Shown here: positions 1 to 50,082 of the stretch, piece by piece | How positions within the stretch are numbered: position 1 is the stretch's first letter | Layout of the letters: every line of letters starts with the position of its first letter | NCBI GenBank assembly: GCA_913061475.1 | Contig: CAJXUN010000032.1 | Location: 1 to 50,082, forward strand | DNA length: 50,082 nucleotides | Source: an uncultured Colwellia sp. | GTDB lineage: Bacteria; Pseudomonadota; Gammaproteobacteria; Enterobacterales; Alteromonadaceae | Direction: 5' to 3' | Made by a program: the position numbers and the translations under genes | The notes under the pieces: model-generated | Databases searched by the model: none | What the model was told of the DNA's origin: nothing | Seen by the model: only the letters and a program-made list of their open reading frames with translations

Positions 1-280
<280 letters not shown>

Positions 281-455
281 AGATGTATTTACAATATTAA
301 TTTGAGGTGTACGTTTACTATTAAAAACATTTCACTAAAGTTAGTTCTCCGTTGAACAAATCATTAGATCAGTTGGTATTCACGAGTAAACAAGGATAAA
401 ATTGTCGATATAGTATCACCTAACCTGCCGACAAAAAACAAAAGCTGTTTAAGTT

Positions 456-1046
456 ATGAGCAAACTCAAAAAACAATCAGATAAAAACGCCAAAAAAGGC
501 CATATTCGTATTATTGCGGGTCAACATCGTGGCCGAAAATTACCGGTATTAATGGCAGATGGATTGCGTCCGACGACGGATCGAGTGAAAGAAACGGTGT
601 TTAACTGGCTCATGCCCTATATTCAAGACGCAGATTGTTTAGATTGCTTTGCCGGCTCTGGTGGGCTTGGTTTTGAAGCTATGTCGCGTGGTGCCAAATC
701 AGTCACCTTAGTCGAATTAAATAAAGCTGCTGCCCAGCAATTAAGCGATAATAAAGCTCTACTGAAAGCCAATAACATTCACGTTATACAACAAAATGCG
801 CTGAATTTTTTACAAGCAAACCAACAAGAATTTTCATTAGTTTTTATTGACCCTCCTTTTAGGAAAGGCCTAGCTCAACAGGCAGCTGAACTTTTGTGCC
901 AAAAAGGCTTAGATGAAGATGCTTTAATATATGTTGAAATGGAGTCTGATACGAACCTACAAGTTTTGCCAAGTCATTGGCAACTTTTAAAAGAAAAAGT
1001 TGCCGGACAGGTGATTTATCGGCTTTATCAAAATACTGCGGTGTAA
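456..1046 (+). CDS. rsmD: 16S rRNA (guanine-966-N2)-methyltransferase RsmD
   Basis: A 196-residue class I SAM-dependent methyltransferase. The SAM-binding loop FAGSGGLGFEA is at about residues 65-75 and the catalytic IDPPF motif of N2-guanine and N6-adenine methyltransferases at 131-135. The N-terminal RIIAGQHRGRKL and LRPTTDRVKETVFNWL segments are hallmarks of RsmD, which methylates G966 of 16S rRNA in the assembled small subunit. The length is typical for the family. ATG at 456 is the natural start. It is transcribed divergently from ftsY, and its stop codon directly abuts the stop of the convergent serine hydrolase gene, with no terminator space between them. Confidence 0.95.
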   Translation: MSKLKKQSDKNAKKGHIRIIAGQHRGRKLPVLMADGLRPTTDRVKETVFNWLMPYIQDADCLDCFAGSGGLGFEAMSRGAKSVTLVELNKAAAQQLSDNKALLKANNIHVIQQNALNFLQANQQEFSLVFIDPPFRKGLAQQAAELLCQKGLDEDALIYVEMESDTNLQVLPSHWQLLKEKVAGQVIYRLYQNTAV

Positions 1047-2639
1047 CTAATACGACTTAGCAGATTTAGGCTGTAGCTTTAAATCATGAAAATCAAAACT
1101 AAAATCTGTCGCATTAGACACCGCTTCCATGGTGACATAGTTAATAGTGCCATCAGGGTTGAGATTAAAGTTTACATAGGCGTCAGCTTCTAAGGTTCGA
1201 TCATCCCAACGGACAATAAAGGTGTTGTGTTGATAATGTTCTAGGCTGCCATGTAGTGCAGGGGTATGAGTAAACTGCATCACCAAATCATCATTTTCTA
1301 AGCTAATCGATATTTCACCATACCAATTATCAACATAGCTTTGCGCATATGCTGCTAGCGGTAAAGAAGGTGTTGATTTTTTATCTGCACCTGAAGCTAC
1401 TTTGGCTAAATGCGCTTTATTCTTGGCATTATTTTTTTGCTGTAAAGCGGCATAATGCGCAACCCAATCTTTTGCGGGTAGCTCAAGATATTCGGTTAGA
1501 ATTTGTTGCGATATGGCATTAAAGGCAAAACCTGATTGTTGATTGGTTAAAATAACCATGGCTAAGTTTTCTTCAGGCACCATGACCACCTTTGACACCA
1601 TGCCTAAAATACCACCGGTATGTCGTACCACTTTTACACCATGATAATCTTTGACAAACCAGCCTAAAGCGTAAGCATTAAAATGGGTTTTATCTTGATC
1701 TGTTACTCGTTGTGACACCGACAAAAGTGTGCGTGCTTGCCACATTTCACGACTTTGTTGTTCACTAAAAAGCCTTAACACTTTTTCGCCATCAACACCG
1801 TATTTTCCCTGGTTAAGCTGGGCTTTAAGCCATAACGACATATCATTAACACTTGATGCCACAGAACCTGCAGAGGAAAATTTTTCTAAGAAATTTCCGC
1901 CAACAACGTGCAGCTCACCGTCTAATGGCACATGGGCACGGGCGACGTTTTTATTACTTGCTGGAATTAAAGAAAATTTTGCTCGGGTATTGTACATGCC
2001 TAACTTATCAAAAATTCGGCTCTGAATAACCTCATGCCAAGTCTTACCCGTAAGCTTTGCAATAATCTCACCAGCTATAACATACATTAAGTTGTCATAG
2101 GCAAATTCACTACGAAAGCTCGACACTTGCGGTAAATGCTTTAAACCTTTAATCACATCTTGGTTAGTTAAGGTGGTTTCTGGCCAAATCATTAAATCAC
2201 CTGCTCCTAAACCTAAACCACTGTTATGTGATAGCAAATCGATAATAGTAAATTCGCGAGTAACATAGGCATCAGGCAGTTGAAATTCAGGAATAATATC
2301 GATAACTTTAGTTTGCCAAGTCAGCTTACCTTCATCTACTAAGCCAGCCAACAATGCTGAGGTCATGGCTTTAGTATTTGAAGCAACACCAAATAAAGTA
2401 TCGGCATTAACTTTTTCTTTACTACCGTGTTTCAGCACGCCAAAACCTTGGCTCAAAACGATTTCATTATCTTTAATAATCGCAACCGCGATGCCGGGCA
2501 CTTGAAATGCCGCCATAGTTTTATTGACCAACAGCTCAATTTTATCGACTTTGCTAGGGCCTGCCTCATCCGCTACGGCGGAACCAAACGTGGTTATAAG
2601 CAACACCCCTGCGTACAACCATGAATAAGATAATTTCAT
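1047..2639 (-). CDS. Secreted serine hydrolase, class C beta-lactamase/PBP-like fold
   Basis: A 530-residue protein with a signal peptide (MKLSYSWLYAGVLLITTFGSAVA). It carries the three motifs of the penicillin-binding/class C serine hydrolase fold: SNTK (Ser87 nucleophile, Lys90), YDN (181-183) and HTG (340-342). After about residue 420 a separate C-terminal domain follows, of the type attached to many esterase-like family members (DUF3471-like, resembling proteins labelled 'serine hydrolase'). It probably acts in the periplasm as an esterase or peptidase on D-amino-acid or other ester/amide substrates; true beta-lactamase activity is not implied. It is a single gene with its own upstream region, which contains a transposon-like repeat at 2702-2848. 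Confidence 0.85.
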   Translation of the reverse strand: MKLSYSWLYAGVLLITTFGSAVADEAGPSKVDKIELLVNKTMAAFQVPGIAVAIIKDNEIVLSQGFGVLKHGSKEKVNADTLFGVASNTKAMTSALLAGLVDEGKLTWQTKVIDIIPEFQLPDAYVTREFTIIDLLSHNSGLGLGAGDLMIWPETTLTNQDVIKGLKHLPQVSSFRSEFAYDNLMYVIAGEIIAKLTGKTWHEVIQSRIFDKLGMYNTRAKFSLIPASNKNVARAHVPLDGELHVVGGNFLEKFSSAGSVASSVNDMSLWLKAQLNQGKYGVDGEKVLRLFSEQQSREMWQARTLLSVSQRVTDQDKTHFNAYALGWFVKDYHGVKVVRHTGGILGMVSKVVMVPEENLAMVILTNQQSGFAFNAISQQILTEYLELPAKDWVAHYAALQQKNNAKNKAHLAKVASGADKKSTPSLPLAAYAQSYVDNWYGEISISLENDDLVMQFTHTPALHGSLEHYQHNTFIVRWDDRTLEADAYVNFNLNPDGTINYVTMEAVSNATDFSFDFHDLKLQPKSAKSY

Positions 2640-2701
2640 TGATATTCCTATACTTATTGGTATTAATTGCTATTACCGTAACCGATATCTTGAACGGTGA
2701 C

Positions 2702-2848
2702 TAGGGGCAGTTGATCTTTGTTTATATTTTCAGTACTAGGTTGTTTTTAATGTTAGCAAAGCAGAATGAACGGGGTTTGGTTGTTCCAAAAAAGTGAAAT
2801 TTTAACGCTAGCGGTGTTAAAAATAGTCCTTTAGGCAATGACTAAAAT
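2702..2848. mobile_element. Truncated MITE-like element (family 1, copy 1)
   Basis: This non-coding stretch is closely similar to the right-hand half of the element at 37913-38181, in opposite orientation. The two share long blocks such as TTTAATGTTAGCAAAGCAGA and the end TAGGGG..GTTGATCTTTGTTTA. Only one terminal repeat arm is present here, so the copy is truncated just past its centre. The central roughly 19-base hairpin (2826-2844) is inverted relative to the other copy. It sits between the serine hydrolase start and the speE terminator. Confidence 0.75.
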
Positions 2849-2885
2849 AAAAAAGCCATAACTTAAGGGGCTGTTATGGCTTAAA
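2849..2885 (-). terminator. Intrinsic terminator of the speD-speE operon
   Basis: A 10-bp perfect stem (AAGCCATAAC at 2853-2862 with GTTATGGCTT at 2873-2882) is followed on the minus strand by a run of U residues. It lies about 30 bases past the speE stop codon. Confidence 0.8.
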
Positions 2886-2915
2886 TGATGGCTTATTTCG
2901 TATAACAACTAAACG

Positions 2916-3776
2916 TTAATTGTTATCAATTAATCCAGACAGGCCTTTTTTAACAAAGTTTGGCAAAGCAAATGCAGCGCTATGTAGTGCTTGATTGTAA
3001 TACTGAAAATCAAGACCACTTGCGACTACCCGCTGAGCATCAAAATCATTTATCGGATGATATTGCTTACTGGCAAAAGTAAAGCTCCACAATCCACCGG
3101 GATAAGTTAAATTACTAAACGAATATAAATAATTCTGTGAAAATACATTATTCAGTACTTTTAAAAGTGATTGCTGAATATCCATGGCATACCATGATGA
3201 TTCGCCTTGCGATACAACAATGCCATCATCAGTTAAACAATGAAAAACATCTTGGTAAAATTCCTCGCCAAACAAGGGTTGGGCAGGGCCGATAGGATCT
3301 GTACTATCAACAATTATAACATCGAATTTTTCTTGCGTTTGCTTAACAAACTCAACACCGTCACCAATAATTAACTGCATTTTTTCATGATCTAAATCTT
3401 TTGATGTTTGCGGTATATGTTGACGACATGCTTCAACTACCATGGCGTCAATTTCCACCATAGTACATTTTTCAACACCGCTATGGCGCAAAACTTCACG
3501 GGCTGTACCGCCATCACCACCACCAATAATCAAAACATTTTTAGGTGCTGGGTGAACAAAAAGCGGTACATGAACAATCATGTCATGATAAGCAAACTCA
3601 TCACGTTCGGTCACCATAATTAAGCCATCATTAAGTAACATTTTGCCATGGCCTTTGGTTTCAACTACATCAACCGTTTGAAATTCGCTTTTGCCAGAAA
3701 AAAGGACTTTTTCAACTTTGAATTTTAACCCTAAAAAATCTTGAAACTTTTCTTCGACCCATAAATCAGAGTGCAT
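2916..3776 (-). CDS. speE: Spermidine synthase (polyamine aminopropyltransferase)
   Basis: Transfers an aminopropyl group from decarboxylated SAM to putrescine. The protein shows the family SAM-binding loop LIIGGGDGGTAREVLRH, the MVEID acidic motif and the catalytic DSTDPIGPA loop, and a normal length of 286 residues. The chosen start is the ATG at 3774-3776 because it follows a strong AGGAG Shine-Dalgarno sequence; an upstream in-frame start at 3797 lies inside speD and has no better signal. The 5' end overlaps the end of speD by 11 bases, so the two enzymes are translationally coupled and made together. The pairing supports spermidine as the product. Confidence 0.93.
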   Translation of the reverse strand: MHSDLWVEEKFQDFLGLKFKVEKVLFSGKSEFQTVDVVETKGHGKMLLNDGLIMVTERDEFAYHDMIVHVPLFVHPAPKNVLIIGGGDGGTAREVLRHSGVEKCTMVEIDAMVVEACRQHIPQTSKDLDHEKMQLIIGDGVEFVKQTQEKFDVIIVDSTDPIGPAQPLFGEEFYQDVFHCLTDDGIVVSQGESSWYAMDIQQSLLKVLNNVFSQNYLYSFSNLTYPGGLWSFTFASKQYHPINDFDAQRVVASGLDFQYYNQALHSAAFALPNFVKKGLSGLIDNN

Positions 3777-4728
3777 GATTTTCTCCTGCGATATCAAACG
3801 CTTTTGCTTCAGAAAAGCCTTGTTGCGGTAATATGTAGTTAGCGAAGCAGACTAAGTAGTTATTACTTAAACGCTCACTGACTCGTGATTTGCTGACATA
3901 ATCTTTTGGAATAAATTCATCGGTCAAATTAACAAAATCAAAATCATTAAAACTTAATAAATCAAATGACTTAGGTGCCAATATAGTTAAAAAATCAGCG
4001 GTAAGCTCTGTTAAATTAATATTTGATTCAATACTGACATAACTACTGTTCGCTTGCGGCGTGACATGAATGGTTAAGTAGTCCTTACCTTTAATTGCAT
4101 TCACCGAATAACCAAAAGGGTCAAAAACAAAATCATCCAACATAAAATCGCCAATTAACTTATCTAGTTGTAAAAATTGGCGGATTTCCTCTGCTTTCAA
4201 ACCTACTGTGGTCAGTTTCTCAGATGCTTGCTGGCTAATTTGATAGGCAAGAAACTCATAGGTTTTATCTAAGCTATCTGCTTGAAAACTATTATCTTGA
4301 TGAAAAATATAGTTGTGATGACTGTCCAGTTCGCCAAAGCGATAAGCTTTACCTTGGACATATTGTCCCAATAATTTGATGTCATCACCAAAACTACTCG
4401 GTTGAGCATGGGCAAAGTATTCATTTTTACGCTGGTAAATAACCTGTTGAATTTTATCCATACCGATTTGTTGAATAAAAAATTCGACCGAATGTACTAA
4501 ACGCGTATTACCACAGGTTAAAATTAATAAGCGATCATGCCAAACAAATAAGCTCGATTCGGAGAGCAAAAATGCTTTACAATCATCATTACGAATAGAC
4601 GATAAAATTTGTGCGTTACAACATTGAACCAAATTGGTCCAAAAATCATCGGCAATATCATCAATTAGCGAAATTTTGCTGGCGTTAACCAAAATTTCAG
4701 CTTTTTTTTCAGAGCCTTCAAAAAACAA
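3766..4728 (-). CDS. speD: S-adenosylmethionine decarboxylase proenzyme, eukaryotic-type class
   Basis: Makes decarboxylated SAM, the aminopropyl donor for SpeE. The sequence matches the eukaryotic class rather than the short bacterial SpeD classes. FFEGSEK at 2-8 carries the two catalytic Glu residues. LSESSLFV at 55-62 is the self-processing site, with predicted cleavage between Glu57 and Ser58, where Ser58 becomes the pyruvoyl group. TCG at 71-73 holds the catalytic Cys, and the later TIHVTPQANSSYVS segment holds the processing His. At 320 residues it is close to the eukaryotic length. No ATG is available: an in-frame stop lies upstream and the first usable codon giving the FFEG start is TTG at 4726-4728. 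Eukaryotic-like members are known in some bacteria. Confidence 0.88.
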   Translation of the reverse strand: MFFEGSEKKAEILVNASKISLIDDIADDFWTNLVQCCNAQILSSIRNDDCKAFLLSESSLFVWHDRLLILTCGNTRLVHSVEFFIQQIGMDKIQQVIYQRKNEYFAHAQPSSFGDDIKLLGQYVQGKAYRFGELDSHHNYIFHQDNSFQADSLDKTYEFLAYQISQQASEKLTTVGLKAEEIRQFLQLDKLIGDFMLDDFVFDPFGYSVNAIKGKDYLTIHVTPQANSSYVSIESNINLTELTADFLTILAPKSFDLLSFNDFDFVNLTDEFIPKDYVSKSRVSERLSNNYLVCFANYILPQQGFSEAKAFDIAGENHAL

Positions 4729-4969
4729 AAATCTATCCCCAACGTCCGAGCAGGTTCAGCCGCTGGCGTAATATTTACATTGCCTAATTTATCGGCAAAA
4801 AAGTGCGCGCTATTTTACAAAAAAAAAATGAAATTACAATAAAAAATAGCATAAAAACACATAGAATAATCAGGTGAGTTTATTTTATAAAAAACACTAT
4901 ACTTTATTTTATTTTTCAGCATAATTGCGGCTTTTTATTGTTAGCCCTTTATCATACGGATAAACCTCA

Positions 4970-5926
4970 GTGAAAAACCTTAACGATTCTTTGCCTAATC
5001 AAATTGAAATTTCGAGCCTAAATGTTCGATTAAATATACCTGAAACCCTCTTTGATGGTGCACAAGAAAGTAATGCGATAATGAGTAACAGCATTCATTT
5101 AATTGGCTTTGAATTCGATGGCACCGCATGCTTTAGAAAGGGCACCAAAGATGGGCCTAATGCCTTACGCGATGTTTCAGACGGCATTGAATCGTACTCA
5201 CCATATTTAGATGCTGATATAGCAGACATTAACTTTTTCGATTTAGGCAACCTTGCTTGCGACATTATTACAACGGGTAACGAGCATAGCGATATAGAAC
5301 AACAATGGCAAAATGCTAGTAATGACTTTACAACGCTTTTTTCTGACATAGATCTAGTCAAAAATAAGGTTAAAGTTATCACCTTAGGTGGCGAGCATTC
5401 GATTTCTTACGCCCCGATAACCACCTATTTAGCGCAATACGATAATCTCACTTTGGTTCATTTAGATGCCCATGCTGATTTACGTGACGGTTACCTCGGT
5501 TTTCATCATTCTCATGCCTCAATTATCCGTCGTGTCCATGATCATTTTGGTCCTAAACATCAACTGATACAATACGGTATTCGTTCAGGCACAAAAGCTG
5601 AATATCAATGGATGCAGCAGCATAAGAGCTTAAAGCATTCACGGGCTGAGTTTTTACAAAGCATTAGCGACATTGATGATCAGCAACCGATATATTTAAC
5701 CTTAGATCTTGATTATTTTGACCCAAGCTTTTTCCCCGGTACAGGTACACCTGAGCCAGGCGGTGAAGACTTTCACTCATTCGTCAGTTTATGCAAAATA
5801 TTACAGCATAAAAACTTAGTAGGGTGTGATGTAGTTGAGCTTTCTCCCAAAATTGACCCTACAGGCAATAGTGATGTTTTTGCTGCGAAAGTAGTTCGCG
5901 AACTGATTCTTTGCCTGCAAAGTTAG
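4970..5926 (+). CDS. speB: Ureohydrolase, probably agmatinase
   Basis: A 318-residue arginase/agmatinase-family enzyme. The dinuclear manganese site is visible: GGEHS at 140-144, DAHADLRDGY from about 166, and DLDYFDPSFFPGTGTPEPGG near 246-265. Agmatinases hydrolyse agmatine to putrescine and urea. The divergent speD-speE pair argues for agmatinase, supplying putrescine for spermidine synthesis. Formimidoylglutamase or guanidinobutyrase are alternatives, as the fold does not settle the substrate. The start is a GTG at 4970, in a region with few alternatives. The 240-bp gap shared with speD is very A+T-rich and would hold both promoters. Confidence 0.82.
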   Translation: MKNLNDSLPNQIEISSLNVRLNIPETLFDGAQESNAIMSNSIHLIGFEFDGTACFRKGTKDGPNALRDVSDGIESYSPYLDADIADINFFDLGNLACDIITTGNEHSDIEQQWQNASNDFTTLFSDIDLVKNKVKVITLGGEHSISYAPITTYLAQYDNLTLVHLDAHADLRDGYLGFHHSHASIIRRVHDHFGPKHQLIQYGIRSGTKAEYQWMQQHKSLKHSRAEFLQSISDIDDQQPIYLTLDLDYFDPSFFPGTGTPEPGGEDFHSFVSLCKILQHKNLVGCDVVELSPKIDPTGNSDVFAAKVVRELILCLQS

Positions 5927-5938
5927 TCATTTTAATCA

Positions 5939-5977
5939 GCAAATAACAAACCATTTACTGCATAGTTTGTTATTTGC
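5939..5977 (+). terminator. Stem-loop after the ureohydrolase gene
   Basis: A perfect 13-bp stem, GCAAATAACAAAC (5939-5951) with GTTTGTTATTTGC (5965-5977), lies 12 bases after the stop codon. The U-tract that follows is weak, so it may be a 3' processing or stabilising hairpin or a factor-aided terminator. Confidence 0.55.
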
Positions 5978-6054
5978 TTGAGTAATTTAATCGTCTAATT
6001 TCACTAATAAAAACACAATATAATCATTGCTAAGCTTAGTGTTTTTCTACAACT

Positions 6055-6068
6055 TTGATCTACATCAA
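6055..6068 (+). promoter_or_regulatory. Perfect FNR/ANR-type box upstream of the TonB receptor
   Basis: TTGATCTACATCAA matches the FNR consensus TTGAT-N4-ATCAA at all ten fixed positions. It lies 112 bases before the receptor start codon. This predicts oxygen-responsive expression of the receptor. Confidence 0.75.
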
Positions 6069-6076
6069 ACGCCACT

Positions 6077-6091
6077 GCGACATAATGTCGC
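6077..6091. promoter_or_regulatory. 15-bp perfect palindrome, possible operator
   Basis: GCGACATAATGTCGC is a perfect odd-length palindrome 8 bases downstream of the FNR box and 89 bases before the start codon of the TonB receptor. The position suits a second regulator site near the promoter. The regulator is not recognised. Confidence 0.4.
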
Positions 6092-6180
6092 ACTCTGTTT
6101 AACTCCTTTTGTTTTTAGTAAATATATCAGTAAAAATTGTCCTGTTAGCTATTCATGCTTATTCATCAGGATGTAAAAAA

Positions 6181-8238
6181 ATGCAGTTCTCTAAAATTTC
6201 CCAAGCACTTGCTGTTATTTTATCGGTTACAGCAACGTCTGTTTTCGCTGAAGATATTGCCAAAAGTAGTATTGAAGTTATTACCATTGAAGCGCCTAAA
6301 TTAGCTCAGTCAGATACCGCATTAGCAGAAGGTAATTTAGTTATGCCTGACGTTGCTGACTGGCTTAAAACAGTGCCTGGCGCCAATATCAATAAAAATG
6401 GGCCCATTACCGGTATCGCGCAGTATCGCGGCATGTTTGGTGAGCGTGTAGCGAAAAACATTGGTGGCCAACACATCGTCAGTGCTGGACCAAACGCTAT
6501 GGATGCCCCTTTAACTTACATAAACCCGATCATGGTAAAATCCGTGGCCGTTTATCGAGGTATTGCGCCAGTGAGTGCAGGTATTGATACATTGGGTGGT
6601 GCAATAAAAGTGAACTTGAAACAAGCGGAAGTTGATACTGGCGCACCACTAGGTGGTGATTTAGCCTTAAGTTATAACGATCTTAACGACGCCTCTACTT
6701 TCGCTGGTGACCTTAATATTAGCAATGAAAATACCGGTGTCTTACTATATTTAATCGACCAGCAAGGTAATAACTATCAAGATGGTGATGGCAATACTAT
6801 TTCTTCAACCCAATACAACAAACAGCAATATGGCGCTGACTTACGTCATCAACAAGACAGTTGGGAAATTGGCTTAACCTGGCATCACGCCAAAACAGAT
6901 GATTCTGGTACACCTGCATTGCCAATGGATATTGATTACATCGAGTCTGACCGTTATAGCCTGGACGGTAAGTTATCCCTCAATGACTGGCAATTAAGTT
7001 GGCAACTGGGTTATCAAGATGCCATTCATGGTATGGATAACTTCAGTCAACGCGTCAGCATGAATACCAGCATGAATCGCTACAATACTACTGATGCTAA
7101 AACTCGTAACTATAAGTTCTTACTTAGTCAAGGCGACTGGCTTTTTGGGCTTGAAGGTTACAATTCAGATCATAACGCTGACATTAGCAACCCTGAAAAT
7201 GCGATGTTTAGTATCGCTAACTTTAACCAAGTAAAAAATCAGCGTAATAGTGCCTTTGTAGAATGGACACCAAGTAGTGGCAAGTTTTCACATACTTTAG
7301 GTTTACGCTTAAAAGATAACCGTGCTGATGCCGGTGAAGTATCAAGCTCAATGGCAATGATGAACCCTAATATTAAAGCCCTGCGTGATGAGTTTAATAA
7401 CGCTGATCGTGATGTTTCAGATACAACCTTTGATCTTGCGCTAAATAGTGAATATCAATGGAGTAATGCATTAGCCTTAAACTATGCCGTGGCGATTAAA
7501 CAGCGAGCGCCGAGCTATCAAGAGCGTTACTTATGGATGCCAATGCAAGCAACTGGCGGTTTAGCTGATGGTAAAACTTACGTGGGTAACATTAATTTAG
7601 CGGTTGAAACCGCTTACCAGATTAATGCCGGACTTTCATACCAACAAGGTGACTTTGCAATCGCACCACAGTTTTTCTATCAAAAAGTGGATGATTATAT
7701 TCAAGGTGCTCCTTCGACAGATATGCGAGTAAAAATGGTGGCAAGCATGATGGGTGATGATAGCCCATTAACCTTCGATAATATCGACGCCACTCTCTAC
7801 GGTGTAGATATGAATTGGCATTACCGTCTTAATGAGCACTTTAAGCTATCTGGTATTGTCAGTTACGTTAAAGGTGATCGAGATGATATTAATGACGATT
7901 TATATCGTATTTCACCACTAAACACCCGTATCAACTTACTTTATCAATATAAAAATTGGCAAAGTAACTTAGCTATTCATGCTTATGCTTCGCAAGATGA
8001 TGTTTCAGCATTAAATAATGAACAAGCTTCGGCAGGTTATGCAGTTGTTGACTGGCAAGTAGATTACTTTGCCAGTAGCGGGCTAGTTGTACGTTTAGGT
8101 GCTAACAACTTATTAGACAAACAATATAGTGACCATTTAGGCGGTGTTAATCGTGCCAATGGTAGTGATATTGCTGTAGGAGAGAAGGTCAGTGCGATGG
8201 GCAGAAATGTTTATCTTGCCATGGACTACCAGTTTTAA
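6181..8238 (+). CDS. TonB-dependent outer-membrane receptor, OprC/NosA-like (probable copper)
   Basis: A 685-residue receptor with signal peptide (MQFSKISQALAVILSVTATSVFA), plug domain over about residues 35-150 and a C-terminal barrel ending in YLAMDYQF. The plug segment GPNAMDAPLTYINP and the following YRGIAPVSAGIDTLGGAI resemble the OprC/NosA group of copper receptors. Met-rich surface segments (SSSMAMMNPN, LWMPMQATGG, MVASMMGDD) fit soft-metal binding. ATG at 6181 is chosen because it follows AGGA and begins the signal peptide; an in-frame TTG at 6109 adds an unlikely extension. A perfect FNR box precedes it, and NosA-type receptors are known from anaerobic denitrifiers. The substrate is inferred, not shown. 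Confidence 0.8.
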   Translation: MQFSKISQALAVILSVTATSVFAEDIAKSSIEVITIEAPKLAQSDTALAEGNLVMPDVADWLKTVPGANINKNGPITGIAQYRGMFGERVAKNIGGQHIVSAGPNAMDAPLTYINPIMVKSVAVYRGIAPVSAGIDTLGGAIKVNLKQAEVDTGAPLGGDLALSYNDLNDASTFAGDLNISNENTGVLLYLIDQQGNNYQDGDGNTISSTQYNKQQYGADLRHQQDSWEIGLTWHHAKTDDSGTPALPMDIDYIESDRYSLDGKLSLNDWQLSWQLGYQDAIHGMDNFSQRVSMNTSMNRYNTTDAKTRNYKFLLSQGDWLFGLEGYNSDHNADISNPENAMFSIANFNQVKNQRNSAFVEWTPSSGKFSHTLGLRLKDNRADAGEVSSSMAMMNPNIKALRDEFNNADRDVSDTTFDLALNSEYQWSNALALNYAVAIKQRAPSYQERYLWMPMQATGGLADGKTYVGNINLAVETAYQINAGLSYQQGDFAIAPQFFYQKVDDYIQGAPSTDMRVKMVASMMGDDSPLTFDNIDATLYGVDMNWHYRLNEHFKLSGIVSYVKGDRDDINDDLYRISPLNTRINLLYQYKNWQSNLAIHAYASQDDVSALNNEQASAGYAVVDWQVDYFASSGLVVRLGANNLLDKQYSDHLGGVNRANGSDIAVGEKVSAMGRNVYLAMDYQF

Positions 8239-8334
8239 CAGCTATGTTTCATGGTTACACTCTGCCATGAGCAATATTTTTCTGTTGGATAATCATATAA
8301 CTTGGTAGTGCACACCGCTAAGCTGTATGACTAT

Positions 8335-8369
8335 AAAACCAGTATCATTTTGATACTGGTTTTTTTTGT
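8335..8369. terminator. Bidirectional terminator overlapping the end of the response-regulator gene
   Basis: AACCAGTATCA / TGATACTGGTT is a perfect stem followed by eight T residues on the plus strand and preceded by A residues that serve the minus strand. The last codons of the convergent response-regulator gene (Pro-Val-Ser-Lys-stop) form one half of the stem, so the sequence is both coding and terminator. Confidence 0.8.
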
Positions 8370-8881
8370 AATTTTCTTTGTAACGTTCGACGATGCATAC
8401 CTAATTGGCGAGCAGTTGCCGAAACATTACCCTCATTACTGTTCAGCACTTGATTGATATGTTCCCATTCCACACGTTCTGTCGACATAGTATCGCTACC
8501 AATATCTGTATCAATAGTGTTATTAGGCACTTGTTCGGTATCTAACGCGGTTAACAGCATTTGAGTATTAACCGGTTTTGCTAAATAATCATCAGCCCCT
8601 AAACGCATAGCTTGAACGGCTGTTGCTACACTGGCAAAGCCAGTAAGCAAAACTATTTTGACTTTAGGTAACATTGCTCTGATCGGTTTAATTAACCTTA
8701 AACCATTATCAGCCGCTAATTTCATATCCAGTAAAATACAGTCAGGTTTTTGCTGTAAACAAGCGTGCAGAGCCTGATCAGCTTGATGAACTTGTTGGCA
8801 GCTAAAGCCATATTTAGACATACGGCGTGCTAACGTTGCAGCAAAGGAAACATCATCTTCAATAATCAATAATTTTTTCAT
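8345..8881 (-). CDS. Response regulator, RegA/PrrA/ActR-like
   Basis: A 178-residue regulator. The receiver domain covers about residues 1-115, with the acidic pocket EDD at 8-10, phosphoacceptor Asp52 in LLDMKL and the conserved Lys in LAKPVN. A short linker leads to a Fis-type helix-turn-helix (SATARQLGMHRRTLQRKL, about 154-171). That receiver-plus-Fis-HTH layout without an AAA+ domain is the RegA/PrrA/ActR architecture of redox response regulators. Its start overlaps the stop of the sensor kinase gene by 4 bases, so the two form an operon and act as a pair. Its last codons form half of a terminator hairpin. Confidence 0.88.
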   Translation of the reverse strand: MKKLLIIEDDVSFAATLARRMSKYGFSCQQVHQADQALHACLQQKPDCILLDMKLAADNGLRLIKPIRAMLPKVKIVLLTGFASVATAVQAMRLGADDYLAKPVNTQMLLTALDTEQVPNNTIDTDIGSDTMSTERVEWEHINQVLNSNEGNVSATARQLGMHRRTLQRKLQKKPVSK

Positions 8882-10137
8882 GAGATATCTTCCTTGTTAC
8901 CGATCAACAACGGAAGGGTGACAACTGCAATACAGCCTTGAGCACTATGATTAATTAACTTTAATTTTCCCCCTAAGCGTTGAAACGTTGAATTAGACAA
9001 GAAAACGGCCATACCTAAACCTGACTCACTTAGCACCATTTTTTCACCTAATACCGCACGTTGTGCTTGATTCATATTAGCCTCAATACCGGAACCAAAA
9101 TCACGTAACTGCAATGATAGCGTGTTATTAACTCGACTCACCGTCAAAATTATACGCTGTTGTTGGTTTTCTTCATTGGCTCGAATAGCATTTTGCACTA
9201 AATTCAACAGGGCAGGTAGCAACATGGCATCAGACACAATCACGCCATGAACGGGCTCAAGTTGAATAATTTCCAATGCTTGCTCAGGAAAGTGAAAATG
9301 CATTTGGTCAACCAATTGCTCAAGTAATTCTGTAACTGATAATTGTGCTTTTTTGTTGTCCCTAATTGAAGTTGCTAATGAGCGGAAATAACCTAATTGA
9401 CTGGTACACGATGCCAAGGGTTGTGCCATGGCAAGTATCGCTTCGTGCTCCGGATAATCTTCGACCAGTTCTTCATACAATAGCTGAATATTCGCCAACG
9501 GTGTCGCGACTTGATGCGTCACTTGTGCAGATGCCACACCTAACGCCAACAACTGCTCACTTTTCAGCTGATCTTCTCGCTGCAAGGCAATGGCTCGCTC
9601 TCTATTAGTGATCACACGTGCCATAGCACCGACAACAAAGGTCACGACGAGTACCGACAATAAAAAATTTGCCCACATGCCAATAAAGTGATTGCTCATA
9701 TCCATATGATGCATGGTATGTTCAGGCATAGTCAGCAATAAAATACTATAGGAAACAATCGCAAAGAGTGAAATAAAAAGTAGATAGCTCGCCGGCAAGC
9801 TCACCGCTGCAATAACAATAGGAAGTAGTAACAGAGAAACAAAGGCGTTGGTTGCACCACCACTAAGTGACAATAATATCGTTAAAAAAATCACATCGGC
9901 AACAAGTTGAAAAACAATCGCGGCATTACCCGCATCGCGCTGCCTAAAAATAAAAATACTAAAAATATGAAAGCAGCTTTCAACAATAATAACTGCCATT
10001 AAAGGTAATAGGGCAATTTGCAATGACATGACAAAATAAACAATAACTACAGTTAAAAGCTGTATCACAATGGCCACGGTTCTAAGTAAAAACAGTCGCT
10101 GGATAATAGTCATGCTTTGATAGTCAACAAACGGCAT
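8878..10137 (-). CDS. Sensor histidine kinase, RegB/PrrB-like redox sensor
   Basis: A 419-residue kinase with about six transmembrane segments in residues 15-175, an H-box with His208 (HQVATPLANI), and an ATPase domain with NAIRAN and the GSGI and GLGM glycine boxes. Two RegB features are visible: a GGATNAF heptapeptide (93-99), matching the quinone-linked GGXXNPF motif except Ala for Pro, and a Cys at 244 at the position of the RegB redox Cys. Unusually, the stretch MPEHTMHHMDMSNHF (137-151) between two membrane segments is packed with Met and His, as in copper-binding sites. This and the neighbouring copper-type receptor suggest a redox or metal signal; that link is inference. Confidence 0.85.
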   Translation of the reverse strand: MPFVDYQSMTIIQRLFLLRTVAIVIQLLTVVIVYFVMSLQIALLPLMAVIIVESCFHIFSIFIFRQRDAGNAAIVFQLVADVIFLTILLSLSGGATNAFVSLLLLPIVIAAVSLPASYLLFISLFAIVSYSILLLTMPEHTMHHMDMSNHFIGMWANFLLSVLVVTFVVGAMARVITNRERAIALQREDQLKSEQLLALGVASAQVTHQVATPLANIQLLYEELVEDYPEHEAILAMAQPLASCTSQLGYFRSLATSIRDNKKAQLSVTELLEQLVDQMHFHFPEQALEIIQLEPVHGVIVSDAMLLPALLNLVQNAIRANEENQQQRIILTVSRVNNTLSLQLRDFGSGIEANMNQAQRAVLGEKMVLSESGLGMAVFLSNSTFQRLGGKLKLINHSAQGCIAVVTLPLLIGNKEDIS

Positions 10138-10157
10138 AGCGATCCTAAAACTAGCAA

Positions 10158-10772
10158 TTAAGCAGTAATTTCTATACCTAAATTTGATAAGCCTTCTTCA
10201 AGCACTAGGGCTTTTGCTTGCAAACAACTGGTTTTATTTTCGCTTGCCGTCGCTAAAAAATCAAAAAGCTCATGCTGAGTAGCAATTTCCCATTGCATTA
10301 ATGGGTGGTCGGTAATCTGCTTAGGTGAGATCATTATTTCATCTTCACTCGGCGTTATTTCATCTATTTCTTGCGCCAAACTCAGTTCAACATAGTAGCT
10401 AACACTATTTTCTGACAATTTACTGACATTAATAAAACCGTCACCCTCTGGATCTTGCATAGCTTGAAATAACGACATTAAAGCCATGGCACTATCAAGA
10501 GCTGGAAAAACCCCCAGAAAGTCAAAAGCATCCGGATCCGGTACTTGTTCTTCCAATTTAGCAATTTGGGCATCATAATTAATTTTGCAACGATTAGCTT
10601 TATCTAGCCATTGCCAGACAAGATCAAGTTGATTTCTTAATACCTTAAAATCACCAAACTCGACATGTTCTGCAAACATTTGATAATTAGGCAACATACG
10701 TTCAAGTAGCGCAGCACAAAATGCCACTTGTTGCCATTGACTTAGTTTTTTAAATGGTAGGTGAATCGACAC
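10158..10772 (-). CDS. DUF416 (YjaG-like) family protein
   Basis: A 204-residue cytosolic protein with no signal peptide. The start SIHLPFKKLSQWQQVAFCAALLERMLPNY and the WQWLDK and DALDSAMALMSLFQA-like helices match the YjaG/DUF416 family, which is mostly alpha-helical and widespread in gammaproteobacteria. Its biochemical function is not known to me. It lies 20 bases upstream of the sensor kinase gene on the same strand, so it may be transcribed with the RegB/RegA pair, although no functional link is evident. Confidence 0.8.
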   Translation of the reverse strand: MSIHLPFKKLSQWQQVAFCAALLERMLPNYQMFAEHVEFGDFKVLRNQLDLVWQWLDKANRCKINYDAQIAKLEEQVPDPDAFDFLGVFPALDSAMALMSLFQAMQDPEGDGFINVSKLSENSVSYYVELSLAQEIDEITPSEDEIMISPKQITDHPLMQWEIATQHELFDFLATASENKTSCLQAKALVLEEGLSNLGIEITA

Positions 10773-10851
10773 GTATAATCTCGTTTACAAATGATAAAAA
10801 AACAGACGCTAAGTATATAAGAATTCCACGATAATTAGCAGTTTATTTGCT

Positions 10852-11085
10852 TAACCTCAGCTCGGGATAACGGATGTATGAAAAAATCAATACAGTGCTA
10901 CGTTTACAATCGCCTTAGCCTATTTTTTATAAAATTTGAGACATGGTTTATTATCAATGCTATAAGTTTTGTCTGAATCGAGGCTGACTTGTGTATCTAA
11001 TAGCGAGCTATTAGTAGCAAATTTAACGCTGATACACGTAAAAATTGTAGCATTGACGTGTTTAGCTTATCCCGAGTTGAGGTTA
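10852..11085. mobile_element. MITE-like element with 19-bp terminal inverted repeats (family 2)
   Basis: The element is 234 bp and begins TAACCTCAGCTCGGGATAA (10852-10870). It ends with the inverse TTATCCCGAGTTGAGGTTA (11067-11085), 18 of 19 positions pairing. No ORF lies inside. The TA at both outer ends would fit a TA target duplication of the Tc1/mariner-IS630 kind, though that is inferred. Its right end overlaps the last codons and stop of the coiled-coil gene. Confidence 0.8.
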
Positions 11086-12965
11086 CTTAGTTTTGTTAAC
11101 TGTTTTTGAGCATATTCAAAGCGTAAACGATACTCGGTCAACTTATCTTCAAGCTCATTAATTTGTTGATCCAATTTACGATTTAGTTCGCTATTTTCAT
11201 CACGAAGGTACTTTATCGTTTCGCGTGCTTTGTTATATTCCAACTCTTGCTTATTTTTATTTTCTTGATGTAAAAGCTTACTTTTCGCAGTTTTTGCTCT
11301 ATCTGCCGCTAGCTCGGTCTGTACTAGGGTCAATTGTTGCTGTTTTTCTGTTAAATCTTGTTCAATCTTCTCAATACTTTCTAGGGTATTACTATATAAC
11401 TGCTGCAAGGCAATCAATTTAGTTGATTCCGCTGCCAATTCATCTGCCTGGCGGTTCAGTTTTTGAGATAAAGCCGTTGAGGTCTTATCTGCTTGTTGTT
11501 GCAACTCAGTAAGGGCGTTACTTTTATCGGCTAAACTCTGCTGATGCTCTGCCAGCATTTGCTTGTGGTTTTCCTCTTGTTTTTCTAGGGCTTGCTTAAA
11601 CTTCAGTTGCTCTTTTTTAACGTACTCTACTTGTGAGCTAATTTCTTTGCTTTGCGCTTGGCTTTTTTGCTCCAAATTATTGATTGTTTGCTGGGCACTT
11701 TTTTGCTCAATATCAACTTGCTCTAACGCTGCAGTCAACGCGACTATTTTTTGTCCCTGCTGCTCATGTTCTTTACTATACCGCTGCTCTACTTGCGCCA
11801 GTGACTGCTCTAACTCGGATTTTTCGGCAGCTAATTTAGCCGTTCTGGCTTGTTCTTTTTTCAGTTGTTGCTCAACGTTCTTACTGACATCAAGTATTTG
11901 TAAATGCTGAATTTTTAGTTCAGATATTTGGTTATTTACCTCGATGCTTTCATTTTCAAGCGCTTGATTCTTGCGCTCTAGGTCATGTTTTTGTTTAATT
12001 ATTTGTTCATTTTCATCTGACGCTTGCTTTAATATTTTCGTGTTTTTCTCTTGTTCATCTTGCCATTTTTTATTGTTTTGCTGCTTTTGGTCTTCATGTT
12101 GCTGATGGACAACTTTATTATTCTGTTCAAGCTTATTAATCGTCTGTTCTAAATGATGAACTTTTTCGTTTAAGTGGTTATTTTCATGTGTTTGACTATT
12201 GATCTGTTCTTGATGTTTATCTAACAAGTTTTGCTTATTTTCAAGCTCTAATTGCAAGGCACTCACTTGTTCATTTAATTGCAGCGCTTGTTGTTGCTCA
12301 TGAGTTAATTTTTCATGACTGGATAATAATTTATGCTCTTGTTCCGCTTTTAAATACTCAAGCTCACTCGATACTTGTTCATATTTCAACTGCAATTCTG
12401 AATACTGTTGATTTTGAACACTTAACGTCGCAGCCTTGGCTTTGTCATTTTTTGTTAATGATTGATGCTCATTTTCTAAAGCAGATAATTGCTGGGTGAT
12501 ATGCTCAGATTGAACAAGTGCTTCTTTTAATCGCTGTTGGTGTTCAATGTTTTCTTGGTTAAGGCTAGCCACCTGTTTAGTTAATAATGAGTTTTCAGCA
12601 AGCTTATCTTTTAAAATTTGTTCTGAGTCGGTAAATTTTGCACTATTAAGTTTTTCAGCGTTGGATAAGTCATCTTGAAGTTGTGTTAGTTTTTCTTGGT
12701 GTTTTTCTTTTTCTGCCTGGAGGGTATTTATCTCGACCTGACATTCCTTATTGCTTTGCTCTGCTTGCTGCAGCGCTAATGTTTGTTGTTTTTTCAGTGC
12801 AATGAAAAGAGAGTGATTGGTGACGGTTTCAGGTGATACGGTTAGATTATCGCTATAACTGGTTAACAGTGCAGTGATTTTATCTTCAATTTGTAAATAA
12901 ATATCACCCGCTAAATTTTGAATATTTTCTTCTATATCACTGGGTAATTTTTTCTGTTCAGTCAT
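11067..12965 (-). CDS. Large coiled-coil protein, function unknown; stop codon supplied by a MITE-like element
   Basis: A 632-residue protein, almost entirely predicted long coiled coil from about residue 70 to the end, very rich in Gln, Glu, Lys and Leu with heptad spacing. It has no signal peptide or transmembrane segment. The N-terminal 60 residues are the only non-coiled part (SDIEENIQNLAGDIYLQIED). Similar Gln/Glu-rich coiled coils occur in structural or chromosome-associated proteins, but homology cannot be claimed from low-complexity sequence. The last five residues (NLNSG) and the TAA are encoded by the terminal repeat of the element at 10852-11085, so the original C-terminus has probably been replaced. 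Confidence 0.8.
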   Translation of the reverse strand: MTEQKKLPSDIEENIQNLAGDIYLQIEDKITALLTSYSDNLTVSPETVTNHSLFIALKKQQTLALQQAEQSNKECQVEINTLQAEKEKHQEKLTQLQDDLSNAEKLNSAKFTDSEQILKDKLAENSLLTKQVASLNQENIEHQQRLKEALVQSEHITQQLSALENEHQSLTKNDKAKAATLSVQNQQYSELQLKYEQVSSELEYLKAEQEHKLLSSHEKLTHEQQQALQLNEQVSALQLELENKQNLLDKHQEQINSQTHENNHLNEKVHHLEQTINKLEQNNKVVHQQHEDQKQQNNKKWQDEQEKNTKILKQASDENEQIIKQKHDLERKNQALENESIEVNNQISELKIQHLQILDVSKNVEQQLKKEQARTAKLAAEKSELEQSLAQVEQRYSKEHEQQGQKIVALTAALEQVDIEQKSAQQTINNLEQKSQAQSKEISSQVEYVKKEQLKFKQALEKQEENHKQMLAEHQQSLADKSNALTELQQQADKTSTALSQKLNRQADELAAESTKLIALQQLYSNTLESIEKIEQDLTEKQQQLTLVQTELAADRAKTAKSKLLHQENKNKQELEYNKARETIKYLRDENSELNRKLDQQINELEDKLTEYRLRFEYAQKQLTKLSNLNSG

Positions 12966-13058
12966 ACGTTATACATCCCTAACCCTAGATCAATTAAAAT
13001 TCTCCAACCAAAATCATCCTAGCAGACGTTTAATTTATATTCACTGAAATTCACAAAA

Positions 13059-13703
13059 TTAACCATCTGCACTTGCCTTATTGAAAATTTTATAGGCACA
13101 GCGTCGATCACCGGTCAGTAAATATTCACTGCGTTCTACACTGTAGTTTTTGCCGAGGCATTGCTGGAAAATAGCTAATTCGGAACGACAAAAACTTTGG
13201 CATTGGATTGCCGCAGCACAAATAGGACAGTGATTTTCGATCAATAGATACTCATGGCTAGACATTTTCTCAACACTTGCCATATAACCTTCTTCATTAC
13301 GGATATGGGCTAAGGCTGAGACTTTACCCTCTAACGTGGCATAAGCGCCTAACACCGTTTGGTATTTTTCAAGCATTTGTTGCTCACGGGCACTAATCAG
13401 TTGTGCTAGCCCTTGCTCGCCAAACACTGTATTGACTGAATCAAGTAATTGTAACGTTAAGTCCGCATGTCTATCAGGAAATCGCTTATGGCCTAATTCA
13501 GTTAGCTGCCACATTTGCTTAGGTCGACCGACAGTGGCTTTTTGCAAAAAATGACTCACTAACTGTTTTTTTTCTAAGCGCAATAAATGCTGTCTTGCGC
13601 CCATGCTGGTCATATCTAACGCTTTTGCTAAACTAGCAGAGGTCATTGCACCTTGGTTTTTCAATTTCGCTAAGATGGTATCAATGTTCTTCATTTGTTC
13701 CAT
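13059..13703 (-). CDS. Winged-helix transcriptional regulator with C-terminal Cys-rich site (COG2345-like)
   Basis: A 214-residue regulator. Residues 5-65 form a winged helix (TSASLAKALDMTSMGARQHLLRLEKKQLV). The C-terminal part has a conserved cysteine cluster, HCPICAAAIQCQSFC followed later by GDRRCAYKI. This layout is shared by COG2345-type regulators, and in relatives such as SufR the cysteines hold an Fe-S cluster. The protein may therefore sense iron-sulfur or redox status, which is inference. The start could be the ATG at 13703 or the one three codons later. It stands alone on the minus strand, so its target genes are not obvious from context. Confidence 0.82.
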   Translation of the reverse strand: MEQMKNIDTILAKLKNQGAMTSASLAKALDMTSMGARQHLLRLEKKQLVSHFLQKATVGRPKQMWQLTELGHKRFPDRHADLTLQLLDSVNTVFGEQGLAQLISAREQQMLEKYQTVLGAYATLEGKVSALAHIRNEEGYMASVEKMSSHEYLLIENHCPICAAAIQCQSFCRSELAIFQQCLGKNYSVERSEYLLTGDRRCAYKIFNKASADG

Positions 13704-13812
13704 TTTACTCTGTCCGACGGCTTCTATTGCGTTATAAACATGGTCATATAGTGAGAGTGCAGCATTTTATTGCAATTCTATAATAAACTTTAAAAAGGTA
13801 AATTCAAGCGAC

Positions 13813-13840
13813 AAAAAAAGGACTTTACAGTCCTTTTTTA
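13813..13840 (-). terminator. Intrinsic terminator after the SapC-family gene
   Basis: The hairpin AAAAAAAGGACT / AGTCCTTTTTT ends in a U run on the minus strand, about 55 bases after the gene's stop. A second hairpin (GTGAAAGT at 13849-13856 with ACTTTCAC at 13866-13873) lies between. The first one could also act on plus-strand transcripts. Confidence 0.75.
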
Positions 13841-13895
13841 AACGAAACGTGAAAGTAATGTATTCACTTTCACACTTAGGTAGATTAATCAGAAA

Positions 13896-14660
13896 TTATT
13901 TTTCTGCTTCAGTAGTCACTGGTGCAAAGCGAATAGCATTCACTTTAGCCGTTGACTCACTTAAATTACGTAATTGAGCTAAGCGATTAATTTGCCCTGC
14001 AGAACCCAACATTGCGTGAATAGGAATGAACAGTCCACGTTTATGAAAGTCTAATACTTTATCATCGCTCAATGCTTGAACTTTTTTCTCGTCAATGCCG
14101 TATAGGCCAACAAGCTTTTTCGTTTCACCTGAAGCAAGATTGATATGTAATTCAAGTTCTAGAAGTAAATCATTATCGACTAGCTCTTTGATGAACTTTT
14201 CGTTTACGACTTCATTGTCATATAAGCGACCTAATGAATCTTGTACACCTTTACAGAAATCCGTAAAGTTACCTTCATCATCAAATAATGCATTTTCTTT
14301 ATCTTCACCAACAAATTTGCTGTCTAAATCAACACATGCAGTTAAGGTTTTTTCTTTGTCAGGATCCACACCTAAAGAAAATGGTGCCATAGAAATACTC
14401 TGCGGAATATAGACTGCGTTCCATGAATCTTTTTTATGGTATAAATTTTCGCTGGCTTCTAAACCCAACATAACAACACTACGATAGCGTTCTGTACCTT
14501 GATCTTTCACGATAATTACTGGGTAGCTAGTCGCTGCTTGCGAATACTCTGGGGCAGTGATAGGTGCAATGTGTTGATTTGCCACATGTGCTAAATCGCG
14601 TTCAGCTGCAATTTTAATGTTTTGATGAGTTTCTTTTTTAATTGGGGTAATGTTAGCCAT
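13896..14660 (-). CDS. SapC family protein
   Basis: A 254-residue protein without an obvious signal peptide. The central block, from YPVIIVKDQGTERYRSVVMLGL through NAVYIPQSISMAPF, and the later LFDDEGNFTDFCK segment are typical of the SapC family (named after an S-layer-associated gene of Campylobacter). In marine gammaproteobacteria such genes often stand near TonB receptors or tryptophan-halogenase-like genes, and their function is unsettled. ATG at 14660 begins MANITPIKK. It is a single gene with a terminator on its 3' side. Confidence 0.8.
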   Translation of the reverse strand: MANITPIKKETHQNIKIAAERDLAHVANQHIAPITAPEYSQAATSYPVIIVKDQGTERYRSVVMLGLEASENLYHKKDSWNAVYIPQSISMAPFSLGVDPDKEKTLTACVDLDSKFVGEDKENALFDDEGNFTDFCKGVQDSLGRLYDNEVVNEKFIKELVDNDLLLELELHINLASGETKKLVGLYGIDEKKVQALSDDKVLDFHKRGLFIPIHAMLGSAGQINRLAQLRNLSESTAKVNAIRFAPVTTEAEK

Positions 14661-14855
14661 GAATAATTTCTCTTTTTTACTGCGTCTTTAATCGTTGTCG
14701 TTGGTGACACTTTTTTGTTGTTGATAATAGTTATGGAGACACCTATTAGCGCTTTCAATGGTATAATTAAAATTATCTGCAGATTGGGCTAATTATTTCC
14801 AAGTTATCTGCGCAGAATAATCAATTAAATAGTGATAAAACGAAAAAATCACCCT

Positions 14856-15167
14856 ATGAAAATTATCAAATATTTTTGTTTCGCTTTAATTTTTATTAGT
14901 CCATTAATCATGGCTTTACCAAAAGTGGCCCTGACTTTTGGTGAATCATTAAACGGCTTCACCCGGGTAAAAATTAAAAACGAAACTTTTGAACCTTTAG
15001 CCTGTTTTGTTGCCATTGATGGTCACAAAACAAAATTTCAATTGCGTGCTAAATCAACGTCAAACTGGATCACCACCACAGATAAACGCTTTAACTACAA
15101 ACATTTCAGTACATGGTGCGATTATCTAGACGTTTATCCTCAATATAGTATTTATCAAGCTTATTAA
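14856..15167 (+). CDS. Small secreted protein of unknown function
   Basis: About 103 residues from ATG at 14856; an in-frame GTG at 14832 gives an eight-residue extension that would spoil the signal peptide. The N-terminus MKIIKYFCFALIFISPLIMA is a clear signal peptide. The mature part (about 83 residues) looks like one small beta-rich domain, with a segment resembling an extracellular binding fold (VKIKNETFEPLACFVAIDGH) and two Cys residues (in LACF and TWCDY) that could form a disulfide. I do not recognise the family. Confidence 0.65.
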   Translation: MKIIKYFCFALIFISPLIMALPKVALTFGESLNGFTRVKIKNETFEPLACFVAIDGHKTKFQLRAKSTSNWITTTDKRFNYKHFSTWCDYLDVYPQYSIYQAY

Positions 15168-15181
15168 TGGCAATAATGAAC

Positions 15182-15201
15182 TAATCACTTTAAGGTGATT
15201 A
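15182..15201 (+). terminator. Short stem-loop after the small secreted protein gene
   Basis: TAATCAC and GTGATTA form a 7-bp stem with a 6-base loop, 14 bases past the stop codon. It has no U-tract, so its terminator function is uncertain. Confidence 0.35.
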
Positions 15202-15322
15202 AGCTTCAATCCCAATAGCCAGCTATTACTCAATCAAGCCCCTTGTTGTTAAAAATTTATTCTCACTAAAAGTTGCTCAATAACTGATTAAATTTGCGTT
15301 AACTCGATATACCCACGCCAAT

Positions 15323-15353
15323 AATGCAAATGATAACAGTTATCAGTTGCATT
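15323..15353. promoter_or_regulatory. Probable Fur box upstream of the redox/iron module
   Basis: A 31-bp interrupted palindrome is centred on 15338. Its core, TGATAAC-A-GTTATCA, has the 7-1-7 form of Fur sites, and the outer TGCAA/TTGCA pairs also match. It lies about 73 bases before the start of the first gene of the module, where it would overlap a promoter. Confidence 0.65.
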
Positions 15354-15425
15354 GCGTTTTATAACTAATTACAATATCTGCAAAATAAAAACAAACTCTC
15401 TCGATACATACTAGGTTTGAATAAC

Positions 15426-16412
15426 ATGAAATTTAACTTGAACATCATCGTAGCTGCGGCAATTTCTGCTGCTACTTTTACTGTTTCTGCCGGCGAAAAC
15501 TTATGGGTTTACGCAAAAGGCACTGACACACGACCAGCTGGCAGCTATGAATTTAAGCTAGCTGATACTATTCGCTTAGATAAAAATGCTGGCGATCATT
15601 ACACCTTTCACGATATTCGCCCTGAAATAGAGTACGGTGTTACTGATAAATTAACCGTAGCAGCTGAAGCGATTATCTTTATCCATGATTATGACGTTGG
15701 CTCTGAAGACGAAGGCGCTCCCTGCCCAATGTGTGAAGCAGGCGATGGCACAGGCAAGTTTAGCGATACACAATTTGCCGGTTACGAATTAGCCATGAAA
15801 TATAATGTTTTAAGCCCATACAAAGATGCTTTTGGTTTTTCATATGGCCTAAGTTATGAGCGTCGCGACAAATACCGTTTAGACGGTGCAGACATCGATC
15901 AAAACTCATTTGTTGGCACGTTATTTTTTCAAAAAGATTTCCTTGATGATACTGTTGTAACGGTATTAAACATTAAGACAGAATTTGAACGCAGAAAATC
16001 AGGCTCTGTGGTTGAAGACGAGTTAGCACTTGATATTTCAGCCGGTATTTCTTACCGTTTCGCGCCACAATGGTTTGTTGGTTTAGAGTTTAGACATCAA
16101 TCAGACTATTTAAACCCACAAGATAAAGCCGAAAGAGGCAATACTGAAGGTGGTTTTGACGAAGATGGTTATACCCTAGGTTTACAAAAATCTAATTTTG
16201 ATTTAGGTGATTTTCGCATTGGTAGCCAACATCAGAAAGGCAATTACTTTGGTCCTACGTTACACTTTGCTGAACAAAAATGGTGGTTAACCGCTGGTGT
16301 TTTATGGCAAATTAGTGGCGGCGGCTCTGAACATGCTGACGTGCGTAACGGCCGTAACTGGGACGAGCATGAAAAAATGCACATAGGTCTCTCATACGGC
16401 TATGAATTTTAG
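15426..16412 (+). CDS. Putative outer-membrane beta-barrel protein, first gene of the Fur-linked module
   Basis: A 328-residue protein with a signal peptide (cleavage near VSAGENLW). The mature part alternates amphipathic strands and ends in MHIGLSYGYEF, a terminal aromatic typical of outer-membrane barrels. Segments such as DIRPEIEYGVTDKLTVAAEAIIF and ISAGISYRFAPQWFVGLEFRH read as repeated beta-hairpins. A CPMC motif at about residue 100 is unusual in a barrel and could bind metal or form a disulfide. ATG at 15426 is chosen over an in-frame TTG at 15417. A Fur-type box precedes it and a strong terminator follows, so it is at least partly a separate transcript. I do not recognise a named family. 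Confidence 0.72.
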   Translation: MKFNLNIIVAAAISAATFTVSAGENLWVYAKGTDTRPAGSYEFKLADTIRLDKNAGDHYTFHDIRPEIEYGVTDKLTVAAEAIIFIHDYDVGSEDEGAPCPMCEAGDGTGKFSDTQFAGYELAMKYNVLSPYKDAFGFSYGLSYERRDKYRLDGADIDQNSFVGTLFFQKDFLDDTVVTVLNIKTEFERRKSGSVVEDELALDISAGISYRFAPQWFVGLEFRHQSDYLNPQDKAERGNTEGGFDEDGYTLGLQKSNFDLGDFRIGSQHQKGNYFGPTLHFAEQKWWLTAGVLWQISGGGSEHADVRNGRNWDEHEKMHIGLSYGYEF

Positions 16413-16439
16413 CACTTTATCGACTTAATTTATTACGAT

Positions 16440-16465
16440 AAGGCTTACCGTTAACGGTAAGCCTT
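16440..16465 (+). terminator. Intrinsic terminator between the barrel gene and the FMN-binding gene
   Basis: A perfect 26-bp palindrome, arms AAGGCTTACCGTT / AACGGTAAGCCTT, is followed by CTGC and six T residues. It lies 28 bases after the stop codon. Confidence 0.85.
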
Positions 16466-16520
16466 CTGCATTTTTTCTTTGGTATTTTGACAAAAATAAT
16501 TTCAATGGATTAGTTGAATC

Positions 16521-17072
16521 ATGAGCATGTTACGTAGACGGTTTTTAAAAGCAGTGGTGGCGACAGCAGCAAGCTTTGCTTTACCTATTCAAGTCGCTTT
16601 CGCAAAAAATTACTTAACCATTGAGCAAGCACAAAAAATATTATGGCCTGAACAAAAATTAACCCCCGCACCGGTAACGTTAACAGAAGTGCAAGCCGAG
16701 TTAATTGAAGACTTAGCTGACATTCGGGTACGAAATCTTCATATCAATAGTTGGCGTTCAGCTGATGGCGGCTGGTTTATTGTTGACCAAGTCATTGGTA
16801 AGCATGAAAATATTGACTTAGCCATTGCCATTAGCGTTGACGGAAAGGTCATGGGTATTGAAGTATTAACCTACCGAGAAACCTATGGCGATCAAATTAT
16901 GCACCCAAAATGGCGAGCACAATTTCATGGTAAAGATAGCAGTGAGTTTTTAAAACTCGACCAGCAAATTAGAAATATATCTGGCGCAACATTATCCTGT
17001 CGCCATGTAACAGATGGTATTAATCGCCTTAACCATACGTGGTCGACTGTGCTGAGTAAAATCGCGATTTAA
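16521..17072 (+). CDS. Exported FMN-binding domain protein (flavinylation substrate)
   Basis: A 183-residue protein with a twin-arginine-like signal (RRRFLKAVVATAASFALP). The C-terminal half is an FMN_bind domain as in RnfG and NqrC. The flavinylation motif is ISGATLS at 153-159, where Thr157 is the expected FMN attachment point. The next gene encodes ApbE, the enzyme that makes this bond, 14 bases downstream, so the substrate-enzyme pairing is well supported. In envelope redox chains such proteins pass electrons between a membrane quinol oxidase and extracytosolic acceptors. Confidence 0.88.
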   Translation: MSMLRRRFLKAVVATAASFALPIQVAFAKNYLTIEQAQKILWPEQKLTPAPVTLTEVQAELIEDLADIRVRNLHINSWRSADGGWFIVDQVIGKHENIDLAIAISVDGKVMGIEVLTYRETYGDQIMHPKWRAQFHGKDSSEFLKLDQQIRNISGATLSCRHVTDGINRLNHTWSTVLSKIAI

Positions 17073-17086
17073 TCGGTAAATACCTT

Positions 17087-17947
17087 GTGACTGAGCACAG
17101 CATTAAGCGTTGTCAGCCTTTATTAGGCACTTTTGTGGAAATAAACTTGCGTGGCACTATGTCAGAGCAAGCCCTTATACACTGGTCTACGCTAGTTTTT
17201 GATGAAATAGCACGCATTCACCAAGCACTGAGTTTTCATCAAGCTGATAGTGATTTGTCAGCACTAAATCGTGCTTTATTAACCACACCTTCAACTGCAT
17301 TTTTATTATCTGCTGATCTTGCTAACGTACTGTTATTTGCTGAAGAGTTATTCAACAAAACCCAAGGTTATTACGATATCAGCATAGCCTCGACGCTAGT
17401 GGCATCGAAACATTTGCCAGATCATTTATTTGCTGAAACTCCGCTCGAACATTATCAACCGTTAGGTAGCTTTGCAGACATCACTATTATTGATAATTAC
17501 ATTTGCAGTCGTCGGCCAATTATTTTTGATTTAGGTGGCATCGCCAAGGGTTATGCAGTAGATCAGGCAATCTCACTGCTACCGGAAGGTATCCGTGGTA
17601 GTGTTAATGCCGGTGGTGATATGCGCGTTATTGATTGGCAAAAACAAAAGGTTGAAGTGAAATATAGCACTAACAGGGTGAAAAAAATAACCATGTCGAA
17701 CCGCGCGCTAGCCACTAGTGCAAGTTATTATAACCAACAAGGTTCGCAATATTTTAACCCAAAAACTGAGCGTTATATGAAAATTAACGGCAGTATTTCA
17801 GTGTTCGCCACAGAAACTATGCACGCTGATGCGCTCACGAAAGCAACCTTAATGATGACCCGCAAAGCGGCAAAACAACTATTAAAAGACTATAACGCTA
17901 TTGCGATCAGCATTAATCGCTTTGGCTTTAGTCGCCAATTAAGCTAG
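17087..17947 (+). CDS. apbE: FAD:protein FMN transferase ApbE
   Basis: A 286-residue ApbE-family enzyme, which moves FMN from FAD onto a threonine of FMN-binding domains in the periplasm. Visible family motifs are QPLLGTFVEI at the start, FDLGGIAKGYAVDQA near 150-165, and NAGGDMRVI, with the C-terminal HADALTKATLMM segment of the active site. No clear signal peptide is seen with the GTG start at 17087; a short ApbE of this kind may still be membrane-anchored or act by another route. It lies directly after its likely substrate gene. Confidence 0.92.
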   Translation: MTEHSIKRCQPLLGTFVEINLRGTMSEQALIHWSTLVFDEIARIHQALSFHQADSDLSALNRALLTTPSTAFLLSADLANVLLFAEELFNKTQGYYDISIASTLVASKHLPDHLFAETPLEHYQPLGSFADITIIDNYICSRRPIIFDLGGIAKGYAVDQAISLLPEGIRGSVNAGGDMRVIDWQKQKVEVKYSTNRVKKITMSNRALATSASYYNQQGSQYFNPKTERYMKINGSISVFATETMHADALTKATLMMTRKAAKQLLKDYNAIAISINRFGFSRQLS

Positions 17948-17956
17948 AGCATTCAC

Positions 17957-18466
17957 ATGTCAAATATCAGTCGAAAAATTGCCAAAAAATATCGTTATAT
18001 TTTTTATTGCACCTTAACGTTAAGCACATTCAGCGGTAGTATGTTTTGGTTGCTGAGAAAATTTGCCATGGTTGAAGGCGACTTTGGTCCTGAGTCTCAC
18101 GCTTGGCAATATCCTGCTTTGCAACTACACGGCTTCGCTGCATTTATAATGTTAATGGCCTTAGGCGCTATTTTTACCGCACATATTCCAAAAACATGGT
18201 ACAAAGAACGAGCAAAAAAATCCGGTTCAACATTACTGAGCTTGGTGGTATTTTCTTTATTGTCAGCCTATAGCTTGTATTATTTAGTCAGTGAAGATTG
18301 GCATGTATACCTTGGTAACTCTCATGCCATTGTTGGTTTATGCCTACCGGTTTTGCTTATTTTTCATATTAAAATCGCAAGAAGTGCCGGTAAGATTCGA
18401 AAAAAAACACGCATTAAAAAATCCCGAAAAATAGCGAAAAACAGCAGTATACGTCATGAAGCGTAG
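17957..18466 (+). CDS. Four-helix membrane protein, probable b-type haem carrier
   Basis: A 169-residue protein with four predicted transmembrane helices (about 15-35, 55-75, 90-110, 125-145). Histidines lie in or next to helices (QLHGFAAF, GNSHAIVG and LIFHIK), as needed for a haem b pair. The type resembles DUF4405-like membrane cytochromes found with FMN-binding and ApbE genes. The C-terminal tail is very basic (KIRKKTRIKKSRK). Its end overlaps the start of the Rieske gene by 11 bases, so they are co-translated. It could deliver quinol electrons to the periplasmic flavoprotein; this is inference. Confidence 0.6.
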   Translation: MSNISRKIAKKYRYIFYCTLTLSTFSGSMFWLLRKFAMVEGDFGPESHAWQYPALQLHGFAAFIMLMALGAIFTAHIPKTWYKERAKKSGSTLLSLVVFSLLSAYSLYYLVSEDWHVYLGNSHAIVGLCLPVLLIFHIKIARSAGKIRKKTRIKKSRKIAKNSSIRHEA

Positions 18467-18854
18467 GGCATTCTTAAAATCAGCCTGCCTAGCAAGCGCA
18501 TGTTTGCTACCGGCGTGTAAAAGTACGGTACAACATGCTAACGCTGTCGTTGAAAATGATAAAATAGTCATCGATAGAACGGCATTTAATACCAACAGCA
18601 CCGTTACTGTTGGCTACGGTAAATACGCTATTGGCGTGGTAAAACTTGAGGCTAATAACTTTGCTGCCTCACTGCTGTCTTGTCCTCATAAAGGTTGTGC
18701 TGTTGCGCCAGCGGAAAATGGTTTCGTCTGCCCTCGTCATGGTGCTCGTTTTGATCACTTAGGCCAAGTCATAAAAGGACCTGCTGAGCAAGACCTAACA
18801 AGCTTTGATACCAGTAGCGATCAGCAATTCGTTATTATTCATTTACCGGCATAA
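18456..18854 (+). CDS. Rieske [2Fe-2S] protein, exported and probably lipid-anchored
   Basis: A 132-residue protein with a twin-arginine-like start (MKRRAFLKSACLASACLLPAC) containing a possible lipobox Cys at 21. The cluster motifs are CPHKGC (Cys76, His78, Cys81) and CPRHGARF (Cys92, His95), spaced as in a high-potential Rieske domain, with the extra Cys81 that forms a disulfide in some family members. Its size corresponds to one small Rieske domain, so it is an electron carrier, not an oxygenase. It sits in an operon between a membrane cytochrome-like protein and a TonB receptor. Confidence 0.88.
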   Translation: MKRRAFLKSACLASACLLPACKSTVQHANAVVENDKIVIDRTAFNTNSTVTVGYGKYAIGVVKLEANNFAASLLSCPHKGCAVAPAENGFVCPRHGARFDHLGQVIKGPAEQDLTSFDTSSDQQFVIIHLPA

Positions 18855-18862
18855 GCGCTAAA

Positions 18863-20788
18863 ATGTTAAATTCTGCTATGAAAATTATTTCTCTGCCCTA
18901 TATGATGGCTTTTTTCCTGTCAGTTTTACCTACGGCAATTTATGCTGTTGAGCAAAGTGAAGAAAATAGCACTGAAACCATCACAATCTCTTATAATAAA
19001 TTGATAAAATCCCTCAACGACAGTCGCACCAGTGACGATGTCATGAGTTATCCTGAACAAGTTGCCAGTGCACCACACACGGTTGGCGATATCATTGCAC
19101 AAAGTACGGGCGTAACGCTGAATGGCCAAGGAGGATTATTTCAAAGTTATAATATTCGAGGTTTTAGCCGTGCTCGCATTAAAACAGAGGTTGATGGTAT
19201 ACCCATTATTACCGATCGACGAGCGGGAAATTCGGCTTCGTTCATACCAACTGAGTTAATCTCAAGCGTAACTATTCAAAAAGGTCCACAATCAACCTTA
19301 TACGGGTCGGGCGCTATGGGCGGTGTCGTGAGTATTTCCACACAAACACTTGCTCAATCTGCACTGGGTGTAACATTACAACCCCAAGATAATGCTCAAC
19401 ATATATGGGCGCGTTTTAACGGTGATGCAGTCAATGCCAGTATCATTCATCGCCAAGCAGATAACGCAAAATCAGCAAGTGATGACTCAACCCCAAGCAA
19501 TAAATTAAATAGCCAATATCAGCAAAAAGCCGCGACCATATCAACCGAAATAACCTGGAAAAGTATTGATATTTTTGCTTCAGCAATTGTTAGCCAAGGC
19601 GATGATATTGGTAAAAGTTCAAGGACCTACCCCAACGAACGCATCAGCAACTACCCGCAAGATGATCATCTGCTGTCACAAATTGAGTTTTCATCCTCAG
19701 GGCACTGGCAATTAAAGCTTTACCAACACCAACAGCATTGGCAAACCAACATTTTACGCCTCGATGACCAGCAAGAAATTTCACGACGTAACTTAACTGA
19801 TTATCAGTCAAATACTTATGGCGCCTATGGTGCATGGTTAGTTAATAATACAACCATTGGCGTCGAGTGGTTTGGTCGTCACAATATTACCATTGATGAA
19901 AGTGAGTTTACTGCAAGTAATGCATTGGCTTGGGGAAAATCGCTGGTTAACGCCGATGAAAATACTTATTCAGCATACGCTTTACATGATTGGACTATCG
20001 ACAAACTCACCATTGCTGCAGGAGCAAGATACGATAAAATTCGCCTAGCACAACAGCAAATAACTAAAAGCGATAAGTTTTTATCTTTATCGACGGATTT
20101 TTTCTATCAAATATCCACTGATAGCTCAGCCAGTTTGCAAATAGCCAATGCCTTTCGTTTTCCTAGCGTCAGCGAATTATTTTTCTCTGGTGAAACACCC
20201 AGGGGCAATACCCAAGGCAACCCTGAATTAACACCAGAGCAAAGTATCGGACTGCAATTATCATTCAATCATCATTTTAGCGATAATTTTTCGACCACCC
20301 TCAATGCTTATCATTATAAAATAGATGATTATATTGAACGCTACACGCTCGATAACACGCGTTATTACCGCAATAGCCCAAGTGTGACAATAAAAGGCTT
20401 TGAGTTGATTAATCACTGGGCGATAAATCAACAATGGCAAACAAGTATCGGCTTACAATGGCAACAAGCGCGTGATGTAAACAACAATACCGTTGATGAT
20501 GGTATACCAAAGGCGTTAAAATGGTCGCTAAATTGGCAAAATGAACAGTTTACTATCCGCCAACAATTAACTTATCAATTCAAAGATAGCGATATTGGTT
20601 CGTCTGAACAAGTACAAGCTAGCGAAATTATTTGGCAAGTTACCGGTGATTATCAAGTTAATGACCATGTTACATTAACGTTATCGATACTCAATGCAAC
20701 TGACAATCGCTATAAAGCATCAAGCGATGAAGACGCTGCTTTTCAACCTGAGCGTACCGTTAACATCAGTGGGCTATGGCGCTTTTAA
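18863..20788 (+). CDS. TonB-dependent outer-membrane receptor (siderophore, haem or metal)
   Basis: A 641-residue receptor with signal peptide, a plug (YNIRGFSRARIKTEVDGIPI and VTIQKGPQSTLYGSGAMGGVVSI, about residues 85-155) and a barrel ending in TVNISGLWRF. The FRFPSVSELFFSGETPRGN segment with the following NPELTPEQS is typical of siderophore/haem-type receptors. Located 8 bases behind the Rieske gene, it is in the same operon as the FMN/ApbE pair. The substrate is not decided by sequence; iron is favoured by the Fur box upstream of the module and by PepSY-type neighbours. Confidence 0.85.
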   Translation: MLNSAMKIISLPYMMAFFLSVLPTAIYAVEQSEENSTETITISYNKLIKSLNDSRTSDDVMSYPEQVASAPHTVGDIIAQSTGVTLNGQGGLFQSYNIRGFSRARIKTEVDGIPIITDRRAGNSASFIPTELISSVTIQKGPQSTLYGSGAMGGVVSISTQTLAQSALGVTLQPQDNAQHIWARFNGDAVNASIIHRQADNAKSASDDSTPSNKLNSQYQQKAATISTEITWKSIDIFASAIVSQGDDIGKSSRTYPNERISNYPQDDHLLSQIEFSSSGHWQLKLYQHQQHWQTNILRLDDQQEISRRNLTDYQSNTYGAYGAWLVNNTTIGVEWFGRHNITIDESEFTASNALAWGKSLVNADENTYSAYALHDWTIDKLTIAAGARYDKIRLAQQQITKSDKFLSLSTDFFYQISTDSSASLQIANAFRFPSVSELFFSGETPRGNTQGNPELTPEQSIGLQLSFNHHFSDNFSTTLNAYHYKIDDYIERYTLDNTRYYRNSPSVTIKGFELINHWAINQQWQTSIGLQWQQARDVNNNTVDDGIPKALKWSLNWQNEQFTIRQQLTYQFKDSDIGSSEQVQASEIIWQVTGDYQVNDHVTLTLSILNATDNRYKASSDEDAAFQPERTVNISGLWRF

Positions 20789-20825
20789 ACCACGATAAAG
20801 CGCAGCAACAATGTAGGCGTAACAA

Positions 20826-21368
20826 ATGAAATTTAGCAGCATCAACCGCAGTACGCATCGATGGGCAAGCATTGCTATCGCGATACCCTTTCTAATTATT
20901 TTAGTGACGGGGATTTTATTGTTGCTAAAAAAAGAAGTGGAATATATTCAGCCGGCGAGCGAAAAAGGGGCATTTAAACAACCCAGTATCAGTTTTGAGC
21001 AAGTACTAAACATTGCCAAAACCGTAAAACATGCAGAAATAGACTCTTGGCAAGCCGTTGATCGTTTAGACGTGCGACCAAACAAGGGCATTATTAAAAT
21101 ACGCGCAAAATCACACTGGGAAATTCAAATTGATGCGACAACCGGTGAGATTTTAAAAACAGCCTTTCGACGCTCAGATATCATTGAACAATTACACGAC
21201 GCAAGTTATTGGCAAGACAAAGCAAATCTCTGGTTTACTTTACCTATTGCAATAGTATTAGCAATAATCTCAGTCAGCGGTATTATTTTGTTTTTCCTAC
21301 CTTACTATCGCCGTTCTAAAAATAAAAAACGCATACAAGCGTTAACCTTGCCAGCGTTTAAAGATTAA
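20826..21368 (+). CDS. PepSY-domain membrane protein, small two-helix form
   Basis: A 180-residue protein with transmembrane helices near 15-35 (AIAIPFLIILVTGILLLL) and 137-158. Between them is a PepSY-like periplasmic domain (FEQVLNIAKTVKHAEIDSW ... TGEILKTAFRR). The type is the short 'PepSY-associated TM' protein found beside siderophore receptors, often with ferric reductase function. It is the last gene of the plus-strand module; its last 27 bases overlap the convergent apeR gene, leaving no room for a separate terminator. Confidence 0.8.
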   Translation: MKFSSINRSTHRWASIAIAIPFLIILVTGILLLLKKEVEYIQPASEKGAFKQPSISFEQVLNIAKTVKHAEIDSWQAVDRLDVRPNKGIIKIRAKSHWEIQIDATTGEILKTAFRRSDIIEQLHDASYWQDKANLWFTLPIAIVLAIISVSGIILFFLPYYRRSKNKKRIQALTLPAFKD

Positions 21369-22568
21369 CGAAGTATTAATACCACCAAAAGCAAAGTTAT
21401 TACTCATCACATAATTAGTGGTTATTTCTCGCCCCTGGCCAACAATATAATCAAGATCGCCACATTGCTCATCAACATTGTCTAGATTCAATGTTGGCGC
21501 AAACCAGTTGTCCTGCATCATATTAATACACGCCCAGGCTTCAATACTGCCACATGCACCCAAAGTATGTCCTAAATAGCTTTTCAGTGAACTTAATGGC
21601 ACTTTGCCGAAAACACTAGCTGTTGCATTTGATTCAGCAATATCACCTTTCTCTGTCGCGGTTCCGTGGGCATTGACATAACCTATAGCTTTTGCCGCTA
21701 AATCGGCATCTTCGAGCGCTAATTCTATTGCAACTTGCATAGTTTCAGCGGTTGGTTGCGTGACATGCTTACCATCAGAATTTGAGCCAAAACCGACAAT
21801 TTCAGCCAATATATGCGCACCTCGCGCTTTAGCGTGTTCAAGTTCTTCTAAAATTAACGTACAAGCGCCTTCACCAATAACCAGTCCGTCGCGATCTTTG
21901 TCAAAAGGTTTGGGGGTTAATTTAGGTTGATCATTTTTAGTGCTGGTGGCATATAAAGTATCAAATACTGCCGCCTCAGTGACACAAAGCTCTTCAGCAC
22001 CACCGGCAATCATAGCTTTTTGTTTACCAAATTTAATCGCTTCATAAGCATAACCAATGCCTTGAGAACCAGAGGTACAGGCTGAACTTGTGGTTATCAC
22101 TCGACCTTTAGCACCAAAGAAAACACCAATATTTACCGGGGCAGTATGAGACATCATTTGTATGTAGCTGGTCGCTGTTACACCATCCATAGTGTGGTTT
22201 TCCATCATATTGCCAAAGGCAACTAACGGTGCGGTAGAGCCAATTGAAGAGCCATAAGACACACCAGTGCTACCGTCTGTTAATGCTGGGTCATCCAACA
22301 GTTGCGCTTGCTCTAGCGCTAATTCAGTTGCTCGAGTAGCCATTAGGGACACCCGTCCCATTGAACGGATCATTTTACGTTTATAATGGGCTGGTTTTTC
22401 AAAATGCGTCACTGGCGCCGCCAAACAAGTATTGAGGCCATCTAATTGCTGCCATTGCGACATAACTTGCACTGCATTTTCACCTTGTTCAAGTGCCGTC
22501 CGAAACGTGGCCCAATCATCACCTAAGGCGGTTATTGCCGACATACCTGTGACTACGACTCGTTTCAT
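21342..22568 (-). CDS. apeR: Aryl polyene beta-ketoacyl-ACP synthase ApeR (FabF-like)
   Basis: A 408-residue thiolase-fold condensing enzyme with the complete triad: active Cys164 (SSACTSGSQG), His in VNAHGTATEKGD and His in YLGHTLGACGS. It starts with the usual VVVTGMSAIT. In aryl polyene clusters the last gene is a KS homologue of this kind, thought to start or assist chain formation. It overlaps apeQ by 1 base and the convergent PepSY gene by 27. It is the last gene of the operon. Confidence 0.88.
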   Translation of the reverse strand: MKRVVVTGMSAITALGDDWATFRTALEQGENAVQVMSQWQQLDGLNTCLAAPVTHFEKPAHYKRKMIRSMGRVSLMATRATELALEQAQLLDDPALTDGSTGVSYGSSIGSTAPLVAFGNMMENHTMDGVTATSYIQMMSHTAPVNIGVFFGAKGRVITTSSACTSGSQGIGYAYEAIKFGKQKAMIAGGAEELCVTEAAVFDTLYATSTKNDQPKLTPKPFDKDRDGLVIGEGACTLILEELEHAKARGAHILAEIVGFGSNSDGKHVTQPTAETMQVAIELALEDADLAAKAIGYVNAHGTATEKGDIAESNATASVFGKVPLSSLKSYLGHTLGACGSIEAWACINMMQDNWFAPTLNLDNVDEQCGDLDYIVGQGREITTNYVMSNNFAFGGINTSLIFKRWQG

Positions 22569-23314
22569 TACACAATTCCACCATTAACTGAGATCACTTG
22601 ACGCGTAATATAAGCCGCACCATCCGATACTAGAAATGACACCGTAGCGGCTACTTCTTCAGGCTTACCAACACGCCTTAGTGGGATCATTTTTTTCACT
22701 TCATCTAATGGTAAGTCTTGGGTCATATCGGTATCAATTAAGCCAGGTGCAACACAGTTGACGGTTATTTTACGCTTAGCTAGCTCAAGCGATAACGCTT
22801 TAGTCGCTGCGATCACACCACCTTTAGCGGCGCTATAATTAACTTGCCCGCGATTACCTGCAATACCCGATACTGAGGCCATAGTAACAATTCGCCCACC
22901 TTGTTTAGCTCTGACCATCGGCATAACAATGGGATGAATAACATTGTAAAAGCCATTCAGTGCGGTATCAATCACGCTACTCCAGTCGTCACTTTCCATC
23001 GCTGGAAAAGCCATGTCTCTGGTGATGCCGGCATTACACACTACACCGTAATAAACCCCGTTTTCCGCCATGTCACTTTCAATCGCTTGCTTAGCTGACT
23101 GCTGATCACAAACATCAAACTGTAAAATCGTAGCTTTACGGCCTAAAGCTATTATTTTTTCTTGTGTGTCGTGTGCGGCGTCAAGTCCACTTCGGCAATG
23201 CACGGCAATATCAAAACCATCTTCAGCAAGCTTAATGGCAATGGCTTTGCCTAAACCTCGGCTAGAGCCCGTTACTAAAATTCTTTTAATATTATCGGTC
23301 ATTTCATTATTCAC
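22568..23314 (-). CDS. apeQ: Aryl polyene 3-ketoacyl-ACP reductase ApeQ (FabG-like SDR)
   Basis: A 248-residue short-chain dehydrogenase. NADPH-binding TGSSRGLGKAIA is at about 15-26, the NAGITRD segment follows, and the catalytic Ser and YSAAKGG lie at about 150-165. It ends VISVNGGIV as FabG proteins do. In this pathway it reduces each beta-keto intermediate bound to ACP. The start may be the ATG at 23314 or the second Met four codons in. It overlaps apeR by one base and lies 25 bases after apeP. Confidence 0.9.
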   Translation of the reverse strand: MNNEMTDNIKRILVTGSSRGLGKAIAIKLAEDGFDIAVHCRSGLDAAHDTQEKIIALGRKATILQFDVCDQQSAKQAIESDMAENGVYYGVVCNAGITRDMAFPAMESDDWSSVIDTALNGFYNVIHPIVMPMVRAKQGGRIVTMASVSGIAGNRGQVNYSAAKGGVIAATKALSLELAKRKITVNCVAPGLIDTDMTQDLPLDEVKKMIPLRRVGKPEEVAATVSFLVSDGAAYITRQVISVNGGIV

Positions 23315-23339
23315 TTATCATTGTTTTTTATTGGTATGT

Positions 23340-23801
23340 CTATGCGTAACTTTCTTGAATAAAAGCATCAGGGTCTTTCGGCTGAAAAACATTAATATTG
23401 GCTTGCGCCAATACGCTTTGTTCTGCGCTTATGATTTCACATTCAAAAACTCTTAATCCCGAATCTTCACGGTATAATTCTTTAATCGTTATGGTGAGCC
23501 TTCCATCTAAAGCAAAGTACGGGCACATTGTTTTATATTTCCGAGAGCCTAATAGAAAACCTATTTGTACGCTATCATTATCATCCAGAGCATGAGCGCC
23601 AGCAAATGCAGCAATGGCCTGTGCCATATACTCACTGCCAATATAACTTGGCACCCCTTTTTTAACGGTGTTATAAAATGGGCTATGCTGGGTAATCGCC
23701 ACAGTACATCGACAAGAGTCAAAATCATAATGTTCTAGCGAGTCAATCAGGATCATCGGCGATTGATGAGGCAATACCTGATTAATATCGTAATTATTCA
23801 T
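23340..23801 (-). CDS. apeP: Aryl polyene 3-hydroxyacyl-ACP dehydratase ApeP (hotdog fold)
   Basis: A hotdog-fold dehydratase-like protein of 153 residues, counted from ATG at 23801, which has GGAAAGA just upstream; an in-frame TTG at 23813 gives four extra residues. QVLPHQSPMILIDSLEHYD has the FabZ/FabA-like active-site His in LPHQSPM, and later EYMAQAIAAFAGAHAL is the typical hotdog helix. In studied aryl polyene systems ApeP pairs with ApeI to remove water from the growing polyene. It overlaps apeO by 8 bases. Confidence 0.85.
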   Translation of the reverse strand: MNNYDINQVLPHQSPMILIDSLEHYDFDSCRCTVAITQHSPFYNTVKKGVPSYIGSEYMAQAIAAFAGAHALDDNDSVQIGFLLGSRKYKTMCPYFALDGRLTITIKELYREDSGLRVFECEIISAEQSVLAQANINVFQPKDPDAFIQESYA

Positions 23802-24966
23802 ACTTCTTTCCAATCACAGCGCTAAAATTATTACCACCAAAAGCAAATGAGTTGCTCAAGCAGTACTGAAGTTTGTCCAAATACTCACCTTGGCTAAGCT
23901 TTATCTGTGGTAAACGCTGATCATAAACGCCGTCTTTACAATTTGCTGGTAATTTGTGCTCGCTATTATCTTCACTGAGCAATAACCAACAAAGCCCTAG
24001 CTCTAATGCACCCGCTGCGCCTAATGTGTGCCCAGTTAAATGTTTAGTTGAACCACAACACACATTATCACCAAAAATGTCGGCCATAGCTAAGGCTTCC
24101 ATGGCATCATTTTTAACGGTGCCGGTACCATGTAAATTAACGTAATCGATCTGCTCTGCAGTAACATTAGCATTGTTAATCGCCAGTGCCATCGCTTGAG
24201 CTGCACCACTGCCGTCAGGAATAGGTGCCGATATATGGTAAGCATCAGAGGTTTCGCCCGCACCGAGTAATTGAATGCCGTCATCATCACCAGTAACGAC
24301 AAATAATGCCGCAGCTTCACCAATATTGATACCATCTCTATCGGCACTAAAAGGTCGGCAGGTATTGCTACTAATCGATTCTAATGACTTAAAACCATTG
24401 ACAGTCAGTTGCGTTAAACTATCAATACCACCAGCAATAACCACATCAGCCAAGCCATTTTCAATTAATGCGCTGGCACTAATTAATGCTTTGCCACTGG
24501 ATGAACAAGCGGTTGAAATACCATAAACAGGGCCTTTCGCGTTAGCCAGCTTAGCGATGTAAGTTGCTGGGGCCGACATTTCTTGTACTTCATAGCAAAA
24601 ATCATCAGGAAAATGACCATCATCTTCGAATACTTTTCTGGCCAATTCGCCTTCATAAATGCTGGCTGTACTGGTGCCAATAATAACAGCAATCCTATGT
24701 TCACCGTATTCAGCAGTTAATTTCTGCACAATATTCGCTATCTGTTGATAGGCTAAATAAGCTAGTTTATTGTTATTAGTGGTTATGTCATTAAGCGCTT
24801 CATCATTAGGTAATGCGACACGACCAACATATTGAGCTGCGTCTAAAGGCAAGTCACTATCAAGTGACAGAAACTTTTCTTCGCCGGATATCAGCGCCGC
24901 TAAAACTTCCGCTTTATTGTTGCCTAGTGCACAAACAACACCAAATTCTTTTAAACACGTGCTCAC
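23794..24966 (-). CDS. apeO: Aryl polyene beta-ketoacyl-ACP synthase ApeO (catalytic KS)
   Basis: A 390-residue KAS with full catalytic residues: Cys154 in GISTACSSSGKA, His in NLHGTGTVKND and His in HLTGHTLGAAGAL. In type II aryl polyene assembly it elongates the chain as a heterodimer with the chain-length factor ApeC. It is translationally linked: its start overlaps apeN by 4 bases and its end overlaps apeP. It is 390 residues, slightly shorter than FabF, as usual for this group. Confidence 0.9.
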   Translation of the reverse strand: MSTCLKEFGVVCALGNNKAEVLAALISGEEKFLSLDSDLPLDAAQYVGRVALPNDEALNDITTNNNKLAYLAYQQIANIVQKLTAEYGEHRIAVIIGTSTASIYEGELARKVFEDDGHFPDDFCYEVQEMSAPATYIAKLANAKGPVYGISTACSSSGKALISASALIENGLADVVIAGGIDSLTQLTVNGFKSLESISSNTCRPFSADRDGINIGEAAALFVVTGDDDGIQLLGAGETSDAYHISAPIPDGSGAAQAMALAINNANVTAEQIDYVNLHGTGTVKNDAMEALAMADIFGDNVCCGSTKHLTGHTLGAAGALELGLCWLLLSEDNSEHKLPANCKDGVYDQRLPQIKLSQGEYLDKLQYCLSNSFAFGGNNFSAVIGKKYE

Positions 24967-25574
24967 GAATTTTCCCTTTCAAGATTAGTTAAGCGAATAC
25001 GATAACCGCGAATGAAGTTTTCCAATTCATAGCCATCATCACGTTTTTCTATTTTGATGATATCTCGATTATTCTGCGTAATAATTCGCTGCCAAATAAT
25101 ACTATTTTCATGTAAAACAGGCGTTTGCTTCACATCAACATTATGACCTAACATTGCTGTTTTTAATATCTCTAACGGCCAATTACACAGCTGTATATCC
25201 GCAATAATAAAAGCAATATCAACACTTGGTAGCGGCACATACTGATTCATTTCAGTGGCTTTATCACTAAACCAAACGAAGTCAAATAATGGCAAACCTT
25301 GTGGTGAAACAGCGGCCATAGCAATTTCATCTCGGCGATATTCAACTTGCGCGATAAACTGATGTGTTTGCTCTTTTGAGGTAATTGTCACTAAATGACT
25401 ATCAACCGTTGCTATTTTATTTGCCGGTGGAGCGGTTAATATAAAACTTAACTCATCAGCTAAAAATACTGATTTATTGTCAGACGTTAATGCACAAGCA
25501 GTTAATAACCACACTAGCAGCACAAGTAATGCCTTGCTTATCAAGTGATAGCGTTTATTTACCCTGGTTGACAT
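24963..25574 (-). CDS. apeN: ApeN-like lipoprotein (DUF3261)
   Basis: A 203-residue lipoprotein with a signal peptide and lipobox LLTAC (about residues 23-27). The mature part is a DUF3261-like domain of aryl polyene clusters; its position between the FAD oxidoreductase and apeO is the usual one. It probably acts in the periplasm or outer membrane in carrying or placing the polyene lipid. The exact role is not established. It overlaps the upstream gene by 16 bases. Confidence 0.78.
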   Translation of the reverse strand: MSTRVNKRYHLISKALLVLLVWLLTACALTSDNKSVFLADELSFILTAPPANKIATVDSHLVTITSKEQTHQFIAQVEYRRDEIAMAAVSPQGLPLFDFVWFSDKATEMNQYVPLPSVDIAFIIADIQLCNWPLEILKTAMLGHNVDVKQTPVLHENSIIWQRIITQNNRDIIKIEKRDDGYELENFIRGYRIRLTNLERENS

Positions 25575-26824
25575 ATTTCTGCCAAAACATTTAAACGACG
25601 AACACTTTTTTCAACATAAGGATTTTTTTCGTCCCATGCATAACCCGCTAAAATCGAGCTGATCATACGTCGCACGGCATCATCATGCTGATCATGATAA
25701 ACCACATTTTGGAAGCTTTCGTCATACCAAGCTTCAACAAAACACCTAAACGTATCAACACCAAACTTTAATGGCTTGGCATACTCATTTTCCCAGTCGA
25801 CACGATTGCCTTGCAACTGTTTTTTAACCAAAGGTGCGGCCAAAGAAGCTGACTTCATCGCGATGGTGACACCCGATGAAAACACCGGATCTAAAAACTC
25901 ACCGGCATTACCCAATAAAGCAAAATTTTCACCCCAAAGCTTGGTAACATCGGCAGAATACCCTTTGATGCTTCGCGCTTCTCCAATAGGCGTTGAATTT
26001 TTCATTAAGCGCTGTAAATTTGGATCTTGATTTATAAAGTCCATCAAAGTGTCAATTTGCGGTAATGATGCATTAAAACGTTCAGGCAAGCCAACCACAC
26101 CGATACTGGCACTACCATCTGAAAATGGGATCAGCCAATACCACACATCGCTATAGTTCGGGTTAACGGTGATCAAAATTTTATCCCGATCAAAATCAGG
26201 ACAATCGATACCATCTTTAAAGTGACTAAAGTAGCTATGTCTAACCGGAAATTCAGACGGCAGCTCCAGTTTGAGCAATTTCGGTAATACGCGACCAAAG
26301 CCACTACCATCAAGTAAAAATTTTGCCTGTACTTGATAAGCAACACCATCATCATCTGAAACCTCAAGGCAAACCTCAGGTTGCAGAGTAAGTACTGCAT
26401 CTACCTGATGGCCATAACGAATATCAACCTGCTTTTTTTCGGTTTCATCAGCCAGTAATTTATCGAATATCGCTCTTTTCACCTGATAAGTAGTACCTCT
26501 ACCGGCACTAAATTTTTCAGTAAAATCAAATGATGAGTTTTTACCGCGCTTGTGAAATGCTGCACCATTTTTAAATTGAAAGCCATACTCTTGGGCATAA
26601 CGATCTAACGCTTGCTCAAGACCCGCTTCTTTTAAAAACTCCATACACTGGGGTAATAAACTTTCACCGATTGAAAAACGTGGAAAATGCTGTTTTTCTA
26701 AAATCAACACTGACAGGCCATCGGCAACTAATAATGAGGCAGCAACACTCCCTGAAGGTCCAGCTCCAATAATAACCACATCGTATTTTTGCTTCACTTG
26801 TTGTACAGCAGGCTTACTATTCAT
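25559..26824 (-). CDS. FAD-dependent oxidoreductase of the tryptophan-halogenase-like family
   Basis: A 421-residue flavoprotein with the FAD-binding GIGAGPSG-type loop (VVIIGAGPSGSVAASLL, about 17-33), the LLDGSGFGRVL segment and the later GNAGEFLDPVFSSGVTIAM, all of the PHBH/tryptophan-halogenase-like fold. Relatives are common in aryl polyene and flexirubin clusters. Without the WxWxIP motif of true flavin halogenases, oxidation, hydroxylation or desaturation of the aryl head group or lipid is more likely than halogenation. It sits tightly between apeM and apeN. The substrate is unknown. Confidence 0.75.
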   Translation of the reverse strand: MNSKPAVQQVKQKYDVVIIGAGPSGSVAASLLVADGLSVLILEKQHFPRFSIGESLLPQCMEFLKEAGLEQALDRYAQEYGFQFKNGAAFHKRGKNSSFDFTEKFSAGRGTTYQVKRAIFDKLLADETEKKQVDIRYGHQVDAVLTLQPEVCLEVSDDDGVAYQVQAKFLLDGSGFGRVLPKLLKLELPSEFPVRHSYFSHFKDGIDCPDFDRDKILITVNPNYSDVWYWLIPFSDGSASIGVVGLPERFNASLPQIDTLMDFINQDPNLQRLMKNSTPIGEARSIKGYSADVTKLWGENFALLGNAGEFLDPVFSSGVTIAMKSASLAAPLVKKQLQGNRVDWENEYAKPLKFGVDTFRCFVEAWYDESFQNVVYHDQHDDAVRRMISSILAGYAWDEKNPYVEKSVRRLNVLAEICQPG

Positions 26825-29118
26825 GAACGTCCCATTTCACTTAAATTTATGTTTTTGGCAGAAATAGGCGCTAAAATAAAAATACTGACAATGCCTATCA
26901 TCACAGTTAAACCAAAACTACTCACCGCAGGAGTAGCACTAAAAACCAGAATACCGAACACTGCTGCAGATGATAAAGCAGACAGACTAATAGCTAAAAA
27001 CGTTTTCACTTGTAGTCCATGCTCTTGATAAAAAATAACGTAATCAATAGCTAAAGCAATAATAAGCAACACAGCAAGTAAATTAAATATATTTAAATGG
27101 CTAGAGAATAACTGACTAAGCGTTAGGGCGAGTAATGCACTGCCTATGGTTGCAATAGCTGATAATGCTCCTGCTTTTAGACCATACTTAGCAAATAAAA
27201 TAACCACCACAGCAACAAGTGCACTCGCTAACAGCCACAAAATTTCTTGTCGATATTGGCCAAGTGCATCGCTTACATCACTCGCGGTATCATATAAAGA
27301 CACGTGCGGGTTTTCAGCTAACCACAATAAATTATCCGCTGACAATGGCACTTGAGAAAACTCTAGCCATGACGCATATTCCAGACCATTTTCCGTATCA
27401 TAGTAAGCAGTATAAGACTGGGCAATTTCGGCCAAAGGGCCTTGCAAGAAATTCTGAAATGTTAACGGTTTAAAGGCGTTTATTGGGTCGTTCAAACCAC
27501 TGAGCGCTAATACCGCTTGAAAATTTCCTTGTTGGTCAGCCTTTGCTAATAAAGCATAATGCTGTTGTTGACGTTTAATGGAAGGTAAAAGTTTATTGAT
27601 ACCTTTCACCCTAATGTCGGCCTGGCTAGCTAACACTTGGTCAATCACTTGTTCTTGAAATTCCAACATTTCCTGTGCTGTTTTTGCTCTAATAATCAAA
27701 CGTTGTGAGTTTTGATAACTGAGTGCTTTAGCAACATTAACTTCTTGATCAATAAGCCACTTGGGGCTGGAATTAAGCAAACGTACGTCATCGTTAAACT
27801 TAATAGGTGCCAATACCGTGAGTAATATGAGAGCCAAGGTGAGTAACGCAATAGCAGCCTTTTTATGATTAAAGACCTTACTAAATAACGTAATACCTTG
27901 CTGGCTAAAAGTGAGAGAAAAAGGCGAGCAGGTTATTTTGCTAAAGCCCTTTAACTGTGGCAATAAAAACAACACAGTAATTAATGCACCTAATAGGCCG
28001 AATATCATAAATACCGCGACTTGACTCAACAAAGATAACGGGGAAAAAACCAGAATAAAATAGCCAATAGCGGTGGTAATAAAGCCAAGTACTAAGGGTT
28101 TGGTTAGTGGATGTCCTTCATGCTCTTGCTGGTGTTTTCTTTGCCTATCAGCATACACCAAGGCATGAAAACAATAATCTATGACCACACCAATTAAGGT
28201 AATGGCAAAGACCAAGGTTAATAAATGTAAGCTTTGAAAAAATAACAATATGGCGATAAAGCCATAGGCACAAGCAATTGACAATACCAATAGCGCACTG
28301 AGCAGGGGCAACATGGAACGAAACGCGCTCCAAATTAGCAACAGCACGGCAACAAGAGATAAAACCCCAAAAGTGGATATTTCAGCTTTCGCTTGGCTAG
28401 TCGATTCAGCGGTATGAAAAAGTATACCCGAGTAAATTAATTCAACTTGTTCTGCAGCGCGAATGTCGTTAAACAACTGCTGTAATTTTGCCGAAATATC
28501 GACGCTAGTATTAAGATCTAAGCCATCAAGCGTTACTTGTAAGCGGCTGAGCAAGTAGCGTTGTCCTTGCACATTAACAAACGCCACACCTTGGTCAAAC
28601 TCAACGTCCGCTAAGTTAGATAGTGCTACTTGTAAATAGTCGGCTAAATTTAATCTCGGCGCTGTTGCTATGGTTTCGCTAACAAAAGGGTTTGCAACTT
28701 GTATAATTTGCTTTGTTGCTAGTTGCGCTAAAGCTTGGCTATTATCAAGATGTTCAAGATACGAAGACGTTAAGAAATTATGTCGAAAAGGACTATAAAA
28801 CTCAGCAATATCCGTTAAAGAGGGTTCCGTAAGCGGCGCGATACTAACGTTAGCAACATCATGCACTTTCACCGCTAAAGCATCATGAGCCTTCAGTGCA
28901 TTGTCTCCAGCAATTAGTACTATCAACTGCTGGCTTTTACGCTTAAATAGCGCATGTTCTGCGGCACTAAAATCTTGCTGTTGTGCTGAATGCGGCAATA
29001 TCGATAGCAAATTGCTTTCAATGCGCCACTGACCAAAAAACAGTAAGTAGCCTCCCAACAAAAATACTGCGAGTAATTGCAACCAATATAGCTTTTTCAA
29101 TTTATTGAAGTCGCGCAC
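26821..29118 (-). CDS. apeM: ApeM-like MMPL/RND-family exporter
   Basis: A 765-residue membrane protein with the RND/MMPL layout: a first TM helix near 12-30, a large periplasmic domain, a bundle of TM helices (about 235-390), a second TM helix near 415-440, a second periplasmic domain and a final bundle (about 635-750). The ITLIGVVIDYCFHALVYADR and LLIIALAIDYVIFYQEHG segments carry the conserved Asp in TM helices that relays protons. In aryl polyene clusters this predicted transporter moves the lipid-linked product to the outer membrane. It overlaps apeL (17 bases) and the FAD gene (4 bases). Confidence 0.88.
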   Translation of the reverse strand: MRDFNKLKKLYWLQLLAVFLLGGYLLFFGQWRIESNLLSILPHSAQQQDFSAAEHALFKRKSQQLIVLIAGDNALKAHDALAVKVHDVANVSIAPLTEPSLTDIAEFYSPFRHNFLTSSYLEHLDNSQALAQLATKQIIQVANPFVSETIATAPRLNLADYLQVALSNLADVEFDQGVAFVNVQGQRYLLSRLQVTLDGLDLNTSVDISAKLQQLFNDIRAAEQVELIYSGILFHTAESTSQAKAEISTFGVLSLVAVLLLIWSAFRSMLPLLSALLVLSIACAYGFIAILLFFQSLHLLTLVFAITLIGVVIDYCFHALVYADRQRKHQQEHEGHPLTKPLVLGFITTAIGYFILVFSPLSLLSQVAVFMIFGLLGALITVLFLLPQLKGFSKITCSPFSLTFSQQGITLFSKVFNHKKAAIALLTLALILLTVLAPIKFNDDVRLLNSSPKWLIDQEVNVAKALSYQNSQRLIIRAKTAQEMLEFQEQVIDQVLASQADIRVKGINKLLPSIKRQQQHYALLAKADQQGNFQAVLALSGLNDPINAFKPLTFQNFLQGPLAEIAQSYTAYYDTENGLEYASWLEFSQVPLSADNLLWLAENPHVSLYDTASDVSDALGQYRQEILWLLASALVAVVVILFAKYGLKAGALSAIATIGSALLALTLSQLFSSHLNIFNLLAVLLIIALAIDYVIFYQEHGLQVKTFLAISLSALSSAAVFGILVFSATPAVSSFGLTVMIGIVSIFILAPISAKNINLSEMGRS

Positions 29119-29740
29119 GCACAGCCTCTGGCAACATCGTCATCGGAGTTAGTTGTAAAGTAATCTCGGTACGATTACCACTATGCTCATGCAGAATAAT
29201 ATGATTAATATCGTTCAGGTTTTGTTGATTTTTTTCTGGAGTATCAATATGGCATAACTGCACATTATCGATAATTTTCGCTAATTGAGTCAATTTAGGC
29301 GTTAAACTCAAGCAATGGTCAATCGCGCTAGCGTTGATTGTAAAATTTTTGGCTAATTTTTCACTATCGCCTGACATGATGTCTAATAGCACCTGACTGA
29401 TAGCGCTAGCGCTTTTAATTTCTTGGCTATCACCGTTATCATTTTCAGTAAACAGTCCCGATTTTTTCAGTAGCAACGCTGAATATATCGGTTGCTCAGT
29501 TTGCCACAACAAACCAATGCTAACATCAAAGTAGAGTTCACCTTGCGACTTAATAGGGTGTTTTAACACCTTAAAATACTTGCGCTGAACAAAGCTACCC
29601 GACGCAATAGGTACGGCGCTTAAGGCAAGTATTTTTGACTGCTCATGCTGATGACTTTCAGCAAAAGCACCAGCGCTAAAGCATATAGCCACCATAAGTA
29701 GCATCACAGCAATAGCGTTAATACGCTCTAGGTGTATCAT
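29102..29740 (-). CDS. apeL: ApeL-like periplasmic carrier (LolA-type)
   Basis: About 212 residues from the chosen ATG at 29740, giving a signal peptide ending near AGAFAES; another in-frame start at 29752 or further is possible. The mature domain has the LolA-like pattern of a half-open beta-barrel (FVQRKYFKVLKHPIKSQGELYFD), typical of lipoprotein carriers. It is the ApeL position, and probably shuttles the polyene lipid through the periplasm between ApeM and the outer membrane. The start overlaps the end of apeK by 23 bases. Confidence 0.75.
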   Translation of the reverse strand: MIHLERINAIAVMLLMVAICFSAGAFAESHQHEQSKILALSAVPIASGSFVQRKYFKVLKHPIKSQGELYFDVSIGLLWQTEQPIYSALLLKKSGLFTENDNGDSQEIKSASAISQVLLDIMSGDSEKLAKNFTINASAIDHCLSLTPKLTQLAKIIDNVQLCHIDTPEKNQQNLNDINHIILHEHSGNRTEITLQLTPMTMLPEAVRARLQ

Positions 29741-30170
29741 GACTACTCGCATTAAAATTATTGATTTTATCAAGTAAAATGGCCGGTGAAACATACTGCA
29801 TTTCCTTACTCGACAAATCTACCGCCACTTGTACCGTATAACCTTTAGTCAGCTTCTTACCTGTTGCAGCACAACAAATAATGTAATTGATTTTCAATCT
29901 TGACTCATATTCAACTAATTCAGCCGTAATGATAATTTTTTGCGTAAATACCGCTGAACCAATATATTTAGTGCGCATATCAACAATCGGCCACATGTAG
30001 CCAGAAGCTTGCATATCAAGGTAATCGTAGGATATTTTACGCAATAGCTCACAACGAGCTACCTCAAAATAGCGGGCATAATTACCATGCCAAACCACCT
30101 GCATCGGGTCGCAATCATGAAAGGGTACATCAATGATAACCTGAGCCGATAAAAACACCGATTTACTCAT
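29718..30170 (-). CDS. apeK: ApeK-like acyl thioesterase (4HBT hotdog)
   Basis: A 150-residue hotdog thioesterase. The active-site segment DVPFHDCDPMQVVWHGNYARYFEVAR (HDCDP with the following VVWHGNY) is the 4-hydroxybenzoyl-CoA thioesterase signature, with the catalytic Asp in DCDP. The start is ATG at 30170, with GGAG just upstream; an in-frame start 10 codons earlier is less likely. In aryl polyene clusters this enzyme releases or edits acyl intermediates. It overlaps the ammonia-lyase end by 8 bases. Confidence 0.85.
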   Translation of the reverse strand: MSKSVFLSAQVIIDVPFHDCDPMQVVWHGNYARYFEVARCELLRKISYDYLDMQASGYMWPIVDMRTKYIGSAVFTQKIIITAELVEYESRLKINYIICCAATGKKLTKGYTVQVAVDLSSKEMQYVSPAILLDKINNFNASSHDTPRAY

Positions 30171-31710
30171 ATAAGCTCCAGCGTTGGGTTTGAATAGCAT
30201 CTACGGTAAAGCGCAATAGTTTATCGAGTGGTCGATCATCTAATAAAGGTTCGAAAAACTGGCAAATATCGTCGTACATTGCCATAACAGGTGCGGGTAA
30301 AGTGTCATGCTCAAGTTCATTATTAGCAATACGAATACGAACTCCCTGAACAGCTGCTAACAATGTACTAGCAAGCACTTGTTCGGTTAATTGTAGTACT
30401 CGCATCGCATCACGAGCAGCTATAGTTCCCATACTCACTTTATCTTGATTGTGACATTCAGTTGAACGCGAAAAAACACTGGCCGGCATGGTATGTTTCA
30501 AGGCTTCAGCAGTATAGGCTGAAGCGCCAATTTGTACGGCTTTGAAACCATGATTGATGTAACGACGCTCACCTTCACTCATCGATAAATTCGACGGTAA
30601 GCCATTGTTATAACGGGTATCAACCAAAGATGCTATTTGTCGATCGGCTAAATCAGCTAAATTAGCCACCGCGGGCTTCATAGAATCCATTACCATAGCA
30701 ATATGACCACCATAAAAGTGGCCACCATGTAAAACATGTTCACCGGGGCCATCAATAATAGGATTATCATTAGCTGAATTCAGTTCGTTCTCAATCATTT
30801 GACGAAACCAAGGTAAGGAGTCTTGTAAAACACCAATAACATGAGGCGCACAACGAATAGAGTACCTATCTTGCAAGCGATCAGCATTACGCGGATGATC
30901 AACATGATTCAGGTCGTTACGGATCCAAGTGGCTATTTGTTGTTGACCAGCATGAGGTTTAACCGAGAATAAAATCTCATCAAAGTGATGACTATTTCCT
31001 TTCAAGGCCAAACTTGCTAGCGCGGTAATTCGTGCCGATAGCTTAGCTAAATACTGAGAGCGATCAAAAGCTAAACAAGCAATAGCGGTCATTACTGCCG
31101 TGCCATTCATAATCGCTAAGCCTTCTTTAGGTCTAAGTACGATAGGCTTTAAACCTAAGCGATTCATTACTTCAAGGCTATTGTGTATTTCACCTTGATA
31201 ATAAACGTCACGTTCACCTACCAAAGCACCAGCAACATAAGATAAAGGGGTTAAATCGCCACTAGCGCCGACGGAACCCTCTTGTGGAATAACCGGCACA
31301 ATGTCGTGTTGCAAAAAGGCTTTTAAAAGCTCGAGTAACGGCCAGCTAACACCCGAATAACCTTGAGATAAAGAGGTTAAACGCGTCGCTAAAATGGCGC
31401 GCCCTTCAAAAGAGCTAAACATTTCACCCAGTCCACAGCCGTGAAATCGTGTCAGGTGTAAAGGTAATTCAGGCACTAAACTCAAAGGAACATTAACTGT
31501 AACAGAATCACCATAGCCGGTTGTTACGCCATATATAACACCGTCTTCTTGTAACAAGGTATCAAGAAATTTAATCGCAGAATCTATTTTATGGGTAAAA
31601 TCAACGGACTGACTTAACTCAGCATTAAGCTCTTTTTTTGCAATACCGACAATATTTTCTATTTTAACTCGTGCTTCACCGAATTTAATGGCGTTTTGAC
31701 TATTAGGCAC
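30163..31710 (-). CDS. Aromatic amino acid ammonia-lyase (HAL/PAL/TAL family)
   Basis: A 515-residue MIO-enzyme. The cofactor-forming Ala-Ser-Gly triad is at 149-151 in GSVGASGDLTPLSYV, the catalytic Tyr60 lies in YGVTTGYGDS, and the NSANDNPI segment is present. The residue at the selectivity site is His90 (TRFHGCG), as in histidine and tyrosine ammonia-lyases rather than phenylalanine enzymes. In an aryl polyene operon the expected role is supplying the aromatic starter acid (for example coumarate from tyrosine). Histidine ammonia-lyase for histidine degradation is unlikely, because no hut genes are near. The substrate is inferred. Confidence 0.87.
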   Translation of the reverse strand: MPNSQNAIKFGEARVKIENIVGIAKKELNAELSQSVDFTHKIDSAIKFLDTLLQEDGVIYGVTTGYGDSVTVNVPLSLVPELPLHLTRFHGCGLGEMFSSFEGRAILATRLTSLSQGYSGVSWPLLELLKAFLQHDIVPVIPQEGSVGASGDLTPLSYVAGALVGERDVYYQGEIHNSLEVMNRLGLKPIVLRPKEGLAIMNGTAVMTAIACLAFDRSQYLAKLSARITALASLALKGNSHHFDEILFSVKPHAGQQQIATWIRNDLNHVDHPRNADRLQDRYSIRCAPHVIGVLQDSLPWFRQMIENELNSANDNPIIDGPGEHVLHGGHFYGGHIAMVMDSMKPAVANLADLADRQIASLVDTRYNNGLPSNLSMSEGERRYINHGFKAVQIGASAYTAEALKHTMPASVFSRSTECHNQDKVSMGTIAARDAMRVLQLTEQVLASTLLAAVQGVRIRIANNELEHDTLPAPVMAMYDDICQFFEPLLDDRPLDKLLRFTVDAIQTQRWSLYE

Positions 31711-31724
31711 TGATGTTACTCCAA

Positions 31725-32693
31725 TTATTCATTTGTTGAGTTAGGACTTTTTTCTTCACGTATAACATTTTGATCATTTTGCCAAAAGTCGAAAAAGTTA
31801 AACCACTGATATGGATACGCTAAACAATAATGCTCTAAGCGTTGCGCATATTTATTAACCACCGCAGTAAGTGATGCTTGTCGATTTTTACGAGAAAACT
31901 TTAAACTATCGGCAACATGCTCAAAAATAATCCGATAGTTGTTGTTTTCTTTTAAACAGAATAAAAAATATACCGGACAATCTAAAATAGCTGCCAAAAT
32001 AAAAGCACCTTGTGAAAAAGCCGCTGGCTCACCTAAAAATGGGCTGTAAATAACTCGTCCTTGTGAGGTTACACTGGTGCGATCGCCGGCTATCACTAAA
32101 ATTTCACCGTTATCAATGCGTTCTTTAATTAAAATCGCCAAGTCTGCACCAACATGAGTTGCTTGAATCAAGTCAACATTCGAATCGGCATTAATTTTTT
32201 TCATCACTTTGTTGAATTCAACCGCATGGTGCGTAAATACTAATACATTGATACGGGTTTGATAACGACCATGGCCCAGTGCTCGACATACTTCTAAGTT
32301 ACCAAGGTGAGAGCCAATAAAAACCGCACCTTGTTGTTTTTCTTGTAATTCTATAATTGGATGACCTTCACTATAAATTACACGGTCAGGCGTAATACGC
32401 CCCATCCAAGCATCTATTTTATCGAAAGCACTTTGAGCAAAACTATAAAAATGCACAATGCCGATGCGGTGGGTAAAGGTTTGAGATGACTTTTTAACGG
32501 CAAATATCCGTTGCCAATATTCCTTAGAGGCTTGCTTACTTGCGCCGCCCGTAAAATATAAATAAACCACCACCGGGTAGAGAAAAAACGACAATATTTT
32601 GCGACCAAATAATCGGTAAACAAATAACAATATTTGTATGCCGAGATACGTGCCACGCTCTTGGATTTTAGACCAATGTTTAGTGTCTGCCAT
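31725..32693 (-). CDS. LpxL/HtrB-like lipid acyltransferase of the aryl polyene cluster
   Basis: A 322-residue membrane-associated acyltransferase. An N-terminal hydrophobic helix (about 20-50) leads into the family domain. The HxxxxE-type active site is GSHLGNLEVCR, and the later AGDRTSVTSQGRVIYSPFLGEPAAFSQGA block is typical of lauroyl/myristoyl (LpxL-like) acyltransferases. In this cluster it probably attaches the polyene to a lipid anchor. In some aryl polyene systems a glycosyltransferase and such an acyltransferase are one fused protein, as I recall; here they are two neighbours 4 bases apart. Confidence 0.82.
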   Translation of the reverse strand: MADTKHWSKIQERGTYLGIQILLFVYRLFGRKILSFFLYPVVVYLYFTGGASKQASKEYWQRIFAVKKSSQTFTHRIGIVHFYSFAQSAFDKIDAWMGRITPDRVIYSEGHPIIELQEKQQGAVFIGSHLGNLEVCRALGHGRYQTRINVLVFTHHAVEFNKVMKKINADSNVDLIQATHVGADLAILIKERIDNGEILVIAGDRTSVTSQGRVIYSPFLGEPAAFSQGAFILAAILDCPVYFLFCLKENNNYRIIFEHVADSLKFSRKNRQASLTAVVNKYAQRLEHYCLAYPYQWFNFFDFWQNDQNVIREEKSPNSTNE

Positions 32694-32697
32694 TGCG

Positions 32698-33429
32698 TTA
32701 ATTCAACTTTCTTAGCAGTAAACTAGGTATGCGTATTAACATGCCAAAAAATAACCGTGTATGCATCCAAGAAATTAGTAAATTATCTTCTAACGCTCTA
32801 AAATGTGACACACCATGCTCAGGGTAATCCACTGCCGTATCTATAAATCGAAGTTCAATATTGCGCCAAAAAAGCCTCACCATAACTTCAATATCAAAAT
32901 CCATGCGCTTACCAAGCTTTTGCTGCTGTATCAATTCCACACTAGCCGCTAAGGGGTAAACACGATAACCACACATGGTATCTTTAATTTTAAATGATAA
33001 GGTTTCAATCCAGACCCAAAAGTGAGTGATATTACGCGCGTAATATCGATGTTTAGGGATCGAGTCATCGTAAATAGGTTTGCCACTGATCAGTGCTTGG
33101 GGATGATTTTTTGATTCTGTAAGCAATTTTTCAACATCATTTAAATCATGTTGTCCATCAGCATCAACTTGTAAGGCATGGCTATAACCTCGTGCAAATG
33201 CCGCAGATAAAGCTGTTTGTACGGCACCACCTTTGCCTTGATTAATTTGATGTTCGATCACACTTAAACTGGCGTGTTTAGCCGCTAAATCACGAAAAAT
33301 CTGTGTCGCCTGTTCATGGCTAGCATCGTTAACCATAATGATCGGCAAATCAAACTGCGTCAACGTCGCGATTAATTCATCTAATAATATCGTATGATTA
33401 AAGTTAGGAATAACAATGCAATAACTCAC
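32698..33429 (-). CDS. apeJ: Family 2 glycosyltransferase of the aryl polyene cluster
   Basis: A 243-residue GT-A fold glycosyltransferase. The start YCIVIPNFNHTILLDELI and the metal-binding ADGQHDLNDV motif (about residues 90-99) are characteristic of GT2 enzymes, and there is a polyprenyl-phosphate-like TMCGYRVYPL segment. In aryl polyene clusters this enzyme adds a sugar, linking the polyene to its membrane anchor. It overlaps apeI by 4 bases. The symbol follows gene order and might also be used for a fused GT-acyltransferase. Confidence 0.82.
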   Translation of the reverse strand: MSYCIVIPNFNHTILLDELIATLTQFDLPIIMVNDASHEQATQIFRDLAAKHASLSVIEHQINQGKGGAVQTALSAAFARGYSHALQVDADGQHDLNDVEKLLTESKNHPQALISGKPIYDDSIPKHRYYARNITHFWVWIETLSFKIKDTMCGYRVYPLAASVELIQQQKLGKRMDFDIEVMVRLFWRNIELRFIDTAVDYPEHGVSHFRALEDNLLISWMHTRLFFGMLIRIPSLLLRKLN

Positions 33430-33827
33430 GCAGTTTCCTCAAAAACAATTCTGCCTGAGGCGTGTTGACCTTTATCAGAAGCATAGGAAAATAGTACTTT
33501 ATTGTTGGTTTTTCTGCTTAGGGTTAAATTGAGCTTTTGTCCTGGAATAATAACCACTTGAAACTTCATCACTTCAATATTTTGCACTTCTAATTCGGTG
33601 AGAGAAAAGTATTTTTTCGCATACTCAACAGCCCAGTGTAACTGCACAACACCGGCTAAGATAGGCGCACCAGGGAAATGTCCGTTAAAGTAATCTAAAT
33701 CCTTCGGGATCAATAACTGTAATGCAATTTGGTTTTCATCAATATTATCTGCTAATACTTCAGGCCAAATTTTTACTAAATCGTTATGGGTGCGCACAAC
33801 ATTAGTCAAACAACTTCTCCAAATCAC
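33426..33827 (-). CDS. apeI: Aryl polyene 3-hydroxyacyl dehydratase ApeI (hotdog)
   Basis: A short hotdog protein of about 133 residues. GHFPGAPILAGVVQLHWAVEYA is the FabA/FabZ-type signature with the active His in HFPG. It forms the dehydratase with ApeP in this pathway. The start is uncertain: GTG at 33827 is the longest reading, but TTG at 33809 and GTG at 33797 are also possible, and GGAG in apeH fits the later ones. The gene overlaps apeH and the glycosyltransferase. Confidence 0.83.
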   Translation of the reverse strand: MIWRSCLTNVVRTHNDLVKIWPEVLADNIDENQIALQLLIPKDLDYFNGHFPGAPILAGVVQLHWAVEYAKKYFSLTELEVQNIEVMKFQVVIIPGQKLNLTLSRKTNNKVLFSYASDKGQHASGRIVFEETA

Positions 33828-35172
33828 TTAATACCAGTTTCCCTTGCGAATTATACGGGAATTCAGTCAAATATCGCCATTTTTTTGGTAAACAAATGCG
33901 TTCAATATCACTCAGGAGATGTCGCTTTAAAGCATTGCTAAAAGCGAGCTTGCCATGCTCAAGCAAACTTTGTTGACCATTGGTTGTTAATACCAACACT
34001 GCCGTTAATATTTTTCGTGCACTGTGAGTGCGATTAGTCATCACAATGATGCGGGCTTCGGCGACCCAGTCATGCAAAACTAACTGTCGTTCAATTTGAT
34101 TAAGGTTAACTCTTTTTTCTTCAATTTTAACCGTTCTGTCGATGCGGCCTTTTAACAGAAAGCGTCTGGCATCAAGCAGCTCGACGTTATCGTCAGTTAA
34201 ATAAGGCTGTTCTGTAACATAGGGCGAGAATATCACTAAGCGTTGACTATCAGCCGATGTTTGTAGCTTGATGTTAGCAAACGCCTGCCAAGGTTCATCA
34301 ATTGAGCTTTGACCACGACGCCATGCGATACCGCCAGTTTCAGTGCTACCATAAACTTCTGTCGGTGCAATATTCATTTGCTGTAACAAAGCTTGACTGG
34401 TCGCTAAAGACAACAAGCCGCCGGAACTAAAAATACCAATAAAATTTTGCGAGTAAGGCACTAGAACATTATCAAGTGCCAACCTTTGCAAGTGTGCCGG
34501 GCTTGAAACCAGTACGCTATTGACTGTTTCTGATCGTTTAACCTCCGCTAATTCATCCAATGTGCGGCCAATATGTTCAGGATATTCAAAGGTTTGATTA
34601 ACAATCGTTTTACCTAACAGTAATGGGACTAATACTTTAAATAACAAGCCATAAATATGCTGATGGGATACCGTGCTCACAATGATATTACTTGCCTGAT
34701 ACAGCGCAGAGAATTCACTTTTTAAGGCCGCGATTTCTAAACTTAATTGCTGACAATTTTTATCAATCGCTTTCGCTTGTCCGGTTGAACCTGAAGTATA
34801 AAAGGTAATTTCGCCAACAAATAACGCAAAAAATTGCTCTCGTGTTAAACCATGATCGGCAATCACTTTACGCTCATCGCTCGACTGGGTTATTTGCGAC
34901 TTGTCTGTTAATGCAATGCTACCTGCGGTTGCATCACATTGTGACGCCAGCTGATGTAGAGTACCCGATTGCGCATTTGGCGGCAGTAAAACATGCCTGT
35001 TTTCAAAAATAAGCGCAAATAGCCAAACTGAAAATTGATAACTGTCGGCATTAAAAAGCAAAACTCTTTTAGCGTCTGTTTGCTTAACAGCTACCTGGGC
35101 TTGTGTAACATCTTGGCAAAATTGTTTAAAAGTAATGTGATGTCCATCACGATAAAAGCAAATATCACTCAT
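33802..35172 (-). CDS. apeH: Aryl acid AMP-ligase ApeH
   Basis: A 456-residue adenylation-domain enzyme of the ANL superfamily. The phosphate-binding motif TFYTSGSTGQAKAI is at about 124-137, EVYGSTETGGIAWRRG is the A5 block and GRIDRTVKIEEKRVNL is the A8 segment. In aryl polyene systems it activates an aryl carboxylic acid (4-hydroxybenzoic type or cinnamic type) and loads it on an ACP (ApeE or ApeF). It overlaps apeG by 8 bases. Confidence 0.88.
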   Translation of the reverse strand: MSDICFYRDGHHITFKQFCQDVTQAQVAVKQTDAKRVLLFNADSYQFSVWLFALIFENRHVLLPPNAQSGTLHQLASQCDATAGSIALTDKSQITQSSDERKVIADHGLTREQFFALFVGEITFYTSGSTGQAKAIDKNCQQLSLEIAALKSEFSALYQASNIIVSTVSHQHIYGLLFKVLVPLLLGKTIVNQTFEYPEHIGRTLDELAEVKRSETVNSVLVSSPAHLQRLALDNVLVPYSQNFIGIFSSGGLLSLATSQALLQQMNIAPTEVYGSTETGGIAWRRGQSSIDEPWQAFANIKLQTSADSQRLVIFSPYVTEQPYLTDDNVELLDARRFLLKGRIDRTVKIEEKRVNLNQIERQLVLHDWVAEARIIVMTNRTHSARKILTAVLVLTTNGQQSLLEHGKLAFSNALKRHLLSDIERICLPKKWRYLTEFPYNSQGKLVLSDLEKLFD

Positions 35173-35776
35173 TACGATTAGAACTCTCAGGTGTTTGAGG
35201 TCTATCAGTGCTAAGCAAGAGCTGCTGTTTTTTCACTTTTAAACGCACTAAATATTCAACTAACATCAAAAGCCCCATCATGACATAGGAGATGAAACCG
35301 TTATAAATCATCCAGCTATCTAACGACATAAACAGCGCTGTATATAAAGATACTAAGCCATTAATAATAAAAAACAAACACCACACTAAGGTGACTTTAG
35401 CGGTATATTTTATTGCCTGAGGCGGAAGGTCTTTTTCACTTAAACGCGCAAAAGTTTCAATCACCGTAGGGGGTTTAAAATATGAATAGGAAAAAACCAT
35501 CAGCATCGCGAAGTTTATCGCTAGCGGATAAAGCTTAAAACCAATAGTACTATCAGTAAATGCACTGGCCATGATAGCCACTACCCCTAATATTGAAGCA
35601 GGTAAAAGCCAAGGAAATTTTTTTAACTTGGTTCGCACCAAAAAAATTCGCATCAAGACAAAAGTGATTAAAATAATGGCTAAATACCCAGGTTTGAGAT
35701 TATTTAAGCCAATATAAACAGCAAAGGGATACATCAATAGTATCCCCGTTGTTAGCGCCGTTATAAAAAATTTCAC
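35165..35776 (-). CDS. apeG: ApeG-like membrane protein (COG4648)
   Basis: A 203-residue protein with about six transmembrane helices (roughly 4-24, 30-45, 55-72, 82-100, 125-145 and 155-175). The PLAINFAMLMVFSYSYFKPPTVIETFARL segment and its position between the ACPs and the ligase correspond to the conserved COG4648 membrane gene of aryl polyene clusters. Its function is unknown. It overlaps apeF by one base. Confidence 0.78.
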   Translation of the reverse strand: MKFFITALTTGILLMYPFAVYIGLNNLKPGYLAIILITFVLMRIFLVRTKLKKFPWLLPASILGVVAIMASAFTDSTIGFKLYPLAINFAMLMVFSYSYFKPPTVIETFARLSEKDLPPQAIKYTAKVTLVWCLFFIINGLVSLYTALFMSLDSWMIYNGFISYVMMGLLMLVEYLVRLKVKKQQLLLSTDRPQTPESSNRNE

Positions 35777-36027
35777 TAAGCGTTAACCAATTTTTCAACC
35801 TCAACAACCACATCTTCAACCGTGCGCACTTTCTTGAAAGCTTCAGGGTCTATTTTCTTACCTGTGATCGCTCTTAGCTTAACGACGAGATCTACAGCAT
35901 CAATACTGTCTAAATCTAAATCTTCATACAGGTTTGCGGTTAATAATATCTCAGCTTCATCAACTTCAAAATCATCTCTAATAATTTCAACTAAGGTTGA
36001 AAAAACTTCTTCTCTTGATTGCATCAT
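35776..36027 (-). CDS. apeF: Acyl carrier protein ApeF
   Basis: An 83-residue ACP. The phosphopantetheine Ser is in LDLDSIDAVDLVVKLR (about residue 42). Start ATG at 36027 is followed by a second ATG, either of which may be used. It carries starter or polyene intermediates after activation by the PPTase encoded at 38214. Gap to apeE is 19 bases. Confidence 0.92.
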   Translation of the reverse strand: MMQSREEVFSTLVEIIRDDFEVDEAEILLTANLYEDLDLDSIDAVDLVVKLRAITGKKIDPEAFKKVRTVEDVVVEVEKLVNA

Positions 36028-36046
36028 AATTTCCTTTACAACCTAT

Positions 36047-36304
36047 TTACGCTTTTGCTTGTTTAACAAAGGCATAAAGTGCATTAATTGATGAAAAATG
36101 CTGTTTAGTTTCTTCCGAGTTAGCATCAATTTTAACGTCATAAGTTTTCTTAATAGCTAGGCCCAACTCTAATGCGTCAATACTATCTAACCCTAAGCCA
36201 TCAATGAATAACGCTTCATCGTCTTGAATATCGTCTATTCCAATATCTTCTAGGTCTAAGGTATCAATAATTAATTGCTTTAATTCTATCTTTAAATCAG
36301 CCAT
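36047..36304 (-). CDS. apeE: Acyl carrier protein ApeE
   Basis: An 85-residue ACP starting MADLKIELKQLIIDTLDL, ATG at 36304. The phosphopantetheine Ser is in LGLDSIDALELGLAIKK. A longer in-frame reading up to 36466 lies within apeD and is not credible. The start overlaps the end of apeD by 8 bases. Two ACPs in tandem are the standard aryl polyene arrangement. Confidence 0.92.
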   Translation of the reverse strand: MADLKIELKQLIIDTLDLEDIGIDDIQDDEALFIDGLGLDSIDALELGLAIKKTYDVKIDANSEETKQHFSSINALYAFVKQAKA

Positions 36305-37070
36305 ATTTGCTGAGTTCCTCTCTAAAAAAATTTTCCAAATCTCGATTATATTGCCGAACATCTTTGGAAGTTTGTGTAACATTATTTTCCGGCAAAGTAG
36401 GTGAGTGGTCCACGACCATTGCTGAGAAATGTGCTTTCGTTTTCGGTATTCTATACCAAGGTACATTTTTTGTTAATGTTGAAGGGACGACTTTTAACAT
36501 TACCGACGTTACTTGCGCCTGACAGCGAATAGCAATATTCGCCGCACCACGTTGAAATCGTAAATCTTCTTCCGGTTTTGTTCTCGTACCTTGCGGAAAA
36601 ATAATCAAATTATTACCAGCTTTTAGAGAAGCCTCACAGTCATCAAGTAGGCCTGCTGGATCAGCGTTGCTGATATAGCCGGTATTACTGACCACGCCTT
36701 TTAAAAACATGTTGTTGAATAAATGGGTTTTTACCACACAGTCTGCATTGGGGATCAAAGAAATAAGTACCACTACATCAATTAACGACGGATGATTTGC
36801 CATGACTAAATGGCCATTAAGCGCCTTTAACTGCTGTGCTTGTTGTAAATCAAACTTGAATATTCCAACAAACTGCATAAAAGCAATAAAAAACTTAAAA
36901 GTATAATGAACCGTTTTTCTTGCTACCGCCTTTTGTGCTTGTTCATCTTTTATCGCTAAGCGCTGAACAGGTAAAACAAATAATGACAGCAATAAACCAC
37001 CGACACCAAATAGTGTAAAGCAAAGTCCGGTGGCTATAACACGCCAAAAGTAATTAAGCTGTTGCAACAT
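36297..37070 (-). CDS. apeD: 1-acyl-glycerol-3-phosphate acyltransferase-like ApeD
   Basis: A 257-residue PlsC-type membrane acyltransferase with an N-terminal hydrophobic helix. The two catalytic blocks are NHPSLIDVVVL (NHxxxxD type) near residue 94 and FPQGTRTKPEEDLRFQRGAANIA near 165. In aryl polyene clusters it probably contributes to the lipid anchor. It overlaps apeC by 17 bases and apeE by 8. Confidence 0.87.
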   Translation of the reverse strand: MLQQLNYFWRVIATGLCFTLFGVGGLLLSLFVLPVQRLAIKDEQAQKAVARKTVHYTFKFFIAFMQFVGIFKFDLQQAQQLKALNGHLVMANHPSLIDVVVLISLIPNADCVVKTHLFNNMFLKGVVSNTGYISNADPAGLLDDCEASLKAGNNLIIFPQGTRTKPEEDLRFQRGAANIAIRCQAQVTSVMLKVVPSTLTKNVPWYRIPKTKAHFSAMVVDHSPTLPENNVTQTSKDVRQYNRDLENFFREELSKYG

Positions 37071-37797
37071 GCTTACTCAAAAACCAATTGTAGTGGTTGC
37101 TCGACAGCACTGTTTTTTGCTGATTATTATTGTACCACTGAGTAAACAGTAACGAGGCCGGCATACCACCAATAATCGATTGTGAGAAATGTTCAAAATT
37201 AAATGAAATACTTTCCCCTTTCGTCATGTTTGTTTCATCAGATGGCAGTGAAACAACCATAGCAATAGCATGTGATAATTGTTGTTCATCTTGAAAGCCA
37301 AGATAGGTTTCAGGTAATTTTTGATCGGCATAAATAAAGAGAATTTCATCTGCGAGGCCGGATTTTAATCTCACGTAAACGTCAATTAGCGCCATCATAA
37401 AGCTATCTTGTCCAGCGGATATAGCATTAATAGCTTGTTTATTATTGGTTAATATACTGAATAAACTAGGAATAGCATTATGAACAGATAAGCCAAAAGC
37501 GGTTGGTGATAAGGCATTTTTATCGGCTAAGTCTGCGAGCAAGGTTGATGTTTTAGGTAAATCGCCATGGCGACTAGAAAACACCATAGGGAGATCTTTT
37601 TTAATATCACTTACCGCATTGTGGGCAACGAGCAGTGCCATTTTAGCAAAGGCACTTAAACGCCTTCTTTGCATCGGTGGTACAAAGTCTAATCTCGGCC
37701 AAACAATTTCATTTTCGCCAAATTCAATAGCTTGCTCTACCGTTAATTCATCACAATGTGCGTACCAAATGTTTAAATGGCGTATAAAGACATCCAT
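37054..37797 (-). CDS. apeC: Ketosynthase chain-length factor ApeC
   Basis: A 247-residue, KS-like but shortened protein (Ketoacyl-synt N-terminal type). The nucleophile position reads AISAGQDSFMMAL, with Gln130 where a KS has Cys, the classic mark of a chain-length factor. It is therefore not a condensing enzyme itself but the partner of ApeO. It is the first gene of the operon, with AGGAAG just before the ATG. The upstream region contains a MITE-like element. Confidence 0.85.
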   Translation of the reverse strand: MDVFIRHLNIWYAHCDELTVEQAIEFGENEIVWPRLDFVPPMQRRRLSAFAKMALLVAHNAVSDIKKDLPMVFSSRHGDLPKTSTLLADLADKNALSPTAFGLSVHNAIPSLFSILTNNKQAINAISAGQDSFMMALIDVYVRLKSGLADEILFIYADQKLPETYLGFQDEQQLSHAIAMVVSLPSDETNMTKGESISFNFEHFSQSIIGGMPASLLFTQWYNNNQQKTVLSSNHYNWFLSKHVATA

Positions 37798-37912
37798 GGC
37801 AACTTCCTGTGATAAATAGCGACTATAAAATAAGGCCGGAAATGTTATACAATAGGACTCAACAAAGCAATTAAAACAGTTGTTTAAATTAAAACTTTGA
37901 GTGATATCAAGC

Positions 37913-38181
37913 TAGGAGCTGTTGATCTTTGTTTAATCATTCAGCTGAGAGATAAAATCACCTTAATTAAGGCGAAAATGGTGTAGTTTAGTCATCTAAA
38001 TTAACTATTTTCAACGCAAAGTAAGGTGATTTTAGCCTCAGCCCTTTGGGCAATGGCTATTTTTAACGCTAGCGGCATTAGAATTTCACTTATTTGGAAC
38101 GACCAAACCCTGTTCATTCTGCTTTGCTAACATTAAAAACAACCTACTGCTGAAAATATAAACAAATATCAACAACCCCTA
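37913..38181. mobile_element. MITE-like element (family 1, full copy) between apeC and the PPTase gene
   Basis: A 269-bp non-coding element with imperfect terminal inverted repeats, TAGGAGCTGTTGATCTTTG at the left and the inverse CAAATATCAACAACCCCTA at the right. It contains an internal inverted repeat (TAAAATCACCTTA / TAAGGTGATTTTA) and a central hairpin. The right half matches the truncated element at 2702-2848. It fills most of the 416-bp gap between the divergent apeC and PPTase genes, so it could affect both promoters. Confidence 0.78.
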
Positions 38182-38213
38182 ATATAAACTTCAGAAAGTG
38201 GCGGAACCTTCAA

Positions 38214-38933
38214 TTGCCTAATATTTTGCAGATAAACAATGAAAATCTAGACAAGATAATTCATTTAGATCGTCCCTTTTGTGTTTTATGTGATGCAAAT
38301 AGCATCAAAGCAAGTGCTATAAAGTCACTTGCCCTGCAGCTACTTTTTGAGGATGAACTAGATGTAATTGCGCAAAGAAAAAAACCTAGTGCAAAAAAAG
38401 AATACATCGTCAGCCGTTTTTTAATTAAAACGCTAATTAGTCGTTATTTCAAAATTTCGTATCACTGCTTAAGACTTAGCTTTAATAATAAGCTGAAAAA
38501 ATTACAAGCCATAGTAAACGATAAACCATTGGCGATTAATATGTCCTTAGCGCATTCAAAGGGTATGGTATTTTTTGCCCTCAGTACTGAAGAAACCGTC
38601 ATCGGTGTGGATATTGAATATCAAAATGTCGATAGAGATATTATCTCAGTAGCGGAAAATTTTTTTCATCCTAGCGAATATAAAGCCCTTACCAAAGATC
38701 AACATACTACATTCTATCAATTGTGGACCCTAAAGGAGTCGCTAGCAAAAGCAACCGGACAGTCTATTTTTCAGTTACTCGGACAAGACACTATGCAAGC
38801 GATAAAAGGCTTTCATTATACATTAGGCCAATATGATGGTTTTCAATTAGCAACGCTTCAAAACGAAGGGTTAAGCGCTCCACCGTGTTATTTATTAGAT
38901 CTAGAGAAGTTACTACAAAATTATGATGAATAA
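38214..38933 (+). CDS. Sfp-type 4'-phosphopantetheinyl transferase
   Basis: A 239-residue PPTase, which attaches the phosphopantetheine arm to carrier proteins. The magnesium site is GVDIEYQNVDRD with the later FYQLWTLKESLAKATGQ, both family hallmarks. The start is a TTG at 38214, as no ATG fits. It is divergent from the aryl polyene operon, so ApeE and ApeF are the likely substrates. The hydrolase downstream overlaps its end by 11 bases. Confidence 0.88.
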   Translation: MPNILQINNENLDKIIHLDRPFCVLCDANSIKASAIKSLALQLLFEDELDVIAQRKKPSAKKEYIVSRFLIKTLISRYFKISYHCLRLSFNNKLKKLQAIVNDKPLAINMSLAHSKGMVFFALSTEETVIGVDIEYQNVDRDIISVAENFFHPSEYKALTKDQHTTFYQLWTLKESLAKATGQSIFQLLGQDTMQAIKGFHYTLGQYDGFQLATLQNEGLSAPPCYLLDLEKLLQNYDE

Positions 38934-39744
38934 ACTTTTAACACTTTATCGAGAGCACTTACTGTTACGCTGGTTATGGTGGCTTGCTGTGATTATTCCT
39001 GGCGTGCCATTTATATTACTTTCTGTAGCTTTTCAATTATATGCACATTGGCCTAGAGACTATAACGATATTACAGTCGACGCTATCAATCCAAATACAC
39101 AATACCTGTCACTGTCAGCTCATGGCGTAAAAGATAGTCCTGAAAGCTGGAGTAACGAGTTACAAAACATTATGAGTCACAATAGCATTGAACAACTTGC
39201 AGACCTTGCATTGGCGCAAATTAGTTTAGACTGGCAACCCTATTCTGATAACGCATTAGTATGTTCGGTAACTGGAAGCAATATTGGTGAGAAACTCGCC
39301 CAAAAAATAGCCTTATTACCTAATTTAAAGGCTGTTCACCTCATTGGTCATAGCTGTGGTTCATTTGTTATTTACGGTTTGTGTAAGAAATTAAAACAAG
39401 TAAATCCGAGCATCAAAGTACAAACTACTTATCTAGATCCGGTCGCTATTTATTCAGGAATATTTTGGCGCTATGGTGTTAATAAGTTTGGTGATTGTGC
39501 GGACTTTAGTGATAGTTATATTGATACAAAAGATGGCGTACCTGGCAGTAATGAAAAACTAACAAATGCCTATACGTTTGACGTAACTGACATTCGGGTG
39601 AAGCAAAATCTACCGTATGCGCCACACGCTTGGCCAACACATTTTTATCTTGATGCTTATAAAAACAACCAAGTTCCGGTTTATTTTAACCACCAAGAGG
39701 ATCTAGATACACGCTTTGATAAGACTACATTGCTCAAGTGGTAA
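38923..39744 (+). CDS. Alpha/beta hydrolase-like membrane-anchored lipase
   Basis: A 273-residue protein with an N-terminal transmembrane anchor (about residues 13-40). The nucleophile elbow is LIGHSCGSFVI (Ser in GHSCG), and later Asp in YLDPVAIYSG and His in YAPHAWPTHFYLD could complete the triad. The fold suggests an esterase or lipase facing the periplasm. It overlaps the PPTase gene by 11 bases, so the two are co-expressed. A link to aryl polyene lipids is possible but not shown. Confidence 0.7.
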   Translation: MMNKLLTLYREHLLLRWLWWLAVIIPGVPFILLSVAFQLYAHWPRDYNDITVDAINPNTQYLSLSAHGVKDSPESWSNELQNIMSHNSIEQLADLALAQISLDWQPYSDNALVCSVTGSNIGEKLAQKIALLPNLKAVHLIGHSCGSFVIYGLCKKLKQVNPSIKVQTTYLDPVAIYSGIFWRYGVNKFGDCADFSDSYIDTKDGVPGSNEKLTNAYTFDVTDIRVKQNLPYAPHAWPTHFYLDAYKNNQVPVYFNHQEDLDTRFDKTTLLKW

Positions 39745-39868
39745 CATTAATATGCACGTAGTTTGTTAGGGTAATATTTAAACTGATAACCTGAACATCG
39801 TCACTCTCTCACATCCATGTGATCGTGACATACCGTTCTTCCTGAACATAAGCGATAAATTATAACGA

Positions 39869-40261
39869 CTATTTAGTGACGTTTTGTACGTCGATAGCGC
39901 GTAATAAATTTGTGACCCAATTGGCATATTGACGGTGAATTTTTTTACCGTCATATTTTAAATTAACTGAGCTTTGATAATTTACCGTTAGGTTTTTATC
40001 GTCATGTTTTATTAAAATAACTAATTGATGCTTACGAATATCTAACGTAGCTAAAATTTCGCCTTCCGATTTCACTTTAGTTTTCCAACCAAGTGATGCC
40101 GCAGCTCTAACAATAGAGCGCTCTATGTCTTTTGAAGTATTGACTTCTTTGCCATATTGCGCAACAGGTTGATCTACATACTGTGGCACTGGAATTGTTG
40201 ACTTACAGCCAGCCAGTAAAATCAAAACAGCGCTTATTACGACTACATAAAATTTTTTCAT
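39869..40261 (-). CDS. Small lipoprotein, unknown function
   Basis: A 130-residue lipoprotein starting MKKFYVVVISAVLILLAGC, with the lipobox LAGC. The ATG at 40261 is chosen over an in-frame start nine codons upstream, which gives no signal. The remaining roughly 110 residues form one small mixed alpha/beta domain (ERSIVRAAASLGWKTKVKSEGEILATLDIRKHQLVILIKHD) of the type found in other short proteobacterial lipoproteins. It lies 33 bases after the next lipoprotein gene on the same strand, so the two likely form an operon. Confidence 0.75.
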   Translation of the reverse strand: MKKFYVVVISAVLILLAGCKSTIPVPQYVDQPVAQYGKEVNTSKDIERSIVRAAASLGWKTKVKSEGEILATLDIRKHQLVILIKHDDKNLTVNYQSSVNLKYDGKKIHRQYANWVTNLLRAIDVQNVTK

Positions 40262-40293
40262 TTTAAATTCCTTATTAATATTCGCCAAACAAT

Positions 40294-40896
40294 TTACATA
40301 TGATCCATAACTTCAATTGTTGCGGCTTGTTTCTTATCAGCAGCCTTCAATTTCCATTCAGGTAAATACTTGTTCATCTTTGAACTGATACTATTCGCAT
40401 TTTTCAACGCCCATTGTTCAGCTTTTGCTCCGCCTTTAACAAACTGGCTGTCTGCAAGCATTTCTTTAAAATCTTTAGAATCGTATTTAAACTTAGCCGA
40501 CGCATCATTTCTTACTGGGTGCATTGAAAAGCGCGCTTTCCAAAAACCCATTCTAGGGCTAACCACTGTGTAATAAGTTTTACCTTCTAAAACAGTAGCT
40601 TTTAAGAAATCAGCACTTTCTCCAACCACCATAAACATATGCTCGCCAGGCGAAGTCATATAGCTAACTTTAGAGTCATTAGAGACAATACCAATAAACG
40701 CAGGTGTTCCAGACGTAATATCATAAACAGATGCTTGAATCGCTTTAGCGATAAATGCAGAGCGAATAAAAACAACTTGTGATTGTCCTGCTCCGGCGTT
40801 GGTTTGTGCTTGGTTTGCTGATGGCTCCATTAATGTTGATTGACAGCCACTTAACAACAATAGAAACAATGCACTAACTAATAGATTTTTAATCAT
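40294..40896 (-). CDS. DUF2846-like lipoprotein
   Basis: A 200-residue lipoprotein with signal MIKNLLVSALFLLLLSGC (lipobox LSGC), starting at ATG 40896. The core QVVFIRSAFIAKAIQASVYDITSGTPAFIGIV and the SPGEHMFMVVGES strand are typical of DUF2846-like lipoproteins, which have unknown function. It is the first gene of a two-lipoprotein operon. Confidence 0.72.
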   Translation of the reverse strand: MIKNLLVSALFLLLLSGCQSTLMEPSANQAQTNAGAGQSQVVFIRSAFIAKAIQASVYDITSGTPAFIGIVSNDSKVSYMTSPGEHMFMVVGESADFLKATVLEGKTYYTVVSPRMGFWKARFSMHPVRNDASAKFKYDSKDFKEMLADSQFVKGGAKAEQWALKNANSISSKMNKYLPEWKLKAADKKQAATIEVMDHM

Positions 40897-41244
40897 GATT
40901 TTCCCTAATAAATTATTATTTTTTCCGGCGCACAATATAACATAACTCTCACACTACAATGCAAGTAACTTAAGGCCTAATACCGTATTTACTTACAAAT
41001 AATTAACACAATTATCTTTCACTATAAGCCACTTATTAGTTAACTCATATTCCATATCAAGGCAAACCTGTCGCTAGCTTACTTATAACAGCAGGTTATT
41101 ATTTATTCTGACATTTTTTGCTAACAACTTTGGTCTATGCTTAGAGCGTTTAAACATCTGCTTTACGTCAAGCTGATCGTTTTGAGTCGTTAACTCGTAA
41201 TATCTTATGACCTGAATATAACGCTATTTAATTAGCCAAGGTAA

Positions 41245-43422
<2,178 letters not shown>

Positions 43423-43447
43423 TTCAATACGACTGATAGGACTAAAG

Positions 43448-43486
43448 GCATGCTTGTGCCAAAAGCAACTTTACCGGCAAGCATGC
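43448..43486 (+). terminator. Stem-loop after katG
   Basis: GCATGCTTG (43448-43456) pairs with CAAGCATGC (43478-43486) across a 21-base loop, 26 bases past the stop codon. There is no strong U-tract. A second small hairpin, AATGCCT / AGGCATT, lies at 43542-43568 and ends in T-rich sequence. Either could end the katG transcript. Confidence 0.5.
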
Positions 43487-43649
43487 TATAGCTTTGATTA
43501 CAGTTCAGGGAGGATGATAGAGATTAAGTTATATCAATTAGAATGCCTGATGGACCTCATTAGGCATTATTATTTCAAAGCAATGAATGTATCTCGTTGC
43601 TTTTATAGTAGCTTATATCAGGACAATAAATAATTGAGGATAAACTATT

Positions 43650-43868
43650 TAGCCTCAGCTGCGGTTAGTGAACTTTATACCCAGTTGATTTATATTATTA
43701 GCTAAATCATTTACGGTATTGTTTCAAGTCGTAGGCTAACAAAGCCTCAACAATAAAATTTAAGTGTTTAATAGGCACTCTTGCAAACAAATAGCTCACT
43801 ATTGGGCTTAAATATAATGCTGTTAGGCGCTTATACAAACATTAGTAGCTTCGCGTGAGTTGAGATTA
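43650..43868. mobile_element. Diverged relative of the family 2 MITE-like element
   Basis: A 219-bp non-coding stretch starts TAGCCTCAGCTGCGG and ends with the inverse-related GCGTGAGTTGAGATTA. It shares a central similar block with the element at 10852-11085 (AATAGC-x-CACTATT region followed by AAAT..AA.GCTG) at a corresponding distance from the right end. The match is partial, so this is a degenerate or distantly related copy. It occupies most of the 535-bp gap between katG and the repeat lipoprotein gene. Confidence 0.45.
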
Positions 43869-43910
43869 TTTTGCATACTCTGTATGAGTATTGAGATAGC
43901 TCAAAAGATA

Positions 43911-43940
43911 ATAAAAAAGGCCTCAATGGGCCTTTTTTTA
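43911..43940 (-). terminator. Intrinsic terminator after the repeat lipoprotein gene
   Basis: AAAAAAGGCC (43913-43922) pairs with GGCCTTTTTT (43929-43938) with a 6-base loop and U runs on both strands, 18 bases past the gene's stop. Confidence 0.85.
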
Positions 43941-43957
43941 AGATTATAAACTATCTA

Positions 43958-44326
43958 TTAACAATCGTCATCTTCAGCATTTACGCCTTCTTTAACTTTT
44001 TCACATGCATCTTCAATGGCGTTACCGGCATCTTTTTTCATATCGCCAAGTTTAGAGCTAGCATCATTTTTCATTTCACTTAACTTATCACCAGCATCGC
44101 TTGCCATATCTGCGACTTTTTCACCGGCTTCTTCAATTGCATTACCGGCATCATCGGCCATATCACCAATTTTATCACCAGCATCTTCAGCGGCATTGCC
44201 TGCATCATGTACCATTTGATCTACTTTTTCACCAGCCGTTTCAGCCTTATCTTCGCTACAAGCCGTTAAGCCAAATACTGCTATAAAGATAATAAGTGAG
44301 CTTGATAATTTTTTAATAAAAGTCAT
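43958..44326 (-). CDS. Repeat-rich lipoprotein with 11-residue amphipathic repeats
   Basis: A 122-residue lipoprotein with signal and lipobox LTAC (Cys23). Residues 30-115 consist of imperfect 11-residue units of the form DAGDKIGDMAD / DAGNAIEEAGEKV, as in LEA-like and apolipoprotein-like amphipathic helices. The tail ends in an acidic EDDDC with a free C-terminal Cys, and CEKV supplies another. It probably lies along a membrane or protects it under stress. It lies 9 bases downstream of the DUF1328 peptide gene, on the same strand. The family is common in stress-inducible loci. Confidence 0.75.
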   Translation of the reverse strand: MTFIKKLSSSLIIFIAVFGLTACSEDKAETAGEKVDQMVHDAGNAAEDAGDKIGDMADDAGNAIEEAGEKVADMASDAGDKLSEMKNDASSKLGDMKKDAGNAIEDACEKVKEGVNAEDDDC

Positions 44327-44335
44327 GTTTTTTTC

Positions 44336-44512
44336 CTAAATTTTTGGTGATTTACCACGAACTGCATTGGCGATTAATGAGATAACCAACAATACAACGA
44401 ATATGAAAAATATAATTTTAGCTATACCTGCTGCTGCGCCAGCAATACCACTAAAACCAAAGACTGCCGCGATAATCGCAACAACTAAAAAAGTAAGTGC
44501 CCAATTCAACAT
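44336..44512 (-). CDS. DUF1328/YtjA-like small membrane protein
   Basis: A 58-residue protein, [20 protein letters not shown] and onward, ending RGKSPKI. Two transmembrane segments (about 4-22 and 30-50) flank the conserved [21 protein letters not shown] centre, the hallmark of the DUF1328/YtjA family. ATG at 44512 follows GGGAAATATT, a Shine-Dalgarno-like sequence. It is upstream of, and probably co-transcribed with, the repeat lipoprotein. Such proteins are induced by envelope or osmotic stress, but their function is not known to me. Confidence 0.88.
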
Positions 44513-44790
44513 AATATTTCCCTCAGTTCATTTAGTTTCAAACTACAACTAACTGAATGCGTTATTCGTGCCAACAAAAAAACCAAAGATAAAATATTGA
44601 TAATAAAGAGCATTTTTAAATATACTTTTTCATACGATAACAGCTATGTAAGCCAAAGTGAAATATTTACAGACTATGCATGTAGTATTATCCGTATTAG
44701 TGCAGATATGGCTACAAAGCGTGCTGCTGACATTATAAAGCCATCACTCACCAGGCTTTAATGTCGAGCCAGATATATTGAAATTTTCAA

Positions 44791-44829
44791 AAAACAAAAA
44801 AGCGACTACCCAATAGAGTAAGTCGCTTT
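44791..44829 (-). terminator. Intrinsic terminator in the direction of the TldD operon
   Basis: AAAGCGACT (44799-44807) pairs with AGTCGCTTT (44821-44829). On the minus strand it is followed by a U-rich tract (UUUUUUGUUUUUUG). It lies about 400 bases past the tldD-like stop codon. Confidence 0.75.
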
Positions 44830-44846
44830 AATTAACGCAGAGGTGG

Positions 44847-44939
44847 TTCCAACTTTATTCGTTTTTTTGGACTTCCCACATTTGTGGGAGCTCAACTAAG
44901 TTGGAAACTGAAAATTAACTTACATCATTGGACTTCCCA
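44847..44939. repeat. Nested palindrome with a repeated TTGGACTTCCCA word
   Basis: TTCCAACTT (44847-44855) pairs with AAGTTGGAA (44898-44906), enclosing TCCCACA (44874-44880) with TGTGGGA (44883-44889). The 12-mer TTGGACTTCCCA occurs at 44867-44878 and again at 44928-44939. No ORF spans it. It looks like a structured repeat or the remnant of a mobile element end. Confidence 0.45.
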
Positions 44940-45234
44940 GTTTTCGCTAAAAGCCATACTAGTGAGTGCAAATTGGTTGCTATAGAAAATGTGAGGCAGA
45001 TAGGAAAATAGTCAAAGCGATTAAATTAGCAGTCCATTCTATTGGGGTTGTAGACCTAGTTTATCTTCGTTTTAAATCCACAGATACATAGCTTATTTTC
45101 ACAAACTTAAAAAAAGCATTTAATGAAAGTAAGTTGCCTTTTGAAAAAAGGCTAAAATCATATGAACTTACAGTGACATGATTCATTTAAGTAATATAAA
45201 AAATCTATTGTAACTTTATTTTTTATAAAAATAT

Positions 45235-46614
45235 TTATTCTACATTTATTGATTCAATTTTTACCGTGGGCTGTCCTAGGCCTACGGGAATAACTTGAGA
45301 TAGCTTATTACAACATCCTAATCCATTATCAAATTGTAAATTATTTGAAATCATAGATACATTATTTATTACTTCGCTACCTATACCAGTAATTATATTA
45401 TCTTTAATTGGCTCAGATATTTTGCCTTTTCTAATCCTATATCCTTCGAGTATTTTCAGAGTAAACTTACCACTAAGTGTATCAACCCTCCCGTTTCCAA
45501 AGGACTTGATTATCACCCCATCTTCTATCGAATTAATAATATCTGATCTTTCATCAATACCTGGTTTTATATAGGTATTTGACATTCTCGGCAGAGCATT
45601 ATGTCGAAAAGACATTCGTCTACCTGAACCATTTGAAATGCCTCCCAATGCTCTAGCACTACTTTTATCTAGCAGATAATTTTTTAGCTCCCCATCCTGT
45701 ATAAGTATGTTTTCTTTAGTTAAAGTACCTTCATCATCGTAAGTCTGACTTCCTCCAATATTTTGGATTGATGCATCATCAACTAATGTTACTTTTTCAT
45801 TTGCAATGCGCTGACCTATCTTATCCGAGTAAATAGACTTCTTTTGAATTATATTGTCGACTTCAAGCCCGTGCCCTATCGCTTCATGAAACAATGTTGC
45901 AGGCAGACCAGAATCAAAAACTACGGGTAGTGAACGCTGTATTAGACGTTTTCCATATACTGAGTTGTGAGCCTGTCTTATAGCATTTGTAATTGAGGAA
46001 TTAATTTTCAAGAATATTTGGTTTTCAGTGAGTCCGGATATTTCTCTACGACCGAATCCTGAAAAGCCAGTTACAATTTTCCCTTCAATTTTTGCTATGA
46101 CTGTAACTGTATACTGGAATTTACTTCTATCATCAGAAATAAAACCGTCATCCGTATTCACAATCATAATATCTGTATCGTCTGAAACTAAATTTGAGTT
46201 CAACTCCAAAATTTCAGGAAAGTTTTTTCTACTTTCTTTTTCTGAAAAAAGTATATGCTCAACGATGGCATCTATATTTATAAAAGGCTTAATAAATGAA
46301 TCACTTGTAAATACTGGCGATTTATCAGATTTTTCTAAAAAATGATTCTCAGGGGTTACTATATTTAGAATAGATTTATAGGAAAGGTCACCAGTGCATG
46401 AGAATGTAGAGTAATCGTTTTTGCATGTCGAAAAATTAATACCGTTATCTACATTTGAGGCTTTATACTTAATGCTCGAATTGTTAAAAACATAAATTGT
46501 AGTATTTTTATATTGTAGAAAAAACTCACTATAATCGTTTTTTTTAAGTGTAGGTGAAGTTAATAATGAGTGAAAAAAATCTCTATTAATTAAGCCAAGA
46601 AAGTTACTATTCAT
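45235..46614 (-). CDS. TldD-like zinc metalloprotease subunit (accessory copy)
   Basis: A 459-residue protein of the TldD/PmbA family, close to the usual length. The zinc site HEAIGH is complete (His243, Glu244, His248) in LFHEAIGHGLEVD. The GRRMSFRHNALPRMSNTYIKPG segment and the ending GCCNKLSQVIPVGLGQPTVKIES match TldD. The family's C-terminal Cys zinc ligand is present in GCCNK. TldD works with TldE to degrade unstructured peptides, and in microcin B17 maturation it removes the leader. It overlaps the tldE-like gene by 8 bases, with AAGGAG inside that gene as its Shine-Dalgarno. Base composition is much more A+T-rich than the surroundings. It is the last gene of the peptide operon. Confidence 0.88.
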   Translation of the reverse strand: MNSNFLGLINRDFFHSLLTSPTLKKNDYSEFFLQYKNTTIYVFNNSSIKYKASNVDNGINFSTCKNDYSTFSCTGDLSYKSILNIVTPENHFLEKSDKSPVFTSDSFIKPFINIDAIVEHILFSEKESRKNFPEILELNSNLVSDDTDIMIVNTDDGFISDDRSKFQYTVTVIAKIEGKIVTGFSGFGRREISGLTENQIFLKINSSITNAIRQAHNSVYGKRLIQRSLPVVFDSGLPATLFHEAIGHGLEVDNIIQKKSIYSDKIGQRIANEKVTLVDDASIQNIGGSQTYDDEGTLTKENILIQDGELKNYLLDKSSARALGGISNGSGRRMSFRHNALPRMSNTYIKPGIDERSDIINSIEDGVIIKSFGNGRVDTLSGKFTLKILEGYRIRKGKISEPIKDNIITGIGSEVINNVSMISNNLQFDNGLGCCNKLSQVIPVGLGQPTVKIESINVE

Positions 46615-47923
46615 TTATTTTCAACTCCTTAATAAAAGCGGCAGATGTACGTACTTTATATTTCTGACAATGAGGGGAAGAAAGAAACATTAGTTTTTTA
46701 AATAAATTTATTATATTAATTGTAAAACTTCTTTTTTCTAGCTTGCTAACCCTTACTCCAGCCTTAATATAGAAGCCATTAAAAACTTGATGCAATAATC
46801 CTGTCATTTGGTTGTACCCATTACCGGCTAGTTCCTCAATTACAATATATTCACCAATATCTGATAAATAGCTTTCTGTAATTGTATCTTCGGAACGAAT
46901 AACCCAGTTGCTTGCTCCATTTGCATTCCCTGTGTTTGGTTTATTCAATTTGTTTGACGATTCTCTATCCAATAGCAGTGACTCTAATTTCCCCGAGTTT
47001 ACTATATTTTTTTTTATGGTATTTTGACCTTGTTTATCAAAAGGCATATTGTAGAAACCATTTGAAATTAATGGGATTTCTTGAATGGATACAAAATCAG
47101 AAAAAATTTGCTTGTTAAAGTGCGAGTACAAATATGAGTGTTCTGCCAAGCTATTTGATAAATCTATTGATGAAGAAAGATAGCCCAATAATTGGTTTAG
47201 AGCTTTAGGAGCGATCATCACTCCTAGCCCACTAGGTAATAATTCAGCATCACTTAAACAGTTTTGCTTCATTGATTCAGTTATTTGTTCAATTACATTT
47301 TCATGTAAAGAGCAGTAAATATGATTTTTGGACTTATAACTTTCTAGAGTTCTTTTTAAGCCACTCTCAGTTTTCATAAGAGCCTCAAAACCAAAATTAC
47401 ACTCATTCGTCTTATATGTTTTATTACTACCAAGAGAGTTAATATAGGAATAAGATCTACTTTCAACGCTATATTTGCAGGTAGTATTTTCGAATGACAT
47501 TTTGATACTATCAATAAATCCAGTTATTGTTGGAGCCAATAGTTGATAATAGTCCTGATTGACATTAATTGTAGATTCATCAATATAATAGCTATCCACT
47601 GCAGACTTTTCTATATCAAAATCTGATAAGTATTTAGAACTATTACAATTATCCATTGCTTGCTGTATTGCATTCTTTATATGCAATACAGAGTTTGCAT
47701 TTGTCGTAGAAAATCCTAATTTGGAATTTTTATGAGCAGTAATCTTAATTTTAAAAAAGCTTTTTTCCGTAAAAAATTCTTGTTTACTATCATCCCAAGA
47801 GTTTAATTTATAACTTGTTTCTTCTACGTATGCTTCGATATAGAAATCAGGAATATTGCAAATATAAAGACTAACCTCATTCAATAAATCAATCTTTACA
47901 TTTTGGTTCAATGATTGGCCCAT
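46607..47923 (-). CDS. TldE/PmbA-like partner subunit (accessory copy)
   Basis: A 438-residue protein of the TldD/PmbA family, lacking the HExxxH zinc motif, as expected of the TldE partner. The segments SLGSNKTYKTNECNFGFEALM, PSGLGVMIAPKALNQLLGYLSSS and NTGNANGASNWVIRSEDTITESYLSD show the family pattern of PmbA. It should form a heterodimer with the TldD-like product. It begins 2 bases after the upstream cupin-like gene and overlaps the tldD-like gene by 8 bases. The protein is diverged from what I would expect of a housekeeping PmbA, with a shortened C-terminus. Confidence 0.8.
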   Translation of the reverse strand: MGQSLNQNVKIDLLNEVSLYICNIPDFYIEAYVEETSYKLNSWDDSKQEFFTEKSFFKIKITAHKNSKLGFSTTNANSVLHIKNAIQQAMDNCNSSKYLSDFDIEKSAVDSYYIDESTINVNQDYYQLLAPTITGFIDSIKMSFENTTCKYSVESRSYSYINSLGSNKTYKTNECNFGFEALMKTESGLKRTLESYKSKNHIYCSLHENVIEQITESMKQNCLSDAELLPSGLGVMIAPKALNQLLGYLSSSIDLSNSLAEHSYLYSHFNKQIFSDFVSIQEIPLISNGFYNMPFDKQGQNTIKKNIVNSGKLESLLLDRESSNKLNKPNTGNANGASNWVIRSEDTITESYLSDIGEYIVIEELAGNGYNQMTGLLHQVFNGFYIKAGVRVSKLEKRSFTINIINLFKKLMFLSSPHCQKYKVRTSAAFIKELKINE

Positions 47924-47925
47924 TA

Positions 47926-48828
47926 TTAATGGCCTAAAATATATTCGTAGTTTTTACGAACAGCTTCGCTTTTTGTTTTTTCGATAAATTTAAGCTGCTC
48001 CATAGAGGCACCTAAATTATCAGCGGCTCGAATATAAGATAGTGTCAAAGATTCATTATTAGGCTTATTTTCATCTATTTGAAGTTTGAGTTTTTCCAAT
48101 ATCAAATCGAGTGAATTTTCATCTCCAATCTCTCCAATCATATCGACAATTTTAACTTTACCAATATCAGTATCGCTGATTATATTGCTAATTCTTGCTC
48201 TACGAGAGTTTTCAATTTCAAATAAATACTGTGTACTTTGCTCTTGAGAAGGAACCATTAAATTAAAACTAATGCTCAATTCTTCAGGCGCTATTTGAGA
48301 ATGTATATCTACATTTTTTTCCATAAACAATATTCTCCCCTCTTCCAGTCTACAATGTCCGTTATATTCGATATCAACTCTCTCATTAACATAACCGACA
48401 ACATTTTTACGACTATATTTATGTAACTTTGTCGTATACCCAGAGCCTAACAAACCACCAGTCAGAATATTAAAGCTGTGATCGTGTGGAAGTTCTTCAC
48501 CGAAAATTCTTTTTTCTGCTTTTAGACGGTAATTGTCACCAGTAGGGATCCATGCATTAGTTCTAAGGAAGAACTTATCACTATGGTAAAGAACATCTGT
48601 TTGTGAGGTATAAAAATCACTAAGCTTATGTGAGTTACCCCCAAAGGTTTTTAATGATTTGCATAGACGATCAATAAACCATTGCTTATTATTCAGCAGT
48701 TTCTTCATTTCCAATGACGATTCAATAATCGACTCCTTACAATTGAAGTTAATATTGGACTCCAAATAATCTATATATTCTTCTAATGTTGTTTTTTCTT
48801 TTTCGAGTAAATCAATAACTACAGCCAT
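47926..48828 (-). CDS. Cupin-like protein with HEAT-like C-terminus, putative peptide-modifying factor
   Basis: A 300-residue cytosolic protein. Residues 1-75 are helical. Residues about 85-200 look like a cupin: LPHDHSFNILTGGLLGSGYTT with His115 and His117 (the HDH metal motif), His136, and a second conserved block KNVDIHSQIAPEELSISFNLM with His176. The last 90 residues form helices with a HEAT-like GDENSLDLILEKL. The metal ligands suggest an iron-dependent oxygenase or isomerase, but no enzyme activity is shown. AGGA precedes the ATG at 48828. It is 13 bases after the first cupin/HEAT gene. I do not recognise a named family. Confidence 0.6.
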   Translation of the reverse strand: MAVVIDLLEKEKTTLEEYIDYLESNINFNCKESIIESSLEMKKLLNNKQWFIDRLCKSLKTFGGNSHKLSDFYTSQTDVLYHSDKFFLRTNAWIPTGDNYRLKAEKRIFGEELPHDHSFNILTGGLLGSGYTTKLHKYSRKNVVGYVNERVDIEYNGHCRLEEGRILFMEKNVDIHSQIAPEELSISFNLMVPSQEQSTQYLFEIENSRRARISNIISDTDIGKVKIVDMIGEIGDENSLDLILEKLKLQIDENKPNNESLTLSYIRAADNLGASMEQLKFIEKTKSEAVRKNYEYILGH

Positions 48829-48841
48829 ATTTTATTTCCTT

Positions 48842-49762
48842 TTAAGCAGCTTTATTTGTGTTAATCAAGTTTGTACATATTTGTGCTATTTCGATATGTG
48901 GATCTTTCATTCCTTGATGTATAAGCTCTTTCGCAAGCGAGCTATCAAGCGCATTAGCTGTTTTTATAGCTTCCCAACGAACTGTATGTGCGGGATGTTC
49001 AAATGCTTTTTTAATCGCTTCTTTAATCTGTTCACTGCTTTTATTCAAATGTTTCAGAAATTTTAAATTCATTTTAATCCGAGTCATTTTTTTATCTGTA
49101 TCTGCAAGTTGAACAGCATCTAATTTGTTATTGAAAAGCACTTGATACGGAGACATTTCCTTTTTTCTAAAAATGGCGTAAAAGGTATATTTTTCACTAG
49201 ACAATTTAACTACATTTTCATCTGCACCAACCTTTATACAATCTCCTTTTTTCAACAGTCCTTCACCTACACTCTTTAACTTAAGGTTTGATAAAAGTGA
49301 CTGCTTAGGAGATGAAGATAAGTCTTCGAAAGTGAATTTTTTATAATGCATTTCTCCGTCAATGATGTGTACAAACTGTGCATTTGGAGATGACGATATA
49401 TTTGATTCTTCTCGTTTTAATACTTCAATAAAGTCATACGAATTGTTCTTTCTGTTATTATTATGAGTTTTCTTTATTCCTATACTTATATGGCAATAAT
49501 CATCTTCGTGTAAAATAAGAGTATTTTTTCTGATTTGTCCATCAAGATCTGAGCCTAGGTTGTTAATTTTTGAATCTCCCTCCACAGTGGCGCTGTAACT
49601 TAAAATGTCGAATAAGATTGGTTCTAGAGATAAGTTAGTGAACGCTTTATCCATTAATCGTTTTATTTCTAAGTCGCTGTTGCTTTCCAAGGCTAATCTT
49701 GCAAGAGTGTCAGTATTTATATGTTGCGATATATGTTTCGATAGCGTAGATATTTTTTTCAT
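48842..49762 (-). CDS. HEAT-repeat protein with cupin-like middle, first large gene of the peptide operon
   Basis: A 306-residue protein from ATG at 49762, which follows AGGGA at normal spacing; the longer reading up to 49861 overlaps the precursor gene and is unlikely. Residues 80-210 look like a beta-rich, cupin-like domain (ILHEDDYCHISIGIKK with candidate metal ligands His85 and His91). Residues 245-303 are HEAT-type helices (HPAHTVRWEAIKTANALDSS, then a second similar unit). The layout is like the next gene's product (helical N-terminus, beta-rich middle, HEAT-like end), so the two may be diverged paralogues and partners. HEAT repeats may bind the peptide. Function unknown. Confidence 0.6.
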   Translation of the reverse strand: MKKISTLSKHISQHINTDTLARLALESNSDLEIKRLMDKAFTNLSLEPILFDILSYSATVEGDSKINNLGSDLDGQIRKNTLILHEDDYCHISIGIKKTHNNNRKNNSYDFIEVLKREESNISSSPNAQFVHIIDGEMHYKKFTFEDLSSSPKQSLLSNLKLKSVGEGLLKKGDCIKVGADENVVKLSSEKYTFYAIFRKKEMSPYQVLFNNKLDAVQLADTDKKMTRIKMNLKFLKHLNKSSEQIKEAIKKAFEHPAHTVRWEAIKTANALDSSLAKELIHQGMKDPHIEIAQICTNLINTNKAA

Positions 49763-49777
49763 AAGTATTCCCTGAAG

Positions 49778-49818
49778 AGGTAAAACAGAAACTGTAATTG
49801 TTATTTTCTGTTTTACCT
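49778..49818 (-). promoter_or_regulatory. Perfect 14-bp stem-loop between the peptide gene and the first enzyme gene
   Basis: AGGTAAAACAGAAA (49778-49791) pairs exactly with TTTCTGTTTTACCT (49805-49818) around a 13-base loop. It starts 14 bases after the precursor stop and ends 15 bases before the next start codon. It has no U-tract, so it probably protects the precursor mRNA or tunes the ratio of peptide to enzymes, like intercistronic hairpins in bacteriocin operons. Confidence 0.7.
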
Positions 49819-49832
49819 GTGTCTTATTTCTA

Positions 49833-49955
49833 TTATTGAATTGCCATTGCGATTGAACCAACTATCAAAATTGCATACGCCCATTCAGAATCTCCTGATT
49901 CAGGCATTGCAGATTCGGTTTCTAAGTTGATGCTATCTAAATTAATGTTTTCCAT
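49833..49955 (-). CDS. Putative 40-residue precursor peptide (RiPP-like), copy A
   Basis: A 40-residue ORF that begins MENINLDSIN, with an acidic, unstructured N-terminal half containing Met and Pro (LETESAMPESGDSE) and a hydrophobic C-terminal half, WAYAILIVGSIAMAIQ. It has no Cys. AGGA lies just before the ATG. The acidic leader, hydrophobic core and location directly upstream of TldD/TldE and putative modifying genes fit a precursor of a modified peptide. A second copy stands 160 bp upstream (higher coordinates) with the same encoded sequence over the visible 29 residues. The product could be a bacteriocin or signal; no activity can be claimed. Confidence 0.75.
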   Translation of the reverse strand: MENINLDSINLETESAMPESGDSEWAYAILIVGSIAMAIQ

Positions 49956-49992
49956 TTTTCTTTCCTATTTATAGAGAGTGAGTAATACGTGT

Positions 49993-50082
49993 TTATTGAA
50001 TTGCCATTGCGATTGAACCAACAATCAAAATTGCATATGCCCATTCAGAATCTCCTGATTCAGGCATTGCAGATTCAGTTTC
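49993..50082 (-). CDS. Putative precursor peptide, copy B (5' end beyond the window)
   Basis: The last 29 codons and the stop of a second peptide gene are in the window. They encode exactly the same residues as copy A, from ETESAMPESG to the terminal Gln. The DNA differs at three third-codon positions, all synonymous (Thr ACC/ACT, Ala GCG/GCA, Ile ATA/ATT). The N-terminus and any further copies lie past the right edge. Confidence 0.75.
   Translation of the reverse strand, partial: ETESAMPESGDSEWAYAILIVGSIAMAIQ

What the first reader, a model, noticed from the sequence alone, without database searches (positions are those of the whole stretch)
45235..50082. Candidate undescribed peptide (RiPP-like) system: tandem 40-residue precursors, two cupin/HEAT proteins and an accessory TldD/TldE protease
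Seen in the sequence: one tight minus-strand operon (gaps of 13 and 2 bases, overlap of 8) joins duplicated small acidic-hydrophobic peptide genes to two large proteins with cupin-like and HEAT-like parts and to TldE and TldD homologues. Established knowledge: TldD/TldE are leader peptidases for microcin B17-type RiPPs. Inference: the peptides are the substrates, the cupin-like proteins modify or recognise them, and TldD/TldE mature them. I know of no described RiPP class with this combination. The region is much more A+T-rich than its surroundings, suggesting horizontal transfer.
Basis: partly seen in the sequence, partly recalled or inferred. Interest (0 to 1): 0.92.

Follow-up and report, generated by a model that had tools for sequence, protein, structure and literature searches.

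The report
Unnamed peptide operon with paired cupins
A bacterium carries an operon of small hydrophobic peptides, a pair of unnamed cupin/HEAT proteins (one with an intact metal site) and its own peptidase; the peptide-plus-pair core recurs across many proteobacteria and looks like an undescribed family of modified peptides, although no product or chemistry has been shown.

Summary
Window 45235-50082 is one minus-strand operon: peptide copy 2 (cut by the contig end), peptide copy 1 (40 aa), protein A, protein B, TldE, TldD. The conserved core is peptide-A-B, not TldD/E. A lies directly upstream of B in 72 of 73 named loci from alpha-, beta- and gamma-proteobacteria; a leader-like peptide gene was scored upstream of A in 56 of the 73 (partly circular). 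Tandem copies differ mostly synonymously. B models as helices/cupin/HEAT; its nearest solved folds are thiol dioxygenases, with three His invariant in 63 of 63 sequences. A is a paralogue without conserved cupin His. Pfam and NCBIfam name neither in the proteins tested. Some relatives add Yip1-MacA-MacB, a PF14373 protein and a LytTR pair. TldD/E is a local add-on: beside A-B only here and (TldD alone) in Dyella monticola, 2 of 85 sources. It is not the housekeeping pair. Most likely this is a RiPP-like system with an A-B maturase, B being a non-haem metal enzyme, and TldD/E trimming the leader. Modification, product and bioactivity are inferred. Against it: the window peptide is not recovered by the peptide profile when left out.

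The parts
49993..50082 (-). 3' part of peptide gene copy 2 (codons 12-40 and stop); its 5' part lies beyond the contig end
   Evidence: 29 of 29 visible residues identical to copy 1; contig length 50082; no other place in the genome carries the rest
49833..49955 (-). Peptide gene copy 1, 40 aa, acidic N-terminal half and hydrophobic C-terminal half; candidate precursor
   Evidence: 3 synonymous, 0 non-synonymous codon differences between the copies over 28 codons. Assigned by place, tandem copies and make-up; the peptide profile built without it does not find it
48842..49762 (-). Protein A: helical N-terminus, cupin-type barrel without conserved metal ligands, C-terminal HEAT-like repeats (ORF open to 49861; start at 49762 is my choice)
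   Evidence: model pLDDT 82.5; Foldseek; profile comparison with B E 3.7e-8; no conserved His in the barrel
47926..48828 (-). Protein B: helical N-terminus, cupin-type barrel with three invariant His (H115, H117, H176), C-terminal HEAT-like repeats; proposed maturase
   Evidence: Model pLDDT 88.1; Foldseek to thiol dioxygenases; residues identical in 63 of 63 sequences
46607..47923 (-). TldE/PmbA-like subunit, extra copy
   Evidence: PF19289 E 8.6e-32; 26% identity over 206 residues to the genome's PmbA on C10
45235..46614 (-). TldD-like metallopeptidase subunit with HExxxH and the aligned C-terminal Cys, extra copy
   Evidence: PF19289 E 4.1e-59; 30% identity to the genome's TldD on C23 and motif alignment; ligands as described in PMC5810440 (passages)

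Best explanation
This is a RiPP-like peptide maturation operon. A short precursor (N-terminal recognition half, hydrophobic C-terminal half) is bound by a heterodimer of two cupin/HEAT paralogues. A has lost the metal site and serves as binding or structural partner. B, a three-histidine cupin of thiol-dioxygenase fold, carries out a metal- and probably oxygen-dependent modification of the precursor. In this genome a dedicated TldD/TldE heterodimer then degrades the leader from the N terminus until the modified part stops it. In several relatives the hydrophobic product is handled by a Yip1-MacA-MacB or ABC-2 set and controlled by a LytTR two-component pair, which suggests an antimicrobial or signalling role. 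Shown: genes, operon layout, conservation of peptide-A-B, selection on the peptide sequence, predicted fold, invariant metal-ligand set, extra status of TldD/E. Inferred: heterodimer, modification and its chemistry, leader trimming, export, bioactivity.
For: A directly upstream of B in 72 of 73 named loci, A present in 83 of 85 sources and in 8 of 8 further loci, three of which repeat earlier ones. Peptide profile without the window peptide: 85 hits (E<=0.01) upstream of A, 2 elsewhere, among 13,350 small ORFs; 59 of 83 A-bearing sources covered. Synonymous over non-synonymous codon differences in tandem copies, summed over pairs: Rheinheimera 26/0, Ferrimonas 10/0 (3 of 4 copies used), S. hanedai 8/2 (3 of 6 used), S. 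nanhaiensis 99/26, window 3/0. Sphingomonad peptides: conserved N-terminal part, variable linker, conserved hydrophobic part (alignment, 35 peptides). B: Foldseek rows 1-37 are thiol-dioxygenase entries, best E 5.4e-7; R89, W93, H115, H117, D174, H176, Q178 identical in 63 of 63. TldD keeps HExxxH and Cys, and TldD/E is an established leader peptidase with little sequence preference (PMC10885120 passages).
Against: No chemistry or product was observed. The window peptide is not found by the profile when left out, so its link to the family rests on place and make-up. Dropping the sphingomonad seeds finds sphingomonad peptides only weakly (E 0.02-0.6). 45 of 80 unique peptides have no Cys in the last 45 residues and no residue common to all cores was evident to me, so a shared reaction is not obvious. 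No exporter is seen in the window; most Sphingomonadales loci had no exporter hit nearby, so export is not general. 24 of 83 A-bearing sources had no scored peptide. TldD/E is missing beside A-B in 83 of 85 sources.
Confidence: 0.55

Rival explanations
1. Unmodified hydrophobic bacteriocin or pheromone: the peptides act as translated or after trimming, and A-B is a cytosolic chaperone or self-protection complex that keeps the peptide soluble and inactive until export.
For: Yip1-MacA-MacB neighbours in some relatives, Yip1 weakly matching the YknW family; YknWXYZ is an efflux pump protecting Bacillus from the SDP toxin (abstract start of PMC4887032 in the listing). Several loci hold two peptide types side by side. 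A has no metal site.
Against: Complete conservation of a three-His site and nearby polar residues in B is more than a chaperone needs; sphingomonad loci keep peptide, A and B mostly without an exporter hit nearby.
Confidence: 0.2
2. A-B is a sensor: B uses its metal site to sense oxygen or redox state, like cysteine-dioxygenase-type sensors, and A-B together with the peptide regulates a membrane or cell process; antimicrobial versions are secondary.
For: Sphingomonadales keep peptide-A-B at the same chromosomal surroundings in L047, L063 and L075 with no exporter query hit, and B is present in 56 of 196 genomes of that order (one is a weak end match). Fold neighbours of B include plant cysteine oxidase and ADO, which sense oxygen (role recalled).
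Against: Four to six tandem near-identical peptide genes are hard to explain for a regulator; exporter and LytTR genes in gamma loci.
Confidence: 0.15
3. TldD/E in this operon does not mature the peptide; it is a passenger or a general peptidase that removes misfolded or excess peptide, and leader removal (if any) is done by the housekeeping pair.
For: TldD/E is absent beside A-B in 83 of 85 sources, and all 15 of the 15 A-B genomes that I tested (of 73) have TldD/E-family genes.
Against: In the window the four large genes are tightly packed (gaps 13, 2, overlap 8) and share low G+C. A TldD-like gene lies independently in a MacB-type operon next to A-B in Dyella monticola.
Confidence: 0.3

Closest known systems
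Microcin B17-type RiPPs matured by TldD/TldE (also klebsazolicin and a Yersinia microcin C; PMC10885120 passages)
   Same: Short precursor genes and a TldD/E pair with intact HExxxH and Cys in TldD
   Different: There TldD/E is a chromosomal gene pair outside the cluster; here it is an extra pair inside the operon. No YcaO-type enzyme was recognised among the operon's five proteins; A and B take the maturase's place
Biphenomycin and ammosamide clusters, which carry a TldD-type gene inside the cluster (PMC12707348 passages; PMC10885120 passages)
   Same: A peptidase of the TldD family encoded with the precursor; non-haem iron chemistry
   Different: Biphenomycin uses MNIO, B12-radical SAM, JmjC and other enzymes and lacks TldE; ammosamide uses PEARL enzymes (listing); no such enzyme was recognised here
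Thiol dioxygenases (cysteine, 3-mercaptopropionate, cysteamine dioxygenase; plant cysteine oxidase)
   Same: Barrel fold of B and a three-His set with an HDH motif (motif of cysteine dioxygenase recalled)
   Different: About 14-17% identity; extra N-terminal helices and HEAT repeats; the Tyr157, Cys93 and His155 of mammalian cysteine dioxygenase (recalled) appear replaced; most peptides lack Cys
SDP toxin with the YknWXYZ pump of Bacillus; leaderless and circular bacteriocins whose papers mention Yip1 (listing, passages not read)
   Same: Short hydrophobic peptide; Yip1-MacA-MacB set in some relatives
   Different: A-B has no counterpart there as far as I recall; no exporter is visible in the window; the genome's only Yip1 gene is elsewhere without MacAB queries nearby

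Membership tests
RiPP system | Ribosomal precursor gene next to its maturation enzymes | tested here: met
   Peptide-A-B layout in 56 of 73 named loci by scored hit and visible candidates in others; the role of A-B as enzymes is inferred
RiPP system | Leader/core organisation of the precursor | tested here: inconclusive
   Shared N-terminal pattern and hydrophobic C-terminus; the window peptide is not recovered when left out
RiPP system | Post-translational modification of the core | not testable with these tools
   Needs mass spectrometry
RiPP system | A recognised RiPP maturase family | tested here: not met
   A and B match no Pfam or NCBIfam model above cut-off in the window, L079 or L047
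TldD/TldE metallopeptidase | HExxxH and remote Cys in TldD, paired with TldE | tested here: met
   ligands from PMC5810440 passages
TldD/TldE metallopeptidase as RiPP leader peptidase | Cleavage of the modified precursor | not testable with these tools
   Adjacency only; shared with one other locus, TldD alone
Thiol dioxygenase | Cupin barrel with three-His metal site | tested here: met
   Predicted fold and Foldseek, invariant H115, H117, H176; metal geometry not measured
Thiol dioxygenase | Second-sphere residues of cysteine dioxygenase (Tyr157, Cys93, His155) | tested here: inconclusive
   By eye the matching stretch of B reads S-x-S-x-N rather than the recalled cysteine dioxygenase residues; residue identities recalled, no structural superposition available
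Thiol dioxygenase | Thiol substrate | tested here: inconclusive
   45 of 80 unique peptides have no Cys in the last 45 residues; if the peptide is the substrate, the reaction is not generally on a thiol
SDP/YknWXYZ-type bacteriocin system | Yip1-MacA-MacB pump encoded with the peptide | tested here: inconclusive
   All four parts hit in 10 of 85 sources, one of these (L070) with its MacA hit far away; not in the window, whose contig ends in the peptide genes

The most novel reading that the evidence does not exclude
A new class of ribosomal peptides defined by a heterodimeric maturase (A-B) in which a thiol-dioxygenase-fold enzyme fused to HEAT repeats oxidises or otherwise modifies aliphatic residues of a hydrophobic core, spread over alpha-, beta- and gamma-proteobacteria; the exported versions are membrane-active, often two-peptide antimicrobials, and the window's version has taken on its own TldD/E leader peptidase.
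Probability: 0.4. Interest if true: 0.88.

Novelty: new variant of a known kind. Interest (0 to 1): 0.72.

Why it matters
If right, it adds a three-His cupin paired with an inactive paralogue to the peptide maturases; the paper searches made here (open-licence papers only) listed nothing that describes such a pair. It would give a role to a widespread unnamed protein pair (B in 56 of 196 Sphingomonadales genomes; 24 of 395 genomes of the window's family) and offers a simple test of the chemistry: one peptide gene plus two enzyme genes. The in-operon TldD/E could be a natural tool for leader removal.

Tried and rejected
Rejected: TldD/E as the defining component (2 of 85 sources; 0 of 8). Rejected: TldD/E as the housekeeping pair. 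Rejected: thiol oxidation of the core as the general reaction (45 of 80 unique peptides without Cys in the last 45 residues). Rejected as exporter of this operon: the only Yip1 gene found in the genome, on C33, with no exporter query hit in 13 kb around it.

Led nowhere: a close-relative scan with window A (49 stretches, no relative); viral contigs (5 stretches, no relative); the cysteine dioxygenase family in 60 relatives (0 of 60, so no sequence for direct comparison); PDB sequence search with the B profile (three hits, E 0.071, 0.9 and 0.9); PADLOC (one weak hit, E 0.0036, taken as chance); a search for a contig carrying the missing part of peptide copy 2 (none). Paper searches. I saw passages of three papers; of all others only listings with the start of the abstract. 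My own gene caller is poor in high-GC loci; neighbourhood statements there rest on profile and tblastn hits. Many loci are cut by contig ends, so absence of neighbours is a lower bound.

Rows dropped: 11 of 73 named B proteins were left out of alignment A4, and A5 holds 34 of 72 named A proteins, some with starts chosen by script. In one search, 3 of 4 main Ferrimonas copies and 3 of 6 S. hanedai copies were compared, and pair counts are not independent.
Full report
What is there. The window is the whole of contig C32 of a 4.28 Mb, 88-contig genome. At its right end, minus strand, lie in reading order: peptide copy 2 (cut by the contig end), peptide copy 1, protein A, protein B, TldE, TldD. 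The two peptide copies differ in 3 of 28 compared codons, all synonymously. G+C over 45-50 kb is 0.30-0.32 in 2-kb windows, below the rest of the window. Of 17 genomes of the genus only this one has B. Low G+C and patchy presence fit acquisition from elsewhere; I did not test this with a tree.

TldD/E. Both subunits are clear by Pfam. TldD keeps HExxxH and the C-terminal Cys that the E. coli structure paper names as metal ligands (alignment; passages of PMC5810440). The genome also has a TldD on C23, a PmbA on C10 and a third pair on C20 whose TldD begins with a twin-arginine-like signal; the neighbours of the first two match, from memory, the usual gamma-proteobacterial places. The window TldD is 30% identical to the C23 copy, and the window TldE 26% over 206 residues to the C10 copy. 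So the window pair is an extra, divergent pair.

The conserved core. A search with window B found 10 of 295 family genomes, own included, and one plasmid record, of Alteromonas stellipolaris. A pattern-based scan of the collection of 84,980 species genomes returned 73 named loci: mostly Sphingomonadales, also Aquisalinus, Lysobacter, Stenotrophomonas, Dyella, Tahibacter, Nevskia, Alteromonas, Thalassotalea, Rheinheimera, Ferrimonas, Shewanella, Roseateles and a Janthinobacterium bin. Of 85 sources (window, L009, L021-L103) all have B and 83 have A; in the 73 named loci A sits directly upstream of B in 72, L094 being the exception. Some sources are the same place twice (L021/L058, L024/L076). 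Frequency of B, own genome included: 1 of 17 in the genus, 24 of 395 in the family with the larger profile, a few of them fragments or weak end matches, 6 of 394 in the order, 2 of 369 in the class; in a Sphingomonadales order sample 56 of 196, one a weak end match.

The peptides. Upstream of A lies a gene of about 37-60 aa in most loci, often in tandem: four near-identical copies plus a variant in Rheinheimera and in Ferrimonas, six in Shewanella hanedai, five in S. nanhaiensis. A profile from 20 seeds shows a shared leader-like pattern (roughly LPxL, about four residues, G, two residues, G, S/T) followed by a hydrophobic stretch. Built without the window peptide, it gives 85 hits at E<=0.01 upstream of A and 2 elsewhere (one 1.3 kb upstream of A in L102, one on the opposite strand beside A in L090) among 13,350 small ORFs; 59 of 83 A-bearing sources are covered, 56 of them named loci. 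The seeds were chosen at such places, so this count is partly circular. As a check, leaving out the two gamma tandem-type seeds still finds gamma peptides (E 3.1e-5 to 0.015), while leaving out the four sphingomonad seeds finds sphingomonad peptides only weakly (E 0.02 to 0.6). The window peptide itself is not found when left out. Of the 24 sources without a scored hit, candidates are visible in L022, L023 and L025-L029, L052, L088, L090, L093 and L102, and L080, L096, L097 and L099, besides the window's own; L038, L055 and L101 are cut by contig ends at A. I saw none in L062, L067, L069 and L103. Synonymous changes outnumber others in all five tandem sets examined, so the amino-acid sequence is what is kept. 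Several loci hold two peptide types side by side (L009, L031, L032, L037), reminiscent of two-peptide bacteriocins.

A and B. B models well (63 sequences, pLDDT 88.1), A fairly (35 sequences, pLDDT 82.5). Both have N-terminal helices, a beta barrel and C-terminal helical repeats; their profiles align over the C-terminal half (149 columns, E 3.7e-8). For B the first 37 Foldseek rows are thiol-dioxygenase entries, two of them titled only YubC (best E 5.4e-7, TM-score by target 0.54-0.68, by query about 0.4, identity 14-17%). For A the first rows are cysteine, thiol and ergothioneine dioxygenases (best E 4.8e-6, TM-score by target about 0.4-0.56). In B, R89, W93, H115, H117, G128, G130, Y131, D174, H176, Q178, S185, N189 and Q200 are identical in 63 of 63 sequences; A has no conserved His in its barrel. 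One relative without A and without a recognised peptide (G270, L030) has lost the HDH motif, as expected for a decayed copy. Neither family reached a Pfam or NCBIfam cut-off in the proteins tested (HEAT_2 hits below cut-off only).

Neighbours. With E<=1e-6, 10 of 85 sources show Yip1, MacA and both MacB parts, one of these (L070) with its MacA hit far away; L031 and L079 supplied the queries. Others have an ABC-2-type ATPase and permease after B. In Rheinheimera, Ferrimonas and two Shewanella a 70-71 aa protein follows B (PF14373 in the Rheinheimera one), then Yip1-MacA-MacB-MacB, a histidine kinase and a LytTR regulator. The Yip1 protein scores below cut-off with the YknW family; YknWXYZ protects Bacillus against the SDP peptide toxin (abstract start of PMC4887032). 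Most Sphingomonadales loci showed none of the exporter queries. Beside A-B, TldD/E-type genes were found only in the window and, TldD alone, in Dyella monticola. All 15 A-B genomes that I tested, of 73, carry TldD/E-family genes, so housekeeping TldD/E could serve elsewhere.

Reading. The simplest account is a RiPP-like system with an A-B maturase, a hydrophobic product and, here, a private leader peptidase. The chemistry is open. The fold suggests a non-haem iron, oxygen-using enzyme, yet residues that define cysteine dioxygenase (recalled) look changed, and more than half of the distinct peptides have no Cys in the last 45 residues. I call it a new variant of a known kind because the kind (precursor plus maturase plus peptidase) is known; if B proves to modify the peptide, the maturase class would be new as far as the searches made here can tell.

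Noticed in passing
window 21342-35734: A run of minus-strand genes that by eye looks like an aryl-polyene-type cluster (ketosynthases, ketoreductase, dehydratases, acyltransferase, AMP ligase, glycosyltransferase); not tested with profiles (translations).
   Followed up: no
L047, L063, L075 and other Sphingomonadales loci: Peptide-A-B sits in the same chromosomal surroundings (a diaminopimelate decarboxylase-like gene upstream; acpS, pdxJ-like genes downstream, by eye) with no exporter query hit nearby, which suggests a vertically kept, perhaps intracellular role.
   Followed up: partly
L025 9465-13212 and L026 9636-13214: A-B pair beside a peptide with a double-glycine-like leader, plus three tandem MKLKLNKKKL-type small ORFs and a large gene that by eye is NRPS-like; no NCBIfam match to the three L025 peptides tested.
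   Followed up: no
L027 11310-11426, L028 8716-8838, L029 8858-8977, L162 8649-8771: A strongly conserved peptide type (LGNFDV...LDPVFVIPIIII) upstream of short A-B forms, next to an RND-type efflux gene (by eye) in each.
   Followed up: no
L030 9512-10222: B relative without A in which the HDH motif reads RDY; probably a decayed or inactive copy.
   Followed up: no
G000:C20:20707-23768 (L110 8207-11268): A third TldD/E-type pair, the TldD with a twin-arginine-like N-terminus, followed by MoxR/DUF58-like genes by eye.
   Followed up: no
G1024:C19:105108-108881 (genome of L037, Stenotrophomonas maltophilia PC315): Three TldD/E-family ORFs in a row, away from the TldD/E pair on C60.
   Followed up: no
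L163 7073-10208: In a distant gamma-proteobacterium A-B is preceded by a JmjC/cupin_8-like ORF (by eye) and a small peptide ORF on the other strand.
   Followed up: no
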